DNA of 64,000 nt from Polytrichum commune (Eukaryota; Streptophyta; Polytrichopsida; Polytrichales; Polytrichaceae), in contig OX485807.1 in NCBI GenBank assembly GCA_950295325.1, positions 20,555,666-20,619,665 of the forward strand. The letters are read 5' to 3'. The notes below the pieces were generated by a model. It worked only from the letters and a program-made list of their open reading frames with translations. It did not search any database and was not told the DNA's origin. Made by a program: the position numbers and the translations under genes. Below are positions 1 through 64,000 of this stretch, in pieces. Position 1 is the stretch's first letter; each line of letters begins with the position of its first letter.

Positions 1-1358
1 AGAGAGAGACGTTCGCAAAGTTTGTGTGTATCCCAGTCCCACCTCCAGGTTTCCTGAAAAACCTGGACGAGAGGGAACAACAGTAAGGAAGGAAAGTGAA
101 CCTGCCCCTTCTGTTGCTTCCTTCACCCTGTTAGTCGATAGGTTCAAATTATGATAGATTCCGAGTCTCGACGCAGCTTCTGTTTCTGCTTCTGCTTCTA
201 ACTTGGTTAATGTACGCACTTAAGTTACCACATGGCAAGCATGCAGAGATGGAGTTTGTGAGGTAATGAATTAGCTCCCCAAAATGAGAGTCCAATTGAA
301 TTAACTGATAAGCACAGAAGCGACACTGATCCCGTACCTGTGATGCGTACATGCACACATCTATCTAGTAAGCCTCTGTTTGCGGATGTTAGCAGAGCGT
401 CAGAGGGGGGAGGAGGGGGAGGAGGGGCCTACCATATTAAACATGAGGCAGCGAAGGAAGGGACCCAGCCCATCACCCCCAAAATAACAGACACAGAAAA
501 GGCAGTCAGGTCAGCCACTGGATCATGCCATTCAAGGGATAGGTAATAGGTAATAGGTAATAGGTAGTAGGTAGTAGGTAGAGTACACAGTAGGTACTAT
601 GGAATCTGGGAAATGGAATTTCTTGGGAACCGATGAATGTAGTAATAAGACGTTGCAACTTTCCATACTAGACCTACTGTGGGGTTGCTTTAGGTCAGAG
701 GTTCAGGTGGATATTAAAGTCATAGCAACAAACAGTTCCACCATAGCCAACAGAACGAAGCATTCAGCACACAGCCGCATTGATGATGAGGAAAATGATT
801 ACTAGAAAGCCAAAGCCACCTGCCCATTCGCTCGCACCCTAACCTGGCAATTGAGGACAAGGATCAAGGAGCTTAATCTGTCACCATTAACATCATATCC
901 TTCATCCGTCATATCAGGTACCAAAATTGCCCTGAATGACCTCAAATGACCACCAACATATCAGACTGCAAAGATAGGCGAGTTCCATGACCCATTGCAT
1001 CTGAAATTGGTAATTCTAAGCACCATAATACATTAAAGTGAATAATCTGTAAAGCCTATGAATATCACTAAAAATCCATAATACAATAAAGCCCACAAAC
1101 AAGAATTAGTACGAGGCAAAAATGAACCCATAGGCATGCCCAAACTTGCTGCAAAGTTTCACTTTGAGATTCAGGTAGTCTCATCCCTTGTCTATGTGTT
1201 CAAATCACCTTTGTTGCTTTAATATCAACAGGTTACAAGACTCATCCCAGCTACTTGGTCAAAGTAGGTGGAATCTACACCATATCAGAGGTATACAAAA
1301 GCTGCTCAATAAGATTTAAACAAAATAGTATATCACAAAATTTGTCCAAGGTAGGTAA
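1..1358. other. Region without a recognised gene, with a short tandem repeat
   Basis: No convincing coding region is seen here; short open frames lack codon-level support. A degenerate microsatellite built on GGTAATA/GGTAGTA lies at about 538-592. The stretch nearest 1358 is probably the 3' untranslated region of the minus-strand gene that stops at 1359. Confidence 0.5.
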
Positions 1359-4300
1359 TCAGCGAATCCATGAATCCATAGTCCGTTGCCTTCCTTTGCC
1401 TCCTGACTTCTTTGACTTTGGACATACCCATTCTCCTGCATTTTGTTGCTCTGGTGTGCTTGGATTAACCGAGCCAGATAGTACTTCTGGGCAAGTGTTC
1501 CTCTCTAATGTACTCTGAGGCCAGAAGCTTTTCAAATCACTTGTGCGTAATCTTTTCGGCTTCTGTGCAGATGTAATTATGTCAACACGGTCTCCTGTGA
1601 GATCAATGCATTGAACATCTTGAGTTGCGTCCGGGCTTGATGGAATAGAAAGTGGAAGTGATGTACCTGTGCTCACTATTGGCATTCTATAGTTTTCTTT
1701 ATCATCAAATGTGGGCCTCTTTGCAAAGTCTCTCTGAGAACAAGCATTTTCAAGCATCTCCAAAACTACAGGTTGGTTTGATTTCTTTTTTGTCACATTG
1801 TACGAGCTAGTCTCTAAATGGGGAGATCGATTGGTGTTCTCGGAGAGAGCCTTCCTTTTCCTGTTTTCCCACCTGCGAATGATATCGTCTTCAGGTATTG
1901 AGTATGCCTCTGATAGTGCATCAGCCGGAGGTATTCTATCCACTGATTGCGAAGCAGTCTGCACAAAACAAACAAAGGAAGACATTTCAAAATACTGATA
2001 ATACACATTAATTCTGGGAATATGATTTTCTAACATTTATGACCAAAAAGTTTCAAAACAATTAAGGGACGCATGATTACAAAGACATCTACACAGTCAA
2101 TCAACTGCAATGACGTCTCAAATAACACCATTGTAGAACAGCATTTTCAGTGAGATCAAATTTGTGTCAGTATGATGTAGATAACAAAGCCACACTAATA
2201 TGTCCATCTAAGAAACCAAAGCTACATCCAGCCTGGGCAACTCTGGACTCTTCCAGCAGAATAGAAATAGTTCAGCAACTTGCTGAAATATTATTAATTG
2301 TAAACTATCTGCCTAAGTTACATGATACTCCTGGAGAGCTCATAAGTTGTTGATAATATCTTCATAGCATGCGCATGCAGATATGTGGAGCGTGGGTTGA
2401 CAGAAGATGACAAGCAAGACAAGAGAACATAAATGGAGATGCAAGTCATACCAGGGGTGTCTTGCTTGGTATCTCATCTTGTATCATCAAAGATAATGGT
2501 TTTCCTGGAAGTGGAATATCTGATAGATCAGGATTGCAGATCTGCATGTCTTCTTGTGTGTCCTCTTCAAGAAGTTTGGGATCACAAAGGATACGTGGAC
2601 AGCAATCTTCAGAACCCATAGGGCTGAGCGTGTCCTCTTCAAGAAGTTTGGGATCACAAAGGATACGTGGACAGCAATCTTCAGAACCCATGGGGCTGAG
2701 CGTGTCCTCTTCAAGAAGTTTAGGATCACAAAGGCTTTGTGGACAGCAACCTTTAGAAACCATGGAGCCATAGCTATCATCAGGCACTGAAAGTCCTTCA
2801 GAGCAAGTAAACAAATTGTGTCCATCGTTTATACCCTTTGAGGAGGACTCCGTGACTCTATCATCTGAAGTACCTGATTTGACGTGGAAAAATATCTTGC
2901 ATGAGGAGGGTTGGAAATGCAACTCTCAGACCTACATTGCTCCATTATTAAGACAATTCACATGCACAGCACTAAAGAGTTTGCACACAAAAAAGGAATG
3001 TCACTTCACACTGACTTTGCAAGAAGACAATTCTGAAAGCAAATAAAGCAATACTGGCATATCAAGTAGAATATTCAACACAGAAAAATGGAAACACAAC
3101 CAATCTCAAGAAACAATTGAATAGGCATTGGTAATTTGCATTAGGGAAGAGTTCCAGAGACACTGTTAGTAGGACACTACTTCAGCATCATCACAGAAAT
3201 TCTCACCAACAAGCTCGGAAACAACACTGGAAAGTTTCCGATGACTGTCTGCATCATTCTCCTGAAGATGTACAGAGAGGGGTGGCTGTGTTGGATGTCT
3301 CTGCAAAGATTACACATGAGAGAGCATGTTTGAACAATAAGGCAGCGAACTTGATCAAGACACAAAAGACTGCTCTTTGCAGTTTATCGTTCATCATTTG
3401 GCAATAGAGGCAACTGAGTTAGGTATGCTTTGCAGTATTTTCTTCATCTCAGGTGGTTAAGTACTCCAACCCTGAATAATACTATATAGCCTAGTGTCTG
3501 TAGAATGCATACCACCAATTCAAAATTGGTCCTTAACACACACAAAATTGTGACATGTACCTGGAATGAAATTGAGTTAGGTTGTGCAGCAACTTCATTG
3601 TCTTCACAAGTCTCAGACTCCTCAAGAGGTGAGGCTTTGGGCAAACCAGGCGTACATTCAACTGGTGTATCCGAATACTCAGGGTCTGCATTATTCACCA
3701 AACCCATCACTTCCAGATATAACCTTGACTCAACATTCAACAATTTCACCTCCTCTAATTTTCAAGACAACCCGGAAAAAGTGGGGGCAAATACATAGAT
3801 TAGTGAGGGCTTCTATGAAAAAGAGATAATCATCCTTTATCTAAAGAGACAACAACCTTCCAGAAATAACCTGCTCTATGCCACATCACAAACCTCTAAA
3901 TACATACAGTATATCAACTCATTTTATATTGATTCAATCACATCAAACTACAACATTCAATCAATGCCTATTAAACATAGGACTGCGATTTTGTTATTTT
4001 GTTCCTACATTTTATAGTTGCAAGACCTAAAAGGCTGAACTATAGATTGAACCAATGTTGAATGAATCCTTAGCTAAATAATGAATTAGCTCTGGAATGA
4101 TTTGAACCTCAAGTGTATGTACCATGTACAAACAGTACTCAACATTAAACATTGGTCTCTTGCAATTTGCAGTGCATTGTCAATGAAAACTGGAAGGTAG
4201 AGACATGTGTGTCATAAACACAGATGTCTGGACCTGGATTTCAGTGGTCATGAGCTGCCTGCATAGGTGGACCTCACAGATTGCAGAACACAAAGCAAAA

Positions 4301-4940
4301 TTGTACTGCAATATGGATGCAGACAGCGGCTTGCTAGTGATTAACATAGCTCTTGTTTCAGGAAGAATAACTTCAACCCAGGAACGAACGCAATAATGAA
4401 TGCAATACTGTGTCCATTTCAGTTGCAAATCAACAGAGAGCAGCTTCCACAACATTTGCAAATAAATGCCAATACATACCAGATGAAACAAACTTCCCCA
4501 TGCAACTGGTCTCATTCCCTGCAGATGGAAAAAAGATATGCAGACGAATCTATTTACAAAACTAAACTAAAAATAAATAAAACTAAACCCAATTCCAATT
4601 CTATGTCCATTTCGGTTGCAAATTATGAGAGAGCAGTTTACACAACATTTGCACATAATTGCCAATACATTCCTCATAAAACGAACTTCCCCACGCAACT
4701 AGCCCTATACCCTGCAGATGGGAAAAGGATAGGCAGACGAATCTATTTGCAAAAGAACCCTAAACCCAATTTCTTTACAAACAATCTCGTTAGGGCAATC
4801 TCATTAGAGGCAGGCATACCTTCAGAATTGTATGGAGCACTGGGACAGTCCAGCATCTGAGAGGATAAAACCCTGGCATTCGAATATTGGGAGATGGGTT
4901 CACCAGGGGCCAAATCCCATTGCTCCATATTTGTCGACAT
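1359..4940 (-). CDS. Multi-exon gene of unknown function, PIP-box-like C-terminus
   Basis: I do not recognise the family. Reading on the minus strand, the first exon is 4820-4940, starting at ATG 4938-4940 with an in-frame TAG just upstream. Further exons are about 4180-4515, 3561-3757, 3215-3300, 2452-2921 and 1359-1958. Several junctions (3561, 3300, 2452, 1958) have good GT/AG and keep one frame; those near 4100-4760 are uncertain. The product is hydrophilic and acidic in the middle, has a DLTGD stretch, and ends in a basic segment followed by QRTMDSWI-R and TGA. That tail resembles a PCNA-interacting peptide (Q-x-x-hydrophobic-x-x-aromatic), but I replaces the usual second aromatic residue. 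A role at replication or repair sites would be an inference only. Internal repeats are listed separately. Confidence 0.6.
2559..2776 (-). repeat. 72-bp in-frame tandem repeat, three units, inside an exon
   Basis: Units begin near 2561, 2633 and 2705 with a period of 72 bp, which is 24 codons. Each encodes a variant of PRILCDPKLLEEDTLSPMGS. The two units nearest 2561 are almost identical, and the 2705 unit is more diverged. Because the period is a multiple of three, the exon stays open, which supports the region being translated. Confidence 0.85.
4417..4755 (-). repeat. Tandem duplication of an exon-like segment (about 150 bp, twice)
   Basis: Segments 4417-4567 and 4602-4755 are clearly related along their length. 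On the minus strand each has a polypyrimidine-CTGCAG acceptor followed by a similar peptide (VAWGSLF / VAWGSSF, then LQMLWKLL / VQMLCKLL). The copy at 4602-4755 ends in an in-frame TAG; the copy at 4417-4567 stays open and runs on. This looks like an exon duplication, with one copy probably skipped or decayed. Confidence 0.7.
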
Positions 4941-7183
4941 ATCACCACAACTTTCCAAATTCTATCCCAGGTCCAATTCTCTAAAAAATTATCATTGCAC
5001 CATCACTTCGTTCCCAACCTTTTTATTCTGCCTGAATCCAAAAAAACTCTCCACTCCGACATCTCGGTCAGCTCTTATCCCAAGCATTCATCGCCATAGC
5101 CATAGCCACAACAAGTGCCCAATCTACAATACCTCGATCCAAGACCGGAATTTGCTGTAACTCGAAGCTGAAGCTTTTCAAACCCAAAGATTCAGGTTAA
5201 TATATATTTTGTTGGAGCGATTGGATACATGTTTGAAGAGATGTGTTGGCGGGAGGGCACAGGTGGACGCGGGGGAACGACGAGTGTTGACGGAGGCAAA
5301 CGTTCGTCCATCCTGGGTCGCCGAGTATTGTGTGTGTGTATTGTAGAATACATGTATTCTACCATTTATGTATGTATTGTAGATAACATGTAATTTATAA
5401 TTTATATATGTTGTCAATTCTATTCAATGTATTTGGATTACGTACAATTGGGGATCCCGATGTGAGATGGGGGAGTCTCTTAAAATGGGGGCACTAGAAG
5501 AAGAGAAAGAAAAACCTCCTACCTATTGTCCATTCATTTAACCATTTTGAACGACATGGAAGAAAGTGTCACTCGCATGTGACCTTGAATTGACATGTGG
5601 ATAGTTATGTATAACTTGTAGGGAAAATGGTTCTCGAGTCAAAACAAACAAATAAATAAATGTTCATGTTCTAGCACCATTGTCATATATATGAGCACGT
5701 TAGCCTTATGCTAACAATGAGTGTCCATGATGCATGATAGGGCGTCGTGCCTTTCTTTCGGAAAGAGGGTTCAACGTATTTAGGGGTAGACCCAAGGTGT
5801 AGGGGGCTGAGGTAGTGACCATGGCCAGGGGCAGGGGGGTGCTTGTTTGTTATTTATTTTTCTTTTGTTTAGTGTTAAGTAAGTGAGGTATTTTATGGCG
5901 TTTTGATGTATGTGTTTTCATGAGGTGTTTGGAGGTGTTTGGTGGTGTTTCTCAATATTGTGTGGTTGTTTAGTTTTTCAATGGAATGTTCGTGATAGCC
6001 TCTCTTTACCCTCCCCCCTCCCTTGTCATGGTAGTGAAGGGGGTCACTACATTGGTTATCCCAATTGTGAAGGGAGGGCTAATGGTGTGTGGGGAAAATT
6101 AGCGAAGGTGACACTAAATATCTTTACATTATGAAATTAGTGCCACCAAAAAATCCAAGTAGCATTGTTCATCCTAGCACAATCCATTGATAATACTATT
6201 CACTAAAAGTACCGGCATTAATCATCATGGCATTAGTCATTGACAACCACGAGTTTCAAATAATCGTCTTCATGGCTCTACAAGCACCTTAGATCATGTC
6301 TTAGCACTAATTCCTTGATATGTATGGTAAATGAGCATGTATTCACGGATTTAGTATCACTTGGTGAACATTTCACCCTCCACTAATTTTGAGACTTAGC
6401 AAAATTAATACCACACACACTAATAGGGATAATCAGTGTGGTTCCCAAGTAGATCAAGCTTACTCGTTACAACATTAAAATGCTAAGAAGTTGGTTGTGC
6501 ATATATATGTAAGGAACAACCTTCCCCAAGAGGAGTTCCTCTTTACACTATACGGTACAACCACATGTTTGCATTATGCTAAATGGATAGAGAATACGTC
6601 ACTTTATCATAATGTGGATCCCTTACATGATTTTATTATATTCTTTAGTTAAAAATAAAGTTGGCATGGGAGTAGGTTATTGGTGTCAATGAATCAACTG
6701 TCAATAAGAATGGGACCCAAAAAGTATTGCAATATTAAAAAAGAGTACATTATAGTACATTGAATTTAAATGTGTTTCCCATGTTATAACATTGTGGTGT
6801 ATAAATAGTAAATAAATAAATAACCAACATTGGGCAATCCAACATGATTTGAGCCCGTTGGCACTACCCTGCTCAAGAATCTTCTTGGGGTGGGTGGGCT
6901 CTTGGCTTTCTACCTACCTAGCTAGTTTTTTCCGTCAAGTAGAGAGAAGGTTTCAAAGCGGGAATCGAATCGCCAACCACTCCAATCGGAAATGGGTACC
7001 TCTCCACTATCACCCAGTAGGTTAGGGTTACAAATAGTATGTCTAAATGCATGTATATTGTTTTTTCAATAAATGCATATGGTAACCTAGCTTTCGGCAC
7101 ATGTACCTATGTGTTGACAATGAAACTTTAGATGCTCATCAATCACAAAAGTTAGATGAAAATCTCGGGCACCGTGTCATGGA
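4941..7183. other. Intergenic stretch, no gene seen
   Basis: The first few hundred bases are presumably the 5' side of the minus-strand gene starting at 4940. The rest is AT-rich with scattered short frames and no protein I recognise. Around 5325-5410 there is a TGTATTGTAGA-type repeated AT-rich patch. Confidence 0.45.
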
Positions 7184-7185
7184 TA

Positions 7186-7517
7186 ACATTACCCAACCCA
7201 AAGGTCTTAACTCCGGCGCGGAGTTCGATGCGGCTCCGGGGAGGTTCGGATGCCAGCTCCGGTGGGTTCGGGTGGGTTGGGGCAAAAATTGCCCCCTATT
7301 TTTTTGATTGGGTGGGGCCTTACTTGATCTCATAAGGGGCCTCCTAGAGTAATTTGGGGCCGTAGAACCCAAATTTAGTAAAAAAAACCAAAAAAAGTCA
7401 TCAAGGGGCCAAAATGGGGAGGGCCAGAAAAATGGACCCACCAGAGCTGGCATCCGAACCTCCCCGGAGCCGCATCGAACTCCGCGCCGGAGTTAAGACC
7501 TTTGGGTTGGGTAATGT
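7186..7517. mobile_element. Foldback MITE-like element flanked by TA
   Basis: The arms 7186-7267 and 7436-7517 are inverted copies of about 82 bp with a single visible mismatch. They begin ACATTACCCAACCC and end GGGTTGGGTAATGT. TA is present on both sides (7184-7185 and 7518-7519), as expected for a TA target duplication of the Tc1/mariner type. The arms are GC-rich, unlike the surroundings. The central 170 bp has no coding content. Confidence 0.8.
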
Positions 7518-7519
7518 TA

Positions 7520-8636
7520 GGGCCGTGTCATTGGTCTATAGTTGGAAGTCCGGTGTTTGTATGGGACACGGAATTCATCCCACCTCCCAATCACGAGCTT
7601 GACCTCGGCCACACTCTTGGCATTGTGGGCAAGAGTTTAACCCTCAATGAAGGATTGGGAGACCAAAAAGATGGTGTGAAGGCTTTCTTGAGAAGGTTGT
7701 ATGTGTGAACAAATCAAAATTCGAAACCGTTTTATTCATACTCATGGAAAAATGCCAATAAATTATGTTACACTTAATAATAGTAGTCTTAAAAGCTACA
7801 CTAGATAGTCCTAGTGCTATGGGCCACAATAGTTATCAGTAGCCTATACTAATTATCATAACGCTAATTAATATGGGTCACATTAATCTTACATTCAATT
7901 ATCATTAATTCACAAAAGATTTATAGTAGAAATCAGCATGGACCACATTAGTTGTGTAGTTCTTAGACAATTAATGAGGGTGATTGTGTTTATGTTATGC
8001 TACATTTGTCATGTAACTAATATTCAACGTGTTGGTCAAAAATCTTCACGAAAACACAGGAGAAGAGCATGGGTCTTGGCCCATGTTAATTCCTCCTCAA
8101 CTAGAAAATTAGTGTGGTCCACGCTAATTATTTCGAAGCTTATTTTCCACCCACATGATTTAGTGTACTTAGGGCTAAGGACAAAACACCCAAATTGATG
8201 CAATGGCCTGCCCTTTTCTAACCACAACCTGAGTTCAAATATTAGCCACCATTCTAGCTTGCATGACATTACAGTGAGTATTGTATTTAGTGCGATATGA
8301 AATTCATGTCATTGTGGCTATTTTCTAATTACATTTTCTTTTGAATAATTCTACAAGTATTGTCACATATATTTTAAATTTGAATGAACCTGTGCCAGTT
8401 ATTGAAACAAAGTTATGCATCTTAACAATTTGGATAACGAAATATTGTCATGAATGATTAAAAATTGGATGAAAGATATCATAGTAAATGACAATAATTG
8501 TAACATTGTAAATCTAAGGTGCCCATTTTTATTACAAGAAATGTAAAATAATGTTAAGTTTGCATTTAGTGTTGGTGACACTACGCGGGTAGTTTACAAT
8601 TAGTATCAAGCAAGACAAATAGAATTGGTGACATTA
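7520..8636. other. Intergenic stretch, nothing recognised
   Basis: AT-rich sequence with short frames only. I see no RNA gene, transposon terminus or conserved protein here. Confidence 0.45.
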
Positions 8637-8644
8637 AATACAAT

Positions 8645-8929
8645 CTCGGGGGGTTCACTGGCGAAAATCGTAGAACAACGTGCGATAAAAAATAAGGTCC
8701 AATATATTCATTGTAGATAAAGTTTATAAAAAATGTACATGTAAAATAGGGGATTTTAAAATAATGAAACATGTTTACATGTAAAATACCATCACATATA
8801 ATATTTTCAGGCTTTTTACATGTATAATACCATCACCTTATAATCTTTTATGCAAGGTAAATAACCCCCCCAATAAATAGGTCCCGAACGCACGTGTATG
8901 CAAATATAAGAGGGAGTGAACCCCCCGAG
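8645..8929. mobile_element. MITE 'A' of the CTCGGGGGG family (285 bp)
   Basis: The termini are CTCGGGGGGTTCACT and its reverse complement AGTGAACCCCCCGAG, a 15-bp perfect inverted repeat. The element is flanked by perfect 8-bp direct duplications AATACAAT at 8637-8644 and 8930-8937. ACGTGCG lies 33 bp inside the left end (8678-8684), and its complement lies at a matching distance from the right end (8889-8895). It has no coding capacity and is presumably moved by a transposase supplied in trans. Confidence 0.88.
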
Positions 8930-8937
8930 AATACAAT

Positions 8938-11858
8938 ATTTAGTCTAGTACTCAACTATGGTGCAATGTGTCTCAAAAAGAGGGAGGAAAGATAAGAGGC
9001 ATGATCTACCCAATCTTGAGCTTTATATACTTATAGGAACTAAGAGCTGAAGCCCCCCTCAACTAGTCCCCAAACATATTGTTAACCGGTTCTCCCTTCA
9101 TGCCTTTGGGGTGAGTTAAGTGCTTTTAACTAACAATCAATGCTTACGAGTGAGAACATCGTGTAATAATACCTTTTAGAAGTATTAGATCTCCCATGGT
9201 GAAGTACTCTAGTCTTACAAATAATAGAGTCTAGTTGAATGAAAGTCTTCTAGTCGTACGTGGAGTTGAATCTAGTTGGAAATAATGAATGTTGCACCAA
9301 TTTGTTTGGGGAAAACTTCTACATCGACAAAAACAATAAACATTTGAACTCAGAAAATCATTTGGGGACATAACACTCCGGGGGGTAGGACAATCATTTG
9401 GGATAGAGGGAGTACCCGTTACACACCTCCCCACTCAGTGAGCTTCCAAGGTTGTTGTCTTTTGTAGGAGCAGTGGTGACAATGAAAGAATGAAAAAACG
9501 CTCGGGGCCACACTAACACTATGCCATTGTTTGGAACGAGGGGACATGTAAGCAAAGTTGGCTTGAAGAAAACATGTAATAAGAAGAAGGGATGGGGCGA
9601 TGCTAGGCTGGTGATTACACTCCCTTCCTACACATGCGCTAGTTTCATAAGCAAGTTAGGGCGTTTTACACATGTGACCAAGGGGTGTGAGAAAAAATGA
9701 TTTAGAATTTCTCGTGGTCATGGTTGGCAGTCCAAAGACGATGACCAAGAGGACTCCACGCTACTTTTAAAAGCCTTGGTTACATGACATGATTGTAGAA
9801 TGGATTTTAAGAATAAAAACAAAAACCACAAAATAAGTCTTATTTTGTGGTTTTATTTGCATTTGCTAAGAACAAGTCTTATTCAAAACATTTTTTTACT
9901 ACAAAAAAGATGTCCTCATGACACGACCATTGGCATTTTTTTGTTGGGTTCCCTACCACAAAGTCTAGGTGACCACCAAAAATTATCCATTTATGAACAT
10001 GTAAGATTTCATGCACTTTCTCATCCATGTATGACATTGCCACTCTTATTTTTGGTGACCTTGTGTAAAACAAAGAGGGACAACCACTCATTTCTCAACC
10101 AATGAGAGAGCTTAGAAAACAGTGGTCATGGTATTTGGGACTAGTGTAAATAAAGCTTATTTTATAAACCAATTTTTCAGCAGGTTCACCAAAAATGTGT
10201 CATTTTATGTCGATCCCCTTTGCACCTCCCACATTCATGACAAAATTTGGGTGAGAAAAGCATCCCCAAAACTTTATTTACGCACAAAACATGTCGTGAG
10301 AGCATACCTAATAAGTAATGTATTGTATCATTTGTGGCCATGCATAACATGACAAAACTCCTTGGTTGTGGTATGTGGGACCAAGTATCAAATAAGCATA
10401 GTTATCCTTTAATTTTGGGGGAGTCTTCAAACTGAGTATTGTGAGTTTTTTGACAAGCAAAAGTAAACTCTCGAAGTTTCTTTAATCACAGCCTCTTTCT
10501 TTGGAAAGAGGCCATCATGTAGCTACTATGTGATCATGTCATTGTTGACCTGTACATTCCAAGTGATGCAATTTTCCAAGTGTCATTAAGGCACGCTCAA
10601 ATTCCACTAGAAGAAAAAAAATTGTCCATTGCAACCATCTGTTGTGATTCGATCAATGCAACTCACGATGAGGAAAAATGCATAAATAATCATTTTGGTT
10701 GACAACTGAAGGTTTTTGGCTGCAATTTTTGGACAATGAGTAACCCAAACCTTCCGGTTGACAACGATAATGATTTATATAAGCACTAGTACGTCTTGCC
10801 GTGATTCACAATGAACAAATCTTTTCCTAATGTTTTGTGAGGCAATGAACAAGGAGAACCAGCTGCTAGTTACAGTTTGAGAAATCACCGATTGAAGTTC
10901 AAAACTTTGGGAATATTCCCAATCATTTTGAAGGAATATATAGGATGTAAATTACTTCGAAATGATAAAGAAAAACCAAAAGAAGTCAACACGTAACCGG
11001 TTAGAGTTGGAAACACTAGGATCTCGACCGGTTATGCCCAAAAATCTCTCCGGGTATTGCTGCGAGGTGGTTTTGGGGTTCCGGCATTTGGATCTCAAGC
11101 CTCATGTGTGCATTTTAGTATTCAAATGAAACAACTATGTACCACAATTTTGCAATAAAATATACTTTATCACAAATATGTTAAACGTTTTCAATGCACG
11201 TGAATATTGGAGAAGGCATTTGCAACACCCATTTTCGCCATTATTTCCATGACGAAGGACCTTTTACTTAATCAAAGAACATTCTTGCAAATCTCAATGC
11301 TCCAACTTGCCGTTCCCAGTTCCGGCTACATTGTTTATGGTATTTAGTAGGCACGTGCCCTATTTGCGAAGGGCCTAAACGAGATAACTAGAGGTCTCAA
11401 AGTGTTACATCCAGTAATTATCAACATGACACTATTCATAATCATAGGTAACTTTCATAATATGTCGGTGCATCCATTCTATGTTTGGCATTTACCATGG
11501 ACTTTCACTATCTTACCTTCATGGAAGAAACTTAGAAGATAGGAAAAAATTGATGCATGTACAAATAATGAATAGTGTTGATATTTTCAGTATAACCAAT
11601 GCTATGAACAATATTTTCACTGTATAATATTGGGATGAACAATGATTCATGAGAGTAGTGCCAATATGGATTACGATTCGCAAGAATAGTGTTGGGAGTA
11701 TAACCACCCAATTTTACAAGTATTAGTTTGAATGTATGAATAGTAAATGAATATTATTACTTGTTGCAAGGGGGCCACGTAATATAATTGATATATTCTA
11801 GGGTCATGGAACCAATCCACATGGTTGAGTAACGTTATGTTTTTAAAGTGAAGATTTA
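8938..11858. other. Intergenic stretch with one dispersed repeat
   Basis: No gene is supported. About 10830-11095 resembles two separated segments near 47835-47960 and 49660-49750 (see the repeat there). The rest is AT-rich unique-looking sequence. Confidence 0.45.
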
Positions 11859-11866
11859 TTTACATT

Positions 11867-12215
11867 CTCGGGGGGGGGGGGGGTAGTCATTGGTTGGAGT
11901 AGCAATATACGTGCGAACAAATGATAGGGTATTTTTAAAACATGGAGGCAAAATTTTATAAATAGACTTAAGAGTAATATAGGGTATCAAAAATGGCACT
12001 GGACATCTTTAAAGTACTATAGGGTATGGAATAATAGGTAATTTGGAATTATAAGTAATGCAAGCCATTTTTCTATTAACCCAAAGTATAAAATTACATA
12101 ATGATAGCATGTGAAAAAAAATAAGAGAATTGAAAGTAATTACCCCCTATAAAATAGTGGTTGTTCGCACCTATATCCTTAACTTTTTAACACACTGCCC
12201 CCCCCCCCCCCCGAG
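11867..12215. mobile_element. MITE 'B', internal-deletion derivative of an element like C (349 bp)
   Basis: It starts CTCG with a run of 14 G and ends with a run of 15 C followed by GAG. The flanking 8-bp duplications TTTACATT are perfect (11859-11866 and 12216-12223). The left ~180 bp nearly matches the left end of the 10.7-kb element at 13128. The right ~165 bp nearly matches that element's right end at 23645-23808, so B is essentially the two ends of such an element joined. ACGTGCG lies at 11909-11915. Confidence 0.92.
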
Positions 12216-12223
12216 TTTACATT

Positions 12224-13119
12224 ATGCCATTTAGTGTAGCACATCATAATACTTGAGAAGATAGTTTTGCATTTTTAGTATGCAAGGGGAATACATTATC
12301 GAGCATACTAATGGCAAGTGTCGTGTGTTTACATTTTAGTATGCAGGAGGAAGATGTTATTGAGCGTGTCGGTGCCAAGTGTCATTTTGTGTACTCGTAG
12401 ACCATTGTGTGACATATGCATACACCTCATCAATAAACACTAACTTATTGAACGTACTCGTGCAAGATACTTGCAAGTGCACTTGAATGCCAAGTGCCAT
12501 GCGGTGACACTAGTGACACCTATCATGCACCTCTAAACATGGTAAGTGACATTATTACGCATGGTAAGTGGCACTAAATACCATAAACAATGTCCTTTAA
12601 AAAGAAACATAATGGTTTATGATTAATAATAGGTTGACAATGCAATTGCACATTAAATGAATGTTAGAGGAATGATCTTGGATTTGAGTTTGTGGCTTTG
12701 ATCAAGGATAAAGATATCTCATGCATGTCAGCCTATGGTTGGTGTCATCTCTCTTTCACTTGGAGCAACTCCTATGATCTTTGTACAATGATTTTGGCAA
12801 TAATTGGCTTTCAAAGTATTTTGGGTCAATGGAGAATGCCCATTCACACATCAAATAAAACACAAAATAGTTTTTTGCAATAACTTGAGAATGCCTAGGG
12901 CTGGCAAAAATTCAATATTGAAAGCCTGGTCTCAACACCTTAACGAGCCTCAAATTGTCAAAGAGGGTTTGGTGTAGGTGACACTCATGACTCACAATGA
13001 TATTTCATGTTCATCATTTGCTTTTTGGCGAACAAGAGCAAAGATGGATTATAGTTGTCCTTTAATTCAAGTAGACTTTTGGTTAGGAGTTGGTTGTTTT
13101 GCATGCAATATTTTCATGT
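12224..13119. other. Intergenic stretch, nothing recognised
   Basis: This lies between two transposon insertions. Only short frames are seen, with no recognisable protein or RNA. Confidence 0.45.
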
Positions 13120-13382
13120 TTGGTAAGCTCGGGGGGGGGGGGGGGGGTAGTCATTGGTTGGAGTAGCAATATACGTGCGAACAAATGATAGGGTATTTTA
13201 AAACATGGGGGCAACAAATTATAAATGGACTTAGAGTAATATAGGGTATCAAAAATGACACTAGACATCTTTAAAGTACTATAGGGTATGGAATAATAGG
13301 TCCCATTAGAAAATGAAGTAGTTCTAAAATACCCCCCTTTATATTATTATTTTTGGCCAAAAGTACGAAAATGCTACATTGT

Positions 13383-13740
13383 GAGTTATCCTAAAAGTCA
13401 CGTGGCGTGTGAACAAGATACCATGTGTTTTGATTTAATGTACTCTTATTTGTACACTGTAAATAGTTATGAAGTTTGAAAGAGCTTAGTGGCCTCTCAT
13501 TATTAGGTGTGTAAAAGCTTGGTGGTCTTCAAACTCATGCACAATTAGTTTAACCGTCACAAAAAACGGCTAAACTAGTTGTGCATGAGTTTGAAGACCA
13601 CCAAGCTCTTATACACCTAATAGTGAGAGACCACCAAGCTTTTTTAGACTTCATAACTATTTACAGTGTACAAATAAGAGTATATTAAATCAAAACACAT
13701 GGTATCTTGTTCAAACGCCACTTGACTTTTAGGATAACTC
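13383..13740. mobile_element. Long foldback (snap-back) element inside C
   Basis: Two arms starting GAGTTATCCTAAAAGTCA and ending in its complement pair over nearly the whole 358 bp around a short loop near 13560-13566. The innermost ~35 bp of each arm is almost perfect. I could not find an unambiguous target duplication. Partial copies of the same family occur at 23195-23424 and 44911-44987. Confidence 0.75.
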
Positions 13741-13862
13741 CATTAAGAGACCACCAAGCTCTTTCAAATGTCAATGACAAGATCGCCTTTGTATGGTTGG
13801 ATGCATCATATTTTTATTAATAATTTTCATTTCATTTTGAAAGGTTTTCTCTTAAAATTCAA

Positions 13863-15310
13863 TTAAAAATCCCAAATCAACACAAAAATTTGGTCAAAGT
13901 AAAAGGCGGCCGAGAGTGGCCAAGGCCCGGGCCTTCTATTGAATAATAACCCTATGCTAACCCTAAGTTCACCTAGTCGTCCTTTCTGTGTTTGTCCCTC
14001 CGTGTTTGGTGTTTCTATTGTTTTTGCTAGGTTTCCGTTGTTGCTCTTACCCCGGGAACGTTGTCGTTGCTCTTTCCTGACTGCATTCCTATTCTCTTGG
14101 CTAAGTTTGGTTGCGCTTGTGCTTCGAGGTGGCTCTTCGAACTGAAGTATTTGCCGATCCGATCTCCTCTCGTTTGGTGTATGTCTACTTGTGTTGTGTC
14201 GCGCACCTCTCCATGAGGAGTGCCCGAAACACCATGGGCACAAGGGGGACCCCGGAGTGACACCCGGGACTTGTGGCGCTATTGGTGAGAGGGCCCAAGT
14301 GATCCTAGTTTGGGTGAGGGCCCCGGGCGTTGGGAACGCCTCCCACCCACGGAGACTAGGAGGTATTAGGGTAAGGCCATAAGCTATGCGTAGCTCATGG
14401 CGTGGTGATTCTAGAATGCTCAAGATCACCTCAATCAGAGGTGTGAGCTAGGAGTTAAGGCCATTTGAGTGGGGCGCTGTCCCGGGACAGCGCCCTGGTA
14501 CAGCAGTGCCTGGGAGTGATTCCCAGGACTGCCAAGGTTCAAACAGGCATAACTTCCTCAAGACTTGCCCGAATGGGGCAAGTGAGGAGTCCATCGGCAT
14601 CTACGTGAAGCGTAGATGAAGATGGAGTGGTTGGTTGTTATGATAAGACATTATACAAGGAAGTTATGATGGTCTGAAGCTGCTGGGGGGGTTCTAGGCC
14701 CAGCAGCTAAAGGAAAATGTCCACTTGGCCCCAACTCTTGGTAGAGAGACAAGAGGTGGGTTGACGGTGGGGTAGGGGCCCCGTGTAAATTCCTAGAGGC
14801 TTATATGGGTGAGGTGGTGTGGCCTCACCCACCCGAGGCTGAACGGCAAGGCCTCCATGGGCATTGGCCCATTGTGAAGCCATAGTTGCCTAGTATGGTT
14901 CGGGTTGTTGTAGTGTTGCTCCGGCAATGCGATGATCAACATGGGATTGGACTTCCATGGATGGAAGTCCACATCTAGGAATGGGTTACCGATTAAGGGG
15001 TGAGTCCCGAAAGCAAAGTAGGAGGGTTGGTTCCCTCCTATGAACTATAAGGTCCGGGGTGGGAGGAGCTAACCATTAGCATGGCGGAATGCGAATGGTT
15101 AGCGCTCGTAACCTTTGCTAGAATTGAAAATTGGCAAGATTGTCAAGGGGGGCTAGCAAGGGTTGCGACATGTTGAGTTGTCGTTGATGTTCTTGCATCA
15201 AGCTGATTGATCTCTGATCTGCTCTCGGAGGTTTAGGGTGTGAGATGCTTTTGCTTAATCTGCTTGTGCGCCTACTTCACAAGTTATAATAGGAGTATCA
15301 CCTAGGTATC
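13863..15310. repeat. GC-rich repeat-like block, possibly retrotransposon LTR-derived
   Basis: Base composition is clearly richer in G and C than the surroundings. At 15316 the sequence AATCAGAGCAAAG resembles the TATCAGAGC primer-binding site used by many plant LTR retrotransposons, which would make the block a 5' LTR and leader remnant. No gag or pol is seen downstream and no second LTR was found. A 188-codon minus-strand frame at 13863-14429 has no recognisable features. Confidence 0.3.
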
Positions 15311-16521
15311 TTTCAATCAGAGCAAAGACTTGAAGATACTGATTTTGGTGGAGGAGGACCATTTGCGTTCTTCAATCGCAATCGCCATCGCCATCATTGT
15401 GTTTGGAGCCACTTCGTAGCGTTCATCGACATTGTATTGTTGTTGCCGTTTGTGCCTGGCGCGCTTTTTGGAGCTCCCGGGAGGTGTCGAATTTGTGGCT
15501 TCAGGGATTTTGATCCAAGTCGTCTTCCTCAACTACGAGCTAAGGCGAGGCTGCCATTGGCAAACCTATTCGTTCTGCAATGTGGCATTCATTTTTCTAG
15601 GTACTTATTTTCTCTTTGATTGATTGGATGCGAGTGAGAGGTGGAATGATTGAGCAAGTCAAATCATAAGAGGGAAAAGAGACTTGAAGTATTTATGTGT
15701 CTTTGTGTGTGTATCTTTTTTAGTACAATTTTTTTAGTTCGTTCACAATCTAATGGCTTTTGGGAAAGAAAATTTAACTTCAGTCACAAAATCAATGAAT
15801 TAAGCTTTTGTGTCCATTTTTGGGTGCGGTGAATCCCTTGGACAAGTACGACCCTTTTTTCTCCCATTTTTACTTCCAATGTATCAATGGTGCTAAAATA
15901 GCAGTTACCTAGGAGGTGTTGCTCTTTTGATCGTCATGATTGGTTATATCAAGAAACCCCAAGTATGTGGATATTGAGTTCGTTGCATTACAGGGTGGAG
16001 CAGACACAAATACCCCTTCATGGAATGTATTAGTATTTCATCAAGGTGAGATTTTCTCATATGATTTTTTGTCTTTCTGGTATGTACTTGATTTTGATCT
16101 TATTTGAGTTAATGCAAGGTGTTGCTCAACAGTGAGTTGGTTGTGATTAGGTGGTACCTACAATTTACACAGACGTGAAAGGCCACAAGATTGTAACTAA
16201 TCAAGTAAGTCGTGCATTCTTATATTTTCTCATGCTTTTCATATAGCATGCAAAGTTTGTTATCTTTGCAAATTTGAAACGTTATCGTTTTTTTCCTGAG
16301 CTTCTTTTTTCCGTGAGCAACACATGCAACGTTATAAAATTTGGCTCCATTGTTGATCTTTCACAGTATGATCAATTGAATTAGTCATTTACCTTTCGTC
16401 GTATAGAGTTTAATAACGAGTGTTGTCTTCTTTGCGGGAAATGGGAAATGCAGGGTTCAATTTAATCATCCCAGCCGCAACTCAAGTGCACTAGCAACTA
16501 TGGTTTTGGTTGGTGTGAAAG
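15311..16521. other. Upstream region of the element C transposase
   Basis: No separate gene is supported. This presumably includes promoter and 5' leader of the transposase starting at 16522. Confidence 0.4.
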
Positions 16522-19500
16522 ATGGCGTTAAATTTCAAGATTAGGTTGTACTTGGTGGAAGATGATGTTTTGCGGCCGGAACTATTGAGCCATTTTTTTT
16601 GCCAAACGGGCGACACTTATATTGATTTGTGCACGCACTTGGAGAATGGTGGATGCGTGGAGTGGCCTTTCTTTTTTTGGGACTTCCAAGATGAATGTCA
16701 AACCCTCAAGAGGTTTGAGGCCATGAATCATGTGACAAACCGTGTCTATGTCATTCCTTCGTTGGAGAACGAAGGTGGACTTCAGAAGCGGTGTCGTCTT
16801 CAAGTGCCGGGTGAAGCGGTGTTGCCCCGACGTTGGAAGAGGCAGATATGATTGAAATTCACGAAGAGGAAAATACTTTGCTGCAATCAACACTCTTATC
16901 TGTTGATGTGCTTGAGAATTACAAGCATGGTGCTGAGAAGCTGAGAAGGGAGTTGGAGTCCATGGATTTTGTTGATCACGTGTGGAACCTCAAAACGTAC
17001 GATCACCATGGTGTGGCAGTTGTGAAGATATTTTGTGGGGAGTGCAAGAGAGAAATCGGGGGTACAGGTCGTGATCACTCCCGGAGTGCCATACAAAACT
17101 TGTTTGTGAATTTCAAGAAGTATCACTTGCATTCCACTCTTCACATCAAGCAGTGGTGTAGGAAGAGGGAGATCTTGTACATCGATCACCCGAAGAAGGA
17201 GGGCAACTCTAGCAAACCCATAATTTTGACACCAATCGATCACATGCGTCTTGTGGAAGAAGGTGTCAGCATTCTTCAAAGTATGAATGACTCCATCTCG
17301 GAAGATGATCCTCCATTTGTAGTAGTGGGAGATGTGGGGGTTCCTCAGTTGAAGTCCTTTTGGTTCAAGGTGCGTTGCAAAATCGACGGAGAACTAATGT
17401 ACTTGTGCCCGCAAAAGGGAAATCTCAGAGCTAATTTAGAGAATCATGTCCATGGGCTCCCTCATACCAAGTGCTGTGAAGATTTGGTAAGGGCAAAGAA
17501 TTCTTCAAAGACATCATGTGCATTGAGCTCCGGGAAGCGAGGAAGACCTAGCGCAAGGTCGAGAACAACAATTGGAAATCAACGAGACATGCATTCTTGG
17601 TTCAGCAGTTCATGCAGTACAGATTCCGTCACTACATGCGAATCTCCATCAGGTATGCATTCAAACTCTATCTTGTCATTGTTGTGTTGGGGATTTAGGA
17701 AGAAAATCACTGAGAACGCTGGGAAGTGCTATAGAGTGGATTCATTGCTCAATGATTCAAAGCCTGGATCGTTGTGGATAGCGAAGCCCAACACAACTGC
17801 AGATTTTGTATTCAAAAGCAAGACTGTCGTTGTAAAAGGTTGTTTCCGTCATGTACAATGTAAACGTTTGAGTGGCATAGGAGAACCTTTAACGGATTTC
17901 ACTTGTTTTTATTGCATAGAAATTGAGGAGGCCACTGATTTCATACTTAGAGTGCTTAGGGAAGGTCGTGCTCTTGTTAAGCGCGGTTGCATGGATACAC
18001 AGTCTGGAAGAAGGATAGACTATTTGCAATGTACTGAGGTGGCTGCACAATCTAGGACATTAGTGAGGAAATATCGTGAGGAAAAGGCTCAGCATCGGCT
18101 CATGAAGGCTAGGGTTGCGCAATTGAAAGTAAGTCACCGCGGTCTGAAACTTAGTGCCGTAGAAAACATTAATAGAAAGGATGTTTTCTCTTTTTGTAAC
18201 AACATTTTGGCGGCTCACAGAACCAACGCCTTTGGCAGAAAGCCAACTTTGTGGGACTTCCTTAGGGATGTTGCTACAAACTTGAATTGTATGAGGCAGG
18301 GTCATAGATTCTCAAAAAATTGAAAATCACTTGCACAAATTATGAGGATCTATGGTAGGAGGCGAATGTGTGATTTGTTTGCTTTGAATTTTGGTGGGCC
18401 GTCATATGATTGTACCAAGAGGGAAAACAAAAAAGAAGTTCGGTTCATTGCCGGGGTGGCTGACATTTACAAAGAGGCCAAAGCAAGTCATAAAGTGGTA
18501 GGACCAGTCCTAGTCATCTTAGCTAAAAACGAGATGAAAGTTAAGTCCTGTATTTCTTGGGACGCTCGGTCAGATGGATTGGTAGGCTTTTGTGGAGAAA
18601 AAGAGAATCATGTGTGCATCTCTACTTTCAGACCGCAAGTAGGGAATGGTGAGAGTGGATATTCGTAGTTGATTCTTTCCGAATGAATGTCAAAGGAAGT
18701 TTTTCTCGTGTCATCATGGTCAATCCTTTGCATGATAAGTTGCCCATATTTGTCCTTGTTGTGTCATGCACTTGCAATCGATTTAATTCCATTTGGGTGA
18801 GAAGTCAGTGGGAGACTATTGACACCCTTTGGCAACACAGTTGTAGGCCGGTTGTTGGACCTATTATAGGGCATTCTTCAGATGGCGATTCTAGGAGAAG
18901 GCAATTGATGGTTGAACACTACTGCAGCAAGGTAGGATTCATGTATGAAATTCCATGGGAAGGCTGGTCTTTATCTTCTGAGTGGCTTGGGGAGAATAAA
19001 ATTAAAGGCTTCCATGATCATGATTTCATCCATAACAGTAAAAAATTGATCAACCCACTTGACAATGTTGTAAAGAATCTTCAACTAGGGGCTGATGTCT
19101 GTTACCTAGATCATCTTGGTCATGTTTATCAAAAGTTTGGTATTGATCAGCATCGTCTTAGAAAGGAAAATGTGGACCGAACAGACAGACAAAATTGGCC
19201 TAGTACACAACGCATTTGTCCAAAGAAGACAAAGACTTGATTGCAGGAACTCATAACTTGTAGGGATGCACATTATAAAAGAACTTTGGGGACTGAGATG
19301 TACTTGTCTATATGTGCTAATTATATTAACATTTTCTTTTCCGTATTTTTGACTTTAAAGGAGAGGGTGGTTTTTGCTAGCAAAATGTCATTCTTTTTTA
19401 GAATATGGAAGTTGTGGTTCCACCATGGTGACCACGGTGTAGAAGGAAATACAAAGAATCTCACGCTACATAAATGTTTTGTAAGCAACATGTGTTTGTG

Positions 19501-22500
19501 AGCCTCAAAATTGTCCCCAATGGCAATTTGGCTCATAATTGAGGTGTTTTAGCAAAATTATTAGATTACTTTAGCGAAAAAATTATTTAGATTAAGGTAG
19601 GTTAGCTAAGGGTGTTTTACCCTTAGGGTAAAACTCTTGGGCAAGTAGAAATTAAAAACCGAAGGGGTAAAAACAATATCCTTTACCTGAATCGAAAGTG
19701 TGAAAGTACTGGGCTAGTAAGTAGGTAGGTTAAGTTAGGAACAACCAATTCAAGTAAGCAAAAGTCAAACGGCGGCAGAAAATAAGAGTGTTTCCGAAAA
19801 CAACCAAGAAAAAAAGAAATTGACAACTATGAGCGTAAGGGATCTTGCCAACTAGGGCAAGGGGGCCATGTTGTCCCCCTTGCCAACCAAAAATGAAGTT
19901 CAATTAGAAATGGAAAAATATTTCTAAGGGTTTGAACAAGTGGGGTGCGAGATGACATCAATCCCCCTCATTCACCGCCGAGGGTTTGGTTGTCATCGTT
20001 CAGGGAACAGGGCCCCTTGGTGAATGGAAGGGAGAAGGGCCCAACCCTTCATTTAAAGGATGATAAAAATCTTCTTCCCCTTTCAATCATCTCTCCAAGT
20101 TCTTTATTTATAACAAGGCGAAACCCTTTAGAATTTTAGTTAGAAGGAAAAAAAAACATTCTCATTTATTAAATATAAGTATAAGTTAAAATTCTTATAG
20201 TTAAAATTCTTGAGAAAATGTAGTGTGTTTTTGAACACACCCTTAAGTAGATGTATCACTTTCAATTGACTGTAGTGGACACAAACATTACAATTTAGCC
20301 TTCAAATTTCAAATGAATCTATCCATTTATGTTAACTTTCCAAAAAACCTAAGCTTGTTAAAATCAGAGTTAGGGAGCAAAAATTATGAGTAGTTAAGTG
20401 AAGATGTCTCAACTGCCTCTTAAATTACAAGCGTTGATTTAGCAAGCGCATAACTAAAATATGAATTGTTTAGTTGCTTTGATATTTAGATTCATTATAG
20501 TTATTGTTGTTATCTTTCTAAAAAGTATAAGGTTGTCACAATCAGATTTAAGGAGTGAGCGTTATGAATGTTTGAATGAAGGTATCCGAGCTGCCTCCTA
20601 AGATAAGAGTTGACTTTGTAAGCTCATACCCACAAGAAAAAACATGCAGTTATTGTGATATTTGGGGCAGTTGTAGATCTGATTTGAAGGTTTTTGGAAA
20701 ATTTAAATTTGCTGGAATCTAAGTTAATAAGGTATCACAGCTGCCTTTTGAATTCTAAGCTCACTTTGTAAGCTCATATCTTTAAAGGAATATATGAAAT
20801 TGGTTTCATAATTGGATGAATTATAATTCTTGTTGTTAGCTTTCCATATTACTAACAATTGTTCTAATTGAAGTTTGTGAGCAAAAATTATGGCCGTTTC
20901 AACAAAGGGGTGTTTGTCTTACGATAAGAGGTTCGTCCATCCAAGGTTGGTGTTGTGTGCGGCCAAGCGTTGGAGTAGGGGTTCCGCACCAACCATCGCC
21001 AAACCAAGATGAGAATCAATCGGTAAGTTTTTTACCCTTACACCCTTTAATTTAAGAAGAGAAGGAGCACGGCGAAGGTAAATTCTCACCCAAATCCAAC
21101 TATCCATGTAAGACTAGGGGGGCATCACCCACCTAGCCGCCGAGGGGGATTCCAACTCTCATGTGTGCGGAGCCTCTCGGTTAAATGTTGTGGTAGTAGC
21201 TTTCCATTCATAATTCGTTCGTGTGTGGTGAAGCCGGATTAATCACCGGCATGACCACTTTGCATGTTTGTAGGTGGTAAGGTGAGAGTAATGACCCACG
21301 AAACCACCATCATGTTATTGGCCTCAAGGGTTGGAAGTGATGCCCCCAACCCTTGAAGATTATGCAACAGGTTAAACACACATGTTGTCTTATTCCCCGG
21401 TCCCATCAAGTTGAATTTTTGTGGACAAACCGTGTTAAACTAATCAATAACCAACAAAATTTGTACGACCCCCATGGGCAAAACCAACCGAAAACTTAAC
21501 TCGGAGGGCTTGTGCGGTATACATGGTAAGGAGAGAGCAACCCGAAGGACTTGTACGGTACTTTTAGGCTCCCTCGGAGGGAGGGTGCCCAAAAGCATCA
21601 CTGTGCTATCTTGATGTATAACTGTCTTGCCATTTTGTGGTCTTATTAATAAGGTATTTTCGTGATGGATTCTTTCAATTGCCAGTTCCATTGCACCTTA
21701 CATGATCTGATTCGTGTGAATTTTTTTTTAGCAAGGTGGGAGGGATGCATGGTATGGAGAGAGCTTACGATTTCCAAGAGTTTGTGGGTTGTGCTAACAC
21801 AGTGAACCAGCTTGCTACGATTGAATACGGATCCAATGGACTGCAATTTGGTAGAGCGCATAACAAGCAGCGTAACATTTGGGCTGACTTGCATCGTTTA
21901 GAATGGGGACAGTCCCCTGCAGATTTGGGAGATTACAGCGCCCTTGCCACAGATGAGGACTTCGTATCAACGTTGAAAGAAGGTCTAAAGGCAACCCAAA
22001 CCCAATTGAAGGTGCTAAATATGGCTCCATCCTCTTATGCTAGAAATAAACGGTGGTTCTTGCAGCCTTGGATGGTCGAGAAGGCGGATCCAAAGCACTG
22101 GGCATATGTGGCTCCCGAAAAACTTGTCCCCGACGAAGATGGCGATGGTGAGGTCATGAGGAACTCCGAAATTTTGCCGATGGAAGAAGAGACCGTGGAT
22201 GGTGACGGCGCCAACGTAGACCCGGATATGAGTGTTGTGGACATTGACGTGGATATGAGTAATGTGGACGTTTCCTTGGATGATAGGGAAGAAATTTTAA
22301 AACTTGCTGAGGAAGAATGCAGGGATGCAATCTCGCAAATGCTAGATTCAGCTGAGCCGAGCCCACCAATGCCTCTAACTGGGCAGAACCTAGTACAGAA
22401 AATAGAGCCGGTGGTGGAGTAACAAGGGCAAGGCCATTTACAAATCAACGTTAGTAGGTGAATTGAATGGGAATCCTTTATTGTCAAAGGACCGTTTGAC

Positions 22501-23048
22501 TCGCATCAAATAACTCTATTTACTTCAATAACGCAGAGGATTACCTTTCTGCTGCAAATTCGACATCAACCGCTTTCTTTGGGCTTGGAAGTGACTGCGT
22601 TGTGTTGTTCATGCAATCACCAACTCTGGGCCAGAGTTTTGAAGCGAGAGCAACACAAAAGAGGAACCACACCAGTGTTCATGTGGGACACCCAACTGTT
22701 GTGACCGTTGGCCCGGACATTGGCACTTGGTATTTGGGCCGAGTCCAAAAAATACAAAGGACGGTTGGAAAAACGTGGAGATTGTGTAGAAACCATGTCG
22801 GCCTTATGGCTCACACCTCAGCAGGTAAGAAGGGAAGTTCTTCACCGTCCATTCAAATAATGTTAAATTGGTTCAAATCATCGTCAGGGAGGAACAAATA
22901 TAAGTACGATGTGACTGACACCCAATGGATTGACATTGAAAGCATGATTTGCATCATTGCATTGTCATTCAAATCTAATAACAACGTTTACACCCTACAA
23001 GAGACTAATCAGCAGGTGCTAGATGAATTTGTATCAAAAACTACTTAG
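16522..23048 (+). pseudogene. Decayed P/THAP9-like transposase of element C
   Basis: This is a paralogue of the gene at 40357-46048, recognisable along its whole length. The frame breaks near 16833-16851 and again near 18670, and stops occur at 18321 (TGA), 18666 (TAG), 19238 (TGA) and 22420 (TAA). Readable parts are an N-terminal domain, a CGEC...H zinc-finger-like motif (about 17037-17150), an AT-hook-like KRGRPSARSR (17530), a CFRH..C...CFYC cluster, SDGDSRRRQLM (18874) and HDHDFIHNSKKLINPL (19015). Two key sites are altered: the second finger reads CKID where D has CKFC, and the first catalytic segment reads KNEMKVK where D has EDETKIK. The transposase-core exons lie before 19501, the next exon begins at 21732, and the C-terminal domain ends near 23048. 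It is very probably inactive. Confidence 0.8.
19502..21731 (+). other. Enlarged intron of the C transposase with diverged tandem repeats
   Basis: The equivalent interval in D is about 100 bp once its CACTA insertion is removed, so roughly 2.1 kb has been inserted here. About 20370-20905 contains three to four diverged units of about 170-190 bp sharing phrases such as GACTTTGTAAGCTCATA and GAGCAAAAATTATG. The acceptor is a T-rich tract with AG at 21730-21731. I could not assign the inserted material to a transposon class. Confidence 0.5.
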
Positions 23049-23194
23049 CATTGCAGGTTATTCAAGTAGCTACGGCTTTATCTTTATTTTTCAGTGTCTC
23101 CATGATATGCACATTTAGTTTCATTCATTGTGTTTGTAAACATAATGAGAACATTTTATTTCATACTACTATGATTGTGCACAAATACTTTGTA

Positions 23195-23424
23195 AATTGG
23201 AGTTATCCTAAAAGTCAAGTGGCGTTTGAACAAGATATCATGTGTTTTGATTTAATGTACTCTTATTTGTTCATTGTAAATAGTTATGAAGTTTGAAAGA
23301 GCTTGGTGGTCCCTCATTGGAGTTATTTTAAAAGTCAAGTGGCGTTTGAACAAGATGCCATGTGTTTTAATTTAATGTACTCTTATTTGTTCAAAGACCA
23401 CTTGACTTTTAGGATAACTTTATT
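23195..23424. repeat. Partial copies of the GAGTTATCCTAAAAGTCA foldback family
   Basis: Two direct partial arms (from about 23202 and 23312) and a terminal inverted piece ending GACTTTTAGGATAACT near 23420 match the foldback at 13383-13740. The copy looks rearranged. It lies between the transposase stop and the right end of element C. Confidence 0.7.
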
Positions 23425-23816
23425 GTGTTTCATAATATGAATGATGTCATAGTAAAGGTTTGTATTGTTTTTACGTGATCTATACAAATTGCTCTTTTAT
23501 ATCATTTACACTTTAACCTACATAGTTCATGTATGTGTTCATAATTTGATGTATGTGTTCATGTATGTGTTCATAATTTGATGAAGGACAAAAATTGTAG
23601 TAGATTTTTTTTTTAAATCTAAATTACCATATCATTTATTCATATCAATTTGGAATTATAAGTAATGCAAGCCCCTTTTCTATTAACCCAAAGTAGAAAA
23701 TTACATAATGACAGCACGTGAAAATAATAATAATAATAATACCCCCCTATAAAATAGTGGTTGTTTGCACCTATATCCTTAACTTTTTAACACACTAACC
23801 CCCCCGAGTTGGTAAG

Positions 23817-25573
23817 TTTTGGGCGCATGCGTGGACATGGTGTGCATGTTTGAACATAGAACAATTATATATCAATCATTGAGAGGGCCAAACTTGTCTT
23901 AGCACCGAACACCTATTAAACATGGAAAGTCTAGTATGGAAAACAACCAACTCCCACAAAAACTCTAGAGAAATCAAAGGCTAGCTCTATTGTTGTTTGA
24001 TATTTTGAAAGGATTTTCGTATCAAGTTGTGTAGCCCTGCTCCGTCAACCTAATTCTACTTCACATACAAGCTCATGGCTCTAATCAAGGTGAAGCTTAT
24101 CTCGCTCATGCCAACATTTAAGGTTTGGCATCGTCTTTCTCATGTTTAATAGCAATAACGACCCCCAAAACCCTTCCCACTCTCAACAATCAAGGTGTAA
24201 AAGACTTTAGAAGATTGTCTTGCTCGATGGAATGAATTTGATGTTAAAGTCTTTGAACCCGAAAAGGTTAATGGGATTGAAAGTACGTAAGGTGGTTTCA
24301 AACTAGCTAATTCTCTAGAGTGGCAGAGTGCGGTAGTCTTTGTGAGATAGAGGCTAATGCCAACTTGATGGTCCAATTGAAAGAAAGACTTGAGGCTCCC
24401 TAGAACTAGATTCTCAACTAGTGATGAAAACTTATTTGTAAAGGGGTTATATTGTATAGGGGACAATCCAACACAAATTGTGTCTCAATTTCAATTGCAT
24501 TATAAGAACAAAAGTGGCATAGTCTAGTATTTATAGAGATAGGGATGGTTGCCCATTGGGGAGTGCTATCTTGTGAGCGGTGAGCAGTGAGCGATGAGCG
24601 GTAATTTGTGAGCGGTGAAGAAAACAAAATATTTGGTAATAGGACCCCGAGTATCCTATAACCGTGGCCTAAAGAAATATTTTTTTAGGGTTCAATAATA
24701 AGAAGATTGGGGAGGACAAATAATATGAATGCTAGATTGCAAGTAGTGAGCAATGAAAAAGACCAATATGTACACGACTCGGGGTTGCTAGTATGTGAGC
24801 ATGTGAGCATGCGAGCGTGAACATGTGAGCCTTCAATTTTTTCCCGGTTATGGTTTGTAAATCCGTTGGGGGCCTATGACTGTGGAATTACATGTAAGGG
24901 TCTATAGTCCAAATGAACAACAAATGAGAATGTTGCTATAACAATTTTGTACTAAAAATGAACTAATATACATTTAATTGTTGAGATAATAATAATGTAA
25001 TTGGAGACAATGTGTAAGCAAACTCATGTTGAAAACAAGTGTAGCATGTTAGAATGTCTCACTATAATACACATCAATGTAAAATTTAAATACATCATAA
25101 CACCATCATGAGGGTGACATTTACGAAGTCCAAAACATAAAGAACAACAAAAATAGATTGTAGATATAAATCGGGTAGTAGATTAAAATTGTTGAAGTTC
25201 TTGGAAATCAAATTTCAAAAATCAAATCATCAATACAAACTTAAATATCGTCGGACTCAGATGCACTGAGTTCAAAATAAGCACATACTCTAGTATCATA
25301 ATATCTACGAGGTGAAGGTGAAATTGAAGATGAAGTAGATGAAGCATTAGCATAAGCTTCAGCTAAAGCCTCAGCATACACAGGGAGGCTCTGAGGACTA
25401 AGAGAGGGGCTTCTCAATAATCCACGGTGCCGATAAAATGACGAGATTTGTATCGGCGATGGATTCATCCAACTACAAACAACAAACCATGTATTAGAAT
25501 ATGTAACAACAAATTAGAATACAAAATCTAGAATTTGCAATTGAAGTTGTTGAGAAAAAAACAATGAAAAAAC
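23817..25573. other. Interval with a LINE fragment and little else
   Basis: Apart from the LINE-like fragment listed separately, this holds degenerate GTGAGCGG/GTGAGCAT runs near 24573-24620 and 24785-24830. A minus-strand frame at 25241-25468 is rich in Ser and Ala. It follows a plausible acceptor at 25473, but it cannot be joined in frame to the gene that stops at 25574. Confidence 0.4.
24418..24627 (-). pseudogene. LINE reverse transcriptase C-terminal fragment
   Basis: The minus-strand frame contains RLCHFCSYNAIEIETQ followed by FVLDCPLYN. This matches the C-terminal Cys-rich segment of plant LINE polymerases, where C-x2-C ... H-x4-CP-x-Y is usual; here Q stands where H is normal. No RT domain is found beside it, so it is a truncated remnant. 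Confidence 0.55.
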
Positions 25574-28500
25574 TTATTCACATAAGTTAAGAAGTGCGGC
25601 GTCTTCTATTGGAGTATCATCATCAAAGTCCATACCATCGCATGAGGTATCATTTGTAGGTGTTTGAAGAGGTTTTAGTACCTCATCAAAGAGTTCGGCA
25701 TCACTTTCTAATGCTAGAATATGACGATTAGATGAATGAGCCGCTCTAATAGAAGAACCTGGATGAAGCAAAACATTAATTAGAAAAATACGAACATTGA
25801 AGTATGAATTAAAAAACATATGAACAAATAATTGGATACTGTAATATACAATACCTGTAGAAGCAGTCATGTCTGCCACAATACCGCCTACAGGACTCAA
25901 ACCATGAACAAATAACTTCATTAAAACTTCAGACTTCTCCTTTGCACCCCTCCATGGCTTGCCATCTCTTTGTCTACATAATTGAATTTCCATAGTAATA
26001 GAGTTGAAGAGAACGTCATCTGTGGCTAAATCGACCTCAGGAATTGAAGGATGTATGGTGATCAGAAGTTCTTGAGGTTGCCTCGCAATGGGAATTGAAA
26101 ATGATCGAACCAATAACAAAGCCTTGAACTTCAAAGTCTGAAAGTCAATATAAAATTGAAATTAAAAAATATACAACACATAAAAACAAATTCAAATATG
26201 AACCAATCAAAATGAAATGTCATAATTGCTACTTACATTTTTGGACGGATTCATAGGATTTGCCAAGTGCAAGGAATTAATGATAGTCCACTCATCCTTG
26301 ATTTTGAACTTATAGTTCTTGAAGAATCCTGCCACTTCTCTCTTCATGGCAGAACTGTCAAGATAAAACAAAAGGAATGCTCCATCATCATGAAGATAGG
26401 TAACAACAAATGCCATCAATATGTTGAGAAAACTTGGAATATTGGCATTCCAAGGGGGAATTTGAGATGGCGGATCCGAGACACCTGGAACCCAAAGACC
26501 ATCTGGGTAATCCGCAACAATGAGGTCCACAACATGTTTCTTTTGCAATTGGCCATCAAAAAAAAATTGTCTACCTTCACCAACCTACAAAGATAAAATA
26601 TAAATATTACAATTCATGAATAAAGACGACAATTAAAATTTAAAATTAAAATAACGTAACAAAATACGAGTGAAACTTTATAAAACTTGAATAAAGTAAA
26701 AACTGTAAAATAAAATGAACTCACCTTTGATAGAAAAGCCACAATGTCGTCATATGGTGCACGAAATGTACCTGTTTGCTTCTTATCCTCGATAATCCTC
26801 ACAAAAGAATCATTCAAGATTAAATCCGAAGATGTATGATTTGCAGGTAAAGGAGGCAAGATATTCATCATACGTCTAAGCTTGGGAGGCATATCCAAGG
26901 TAGGAGAAGGGGTTGTTTTCTGCCGCTTTGAAGTATGAAACGTTGCCTCTAGATTTGAAGAAGAAGGTTCAGTAACTACAAGGTTGTTGAGACTGCTTTG
27001 AATTGGAGCATCCTCATCGCTATCATGAATGAGGAGGATTGATCTTTTAGGCTTAGACTTTTTTTTTTGGGCATCTTGGCTGCATCCTCATCCATTATAG
27101 AAGGAACAATTTTAGTTGTACCCTTGAGGGCGGGTTGAATGGAATTTCGAAGGGCAATATCAAAAGTGGGAGGTGATTTAAGAAGACAATCCAAATACCA
27201 CCCACATTTTTCAAAATGCACAGGATCCCAAGATTTCATGATCCCCTCTGTGAACATGCATTCTTCACTTTCGATATCCAAATAATTAGCCAAAAAAATG
27301 GGAGATTTGGAAATGGCTTTCGCAGGAAATAAGACATATTTGAAGTACCTATAAAACACCCTTCGCATGGGCGGATAAAAATTGAGTTGCTTGTCAATGT
27401 TATGATTTTTGTGAACTCCCTTATCCACACCGAATTCACGAAAAAATGCAGTATCCCACAATGATATGCGCATTGCCTCCACATAATCAAAAATAGTGGG
27501 CAAAGGATCCATACCATCTGGAAGGTAGTTGATGGACACATGCATATAAGCTACAGTAGCATCAAAGAGCTTCTCGGTCTCAATAGCCAACTGCCAAATA
27601 CAAAATAAAGATTAGAAGAATTAAATGATTGAAAAAATATTAAAAATAAATTAAAAACACAGACCAAAAATAAATGAACCAAACATAATAGAAGGACAAA
27701 AATTATCACTTGAGCCCACCAAGTAGCTTTATGAAGCCACTTAGGAAACTCTATATCATTGAATTTTGGTTTCGGAAACTTGAGAGCCTCACGAAGAGCA
27801 GGGGGACTGTTCCACCTCTCAAGCCACTTAATCTTCATAGATGTGTCCATTGCCGAAGTTGCTAACATCCAAAGTTTTTCTTGAGTCATCTCAGGGTTCT
27901 CATCGTGAGTTTCATAATGAGACTTCACCTGCTCTAAGAACATAGGATAATGTTTAGGATCCGCAATGGGAAGTTGTTTCTTCAATTCCGAATGAGAAGT
28001 CAATCTCACCCTCTCAACAACTTTGGAAACAAATTCATCTACTGCACTCGAAGTCCAATGCGCAGGATCAGGATATTTCTCATAAAATTTCCTTTGAGCA
28101 GTAGCAGCAGCATCTCCCAACTCTTGCTACACCAACGAAAAAACATACAAGAGTATGAATAATCACACACTATAAAAATAAGATGCAATAGAAAATATAG
28201 TTATAGAAATCGAAATAAAAAGAAAACAAGAAAAATATACAAGAAAACAAAAATCGTGAAAAACGAATACTTCAGAAAAAATAACCTGGTATAGAAATCC
28301 ATTAAGAGCCTCAACAGTCAAAGTAAACCAAGTCCTATGTTTGGATTTTTGTTTGGCATCAGCGGCAGTAAGATCTTCTTTAGAAACAAGTTTCTCAAAA
28401 TATGAAAGTGGTTGTCCAGCAATGCTTTGAATGCGGAAAAACTTATGAACAAGATTGGTACAAACATGAGATTTTTGGTTCCTACTGTCAAAACAAAACA

Positions 28501-30680
28501 TCCAATGATAAGCCAAAGAAAAGAGATATACAATAAAAAAAAAACTAAAAAAAGAACCAAATGAACCGAATAAATAAAAAGAGAAGAATGAAGTAATTAC
28601 CAATTGACTTCATGTAAAGTTGCCAACATGGTTGTAATATCTCCTTTGACGTCCAAAATAATACTTTCAACAACATAATGCCAAACCGGATCATGTGTGT
28701 GATCTCGATTAATAATGGGCAACCATGCTTGCAAACGGTAATTTCCGTCCCACACCATGAACATTTTCCCAGAAAAAACTTGAGGTCCTCATCAGCTTGC
28801 AATATTTTTTCAAAGGCATCATTAGCCCTCACCTAATTTTCACTCCAAGATTCAATGATACTATCGGTAACATCTACTGTTTTCCCCTCATTATTTTCCA
28901 AGGCCACATAAAAAACCCCATTGCCCTCCATATAACCACAAGCAACAAAATGTGCAGCCAGGTTCATAACGTCATTTTTTAGAAAAGGCCTTACAACAGG
29001 CAATGCAATCATTCGACATAGTGGAATGTTGAATTTTGATTTTGCCCTTGGTTGATACCTCAACCGTTCAAGACGGGAAGATGTGTTGACAGTTTCTTTC
29101 TTAAAAAATGCATGCAATTGCATCTCCAATTGCTCTTCAGAAAGATGTACAACTTCCAAATCTAAAGCACAAAACATATCACCCATTTGAAAAACAAAAA
29201 TAAATCAAAAGAAATATATACATAGGAAAGAAATCATATATGCAAACTAAAACAAAATGAAAAAACATTAAAGAAAGTGAGAGTATACATAATAGACAAA
29301 ACCACATATTCCCAAAAAGTCTAAATTTTGAATATGGGTGGCCGTTAACGGCCACTCTTCTTAGAGAAAAAAAATGAAGGAAATGAATGCATACACACAT
29401 GCATGCATACATGTAGAAACAAAATTTGAAATATGAATAAGGGTGGCCGTTAACGGCCACCTTTTTTGAAGCCGAAAAAAATGAAAGAAATGGGTGTATA
29501 CATGTAGAAAGAAACCCTTATGAAAAAAAATCCGAAATGTGAACAAAGGTGGCCGTCAACGGCCACCCTTATTGAAGGACAGAAAATGAGATAAATGGGA
29601 GTGTACATGTAAAGAGAAACCCTTATGAAAAAAAATCTGAAATGAGAATAAGGGTGGCCGTTAACGGCCACCCTTATTGAAGGAAAAAAAAATGAGAGAA
29701 ATGGGTGTGTACATGTAGAAAGAAACCCTTATGAAAGAAAATCTGAAGTGAAGATAAGGGTGGCCGGTAACGGCCACCCTTATTGAAGGACAGAAAATGA
29801 GAGAAATGGGAGTGTACATGTAAAGAGAGACCCTTATGAAAAAAAATCTGAAATGAGAATAAGGGTGGCCGTTAACAGCCACCCTTATTGAAGGAAAAAA
29901 AAAATGAGAGAAATGGGTGTGTACATGTAGAAATAAACCCTTATGGAAAAAAATCCGAAATGTGAAAAAGGGTGGCCGTCAACGGCCACCCTTATTGAAG
30001 GACAGAAAATGAGAGAAATGGGTGTATACATGTAGAAAGAAACCCTTATGAAAGAAAATCTGAAATGAGAATAAGGGTGGCCGTTAACGGCCACCGTTAT
30101 TGAAGGAAAAAAATGAGAGAAATGGGTGTGTACATGTAGAGAGAAACCCTTATGAAAAAAAATCTGAAATGAGAATAAGGGTGGCCGTTAACGGCCACCC
30201 TTATTGAAGGAAAAAAAAATGAGAGAAATGGGTGTGTACATGTAGAAAGAAACCCCTATGAACAAAAATCCGAAATGTGAATAAGGGTGGCCGGTAACGG
30301 CCACCCTTGTTGGAGGAAAAAAAAATGAAGCAATTGAGTGCATACACGAAGAAGAAAACACATATGGAGAAGAGTCTTAAATTTCAAGGACAAAAAATTT
30401 AAGGAAATGTGTGTATATTTGAAGAAAGAAACACATATACTCAGAAATATAAGATGCAACAAAGGGTGGCCGTTGACGGCCACACTTTTAGATGAAACAG
30501 ACTACAACACATAAGTGGGCATCATAGAAAGGGTGGCCGTTAACGGCTACCCAATTGGAAGAGAAACTCACCTTCATTTGAGTCGCTTTCCGGAGTTGCA
30601 GCTTCTTTGTCGCTCTTGCTCGTTTTGTCTCTGTGCCCACGTCGCCGCCTGGAACTTGTACCAGCATCTGCATCCTCCAT
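25574..30680 (-). CDS. ParB-like / beta-class DNA-methyltransferase-like gene, with lesions
   Basis: Eight exons follow GT-AG rules in consistent phase: 30572-30680, 28601-29161, 28286-28484, 27710-28126, 26725-27590, 26237-26584, 25855-26137 and 25574-25758 (TAA). Exon 1 is basic and Ser-rich. Exon 2 reads like a ParB/sulfiredoxin-fold domain, with IPLCRMIALPVVRPF, DVMNLAAHFVACGY and the signature VWDGNYRLQAW. Exon 5 has an NLS-like PKKKSKPKR. Exons 6-8 follow beta-class methyltransferase order: VDLIVADYPDGLW at the DPPY position, DGAFLLFYL, then VADMTASTGSSIRAA and ILALESDAELF at the FxGxG region. About 989 residues. Lesions: TAG at 28833-28835 and single-base frameshifts at short homopolymers near 28764 and 27059. 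It may be a recent pseudogene, or the shifts may be assembly errors. Catalytic motifs are degenerate. The domain calls are inference. Confidence 0.6.
29330..30555. repeat. 105-bp tandem array with a palindrome in each unit, intron 1
   Basis: The core GTGGCCGTTAACGGCCAC or a close variant recurs near 29338, 29443, 29549, 29653, 29758, 29864, 29969, 30074, 30179 and 30284. Spacing is 104-106 bp, and two further cores lie near 30465 and 30533. Between cores the units share AAACCCTTATGAAAAAAAAT and GGTGTGTACATGTAGA. The array fills most of intron 1 of the ParB/methyltransferase-like gene. Confidence 0.95.
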
Positions 30681-32781
30681 GGTGCGCGCTCTTGCTTCTT
30701 GCGTATGTTGTTGCCGCCGCACTTCGAAAGAGGATGTCTGAAGACATTACGAAGAGTATGGCTTCAAGAGATTAGGGTAAGTCGGACTCTAAAAAAAAAA
30801 AAAAAAAACAAGTAAAAATTTGGTAGATTTCAGTCTATGGAATCTTTGCTATAACTTTTTCAAATATCCTAATTAATTTCCACAAAAATCTAGTGCATAG
30901 ATTTAAGCCTTGCCATTCACTCCATTTGTTTTCAGAATTATTGGATATAATATCAATTTTACATAAATCGTCAAAGTCTACTAAAACTAATATGGTTAGA
31001 TTTTCTGCATAAAATCTTCATGTTTTGAAGATTTTAGAAGAATCTAAGATGCTCTAATTGTTTTTTTGGCTCTAAAACAAGCAAAACAAAATTATTTTGT
31101 TCATGCTATATACCGTTGGAATCGTATTTTCGGTGTGCACAATATAGTATATATTATATACCTCTAAATTGATTTTCATTTTAAATTTCTTCTCTTATCA
31201 TTTCTTTCGTACAACTTACCTCCAATTCCGCCTCAGAAGATTGTTCTTCTTTTTCGTATTGTGTGGCTTGCTCTTCATCGATGCCTTTATCATAATCTTC
31301 CTCGTTTTTCTCTTCTTCATCTTCTTCATTGCATTCAGAGACGATATGTGGTTGAGCTTCACATGTAGGAGTTTGGTGTTCGAAAACATCTTCCGTTATC
31401 ATTTCGCATGCCACAATATCTTCGTACGTCAAATTCCTTGTTGTACCTAATAGGTCCACTCATTTCATTCGAGAAATACGTCTATTCATTCTAGCCCTTG
31501 ACAATTGTCTCTTACTTGAAAAACGAAAGCTACTTTTTCGCCTATTTTTTTTCCTACCCTTCACTGGAGTAACCACTGCTAACATGAATAAATGACGTTC
31601 TTTTACATTTAAACGCATTCAGCTACCCTCTGCACTACATTGTTACTCTCAACAACATACATTTCATGGATGTTAATAATGATTCGGCCACTAAATTTAT
31701 GAACTCCAAACAGAAGCCACGGTCTCAGCATAGATAGGGAGGCTTCATGAAGGTGATGGACTTGCTAGAAATTTTGGTTCTTCAAAAGAAGATCGCCAAC
31801 GTCACATTACTAGCACCTGACAACATAGATGTGTTAATACCCATCATAATTCAACTAAATACATACATAATATAATACAAATAAAAATTATACAATCAAC
31901 CATATGAATATTTCGAACAAGATAAACAAACAACATCTTGTTAAGGAATACATAACAAAATAATTTCAAATCAAACAATTTCAGAAGCTGACTTACCTTT
32001 TTGTTTCTTCTGTTTTGTGAACTCGTCTTCATTTCCGACTCCGAAATACCATCGTCTGCATGCTCTCTGCACCTTCATCATCCTCCGCCTTCCTATGTCT
32101 TCTCTTCTGCCTCACTAGTGTTCTCTCTACATGTTCCACTATCATTGTTGTCTATGATATATCTTCTACCACTCCACTTTCATACATTTGTTTAGTGTTT
32201 AGAGCTCACTTAAACCTAGTGCACATTACGATCATCAGTGTTGCAATTGGCGTCCAATGATCAAGTTGTTTTAATTCGTCTTTCACTCTGCTTCTATTTT
32301 TATTATATCCGCCAAATTTCTCTGATATCCCAACCTACCATATTGACTTTGTTCTATTTATAATGGCCAATCATTTACTTTGCCGGCCAATTTTAATTGT
32401 TCCTGCATCTACATCCAGCCTACACAGTCATATTTTAAAACTCTGCCAACTTGTTTATTATTTGACGCCGTTTTCTCCATGATATCTGTGCCCGCATTTC
32501 TCCCATGTGATAATCTTATATTAGACAACTCCTTTGTGGGTTCAAGTTTCCTATGGCTTAGTTTCTAAAGGAGATATTTTTTGGGATCTGATTTAGGATT
32601 CTATATCTTCCTTGCAAATATTCTCTGTCTACTATTATGATCTGTCTTCTTTTGTATTATTGGATGCTATGGTATCACCTCTTTTAATTTACATCTATTA
32701 TTATATTCTCCATCATTCAATACAAAAACGATGTTGATCTAAGATTATTGTCATGTGTTGTTCATCTTTTTCTTCTTCTCC
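30681..32781. other. Interval with weak minus-strand coding traces
   Basis: An acidic Glu-rich frame lies at 31181-31459 (minus). A short exon-like start lies at about 31997-32030 (minus, ATG then a GTAAGT donor). They could belong to one small or decayed gene, but joints and function are unclear. A 19-base A run lies near 30790. Nothing else is recognised. Confidence 0.35.
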
Positions 32782-35700
32782 ATGGCTACCATTAGAGCTC
32801 ATGGATCTTTTGTTCCCTTCATTTTGCCACTTCAAGATGATGGTCATGTCAATGTCTCAGAGGATTTGCTTAGTTTGAGATTCAACCTCCAGATAGGAAC
32901 CATGTATTCAGAGCAAGAGATGTATTCTGCAGATGGAGAGGTGTATGAAACGGTTTTGGTTCAAAAAAACAGAACCGAGGTTGGTTTTATGTGGATCTTA
33001 GGACCTGGTTCATTTAGGGTAATAGGTCTTTCTGAATCTCAGATGCAAGCTTCAACTGTCATCTTGACAAACGAATCCGGTACATCCACCGTTCAAATTC
33101 CCTATGTCGCACCTGTTAAATTTGAACCCCCTGATGACTGTGTGTTTGTGCTATCATATTCAGAAGATGACATTTGTGCATCTGTTGATCTTTCAAACAC
33201 ATCGCCGTTTCCATTTAAAAGTCTTCATTCGAGTTCTTCACAGCTTCCTATACATGTAGCCAAATCTCCATGCGGTCCTATGTACAAGAGTTTGGTTCCC
33301 CAGCTCTCACCTTCTCAACGTCTTCCACTACACCCTTCACCTTCATCTATAGGGTTGACTATCGTTGATGCTTTGAAGCTTACAAAGTCTAGAAAAATAT
33401 CAAAGTCAGATCTCGCATCCATTGATTTTGATAGTATAGATGTTCATGATGTCAAGTACTTACCATCTTCTTTTAATGGTGATGTTTTGTTTCTCTTACC
33501 CCCTGTGACACTTAAAGCTCCAAGTACGTATGGCCGCTCAATGGACGGCATGGACAAGATGTGCGACGGTCACCCTTGGTGCACCACCAAAACCACCAAT
33601 ATCCAAAATGATTTTGGATTGTCCTTCCGGCGCTCCACTTGTGCTGGTCATCTCCAATGTCCTAATGACTACTGTGATTACATGAATTGCAATGGGGGCC
33701 TCCGGAACAACACTGAATGGGCCAGTTCAACTCCTCTCCCATTTGCTGTGGGTAATGTTCCTCCTTCTAGGTCCACTGTCGAGTGTAAGGTATGTCGTTC
33801 CACACCTGTGTGCATTGGTTTATGTCATGCTCGAATCCTATACATCCATTCCACATCTGTTCGAATGTCCAGGGCTTGCATTCATATTGGTGTACATGAT
33901 CACCCTGTGGCCAATGGCATATGCCGTGAGTCATTGGACATGGCATACCAGTGCGTTGCAAATGAAATATTGAAAACACCTACAGCCAAAAATTTAGCCA
34001 TAGTTATGGCAGCAAGCAAACAATTCTTGGCCGATTACCTTCTCAAATCTCCCGCAAATGTCGAAGGCCATCACTTGGTTGGTTCATCCCTAGAGGTCGT
34101 CATGGACAAATTCAGCACTCTTGCGTCCCCGAATTGTCGTAACTTTGTATCCGGATCAAAGCGTTTTTTGCGTAGTGGAATGAGAACTATGGATAGTATT
34201 ATGGCACTCAAAGACCACTCTGCTTTCAAGTTCGTCCATGGTAGTCGGTTTCCAGGGCAGTCAAAGGACAAAGTGTTTGTTTTCAAGATGTCTGTAGACC
34301 TTCCAGGTAGTGGTGTGGAGCTTGTGAAGAGGATGCAAGTCGGTGGGGACATGGAGAATTCATGGATTATGTTTGACCATGTCAAACGTTTGAAGGACTG
34401 GACGACCATGGCTTGCCATGTGTAGGACAGTCGATACTGTAAAGTGTTGACTATTGCGTGTTGTGACATGCAATCTAAAGATGGTGCAGCACAAATTCTC
34501 TTTTGGGAAAATTTGAATAATGTCATGGCAGAAAATGGTGTACCAAACGTAAACTTCAAAGGGTTTATGGCTGATAGTGCTCAAGCTAATTGGAATGCGG
34601 TGAGGGCGATTTACGGGGATGGTGATCCAAGTCTACCCATGGTTGCACGTGAGCGTACATGTCTTTTCCATTGGTCTGCAAGCTTGGATAAGGTGACCCA
34701 AAAGTATATCAAACCATCCTTGCAGTTTCAACACAAGCAAATATGCAAGGATTACAAAGACGCAAGAACAATGGACGACGCCGAGACTAAGTATCATGTG
34801 ATTCATTCTTGGTGGTTGTCATCCGGAGCTGCCTCAGAAGAAGGCATGCTTGGCCTTTCAGAGTGGTTGGGTTTTTGGCACTTTCGTTACAGACAATGGG
34901 GTGGTCATATGCTATTTGTAAGTACATATCAAATTTCATTCTTCAATGTCATTCATTTTTCTTCCACTGTTATATATATCTTTTATTTTTCTTATCCTCA
35001 TATTTGTGTGTTGTTCATAGGATATGACAATAGAAGAACGTGCGGAAATGCCAACATGCAACCTTGCAGAGACTGTACACAACAAATGGCTTCAACAGTC
35101 CGGCAACAAGATGACTTGTTTATATGAAGCTATAGTGGACGACATGATTCGTGCGTTCATGCAAATTGCAAATTACCGGACATGGTTGAAAGGGGGGTCT
35201 GATGGTAAAGGTCCTGATTCAGCATCCTTGAAACTCAAAGCGGCTACCAGGTGTGGAGATCCAAAAATGTTGGCCGATGCCATGAAGTCTTATCCAGGGG
35301 CAGAAGACGTCAACACGAGAGATTGTGCATTGGAAGGGTCAGAGCTCTTTGGTTCCACCAAACGCAAACTCAACCTACCACCGGGTGCTGATTGTGATTC
35401 TCATCGACCCGACAAAGTGAACTATTCCATTCCTCGTCCCAACACCCGAGCAACTCGTCAACGCATAGAGGAATCGTTGAGTTCTGCAATTCATGGTGTG
35501 GCTCATACTACATCCGTGTTAGAGACTGATTGTCTTGCTTCTAAGTGGCACATTGCAAGATTGCCATCCAACTCAGCCAAGCGTTGTTGGGCACTGCAGG
35601 CCATTACAGGGACTATGTGCAATGCCAAAGTCGGGACTGGGAAACATGGCACACCTGCTCCAACATACAAAGGGCTCAGGAAGGAATTTCGCTCTCCCAA

Positions 35701-36388
35701 CAATGTGGAGTATGAATTTTGGTTTTGTCCTGACGACATCAAACGTTGTGTGAGTGGCAGTAAGAAGAAATATGTGTTGGATTGGTCTATAGTACCCAAC
35801 ACGTGGCCAGTGAATATAGGTACCAATCTATCGAGAGAGGAGGTTTTGGCACTTGAAGATGCTGGATTTCAACTACATCAGAGGGAGGCATTGTCTCCTC
35901 GTCGTAGGTTTTCAACAATCGCAACTCTTCCCATCCCTCGATCGCATTTTTCTATGCCACCAAACCCAGACGCCCACCCTACATTCAGATTTGGGAAGAC
36001 AGTTCGTCGTAATCCAACAGCACCTCTGGCGGATCACAAAAACAAATGGGAGAGCGCCGGACTCATGGAAGGTTACTATGTGGTTGGGGTCACTGCCATT
36101 CCATATCTGGGCTTTGGAGTGATAATCAACATTGTCTCCAAGCAGGATATCACCTATCATGTCACAATTGGCGATATCCCGCATTGCACATGTCCAGATT
36201 TCACGAAAATGTCCTCTCATGCATTGGGAAAGAAAGGAAAATGGGTGTATTGTAAACATCTTTATTATGTGTTTAGATTTTTGTGCAAGGTGGATTACGA
36301 GAGTGACAAGTTCATTCATGCACCTACATATACCTATAATGAGGTCATGCAACTACTTGAACTTGCTAGTATTGTAGAATGTGAGTAG
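32782..36388 (+). CDS. Mutator-like (MULE) transposase gene with SWIM domain, one UAG
   Basis: There are two exons: 32782-34917 and 35021-36388, with a 103-bp intron (GTAAGT...TTCATAG) that keeps the frame. The start ATG 32782 is the first in frame. In order, there is an N-terminal unknown region and a Cys/His region (33560-33690). A WRKY-GCM/FLYWCH-like zinc finger follows (CKVCRSTPVCIGLCHARILY ... CIHIGVHDHP). Then come MULE core segments LTIACCDMQSKDGAAQ and FMADSAQANWNAVR followed by CLFHW, and a C-terminal SWIM finger (CTCPDF ... VYCKHLYYVFRF). One in-frame TAG at 34423-34425 splits an otherwise open frame of about 1,170 codons. It is a recently disabled or still marginally active transposon gene, or a domesticated relative that was then lost. 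I could not bound the element by terminal repeats. Confidence 0.75.
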
Positions 36389-36604
36389 TATTGCAAGTGT
36401 TATATTAAGCAACATATATTTGAATGTCAATAAATGACATGTTTTTGTTTGGATTATTATAATAAAAATTAGCAGTGGACTGAAAGTATTTCAAATGATT
36501 CAGTAACTTCATTTTTATTTAGACTGCGACCCAACCATGTGTGGTTTGATTGATTCACACGGATAAATAATATCACGTTTCTAAAAATAATTAATAGTTA
36601 AGAA

Positions 36605-36795
36605 GATTCTACGCACATTCGCGTAGTAACGTCTTCTTGGTATCCGCCTATAGATTATTCCTGCTTTATCACTAGCTCAATTTGGGATAGCACCAGTCAA
36701 TGTAACCAACCGGATTCGAACCTGGGTTGATCCAGACTTAATACCAGTCTCTTACACAACTCGCATCCACAGGCGGATGTCTCAAAACCTAGTAG
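36605..36795. repeat. tRNA-derived SINE-like segment
   Basis: The plus strand has a box A-like TAGCTCAATTTGGGATAGCA near 36673 and GGATTCGAACC at 36712-36722. The minus strand also reads as a tRNA-like AGTTGTGTAAGAGAC followed by GGTTCGAATCC, so orientation is not settled. Short inverted copies of ATCCGCC/GGCGGAT lie near 36651 and 36771. It is a SINE remnant rather than a functional tRNA, because no full cloverleaf closes. Confidence 0.35.
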
Positions 36796-36889
36796 CTACC
36801 TACATATTCAGTATTTCTAATATATAATTTTATTTCTTTTGTAGATTATGGGCCTTTATTCAACCCGTGAGCAGTTTGAGTGGCTCACA

Positions 36890-37085
36890 ATTATGGCACC
36901 GACATATATGTATAATGAGGTTATGCACCTACTTGAATTTGCTGGTGTTGTAGAATGTGAGTAGTTGTACAAGTGCTAGTTGTAGCTACATGTATAAGGA
37001 TGTCAATATATGACATGTATTGGTTTGAATTATTATAATAAAAATCAGCAATGGATTGAAAGTGTTCTAAATGATCCATGGAAAT
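36890..37085 (+). repeat. Partial duplicate of the MULE gene 3' end
   Basis: This segment repeats the last ~75 coding bases and ~120 bp of downstream sequence of the MULE gene (compare 36325-36510), including TATAATGAGG..ATGCA and GTAGAATGTGAGTAG. About 400 bp with the SINE-like segment lies between the two copies. It is consistent with a second, truncated copy of the same element. Confidence 0.75.
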
Positions 37086-37578
37086 AGGGCCCTTTCACTT
37101 GTGCTTCATTTAAAATATTGGCAATTTATAATTGAAAATATGCAATTAATTTGTCAAAATTTTGGTTGTAAACCCTAAACCCGTGTGTCTTTACTAAATT
37201 TGGATTCATTGCTCATATGTTACTGCTCATTGCTCATGTGTTACTGCTCACCGCTCACCGCTCACTGCTCATCGCTCATAAGATAGCTTCCCTCGTTGCC
37301 CATTGTCAAATTTCAATGCCAAGTCTATGGTTCAAGGTGCAGTAGGTAGCAATGATCTTGCGTTGTGGTGGAGTCAATGGTTGCTTTAAGTACAATTCAT
37401 ATTCATATTTGAAAATAATCCTTCAGGTGGGGATAATCTAGTTTCTTCTATGAGAGATGGAAGAGTGCCACTCTTTGGAAAAAAATCTCCTTAATATCAT
37501 CGTATACTATTTTTGATGTGGTTGGGTTTCCATGGGTTTCCTGATGAGATAGACCCCGTGATGGCTTCTACATGGTTG

Positions 37579-38510
37579 TCAATTTGTGCCATGTGTTAAA
37601 TCCTTGTTCAACAAGGTGTTGGGATATTGGGGTTGCTTTATTGACTCACCAAGAGGGTGGGGTAGATATGAGCAAGCCCTTGTTGAAATCCCATGTTGAG
37701 CTTGAGAGTGTATAGCTAAATGTGATTTTTTTTCAAATTTGGCCAAATAAATATGATAGGTAGTCGGAGAACGCACTTTGAGGCGAGACTTCATATGCAT
37801 CTTCATGCACTTCTCTAAAACCATCCAGTGAGAGTTTTTCAAGTTGCCTCCCCAAATTTTAGTGTTATATGTGAAAGTTGGAAGCACCGAAGTCTTGAAT
37901 AGATGGGATTTTAGTTCCCGACATGTGACTCCCAATATTGCTTCTTTCCTTAAAAATGTTTCATACTTGTGATTCTTCGCCTTTTACTAGATGGCTCAAA
38001 GTAACCATGCAAATAAAAATACATCCCAAGGTATTTGTATTTATGGGATATCTCAATTTGGTCCTTGTTTAGGTAAAATTCCTCTTGGTTTAGTTTCCTT
38101 TTGTTGTGCCCATATATAATGATTTTAGTCTTTGATAAATTGACTTCAAGACCTAAAAAAGTGCAAAATTCATATAGCTTGTTCAAAGGTCTTGGAAGTC
38201 TTGCTCTTGTTCTTGAACAACACCATCAACACAAAGAAGAGTCACAACCATCGTGTTAAATAAACATAAAGAATCCCCATCAATCTCGTCCAAATATGTT
38301 TCAAGTTATCAATGTACAAGCCGAATAGTGTGGGGGAGAGGGGACACAATCCTTGCTCAATAGAGTTATGTGAAAAGTAAAAGGGATGAAAATTTGGGTT
38401 CAATCCCCAAACCCACAATTTGGAGGATATCCGTAAAACTTTAGTTTGCCGGAGCATCAAGCAACCCAGTCTAGTAAGGTGGTTTCTTGGTTGCTTTTTA
38501 AGCACCACAT
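37579..38510 (-). pseudogene. Degenerate LINE reverse transcriptase
   Basis: Three minus-strand pieces in order carry LINE RT landmarks. They are GLCPLSPTLFGLYIDNL near 38320, LGLEVNLSKTKIIIYG and YKYLGMYFYLHG near 38020-38150, and LFKTSVLPTFTYNTKIWGG near 37850-37900. Frames shift between the pieces, and the catalytic F/YADD is not visible where it should be (near 38250). The 37210-37330 stretch carries TGCTCACCGCTCA-type runs like those inverted near 24590. Confidence 0.75.
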
Positions 38511-39774
38511 GGCTTCCTAAATGACATTTTAGTTGCCAACAATAGCCTAATTTTAGAAATCAAAGCATGAGCCAAAGTTTGGGACTCTCTTAAACATGTT
38601 TCAAAACTTTCACCAATCTTTCAAAAACATGATATGAGGTCATGGCTTTGAATAGTATTGTTGCTCAACATAACATCACCTAGCGTTGTGCTTTGTAGTT
38701 AGGTTTTTGCTATGACTCAAAATAATAAATCCAGGGAACTAAGTCTCCAGGAAGACTGAGATAGTGTCTATAAGGGTTAGTGTCACATTGGATTAAGGAT
38801 CACAATAACAACTTAGGGTCTTTCTTTCTTCATTCCTTCTTAATTCCACTTATTCTCCACTCTTATGGTTTCTTTGTGTTTTCTCTGTCGTGAGTGATTT
38901 TGTCCTATCTTCAGGGAATTTCCTATCACTTTATGTCTTGACCTATTTCAGTCGTGAAGCTCAAAAACTTGGCAAGTTGTCATGGGCAATTTGTCAGGAC
39001 ATAGTCCGGGGTAATGTCTTTTGTATGCCACATCGTCTTTGCATCTCAGGATTTAAGCTTTGCAATAATTTCAAATTAATTCATTTTAATTCGACTTACA
39101 ATCGTTCGGCCAATCTTCTCAAAACTGTAATCATCATCTTCACCTTCAACTTATCTGACAACTTGTCACCACAAACATCCACAAGATCATATATAATCAA
39201 AGCATCAACAATTTAGGCGATATATCCTCAATTAAATCCTTAGTCCATTTTAATCTCAAGGTGGTTTGCCTTTGGTAATGTCTTACACTAGTCAAGTAAC
39301 TTCTCTTTCTTGAGATGGTAATGTCTTTCACAACTTATAGCCTGCTACTAATATATCTTGTATGTAATCACTGTGTTGGCTTCACACCTTCACACCTAGT
39401 AATGCCTCAGAGTAGGCATCCGGCTATGCTTTGTCAAGCTGGCCTCTCCGTCCTTTTTTTTTTTTTTTTTTTTTTTTTCCCTCAGGGACGACACCTGTAA
39501 AGCCTATAGCCCTACATGTCTTTACCCTCTCGACTATACCTCTCTCAACGCTCTCTACGACACTTCCTTTCTCTCTCTCGCTCATCGCCTCTTTGATTGC
39601 ATGTAGGCGATAGTCGGGTGATACAGGCGATAGCCATTCTTTAACGCTTCGGCTCTCTGGTTCCAACAGGCGATTGTCCTCCTCACACTACTTGCCCTCG
39701 CTGATGTTCCTCTCAATTGTTCAACTTCCCTCAACTCTGGCCTATTGCCCAAGATTTTTTTTTCCTGACATTGC
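38511..39774. other. Repeat-like stretch without a supported gene
   Basis: This contains a run of about 23 T at 39456-39477 and phrases with GGCGATAGCC/GGCGATAGTC that recur on the far side of element D (46590-47220). D therefore seems to have landed inside an older repeat. The open frames here are short and unremarkable. Confidence 0.45.
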
Positions 39775-39984
39775 GGTCTCTCCTCAGGGGGTTTACTTCC
39801 ATTTCATTCCAAATGACGTCCAAAAAAATATAGGGTGCAATGAATTGTTTCAAAGTAAAAATTACAATTTGTTTCAAAGTAATACTGCATGTCTTTTATT
39901 TTTGAAGACTGATTTAAATAAATATAGGGTCATGTATATTGGCTGATATTATGTATATATTTAAATTAATATTAGGGGTTCAAA

Positions 39985-40002
39985 ATTTATAAAGGACACG
40001 TG
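39985..40002 (+). promoter_or_regulatory. TATA-like box and G-box upstream of the D transposase
   Basis: TTTATAAAGG at 39985-39994 is followed directly by the G-box CACGTG at 39997-40002, about 350 bp before the start codon. Both are common plant promoter elements. Function is inferred from position. Confidence 0.4.
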
Positions 40003-40093
40003 TCATGGTCCTATTGGTTGGGTTGTTTGAAGACCTCGCTTCAGATGTGGATCTCAAAAGTTTGAGGTAATCATTTTCCGATCAGAAGGACAT

Positions 40094-40303
40094 GTCATCT
40101 TGCCGGCATTGCGTTATGCTCTATGTTGAGTGTTTCTTGTGTAAGGGTTAGGGTTTGAGAAAGGTCATCTTGTCGGCATTGCTTTATGCTCTATGTTGAG
40201 TGTTTCTTGCGTAAGGGTTAGGGTTTGAGAAAGGTCATCTTGCCAGCATTGCGTTATGCTCTCTGTTGAGTGTTTCTTGCGTAAGGGTTAGGGTTTCATA
40301 AAG
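40094..40303 (+). repeat. 70-bp tandem repeat, three units, each with a telo-box
   Basis: Units begin at 40094, 40164 and 40234, exactly 70 bp apart, and each ends with GTAAGGGTTAGGGTTT. TTAGGGTTT is the complement of the plant telo-box AAACCCTAA, known from promoters of growth-related genes and from Polycomb recruitment. The array ends about 50 bp before the transposase ATG at 40357. Confidence 0.9.
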
Positions 40304-40356
40304 TAATAACATTGTCTTTGATTGTTTGCGTCTAGGGTATTGAGAATGCAATCAAC

Positions 40357-43300
40357 ATGGCTGGAGTTAAGCTAATCCTTTGGACTCTGTTGAGTGAAGA
40401 TGCCAATCCTCAATGTCTCGGCTCTCTTGACTGTACAGAGAACGATTCTTATGCTGCTTTGAGAGTGTTGTTGGAGGAGGCCGAGATACTTGACGGCGGT
40501 TTTGATTTCTGGGATCCTAGTTTGAAGTGCCGCATTAGAAAGAAGCTAGAGCGGTTGAACAAGATTGGATCTGATGCTTTCATGATACCGGCGGTTGGAG
40601 AAGCAGAAGTTGGAGCCACAGTTGGAGAAAAGAGGAAGCGACCTAGTTCTCCTGCAAGTGGCAATGGCGAAGAGATGGTTCCGGTGCTAAACCTACCCTT
40701 TGACGACAATGACCCTCCACTTGAGAGCGGTCTGTTTGATACAGAAGTTGGTAGCACTTTGCCAACCACTTTGACAACAACTTTTGAGGTGTTGTTAGAT
40801 GATATGAAGTCGACCCTACTGTCAACTGAGGTCCTTGCGAAGTACTCAACAGCTATAGATAAATTGAAGGTTGAAATGAAGAGGACGACTGTGGATGATC
40901 ATATGTGGTGTTTGAAATCGTGGGATAAGGATGGGAAGGGGATAGTGAAGTTGTATTGTGGGGAGTGCAGCAAATTATACGGTAATTCAGTTGGAGACCA
41001 TAGCAAAACGGCCATTTCTAACCTGTTCGGAAACTTTATCAAGAAGCACTTGGTTTCAACTTCTCACATCAGAAATTGGTGCACAAGAACAAAGACCGAA
41101 TTCAGTTCACTTCCTCAATCGGAGTCCAAAGAGAAAGGAGTTGTTATGATCCGAGCAGATCATGAGAAACTCGCTGACGAAGGCATACACATTGTGAATA
41201 TGATCAATGACAGTGTTGATGGAGACCACAAACCTTTGATAATTATTGGAGATCGATCTTCGCCTCATATGCGTTGTTTTTGGCTGAAGGTAAAGTGCAA
41301 GTTTTGTGGGGATTTTTTCCAGCTTTGTCTTCCTAGGAGGAATTTAGAAGCCAACTTGACCAATCACATCATGGGTCCAAAACACGCAAGTGCAGTGGAA
41401 GTGGCAGAGAACAATAGAGGCCGAGCTGGTGTCTTGCGGACATGGAAGAAAGGACGTCCATCAACATCAAGAGTATGTTTGGAGAACCAAAAAAAACTTC
41501 ACTCATGGTTCACTAGCCAAGGCTCTAATAGCCAGTCAGGTCAGAATCACCATCCTCTTTCCCTTCTATGTTGGGGATACTGGAGATCTGTCTCTAAGTA
41601 TGCTGGGAAGATGTATTTAGTTAAAAGGTTGTTGCTAGATCTACATCCTGGAGGTTCATGGATAGCTGAGCCAGAGACTAAAGGCAAGGTTGATATGGGT
41701 GCACGGGAGACCAAGATCATTGAAGGTTGCTTCAGACACAAGGATTGTAAGAGGGTGTCAATGAGCGGTGCTCCGTTTGACGATTTGACATGTACCTGTT
41801 GCGCACGGATTCCACAGGAAATCAACTTTCGTCATCGAATAATACGTGAAGAGCTAAGTTTGGAAAAGAGGGGCACTAGATCTAGTGCCGGGGGTAGGAG
41901 GCTAGGGTTTCTGCAAAGCCATGAATTGTTTCGGTATTCTAGGCATAGAGCATATGAAATTCGGCTTGCTAAACAGAAGCTATGTAGGATGAAGGCGTTA
42001 GTGTGTCAATTGAAAATCACAAGGCCAACGTTAAGAGAGGCAGTTGCAGAGTGTGAGAATAGAAGGGATGTGTTAAAACTATGTAACAACATTATTCTGG
42101 CACATAAAACTAAAGCGTTTGGAGGAAAAGCAGCCCTTTGGGATTTTATTGTAGATGTTGGTAATAATCTAAATACGAAGTCGGCCAAGGGAGACAGATA
42201 CAGCTCAAACACCGTAGCATTTGCCCAAACAATTAAATTATATGGGGGTAGACGCTTAACCGATTTATTTTCATTAAACTTATCGGGGCCCTCATTGTCT
42301 ACTGTGAAGTTAGCAAACAAAAAAGGTGTGTAGTTTGTGGGTGGATTTAGGCCAGAAATATTCACAGCAGTGGCGTCAATCTACAAGAATGCCATAGAAG
42401 CGTGTGGATTGGTTGGACCCATTCCTGTTCTCATGGCAGAAGACGAAACCAAAATCAAGACACGAGTTTCATGGGAGAGCCGATCTGACACATTGATTGG
42501 GTTTTGCGGAAGGGTGGAAGATCACATTTGCGAACCTGGATACAGTGTTTTAGTTGGTGACGACGAAGCTGGCTACAACAAGATCCTAGACAGCTTCCAC
42601 AACTGTAGGATGGGTACTTTTGCAAGGGTGATTATGGTCAATCCATTGCACGTAAAGCTCCCCCGACTTGTGATAGCCATTTGCTGTACTTGCAACTCTT
42701 TCAAGTCGCCTTGGGTTCGAGAACGGTGGCTAAACATGGAAAAATTGTGGGTTGCCGAGTGCAAGCAGGTTGTGAGTCCTATTGTCGGGCACGCCTCAGA
42801 TGGTGATAGTAGGCGTCGGCAACTTATGTTACAAGATTATTTGTGTGACGATGTTACACAAAATAGACGATCGATACCGTGGGTGGGCTGGAAGCTATCT
42901 ATTATCTTAAATGTTGATGGCGAGAGTATGGGATTACACGATCAAGATTTTATTCACAATGGAAAAAAGCTCATAAATCCGTTAGACAGTCATGCTAAGA
43001 CACTTCAACTTGGAATGGATGTTGCTTGCATTCAACACATTGAGGGAATATACAACAAGTTCGAGTTGGAAGAGCATGGGCTCAAACAAGAAGACATTGT
43101 TTGTAAAGACAAACAAAAATGGGGGAATGCTCAAAGGATCTGCCAACAACGAGTTCAGAAGTGCCTTGAAGTTGTGCGGGGCATGGGGATGCATCAAGAG
43201 CGCACATTGGGCACGCAAACATATCTTTCCATCTGCAGCGATTACATTGATTTGTTTCTGTCCCCTCTTTTGGATTTACGTAGCAAGATTGTGGTGGCAG

Positions 43301-46048
43301 CAAGGGTTTGTTTTTTCCTTAGGCTCTGGCGTCTGTGGATTAAACACGGTAGCCACGGTGTTGGTGGAAACTCAATGACTGTAACATTGGCTGATTGTTT
43401 TGTGTCAAATCAATGTTTTATAGACATCACTATGTCACTTTATCGTTATCTTAATTGTTACTTTTCGTGACAATTATCAGCACCTAGAGATTCCGTTCCA
43501 TCTTACAGCACTACAAGAAAAAACGGTTCCGTTCCAACAGAGTTCCAACAGAATTCTGTTGATTCTACCTGTTGATTTGGAACTCTTGATTCGGAACAAT
43601 TTTAACACATATCTCTTGATTTAGGCATTCGTTAAATGTCCAAGTTATACTAGTAAAAAAAAAGTAAATTAGTAATTCCGCTCCTCACATCCCGGGCCTA
43701 CACACAAACTACCAAGGACCACCTTGCCTAGCCTAGAAATGAACTTAGCCACATACCTAACCTAGGCTAGGCCCAAGGGTGAAGTCCAAGGGTATCAATC
43801 CTTGAACCTCTTGGCTATCGCGAGGAGGCCTTAGCCACCAAGCCACCACTCATCACATGATGTGGAATGAGTATGTAAGACATTTGTATAAAGAGGCCGT
43901 AAAATTTATAATTACATAATTACATAATTACATAATTACATAATTACAGTAATTACAGAAATTATTAATTACTGTAATTACTGTAATTGTTTTATTACTA
44001 TAATTAGTCATTCATGTAAATATTTTAATTATTAATATCTGTAATTACTTTAATTAGTAATTTCTGTAATTAGTAATTATTGTAATTACTTTAATGAGTA
44101 AGTACAATAATTAGAGTAATTGCTGTAATTAGTAATTATTGTAATTACTTTAATGAGTAAGTACAATAATTAGAGTAATTGCTAATTAGTAATTAAAGCT
44201 ACTATAAATAGAACAAAATTACAATCATTCACAATTTACTATAATTGTAAATTTAAGTAATTAAAATAATTAAATATTGCAAATTAATCAAACTATTTAA
44301 TTATTTTAAATTATAGGAATCATAGTAATTGATTACTTCAACATAATTAGTGTTATTTAAAAATTAAAAAACAATAATTAAAATTCCTCTGCTGAAATCA
44401 ACAGATAAATGTTCCCTCTGTTGATTTGTGTCGCACAATGGATCCATTTCAACATTGTTTTTCCCAAATCTGTTGAAATCAACAGAAATTAGTTGATTTT
44501 ATGTTGATTCGGACTGCGATTTCTTGTAGTGCAGGTTCAGATAGTTGCGAGATATTTTTCAGCAAAGTGGGAGGCATGGCTGGTATGGAACGCGTGTATG
44601 ACTTTCAAGAGCTCATTCAATGTGCAAATGCCATGAATCAACTGTCTGCAATTGAATATGGAAGCAATGGTCTGACTTTCAATCGAGCACATAACAAAAT
44701 GTGCAACGTCTAGGACTAGCTACACCCGTTGCAGCCAGGAGAGATGATTGCTGATTTAAGTGACTACACATTAGTTGAAACAGGTATGTTATCTTGATTC
44801 ACATTTGACTCTTCAAGTTCAAGGTGACTTTCTTCTTTGAATTCAAGGTGTCTACTTGGATGATTGAAGTCAAGGCCATATTTGTTACATTGAAACAACC
44901 TTTGAGACTGAACAAATAAGAGTATATTAAATCAAAACACATGGTATCTTGTTCAAACACAACTTCTCTTTTAGCATAACTCTAATGAATATGGCCAAGT
45001 GTACTAATGAGGTGTCTTGTTGGGTGTAGACGACCTAGTTGTCGAAGCGTTAAAAGAGGGCTTTAAGCAAGCCCAGGGGTTGATTAACTCATGTAATATG
45101 GCCCCTTCGATTCAAGCAAAGAATCGCAAGTGGTTCACAAATCCTTGGTTGCTGGAATCAGAGGATAAAACGTTCATGTCTTTTAAACCCGCTGCAAGGC
45201 CGGTTCAAGGAGAAGATGGAGATGGTGAAGTCATGCGTGAAGACGTTAGAGTTTCTGTTGAATTACAAATTGAGTCCCCTCTAGGCGACGAAGTGGAGAC
45301 CTCCTTGGTGTTCGATGATGGTATCGATCATGCTGCAACGGTCGAAGACAAGGTTAGAGGTATTGTGAATGAGATGATATCTTCTGCGTCACAAGAGAAT
45401 GTCATCGTTCAGAACACTATCTCGTTCAGCAACACAGTGAAATTTGAAGATAATATTATTTTCAAATCAACATTGGTTAGCCAGCTAAATGTCAATCCAT
45501 TTTTGAGTAAGGATAGGCTAACTCGTGTGAAGTCATCAGTTTATTTCAACAACTCTGAGTCTTATCTAGCTGCTGCAAATAGTTCTTCAACATGTTTTGT
45601 TGGAGTAGGAACAGATGTTGGAGTCTATTTTGTTCAGAGAATATCCACAACTCAATCATCTGCTATAAAGGCTGTTCAAAAAAGAAATAAACAGAAGGGG
45701 GGACGAAAGGGTATGGCAGCACCGGTGACTGCAGCTGTGGATCAAGGTTTGTGGTATCTAGGTAGAATTCAACGGATGAAGGTGAAGAAAGGAAATAGTT
45801 GGGGGAGACTTAATCAACCAGTAGACTTGATGAATAAGCCATCCATAACGATTGCAGTGCACTTGAATTATTTTTCAAGAGCCCCAGGCCACTTAAAATT
45901 CAAGTACGACTTGACAGATAGTATATGGGTAGATTTAGAAACACTTATAAGTTCAGTTACTATGAGCTACAATGAGCGTCACAATGTGTACACTCTTGAT
46001 GCTAATGATGCTGAGGCTCTTGCTGAATTTATTTCTAGTAAAAAATAA
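40357..46048 (+). CDS. P/THAP9-like transposase of element D (three in-frame UAG)
   Basis: Exon 1 runs from ATG 40357 to about 43430, with one TAG at 42331-42333 separating 658 and ~370 codons in the same frame. Exon 2 starts at 44563 (after TTTTTCAG) and ends at 44783 with TAG at 44711 and 44717. Exon 3 runs from 45030 to 46048 (TAA). Domains in exon 1: N-terminal region (1-85), zinc-finger-like CGEC...H..H (200-240), C2H2-like CKFC...H...KH (312-345), AT-hook-like KKGRPSTSR (about 365), CFRH..C...CTCC (457-488). Next comes a P-element/THAP9-like RNase H core: MAEDETKIKTRVSW ... LIGFCG, then SDGDSRRRQLML and HDQDFIHNGKKLINPL. Exon 3 ends in a domain with GLWYLGRIQRM and KYDLTDSIWVDLE that I do not recognise. 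The P assignment is inference from these motifs plus the 8-bp duplication. Confidence 0.7.
43509..44531. mobile_element. Non-autonomous CACTA (En/Spm) element, 1,023 bp
   Basis: It begins CACTACAAGAAAAAACGG and ends CGATTTCTTGTAGTG. It is flanked by the 3-bp duplication CAG (43506-43508 and 44532-44534), exactly as CACTA elements do. It has no transposase. The interior is AT-rich with many TAATTA(C) repeats, has CAACAGA/TCTGTTGA subterminal repeats, and carries a SINE-like segment. It sits in the intron of the D transposase, 31 bp before the acceptor AG. Confidence 0.93.
43685..43856 (-). repeat. tRNA-derived SINE-like insert inside the CACTA element
   Basis: On the minus strand there is a box A-like TGGCTTGGTGGCTAAGG (43831-43847) and a box B-like GGTTCAAGGATTG (about 43796-43808), spaced as in tRNA genes. 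The rest lacks a cloverleaf. It is probably a SINE carried within the CACTA element. Confidence 0.45.
44784..45029 (+). other. Intron of the D transposase absent from copy C
   Basis: The donor is ACAG|GTATGT and the acceptor GGTGTAG|ACGACC. The joined codons give ETDDLVVEAL, which aligns with ATDEDFVSTL in copy C, where the same position is uninterrupted (near 21945-21965). The intron contains a fragment of the foldback family (44911-44987). Confidence 0.75.
44911..44987. repeat. Fragment of the GAGTTATCC foldback family
   Basis: AACAAATAAGAGTATATTAA and the following 55 bp match one arm of the element at 13383-13740 (compare 13670-13740), ending GCATAACTC. Confidence 0.75.
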
Positions 46049-46068
46049 ATAAAATTGATTATTTCATT

Positions 46069-46340
46069 CTCGGGGGGTGCACTGTATATTATGTTTGAGA
46101 ACCACGTGCGTTCATGACCCCTCCTAAAAACCCCCTAGTATACAAGAGGTTATATGTCTAGATACCTTTGTGTGCAGATGTATTCTGTTTTAAATATATG
46201 TTTAATGTAAGTATACGTGAATGTTTTTCAGTTCTAAATATGTTTATTGTATGTATACGTAATACGGCAAGGTCCAAATCAATACCCCTCCTGTGCACTC
46301 ACGTGGACTCGTACAAGTTTAGTACAGTGCACCCCCCGAG
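46069..46340. mobile_element. MITE 'E' of the CTCGGGGGG family nested in D (272 bp)
   Basis: The termini CTCGGGGGGTGCACTGTA and TACAGTGCACCCCCCGAG form an 18-bp perfect inverted repeat. The 8-bp duplication ATTTCATT flanks both sides (46061-46068 and 46341-46348). ACGTGCG is at 46104-46110, 35 bp inside the left end. It lies 20 bp after the stop of the D transposase, so it is an insertion of a family relative into the larger element. Confidence 0.9.
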
Positions 46341-46592
46341 ATTTCATTTTTTTGTTGAAAGTGAGGAGAATGATTAGTATTACATTTTTTGTAATATACC
46401 ATGGTATTTATTTGATGATTGGTGTTAAGTTAAAGAAATATACGATAGTGTATAATAGTCGATATTACATAATTAAATAATAATAGGGTGCCTATAAATC
46501 AACCAAAAAAAATTAATACCCCCATGTAAAATACACCGTTATCTCAGGTGCCTATACCAAAATACACTAAGTGAACCCCCCGAGGGTCTCTC

Positions 46593-48209
46593 TAGACTCT
46601 ACCGCTCACTGGCCTACTTGCCAACACTCTTCATCGCTCTCACGGCCATTGCCCTTGCTTCCATACATGGCAAATAGCCCTTAACTTCTACGTCAAACTG
46701 AGAGAAGTCTCTCTCTTGCTTATGGCCATATTCAAACTTCGACTATTGCTATTACAAAGACATTGCTTCTTTCTTCCTCGCCCTCTCGGCGGATGATACG
46801 TCTATTTCAACGCTCATGGCGATTGCCAGAAGTCACACATGACATTTCCTTTATTCATGAATATCAATCAAAACACAATCAAACTTCCATCTCTAAAAGA
46901 CTTTTGCACTTAGCAACTTGTTTGCTTTCTACTGTCAAATCAGAGTCCGAATTACTCGGCTCTTGCATCTACGTTTATTCTTATAAGCATATTGCCCAAC
47001 TAAGTGTCTATGGCCGAACTCAATCACTGAGCTTCAACGTTCACTGCCTATTGCTATCTATGCTGAGATTATGTAAGATTTTACTCAGTTGAAAATAGCC
47101 TACTTGGGCAATAGCCGGCCTCCTTATCAATCGGGGAAGGAGAAGGTGGTTGCAACCGCCTTGGAATGGCTATAGCCCTCTTTTCACACTGTCAGTGAAC
47201 TCCTAAGTGACTATCGCTGCTAATAATCACTAACTTAGTGGTTTTAGCTCGAAAGTTAGGCGATGGCCCAAAAATTGAGTTTACATGCTTTCATTATGTG
47301 AACCTTGGGAATTATAAGCATGGGATAACTTGGATTTAGACCGAGCTCTTCACATCCCATGGTTATATTTTTTCGGGCCCACAGATCAAACACACAATGC
47401 CAAGCAATGTTTTGAAAGAGGGATCAAACTCATGATCCGGTTCCTCTTTGAGTGCTACTTTACACATAACTCTAATGAACATTGCATATTTGAGAAATGT
47501 ATCTATGGGCTTCACATGTGGGATGAGCATGCAAAATTGGCCCTCCAAAAACCTAGAAAGTTGATTTCGAAGATAGTCATTTTATTTTATTTATTTATTC
47601 GTTCTGAGGTATGAGATGACCCTAAACTACTGGAGGATAGTTAAGAGGTACCCAAAATCAAATGGAGTGCTCGGTGGTTCAATCCCTGACAGTGAAATCT
47701 TCTCCCTACTTGATGGAAAAACCTCCCCAGATGATCGCACCCCTCTTGTGTTCCGAAGAAAATGAAAATAAGAATAAAAGAAGACAATCACTTTTCTGTG
47801 ACCATAGGAGACGCTTTAAACATTACCTGCTATGCAAGCAACAACGAATGGGGAGAACCAACCGCTAGTTACAGATGAATGGTTGAGTTTTGAGAAATAA
47901 TAAGTTGAAGTTGAAGACTTCAAGAGAATCACTCATCATTTAGAGGAATCTATGGAATATATTGTATCTTATGCTCTCTCCCCACCAAGTGCTAACTAAC
48001 AGTGACATAATTAACTAAATGTCCTGAAGCACTTGCATATGTTTCCTTTCACACAACAACAAATAGACATGTAGGTTGGGGTTATATTCTTGGTGTGAAC
48101 TTCAAGTGGTGGTCACACTTGAGTGTTAAATCACCAAATACTACAGACAACCGCCACCGAAGTTTACGTGATACTACATGTCCTCACACTGCAGTAATAG
48201 CAAATACCA
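46593..48209. other. Repeat-like stretch, no gene
   Basis: The part nearest element D resembles the sequence on its other side (GGCGATAGCC-type phrases), so it is the continuation of the older repeat that D entered. No coding region is supported. Confidence 0.4.
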
Positions 48210-49760
48210 CTACACTAAATACGATATTTAGTGTTTGATTTTATCTAGTGTTGTTTCCTCCCTACCCTGCTCAACACTAATTTTCAATTCCTTGATAATT
48301 AGTGTTAGACATAAATGTGCCGCTACCTTCCCTACTGTCACCTCCCTTGTTATATCATATTTTTTCCATATCCTTACTAACACTAAAATCAAACATGTAA
48401 CTTCCACATATCACCATAGTTGATATTTAGTGTTTGAGTTTACATTTAATGTTACTTACTTTCATAGGGCTATTGATATTTAGTGTATGCGTTCGTATTT
48501 AGTGTATCAAACACTAAATAACCTAATTAGTGTAGCCGTTATGAAGAGAGCCTCCTCCGAAACCACATTCTTGGTACTATAGAAATTCAATAGTAAGCTT
48601 GGACAAGTTAGCACTTGGCGGGGAGAGAGCTTTAAGCTCATCAATTCGACTGTGCAATTGAGTTTAGGGTGACCCAGCAAACGATGAGGCGCTTGCAGCG
48701 GTCTCAAAGACGGAGGAAGCATTTGATTGCGGAGGCAAAAACTACCTGTTGGGAGTTGAATCCACTGTCCGGGGAGATTTAGGGTGTAGATAATCGGTCC
48801 AGATCCAAGTGTTTCCAAGTCCAACCGGTTGCATGTTTACATCGTTCGGTCTGTCTTTATTCAATTGGGCTATATTCTCTAAATTCATCTAGAATGATGG
48901 GTCGATCATTTTCCTGAAGCCTTGAACTTCAACTGGTGGTTTCTCGAACTCAACCGGCTCATCATTCTGTAACTAGTAGCCGGATCTCCCTGGTCATTGC
49001 CTCAATCTGAAGCTTGTAGACACAAGCGTGGTTACGGTAGCGACCCAGGGTACCTGATCATGAGCCGGTCAACCCAAAGAATTATAAATGTACCTATTTA
49101 TCATGTCGTATATTTCAACATCTTCAAATAGTGCCTGAAGGCTCAAAAGTCCAAAGACAAGTTCCAGGCTTACCCCCCGACCAACAAGTTTTGATTTCTT
49201 GGCTGTGATCTGCTATATCAGAGTATTACTGTCCACATCCTTCACCAAATCAATCTCACCGAAGTCATGAATCCTGCAAGTGCCGCCCTTTCACACATAC
49301 CCTTCCAGAAGCGACTTTAGAGTGACCACTTGAGATGAGATTCATGAACCCAAGGGCCTGAGCATTGGGCTGGACAGACCCTAAAACATGAATTTCGGGG
49401 TACCAGGTATATTTCAAATTACCACCGGTTAGCAATGGATCACCATGAATTTTGTTATTGATCTGATCGGCCTTTCGACACTTTTTTGGGGCTCTCAGAA
49501 TTTCATGGTCGCGGCTCTTGGCTCGTTGTGTGAAGTGGCCCTAATACAATGCCGAGGGTTAGAACAAATGTTAACTAATACTGTTTTTAGTAGATTACAA
49601 CCCATTTGATAGTGTCAGATGGGTAGAGGGCTTGAATCAGTTCAAGAAAAACCGAAATTCACAACATTGAACCGGTTGGACTTGGAAACACTAGGATCTT
49701 GACCTATTGCGCCCAAAAATCTCCCCGGACACTGGCAAGCAGATGTGTTGTGAACCGTTT
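47835..49760. repeat. Dispersed repeat; a shortened relative lies at 10830-11095
   Basis: About 47845-47960 resembles 10840-10950 (GGAGAACCA.C.GCTAGTTACAG). About 49660-49745 resembles 10985-11070 (TTGGAAACACTAGGATCT, GCCCAAAAATCTC). The two matching pieces are adjacent in the copy at 10.9 kb but 1.7 kb apart here. An inverted piece of the second motif also occurs near 48800-48835. The element type is unknown. Confidence 0.5.
48210..48535. mobile_element. MITE-like element, imperfect 30-bp inverted ends
   Basis: The left end CTACACTAAATACGATATTT and the inverted right end CTACACTAATTAGGTTATTT continue in parallel through AGTGTTTGAT with few mismatches. I found no clear target duplication, so the boundaries are tentative. 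Interior copies of the TTTAGTGT motif recur. Confidence 0.5.
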
Positions 49761-52700
49761 ATAAACAGGATTGCACTGGAAATCATTTAGTATGGCCTAG
49801 AATGTGCCAGTGGAGCTCTGACTTGAATTTCGGGGGAGAGGAAGCTTCACCCCAACCATCTAAAAGTTGCTACGAAGACACATGATACATAATAGACCAT
49901 GTCAATCAATCATCCCATCATTGGCTCCCAAGACCCCCCCCTCCCCCATCTTCGTCCCCTTCCTTCTCACCCCAATATGGTATTTCCAAGACCGCCCCGG
50001 TTGTCTTTGCCTCCTTCATTCGCACTTCAAGAATGGCCTCTTCAAGACCCCCCCCTTCCTTCCCACTCCAACTTGCCAAGAGAGAATCGTCACATACGAG
50101 CATATCTCCCATCTATCCAACATAAAAAGTTGACACCCCCCAATAGGTTTGTGGTCGATTCATGTTAAATGATTTGGACTACTTATCATACTAATCCAAG
50201 GTCTTTTAAATTAGTTTCAATGTTCGGCATAAAAGTTAACCTCTTCACTATGAATACACTATTTCATGGCTTTTTGTGACAAGGTAGATGTGCTTAATGT
50301 AATATCTTGTCTAGGGACATCTATATTTGAGTGGTGTGCATTTAAGTGTGGATCTAAGAACGAACACCAAAAGGACATGGGTTTTAAGAGATTGGACTAC
50401 GTGCTCAAAAAATTGTCAACCGTTTTAGACTTGATTGTCAACATAATTGAGTGGACCTTTATGATCGTTCAATGAGAAAGAAAATATTCACTTTGACAAT
50501 GAATAAGTTAGTTGTTTGACCTCCAAAAGTTATGAGGAACATGGCTATGACATGATTTGGATTGATAATAATCTCACACTAAATGTGTGATCCATATCCT
50601 ACAAGAAACGTGACATAACTAAGACTATCTGCTTTAGACCCCTCAAGGTATGCGGGCGTTCTTCATTACTTTTTCTTCACGCTACACCTATATTTGATTG
50701 GTGTGTGATTAGATGAGGATCAAAGAACAAACAACATAAATACACTTGTCAATGAAGTACATCTTCAAATTTCATTAACTACTCCACACTTAATAATGAA
50801 CACAATTGGGAGAGCCTATCTGTCAATGAAGGAATCAACAAATATGCACTCATGATAATGATAACTACATTAAGAGAGGTCCGATTTTCAATTCAAATGT
50901 CAATGCCTCATCATACATTTGCTATTGCAACACAAGTTTCATTGTGCAACTCGAATTGGTAAATGTTGGAGAACATGAAAAATGAACTGAATAACACCCA
51001 CATACCTTACCCCATAGAGCTCAAGTTTCTATGTTGGATGGATGACAGGTGCACTCCTAATATGACATAATTCCGTCGACCTCTCCAAGATCCCCCTCTT
51101 CGCCGCTGGCTTCCCTCCCCAAGACCCCCGCTTACGTAATAATGAGCCCCCCGTTTCCAGACACCCGAAGACCCGCACCAAGACCCCCCCTCCCCCAACT
51201 CTTGCTTCCCACTCCAAGTTGGCCTCCCCAAGACCCCCCCCTTTAGGTAATAATGAGCCCCGGACACCCGAAGACCCCGTGCCAAGACCCCCTCCGTCGC
51301 CTTCGTCTTGGTCGCTTCTTCTCCGACGCTGCAGGCTCTGTAAGTGCTCCCGCACCATAGCCACGGAAGTCGCTGCCAGCGGCCAGACCACCTCCAGGAT
51401 TCGCAACCGCCCTCTCTCACCACCCCTTCTAAATTTCCCGACTCTCCGCGCCCGTCACGGACACCCTTCTCACGTCGACAACACTTCTGTATCGAGCTTT
51501 TGCGTCCTTTCGGGGACCCATTTGTTTGGGAAACACGCAAGATCGCGCTGGAGCCGATCTAACTCGACCCCGCATAGATTGGCTCAAATGCCACACTGCA
51601 TCGCATGTTGGAAGTAGCGAAGCTGGTGCGAGAGGATAGTCACTTTTCTGTACTTTTTTGATTAAATATTTGTTTCGTTTTTTTTTCCCGTCGGAGTTTG
51701 GTGTTATGTTCCTTCAGATTGGCGGTGGTGCGGATTTTAGTGCAATTGAGGTATCTGGGATGTTGGAATGGCTAAAAGAAGAGCTCTGTCGCCATTAGAG
51801 CTTAGATTTTTAGTTTCCGGAGGTTATGGGAGCTCTGTGTTGTAGGTTTACGTGTTTTTCTTTGTATAGGTATTTTGAGTTGGAGATTGGGAGTCTCGTG
51901 TGGAGATTGATTGCGTGTAGAGATTTAATGCGGATCGATTCTCTACGTAGGCATGGTTGAGCTGCAATTATGAAGGAGCTTCTCCTTAGCTGCATCTATC
52001 TAATGTGGGGACATTTCCGGACATGGATGTTAAGTGGGAGGAGGTTATGTACCTTATTATTATTAGGGTTTGGCTTGTTTAAGGGGATCGCGGAATTGGT
52101 TTTTTGTAAGGGTGTGTTTGGTGTAGGTGTGTGGTAGGGACTTACTGCTTAAGCACCAATGTGGCAGAGTCGGTGTTTGTGGCTGGATAAATTTTAAATG
52201 CGAACATTGCATCCTCTTCGATTGGCTGCATCTCTGGGAAACGTCCATTACTTTGTTTTCAATTTAGGTTTACTGGTCTAAAGCAGTGAGATTCTGCTAT
52301 GGTGGGTCGGTCATGGATAATCATCTTAGTTCGTTTGAACAATATATTATGGGCTTCTCCCAGTTCTGTGGGGTTTGGTATTTTGTGACATATGGGTCTT
52401 AGAATTCAGCTGGATTACTGCTAGAACTTTGAGAGAATCTGGGAGCTGGACTTCCTTCATGGGGTCTTTCAGTCATGGTGTTGTCTTACTTCAGGGTTGT
52501 AATAGCAAATAATTGAAGCTAAAACTCTCCAATGTTCTTCGTTTGGCATTGCGCGGCCAGACCACATTTGCTTACCATCCCTAAGTCTTCGAAGCGTGCG
52601 TGGTTCAATGTATTTATTCCTGATTCTTAATCTGATCCGTCTGAGCAGAATTTGAGCAGAATTTGGATCAATCATCAGGAGCTGCAGCTGTGGACGAGGA

Positions 52701-53043
52701 GATTCTAGGATCAGGGATTGTGTGGACTAAGGAAATGTAGAACAGATCCATCACAAATTGCCTGGGCAGCATTACAATTGTTACCAAACTGTTTGGAGGA
52801 CAAGGTGTATAAGCAATTTGCACGAGTAGGAGACAACCTCGGCCATGGGTTATCGGTGATTGATTGACGTGGGTTATCTTTCCTTGGTAATAAGGGGAGC
52901 GAATAACACTGGACATATCTTCTGGAAGGTGGACCAGTAACGAGGTTCTGTTCCCTCCAAGGGTTGAATTTTTTTGGGTGGAGAGGTTTCTGCAAGTGTA
53001 TTCAAGGGTAATTAGTAGGTAGGAGCTGGAGGCACACCCTGGC
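49761..53043. other. Upstream region of CLC-d with C-rich repeats
   Basis: C-rich stretches with repeated CAAGACCCCCC occur at about 49927-50070 and 51075-51300. Within the second, a unit containing GTAATAATGAGCCCC and ACACCCGAAGACC is duplicated about 114 bp apart. Around 50240-50390 and 50640-50760 two related AT-rich segments (CTATATTTGA.TGGTGTG) suggest another old duplication. About 51300-53043 probably includes the promoter and 5' untranslated region of CLC-d. No protein-coding gene is supported. Confidence 0.45.
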
Positions 53044-56000
53044 ATGCAGGGGAAGAACATGCCAGGGGTCAGAGGGCCCATGTGGTCACAACTTCTCACC
53101 AGTGAGCCCCCACCTTCGGACCATGTCGAAGAGGATCCGTTGCACGGAACTGGGGATCCAGGCATGGAGAGTCTTGATTACGAGGTTGTGGAGAGCGTAG
53201 CATATCGAGAAGACCAGGTATTGTATTGCATATGTTATCTCTCGGATGTCTCTGCTTTTTCTGCTTTATTTTCTGCTTTAGTGGGGAGCAGTCTCTGGCA
53301 TACGTATGAATTCGATTGTACTGTAATCAGTACTGATTTGCAAGTAAGGTTTGGGATCATGCAATGTATATGATTGAAGCAAGCTTGAATGTTTCTGCCC
53401 GACATTGTATTTCTTTTATTGGAATACCAGCTACTTTCAGAAGGCCTTCTCCCTATCATTCCTACTCCCATGACTTTAATTGGAAACAACAATGATCACA
53501 TGATTCCTAGTTTTTTTGGTACAGAGATACAGGTAGAGTGGTTGTGTATATATGTCTGCTGGGTTGTGATGGACCATGATCTGTTGGCAGAGCCTTGTGT
53601 GGCATATTCACCTCACAAGCTCAGATAGAAAATCCCCTGAAACAGTCATGACTCTGATTTGCTGCTTATATCATATATGATTCTACTGCAGGCTCAAAGA
53701 GGGATCTGGCATCATGCGTCCTACATAACCTTGAAATGGATCTTTGCACTTCTCATAGGAATAGGTAAATCATAATACGCCCTTGGCCTGTAATTGTCAT
53801 TCCAAATGCATCTACTTTGAAGCACAGAGATAGGGTGGGTTGTCAAAGTAGGAACACTTGTGGTAAGGGGCTAATGCAGAGGACTTTCAGAGTTTTTTGG
53901 TGATCACATTGTGCTTTTGTGGAATGTAGTAAAACCTATTCCTGTGTTTGCAATTTAATTTTTATGAGCATTAGGAGCCTTCATAAATAGATGTGGTTTT
54001 TTTGCAAGAATTGGAAACAGTAATAGTGCTGAGGTAGTACCCACATGGGACTACTTGCTACAGCTTTCCATCTTGTTTCATGGCCTTTTTGTCCTCCATA
54101 TTCAGAGGACTTTGGCAACTTAGAATAATTACTGCTCCAGCTCAATCCTTTTACCCAAACTTTTAACAAGCAGGTGATCATTTTTGAGTACATTATGACC
54201 AATGAGGTTACAGATGTGAAACCAATGGAGTGGTTGTTCTTTAGTGATTTGGGTTTTCCTTCCTTTCAATTGGACAGAAAGTAGTTGCATTTATCAATTT
54301 TGCTCAGTAATTGACCCTTCAGGTTTGTTTGAATTGCAGGGACAGGTCTTGCTGCTTTCTTTATCAATATAGCAGTCGAGAATTTTTCAGGATGGAAGTT
54401 TGCAGCAACATTTGCTGTTATGAAGTACTCATACTTCTTAGGACTACTTATATACATTCTCTTTAATGCAGCATTAGTCTTCTCATCAGTCTACATTATT
54501 ACACAATTTGCCCCTGCCGCAGCAGGGTCTGGCATACCTGAGATCAAGGCCTATCTGAATGGTATGTTGCAATGTAACCATTGCTTTACATCAACCTCTT
54601 TTAACATCTATGAGAATGTTGGTGGCAGGGGCACTTGGACTAGTTTTCAAGTTTCCAGCATTTGGAAGTTGCTGACGAGTATATTTTTCTGTGTATGGTG
54701 TACTTTGAATTTGGTATGATATCAAGCATTTTTGTGTTGCAGGTATTGATACTCCTGGTATTCTCCTGTTCCGGACTCTCATTGGAAAGGTGGGTGTTGT
54801 GTGATCCTATTTGCACCCCCCGCACCCCCCCTTCATCAATCAGTTGTGACGATGATGATCCCAGCTCTTGCTGATTGTCATTTTTGTAGGGCCAGTTTTT
54901 ATTTATCCTCTTCCGATAAGAATGGAGGAAAAAGTTCGGGCTTCTCAAATTATTGCATGATCTGAAAAGTGATGGATTTTGATTCCTCTTTTGAACTGCT
55001 TCTCTGGCAGATACTGGGGAGCATAGGTTCTGTTGGAGGCGGGTTAGCTTTGGGCAAAGAAGGGCCTCTGGTGCACACTGGGGCCTGTATTGCATCTGTG
55101 CTTGGACAGGTAAAAAGCTAGGCATTGCAGAATGGACTTTCAGCGCAATTGGAATGACGTGACCTTGTCTTTGGTGTCATTACCCCCATTGTTAATGACA
55201 GATGAAATTAAGTGTTTATATGACTGAAGCATACATTTCAGACAATGTTGTGCTGTGTGCTTTGGACTTATTGGTACTTGAGGTTGGCAGGGTGGCTCAA
55301 CCAAGTACAATGTGAATTGGAGATGGCTTAGGAGGTTCAGGAATGATCGAGATCGTCGTGATCTTGTAAGACTCTAGCGTTCCTTAGTTTTTGAATAAGA
55401 TTAACGTATGCTCCTTGTAGTTGCAGTTTATTGGATTGTGCTGTTTTCATTCAAATCTTTGTGATCACCATTGAAATTCCTTGTGATATCATTTTTTGAG
55501 TTCCAGGTTATTATACCTGCTGAATCATTGTGAGTGACCTGAGTATGATTGATTGTTGCAGGTGACTTGTGGCTGTGCAGCGGGAGTAGCAGCAGCCTTC
55601 AGATCTCCTGTTGGGGGTGTCTTGTTTGCCCTTGAGGAGGTCACTTCATGGTGCTTAATGTTCTCTCTGTCTTGGTGCAACAATATTTGATTTCATCATG
55701 ATTATTGAGTGCTGACTGTCTGTATATAGCCTGGTGTGTGTTTGCAAATTCTATTTACTTGTTTGTACTATGAGCAGTGTCAACATCACAATTGAAAGAG
55801 TAGTTGGACGATGTAGGATGCTCTTCACAGTTTGTTGCTTACAAGGAATTTCTTAATATTATTTATGACACCGACATCAATCCCATGAGTTGTGAATGAA
55901 GGTGGAGAAGTCAGCTCCTATGGCGGGTGTTTTTCACCTCAGCTGTGGTTGCTGTTGTTGTGCGGACTGCTATGGGGTGGTGTAAGAATGGAAATTGTGG

Positions 56001-59000
56001 GCATTTCAGTTCTGGTGGTTTCATCATATGGGATATATCAGGGTAAGGTCTTCCATGTGGTACATTTCAATCATCTGTGAAGAACAGATGTTCTGAATAT
56101 ACTAAGCTTAGTAACTGATTGTTGCCCAGGCTCTAAAGTTGCAGAGTCATGCATAACCACAAGTGATTCAATTTAAAATTTTGGAATGCTTTCAAGCAGA
56201 TAAGGTGTACATCATGTAATATTTTGCTCATCACTTCTATTGGTCAATCTGCAGGGGTCAGGATGACTACTCTTTCTATGAACTGTTACCAATGGCAATG
56301 CTTGGTGCAATTGGAGGTTTACTTGGTACAAAGCATACACCTATTTCCACTCTGATATTAATATGCCACCTTGGTGGGTAGTTCAGAGCAGAATTTATGA
56401 GTGTCGCCAAGTTTCGCATGTTGACAATTCTATAAGACAGCAACAGCCCCCAGTGCATCTTGATCAGGAAGTGATGAAATGTTTTTCTACAGGTGCGCTG
56501 TTTAACCAGCTGACCATCTTTATCTCAACGTGGAGACGGAATGTATTGCACAAGAGGGGAAACCGCGTGAAGGTACTCATCTTGGCTACAACATAAATTC
56601 TAGAAATCAAGTACACCCTTCTGTCCAGTGGTCATTTCATGGTTTATGCCTTGATTCCCCAGCGTTACAGCTGAATTCAGTACAAGAACTCAGATAAACA
56701 AAATCAAGGTTGCTGTGTGCAATCATGAAGTTATTTCTAGTGTGTCCACAATCACCCTCATACAATGGGTCTCTGCATTTACCTTTCGGATTTGTCAGAG
56801 ATCCAAAATAGAATTTTGATCAATGGTTAACCCAAAAATTCATCACAAAGTTGAAATTTGGTGTTTGGATACCAGGCTATTTTAATTGATCAATAATAAA
56901 ATACACATGTGATTATTGAAAGTAATGCCTCGAGTATAACTTTGTTTGATTGAACCATCATTTACTCCTTTCTCTTTCAAATTTGAAACCACAATGAAGT
57001 TGGAGCTACATTTGTACTAAAAACTATGAAATACCATGCAAACTATAAAGGGAGGATGAGGTTAATAGAAGTCTTAATAGGTTTGAGGCTCCTCATGGGT
57101 CATCTAGGTGTTTAGAGGTCAGTTGTATTCTCTTCCATGTCATGTCTTTCTTATGCAGCAATCTGTGCATTGTCGGGTAGTGTAGTGGAATATCTTGGCA
57201 GAGATTCTGGCAGGGAACAATCGTCTAAAACATTTATATTGAGGTGCTTGTACACTTTGTTCTGGTTTTGTCAAAGAAGTACTGATCTGGAAAGTATTGT
57301 GATATGACAGATTATTGAGGTTTTGTTGGTGTCCTTGATTACATCTCTTCTATCATTTGGTCTTCCAATGATGACCAAATGTAAACCATGTCCTGACTCT
57401 GTGAAGTACCCAGACATTGTTTGCCCTCGCCCCTCTGGAAATTATGGCAACTATGTGAATGTAAGTGATATTTGGGCACATTTTTTTTCTTGAAGAATGT
57501 AATACTTTGATTTGTTTTGCATTAATGAGGTCTACATTCTAGACAGTTGTTATCCTCATACTATTCTGCCGAGGATCCTACTTGGACTAACAAAGTTTAA
57601 GCTTTCTATTCTAAGCATATTTGTTTGTAAATTCTGTCCAATGATTGTTGTCTCTTCTCTCTTTCAGTTGGTTTGCATATGTCAAGCAGATCTGTTGAGG
57701 ATTGTCTATCTTATTTCATCTGCATGCTAGACTGTTTGTTTTGGAGTTCATGCAACAGGCAGTTTGTTGCTCTTTGGTCAATTTGTTTCTTTCACTACAA
57801 TCAAATAATTCTAGTGCTGTAATGGGGGACTACTCCATACTTGAGAGATTTATAAGAGAGCTGTGTTCTGACCTTTTGTTGTGATTTTCTTGCAATCTTG
57901 TAGTTCTTTTGTTCGAAAGAGACCGAGTACAATGATCTTGCAACAATATTTTTCAATACTCAGGTACTATTCTATCCAATTTGGAATTCCAAGAACTGTT
58001 TTGTGCTAATTTGGGCAAATACTTATTCTAAATGCCACAGTGGCCAATATGGACTTTTGAGGGTATAAAACTCAAATGGAGTGGTGCATAATGACCATTG
58101 TAGTGGATCCCTACAACTTGGACCACTCCAACTAGTTGTCTGCTCATTAGAATATAAAAATTGAGTGAGAAATGAGTTTTTTAAACATCACTGTCAAATA
58201 GTCAACAAATCATGATTCCATGAGTTTTTTGGTGTGTCAAATGTATATTGATATGTTTGTGAGGAACAAAAGTTTAATTTTAGGTTGAACTTGTCATCCG
58301 ATATCCCTTGTATGTTCTCACGTATATGTTCTCATCAGAGTTGTTTGTGACATCTGATTTTGTCCATCAGGATGATGCTATCAGAAACTTATTCAGCACA
58401 AACACTCCACACGAGTATACATCTCGCAGTCTACTTACATTTCTGGTATGTCATAAATTACTGATTGCTGAGCAGCAATGGATCTGGCAGATAGTCTATG
58501 AAATCCTTCTATCTTCCAACTTCAAAATTCACAGCTTTGGCTGAAAAGCTCATGTTGTTTGGGGATACTATTGTTGTCTTGCTAATGTGTCGACAGTTGT
58601 TTACTGTGTTATGCAAGTTGTTTAGAAAATCAACGTCAGTTTTGTGGGCCTGTGTGCAGATGATGTTTTTCTCACTGGCAGTGCTGACATATGGAACAGC
58701 TGTTCCATCAGGGCAGTTTGTTCCAGGTATTATGATTGGTGCTACGTATGGACGACTTGTTGGCATCCTGGTTGTCAATGCCTCCAGTAAAGATAGTGTT
58801 GACGAAGGAACGTACGTATTGTGATCTTTTCACTGACTTTATGTTCTTTGGAAGTTTTCCCTCATGCTAATTGTGGCAGACATCTGTGAACACATCTGTG
58901 GAGGAAGTTCATGTGTATTTGCATCAAATCTGTATTCTAATGGGCATCCCTAGTGAAGAGAGATGATGCCTTTCATTTGCAATGACCTATCTGCTTTTTT

Positions 59001-62000
59001 CAGATTGTTATCATTAATATGGTTGGCAAATACTTGTAAGTGTGTCTAGGCGAGGAGCTTGAAATATAGTTGTACCATTAAAGTATTATGTGCATTCTTT
59101 GGAGAGTAGATAATTTGTCTTAATGAATCCAAATGAGCAAATGGGTGTTTTACTATTTCCTGATTAGAAATTTATAGATGTTTCCTCCAACATATGTGAG
59201 CAGGTATGCATTGCTTGGTGCTGCATCTTTTCTAGGGGGATCAATGCGTATGACTGTGTCACTTTGTGTAATCATGGTGGAGATCACAAATAATCTCCAG
59301 CTCCTTCCGCTGATTATGCTGGTTCTACTCATCTCAAAGGTGAAATATACTTCTCTAATGAACTACATTCCTCTACCAAATATTCCTTGTGATGTGTCTC
59401 TTTGCTTATACTCATCAAGAATGTCCTAATCATCTTTATTTGATTTGGAGCTGCAGTTACCAAAGTGTTTGTGATTGTGTATGTGCAGGATCACCTAGAT
59501 GTTTACTCTTGAAATGTGATGATAATTACTTGACTAATGTTTACCTGACTAATGCTCCATTGAGTATGATGATTCTTCAAATTTTGAGTCCATTGTTCCC
59601 AATTTTAAATTTATCAGTGACAATGTCTGCTGGGAAGGGTTCTCCATATTTCAAGCTCTTTTCAATTTCTAATTGGGATTGATGATGCAGGCTGTTGGAG
59701 ATGCCTTCAATGCTGGTCTTTATGAGGAGCAGGTGAAGTTGCGTAGTCTCCCTCTCCTTGAGTCAAGGCCTCAACGTTTCATGCGCAACATGACTGCTAA
59801 AGAAGCAGTTAGCACCAAGAAGGTGTGAGGATTTCCGATGACCTTTGTATGCATATTGTGGTTGTAAGGCGATGTTTGGTTCCTTATGACTTTTCAGAAC
59901 TTATGTGTTCTTTAACGATCTTCTATGGACTGTATCATGTCTACTTGTGTGGCATGACGTGCCCTAGTACTGCATATCAATTAGTTACTGAATGTATTTA
60001 TTAGTTATTTTGTTGAATATTATTCCTATCTTTATGTGTAACTGCCTTCAAACAGGAGTAGATGTTTCTTTCCCACTGAGATGCTGAAAAACTTATGAAC
60101 TGTTGCTGTGGCTGGAACTATTCAGGTTGTGCAGTTTTCAAGGATATCCAAAATTAGCCAGATAGTAGCAGTTTTGAGAAGCACCAACCATCATGGCTTT
60201 CCTGTGAGTTCATCTGCCTTTCTTCTCATATTCTTGTTTGTGTTTAATCTGGACTCCTGCTTTGGAAACCATGGGTAGCATATTATGCATGATTGGCAAT
60301 AGAGGATGGGTATGTGATACACGAGTATATGTAGTGCTGTTAGTGCTGGTGCAACCACATTTTTGATAAGGTAAACAAGCCTATGACCACCAAATAAGCC
60401 TTTGATTCCCTTCAAGTTAATGGTCTGGTGAGCTTTGCCCAAGTATTTTCACAAAGTTCTCTTTGAGTTGGTACACATTTGCTCAAATCTTTAATAATCT
60501 CTAATTATTTGGAAGCATCACATTGCTAATTAAATGGTCCAAATACATTGGCAAGATAAGCCATCGAGTGTAAATGAGTCAGCCTTAAGTATGATAGTAA
60601 AGAGTTGTGGCATAGACTCCACATAGTTCTTGGGTGCTCTTAAGGTCTGAGATTCGTCATAGGTTTGCTTACCTTACTTAAATGTGTGTTTATTAATTTA
60701 TTATTTTAAATTTCAATATATATGAAGTATATGCTTTTCATATCTTTGAAGGCAAGATGTTAGGTTAACCTTTTAACTTCCCATGCCCAATTTCCCTCAA
60801 GTCTGCCCAGAAAATGTGACCTCAATTTCAGAGAATTTAGCTGAAGATCTAAAGCTTTTTTGACAATCCAATCGTATAGGTGATTGCAGGTTAGAGGTGG
60901 CTATGCACAGTCCAAATTTTAAACACTGAAAGTCTGTTCTGTAGGAGATTATAATAGGAATGTCAATAGTGGTCTTGAGGGCCAACAAATTAGAAATTAT
61001 ATTGAGGTGGGTTTTTTGATTGAACCTCCACTCAAATCATCTCTAAATGTTATCCAAAGGGGCCTCAAATCAGCTCACAAATCTTGAAACCATTATTTTG
61101 TGATTTTTTGGGAAGCTTCGCAATTTGTGGCAGCAGTGCCACAACTGCACACCTTCCACATGCCCAACTAAAAGTTCCAACAATAGATGTTTAGGATATG
61201 CTGCGTTTGAGTGCCATGCAAATTTTCAGGTCAATTGGGAATCATTTGCACATAGGGATCAACAAAAAACTTGTTAAGGGTATGCGGCCCCTAAATTGTG
61301 GAGGTGACAAATGTCAAGTAGGTGTTTGTGGACCGGCTCCATTGTAAACCAGTTGAGAGCACACTCCCATATTTGAATTAATCCAAAAATAGCTAACTTT
61401 TTCCAATCAAAATTATTCATGTGGCAAGGCATAGCAGACCTGAACATGAACAAGAGGAGTAGTTGAAACAGTCCAGAAACCATCTGAATTAACATCAAAG
61501 GGGTTAGAATGAACTGTTCACGACCAGATTATGGTCGCATAGGTCATTAGGGGTTATAAGTAAGTTACTGAAACTTTGGAAGTGACTTTTGAGTCTTCGA
61601 GACTTCTGTAATAGTAGTACATCTGCAGACACCAAATCAGAAGGAGGCCTCAGTACAATTGGATCGCTTCACATCTTATAAATGCTAAGATGATGTAGAT
61701 AGGATTCACAAGTCCATGTGCATTGATCATATGATGGGTCTATTCTTGTAGGTGATTGATAAGTTGGAGACAGGGGAGCCAGTTGTGACTGGCCTCATAC
61801 TAAGGAGGTAAAGGAAGAGTTTGCTACCATTTTTGGTATTTTGAAATGTTGGTGTCTGTACACCTAAGAAATTTATGACATATACGTGAACTGTATTCTT
61901 GCACTAGATAACTTTGTTCAGGTCCATTCTAACCAAATTTTGGAATCGCAGTTACCTACTTGTTCTTCTCAAAGCAAAATCAGACTTTCAGCTTTATCCT

Positions 62001-63516
62001 ATTCCAGGTGATACACGGGGACGGATGAACTTCAGGTGACTTACTTCACCTCCAGCTTAACTTTCTTAGCTTTCTTTTTCTCTTGCATGTGTAAACTTAC
62101 TGACTGAATAATTCTCTGGTCCTTTCTTACTCAGACAGGCGTTCTGCATCACATCACTTCTTGATGTAATTTGCCTTGTTGTATCTGACGTTTCTATTTC
62201 TGTCAAGCTAATTTGTAATGTGTTGTCTGCAGATATGATGTTGGAGATTTTGCAAAGCCAGTGTCAAGCAAGGGTCTCTCCATCAATGAGATTAATATTA
62301 GCCCTCAGGAGATGGAGATGTACATAGATTTGCAACCCTTCGTGAATCCAACACCATATATTGTTCCCGAAGACATGTCTCTCACCAAAGTATGTAATCA
62401 TTGTCTCAACTGTCTGTGATTCTAACTCAGGACAAATTGGATAGTATAACTCTGCAAGCATATTTTTGTGGATAACATGTTTCCTTCCTGGTTATATGTG
62501 AGGTGCATTAGTGTTCACTCAAGAGAAATTGTACAGCTAGAAATTAGATGTCAAGGGGGAAGTTCTCCCATTGTGTCTAGAATTTTTCATGCATTGATAA
62601 TTCTGTCTGCCCGATTTGTGTGTGCTCCTGTTTACTAGACTTCAAAACAGCAGATTTGGGCAGTACTGCACCTTCACTACCTGAGATGACATACTCTATT
62701 GTTTTGAAATTAATCACCTTGTGAACTTTAGCGTGAGCCTATTACTCCAATGATGCTATAGGAATGCCATTGCACCAGGTTGTGCTGGTATGATTGCTTA
62801 TGATGTCCATGAGTAATGTGGTAGTGTCCAATGAGGGTCTTTGATTGTATCGCAGGTTTACAATCTTTTTCGGCAGCTTGGATTGCGGCATATATGTGTT
62901 GTGCCACGACCTGCACAAGTAGTGGGAGTGATAACTCGGAAGGATTTACTTCCTGAGGTGAGTATGAGTATGAGCTACACTGTAGACATCTACTAGGGTC
63001 CAAATTTTTCAAGAGCCCATACCCTAGTCTGATATGCAAGTGAGCATTTCTTGAAGGCCACTCCTGTGCTTATGTGTGTTGACCCACACAACCGTTGAAT
63101 CATTTCACTATAGTTTCTTGCTGGGTTTGCCTACTCTCCATGATTATCGAATGCACGTTTAATGTACCCCCTAGCACAGTAATTGACAGAAGGGCATGTA
63201 TTAGTAAGCAGTTAGTGAGGTGGCCATACATCTCATTAACCAATCTCTAGTCTACATTGATTGCCACAGATGATTCCTGAATCTTCCTGTCACTGTGTGA
63301 CATCCTTATTTGTACCCTTTTGATGTTGCTGATTAGTAGGGAAATCAATTGCTCTGAGACAGGTTCTTGACATCCATTTTGCTTTAAGTTAGCACAAATT
63401 ATTATGTTCCTTGTGTAGCTTCTGTTAAGATATGTGTGCTGATGCAGATGTTGGAAGAGAAAGAGGCTGTGGAAGAATTGGTGAGCAGTCGAGGAAGGTT
63501 GGGTCCGGATGCTTGA
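53044..63516 (+). CDS. CLC-d: Chloride channel/antiporter CLC-d, 22 coding exons
   Basis: Coding exons: 53044-53217, 53692-53764, 54340-54561, 54743-54789, 55011-55109, 55291-55365, 55562-55650, 55902-56042, 56255-56325, 56493-56572, 57311-57460, 57904-57963, 58371-58445, 58660-58811, 59204-59339, 59691-59822, 60126-60203, 61752-61807, 61952-62035, 62233-62389, 62856-62957 and 63448-63516. Together they give 773 residues with every intron GT-AG and frame kept. The product follows the plant CLC-d subfamily: SLDYEVVESVAYREDQAQRG at the N-terminus, GSGIPEIKAYLNG (about 144), GKEGPLVHTGA with the gating Glu (about 188), FALEEVTSWWRS with the inner Glu (about 253), GQFVPGIMIGATYGR, and two C-terminal CBS-like regions ending at MSLTKVYNLFRQLGLRH and VITRKDLLPE. 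Ser in GSGIPE, rather than the Pro of nitrate-selective CLC-a, suggests chloride preference. Arabidopsis CLC-d acts at the trans-Golgi network. No defect is seen. Confidence 0.95.
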
Positions 63517-64000
63517 CAAACCCTCTTTTCCTCTGAGCACATGTATGCTTTCCTGGTCCATTTGCTCCTGCAAGTGTCATAACCCCATAACCTCCGGCTT
63601 TTGTTCTTAAGAAAAAAAACACCTGGCCTAGCACGTGACAGTACCCTTAAAGCCATGGCAGTCTGCAATCTTATCATCCTATTAACAATCTCTACAAATG
63701 AAACACATCATGTGTATATTTTTGTAGAAGTACAAGGTTTTATGTAACCCATATCAGTCACAAATGTTTCCAAGCGATATTAGCTCACAACATTCATAAA
63801 GCACATGGAATGATGTAGAATGGCTGCTATATGTTGGTTTGTGTATTCCAGCTCTTGACCTTGAAGCAAATATGTTGGTGGTGTTACAGGTATTTTTCTG
63901 TCCCAAATCAGCAGCAACCATTATTGGAGGACTTGATGTAGGCCAAGTGCAAGCTCCACATCAAATGCAATGTGCAGACAGGCCAATTCACTGATCCGCA
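63517..64000 (+). other. 3' flank of CLC-d
   Basis: Probably 3' untranslated and downstream sequence of CLC-d; no further coding exon was found. AT-rich stretches near 63690-63760 could carry polyadenylation signals, but none is decisive. Confidence 0.4.

Follow-up and report, generated by a model that had tools for sequence, protein, structure and literature searches.

P elements are familiar chiefly from animals and have also been listed for green algae. PMC5791352 describes the superfamily as mostly restricted to Drosophila, and a plant paper lists P among the TIR superfamilies and gives its own species as being without P (PMC11939994). The ends on which the Drosophila P transposase (PDB 6P5A, 6PE2) acts are 31 bp long, whereas those of the family described here are 15-bp and G-rich; its enzyme also differs from that of P in its length of about 1,500 residues, the lack of a THAP match, a C-terminus predicted to be BAH-like and its plant-type hosts. 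Residue numbers given in PMC8230255 yield catalytic spacings of 73/36/192 for Drosophila P, the first two Asp thus being 73 residues apart compared to 119 here. THAP9 and the zebrafish THAP9 element have P-type catalytic residues and 8-bp duplications, as here, according to passages of PMC7776569 and PMC8230255. THAP9 has, in contrast, a THAP domain, none of which was found here, and 13-bp rather than 15-bp ends. What hAT (Hermes), RAG1 and Transib share with the family described here is a DDE core of the RNase H type that contains a helical insertion; hAT likewise makes 8-bp duplications.

The stretch of 64,000 nucleotides analysed here (the window) contains a long element, E1, which we consider with a probability of about 90% to be a dead member of a family of cut-and-paste DNA transposons with a transposase related to that of the P element. 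Its outline is as follows.

13128..23808, forward strand: E1, long transposon copy, dead (ends and duplication present, gene broken)
13120..13127, no strand assigned: left target-site duplication of E1, TTGGTAAG
13128..13147, forward strand: left terminus of E1, CTC and 17 G (G-run at 13131-13147)
23799..23808, reverse strand: right end of E1, CCCCCCCGAG
23809..23816, no strand assigned: right target-site duplication of E1, TTGGTAAG

The original prediction of a transposon with G-run ends was confirmed at both termini, CTC and 17 G starting at 13128 and CCCCCCCGAG extending up to 23808. The perfect 8-bp duplication that it had described is present as well, with TTGGTAAG abutting E1 on either side; the only other forward-strand occurrence in the window, at 17484, lies within E1 itself.

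Window-wide, the motif CTCRGGGGG occurs five times and CCCCCYGAG five times, and every occurrence is an element end. These ends pair into five elements (M1, M2, E1, E2 and M3), each with a perfect 8-bp duplication. The long element E2 and the three miniatures had escaped the original prediction. Among the ten end pairings listed, the five proper ones have identical 8-bp flanks; the five others mismatch at 3-6 of the 8 bases.

8645..8929, forward strand: M1, 285-bp miniature; AATACAAT duplicated at 8637-8644 and 8930-8937
11867..12215, forward strand: M2, 349-bp miniature; duplication TTTACATT at 11859-11866 and 12216-12223
39783..46584, forward strand: E2, second long copy; duplication GGTCTCTC at 39775-39782 and 46585-46592
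46069..46340, forward strand: M3, 272-bp miniature inside E2; ATTTCATT duplicated at 46061-46068 and 46341-46348

M2 is composed of both E1 ends, with identities of 94.7% and 87.3% (BLAST of E1 against the window). E2 was discovered by scanning for 8-bp repeats with inverted ends around the open reading frames for family proteins at 40336-46048, and is the better of two matches; its ends are CTCAGGGGGTTTACTT and CTCGGGGGGTTCACTT, found by the repeat scan as CTCAGGGGGTTT and CTCGGGGGGTTC. The duplications are also perfect in four paralogues of E2, one of which has a base substitution in its end. All four lack M3 and carry a single ATTTCATT at the insertion point, and the search for empty sites thus yielded four, all of them for M3 (the count excludes L072, which aligned only rightward of the M3 site).

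The transposase genes of both long copies are decayed.

16522..19489, forward strand: 5' part of the E1 transposase; interrupted frames, stops, some 85 bp deleted near 16818
19490..21603, no strand assigned: insertion of about 2.1 kb within the E1 transposase, absent from the sibling L065
21604..23048, forward strand: 3' part of the E1 transposase; Glu motif SDSCEFF at 21706, C-terminal domain, interrupted frames
40357..46045, forward strand: E2 transposase in pieces (about 40357-43508, 44532-44783 and 45011-46045)
45449..46045, forward strand: C-terminal region of E2, BAH-like in predicted fold

Relative to the sibling L065, E1 is dead because of the deletion, the stops, the 2.1-kb insertion and the replacement of its first catalytic Asp (AKNEMKV at 18522 versus AEDETKV in the family). 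An intron at 19490-21603 was considered instead of the insertion and rejected, since the sibling frames run continuous there. In E2 the catalytic motifs are intact, yet stops and insertions are present.

Several further sequences were observed in and around the two copies. The 2.1-kb insertion of E1 has no recognisable ends except a possible TGTG repeat, and contains diverged direct repeats of about 120 bp. A CACTA-like insert (CACTACAAGAAA ... TTTCTTGTAGTG, with CAG at either side) is nested in E2 at 43509-44531, and the gap in the E2 gene at 44784-45010, either an intron or an insertion, begins with GT and contains a foldback repeat. A palindromic foldback repeat of 358 bp, 90.5% self-complementary, is located at 13383-13740, with pieces at 23193-23419 (right side of E1) and 44909-44988 (inside E2). 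Between the left end and the gene of E2, a 70-bp unit is present in three tandem copies about 93% alike (40094-40303). The first ~90 residues of the protein (window 16522-16818; protein starts of E2 and L065) are conserved across subfamilies and matched no Pfam family above its cut-off. Outside these elements, long open reading frames at 32743-36388 possibly belong to another mobile element, with a weak match to a SWIM zinc finger (E 0.075).

The family extends across the 407.8-Mb assembly that contains the window, whose host is probably a land plant and perhaps a bryophyte. The left end of E1 has at least 40 matches there (40 of 40 scored; 1,330 first-look candidates). A pattern of two exact 15-bp ends spaced 200-230 bp apart, a biased sample of the miniatures whose counts are lower bounds, occurs at 38 or more places, and a backward control pattern at none. 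Other copies with such ends and 8-bp duplications, as the original prediction had proposed to seek, therefore exist: the duplications of these 38 copies are perfect in 30, and have one mismatch in six and two in two. With the register shifted by 1-4 bases, all 38 show at least two mismatches and nearly all at least four, and the ninth flanking base matches in only 10 of 38. Twenty-five loci with E1-like left ends were fetched (L002-L009 and L048-L064, L002 being the window itself). Seven of them (L003-L008 and L049) were classed as long copies because their matches extend beyond the miniature breakpoint, and only L005-L007 were traced to both ends, via L065, L077 and L078; these three E1-type siblings have the duplications GTGATTTC, GTTTAAGG and GCAATGGT. 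Both ends were found in 12 of 17 E1-type miniatures, with eight perfect duplications, three with one mismatch and one with two (in L056 the duplication is of low complexity); the remaining five loci (L048, L052, L055, L057 and L061) fall outside the end patterns used.

Of the 32 rows that a search of the genome with a protein yielded, six are near full length, with stop-free frames of 1,506-1,549 residues. Two of these open-frame copies lie about 21 kb from each other, have different duplications and are distinguished by 2 of 4,518 bases, and a third (L080) differs from each of this pair at 20 bases; a pattern search for the Glu motif gave no match in L080. The presence of near-identical open-frame copies at different sites implies that the family includes very recently moved members, and judging from their sequences some copies may be autonomous. 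L065 and its distant paralogue L066 have 58% of residues in common, with a dN of 0.38 and a dS beyond estimation (-1), a divergence consistent with selection acting to maintain the frame. In L066, the 1.5 kb past the frame contained no recognised right end.

The enzyme encoded by the open-frame siblings is about 1,500 residues long. It has a DDE core of RNase H type in which a large helical insertion domain separates the second Asp from the Glu. In the family member P0003 the catalytic residues are D282, D401, D448..H451 and E643 (spacings 119/47/195); the DDE triad is thus present, as is the D(2)H motif, and the Glu follows after a long gap; the first spacing is unlike that of P. The AlphaFold model of P0003 (pLDDT 82) has a predicted RNase H fold with the P-type helical insertion, and its best match is P transposase (Foldseek, VIA-align), the modelled protein being a member of the family and not the window protein. 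The P-like transposase claimed for E1 is supported by this predicted fold, and the comparison with known transposases by structure prediction favoured P over hAT. At the level of sequence, the P element chains of the PDB were unmatched by any search (one list comprising the best 60 of 189 matches). PDB searches with a window open reading frame, the profiles A3 and A6 and the E2 N-terminus returned no transposase; those with P0086 and A5 returned mainly PHD-finger proteins among the best 60 of 189, and P0086 also two Ulp1-type entries. A viral structure library gave no match at E up to 0.001. Plant-type proteins matched P-type Pfam models below the curated cut-offs, and the GTP-binding insertion domain PF21788 matched one protein weakly (E 0.13). 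The 10 Pfam families reported for 27 members at E up to 1 did not include THAP (of these 27 rows, 13 have residues in the N-terminal alignment block), nor was it found in window positions 40357-41400 at E up to 10. Similarly, PF12017, the helix-turn-helix before the core, was not listed for any of 27 plant-type and related members at E up to 1; it matches 22 of 37 proteins of a homologous animal group, and hhalign aligns that region with this family.

This animal group, represented by P0086, consists of PF12017-PHD-Ulp1 proteins from sponge, beetles and ant, which were compared as proteins only and are homologous to the family over 746 columns at about 20% identity. Both have the triad, the D(2)H motif and a C-terminal S.DRL.RV motif in common; the animal group differs in carrying PHD in 15 and Ulp1 in 11 of the 37 proteins scanned. 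In a tree of 62 core sequences (of 63 rows, one with fewer than 250 residues was dropped, and the set comprised no canonical P/THAP9 sequences), 13 named plant and window-genome rows were split from 6 named animal rows by one change, with a branch support of 48/81 and 43 of the 62 rows in no group. In viral contigs, which were scanned twice, no relative was confirmed. The sole match in a scan of genome contigs was a distant relative (27%) at 2181-4469 of a 6.2-kb contig of a planctomycete MAG (L001), which has no recognised family ends and is probably eukaryotic contamination. A literature search of titles and abstract openings, with most subscription papers outside its scope, recognised no description of this family.

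Since no THAP domain was found, the family is filed as related to the P superfamily and outside canonical P/THAP9. The strongest competitor, unlikely but to be taken seriously, is a separate superfamily beside P that shares the RNase H core and helical insertion through a distant common ancestor; the missing THAP match, the sub-threshold Pfam matches, the wider first-to-second Asp spacing (119 versus 73; PMC8230255), the roughly doubled enzyme length and the other accessory domains all speak for it. Affiliation with hAT, which also makes 8-bp duplications and often has zinc-finger N-termini, would accommodate the Cys/His patterns present in the N-terminus and is nonetheless highly improbable, being disfavoured by the comparison of the predicted P0003 fold. 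Kolobok elements duplicate TTAA. The duplications here are 8 bp and of varied sequence, and Kolobok was therefore rejected. Although homopolymer lengths are error-prone and a lone pair of 8-bp repeats could be luck, a chance or assembly artefact in which G-runs and short repeats mimic a transposon is practically negligible given the window pairings (five of five), the genome miniatures (38 of 38 within two mismatches), the four empty sites and a random control in which 0 of 152 region pairs reached the criterion (an 8-bp repeat together with pairing of the 8 leading bases and of no fewer than 10 out of 12 end bases). E1 reaches that criterion; E2, with 10 of 12 end bases and only 3 leading bases before a mismatch at base 4, fails it.

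For the P-related family, the end consensus CTCRGGGGG(G)TTYACT is common, with variation, to otherwise different subfamilies. About 20 bp inside the 15-bp end, an exact ACGTGCG is found at five of the ten window ends (two of the five being homologous) and a 6/7 match at two more; it is absent from three, namely the two of E2 and the right-hand one of E1. M1-type copies have it at 26 of 38 ends on either side, compared to a background of 36 in 20,000 random window 55-mers. Internal transposase sites of the P element, as described in PMC7776569, resemble this subterminal motif. The transposase would most likely recognise the 15-bp end, plus the subterminal ACGTGCG in several subfamilies, pair both element ends and then cut. 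The 3'-terminal G strands would be joined to target DNA 8 bp apart, and joining across this stagger followed by gap repair would give rise to the 8-bp duplications. Miniatures devoid of genes would be moved in trans by the same enzymes. We infer the protein-DNA contacts, the cleavage chemistry, the mobilisation in trans and any role of the BAH-like domain in target choice.

Taken together, this is a large, recently mobile cut-and-paste family, with an enzyme whose model predicts a fold like that of P transposase from the fruit fly. Finding such a P-type family, with recent mobility, open-frame enzymes and numerous miniatures, in a plant-like genome would extend the P mechanism, and would supply annotators with end and protein models for "hypothetical proteins" in databases. 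It would also provide a natural setting for testing if a cut-and-paste transposase can be steered by chromatin-reader domains. Tentatively, and with the odds against it, an old P-related lineage present in land plants, corals, sponges and insects may have repeatedly acquired modules for chromatin reading or SUMO proteolysis (BAH-like in plants, PHD and Ulp1 in animals, a Tudor domain in P0073) that choose the chromatin of integration, and may deserve its own superfamily rank beside P. If true, this lineage would be the DNA-transposon counterpart of the chromodomain retrotransposons.
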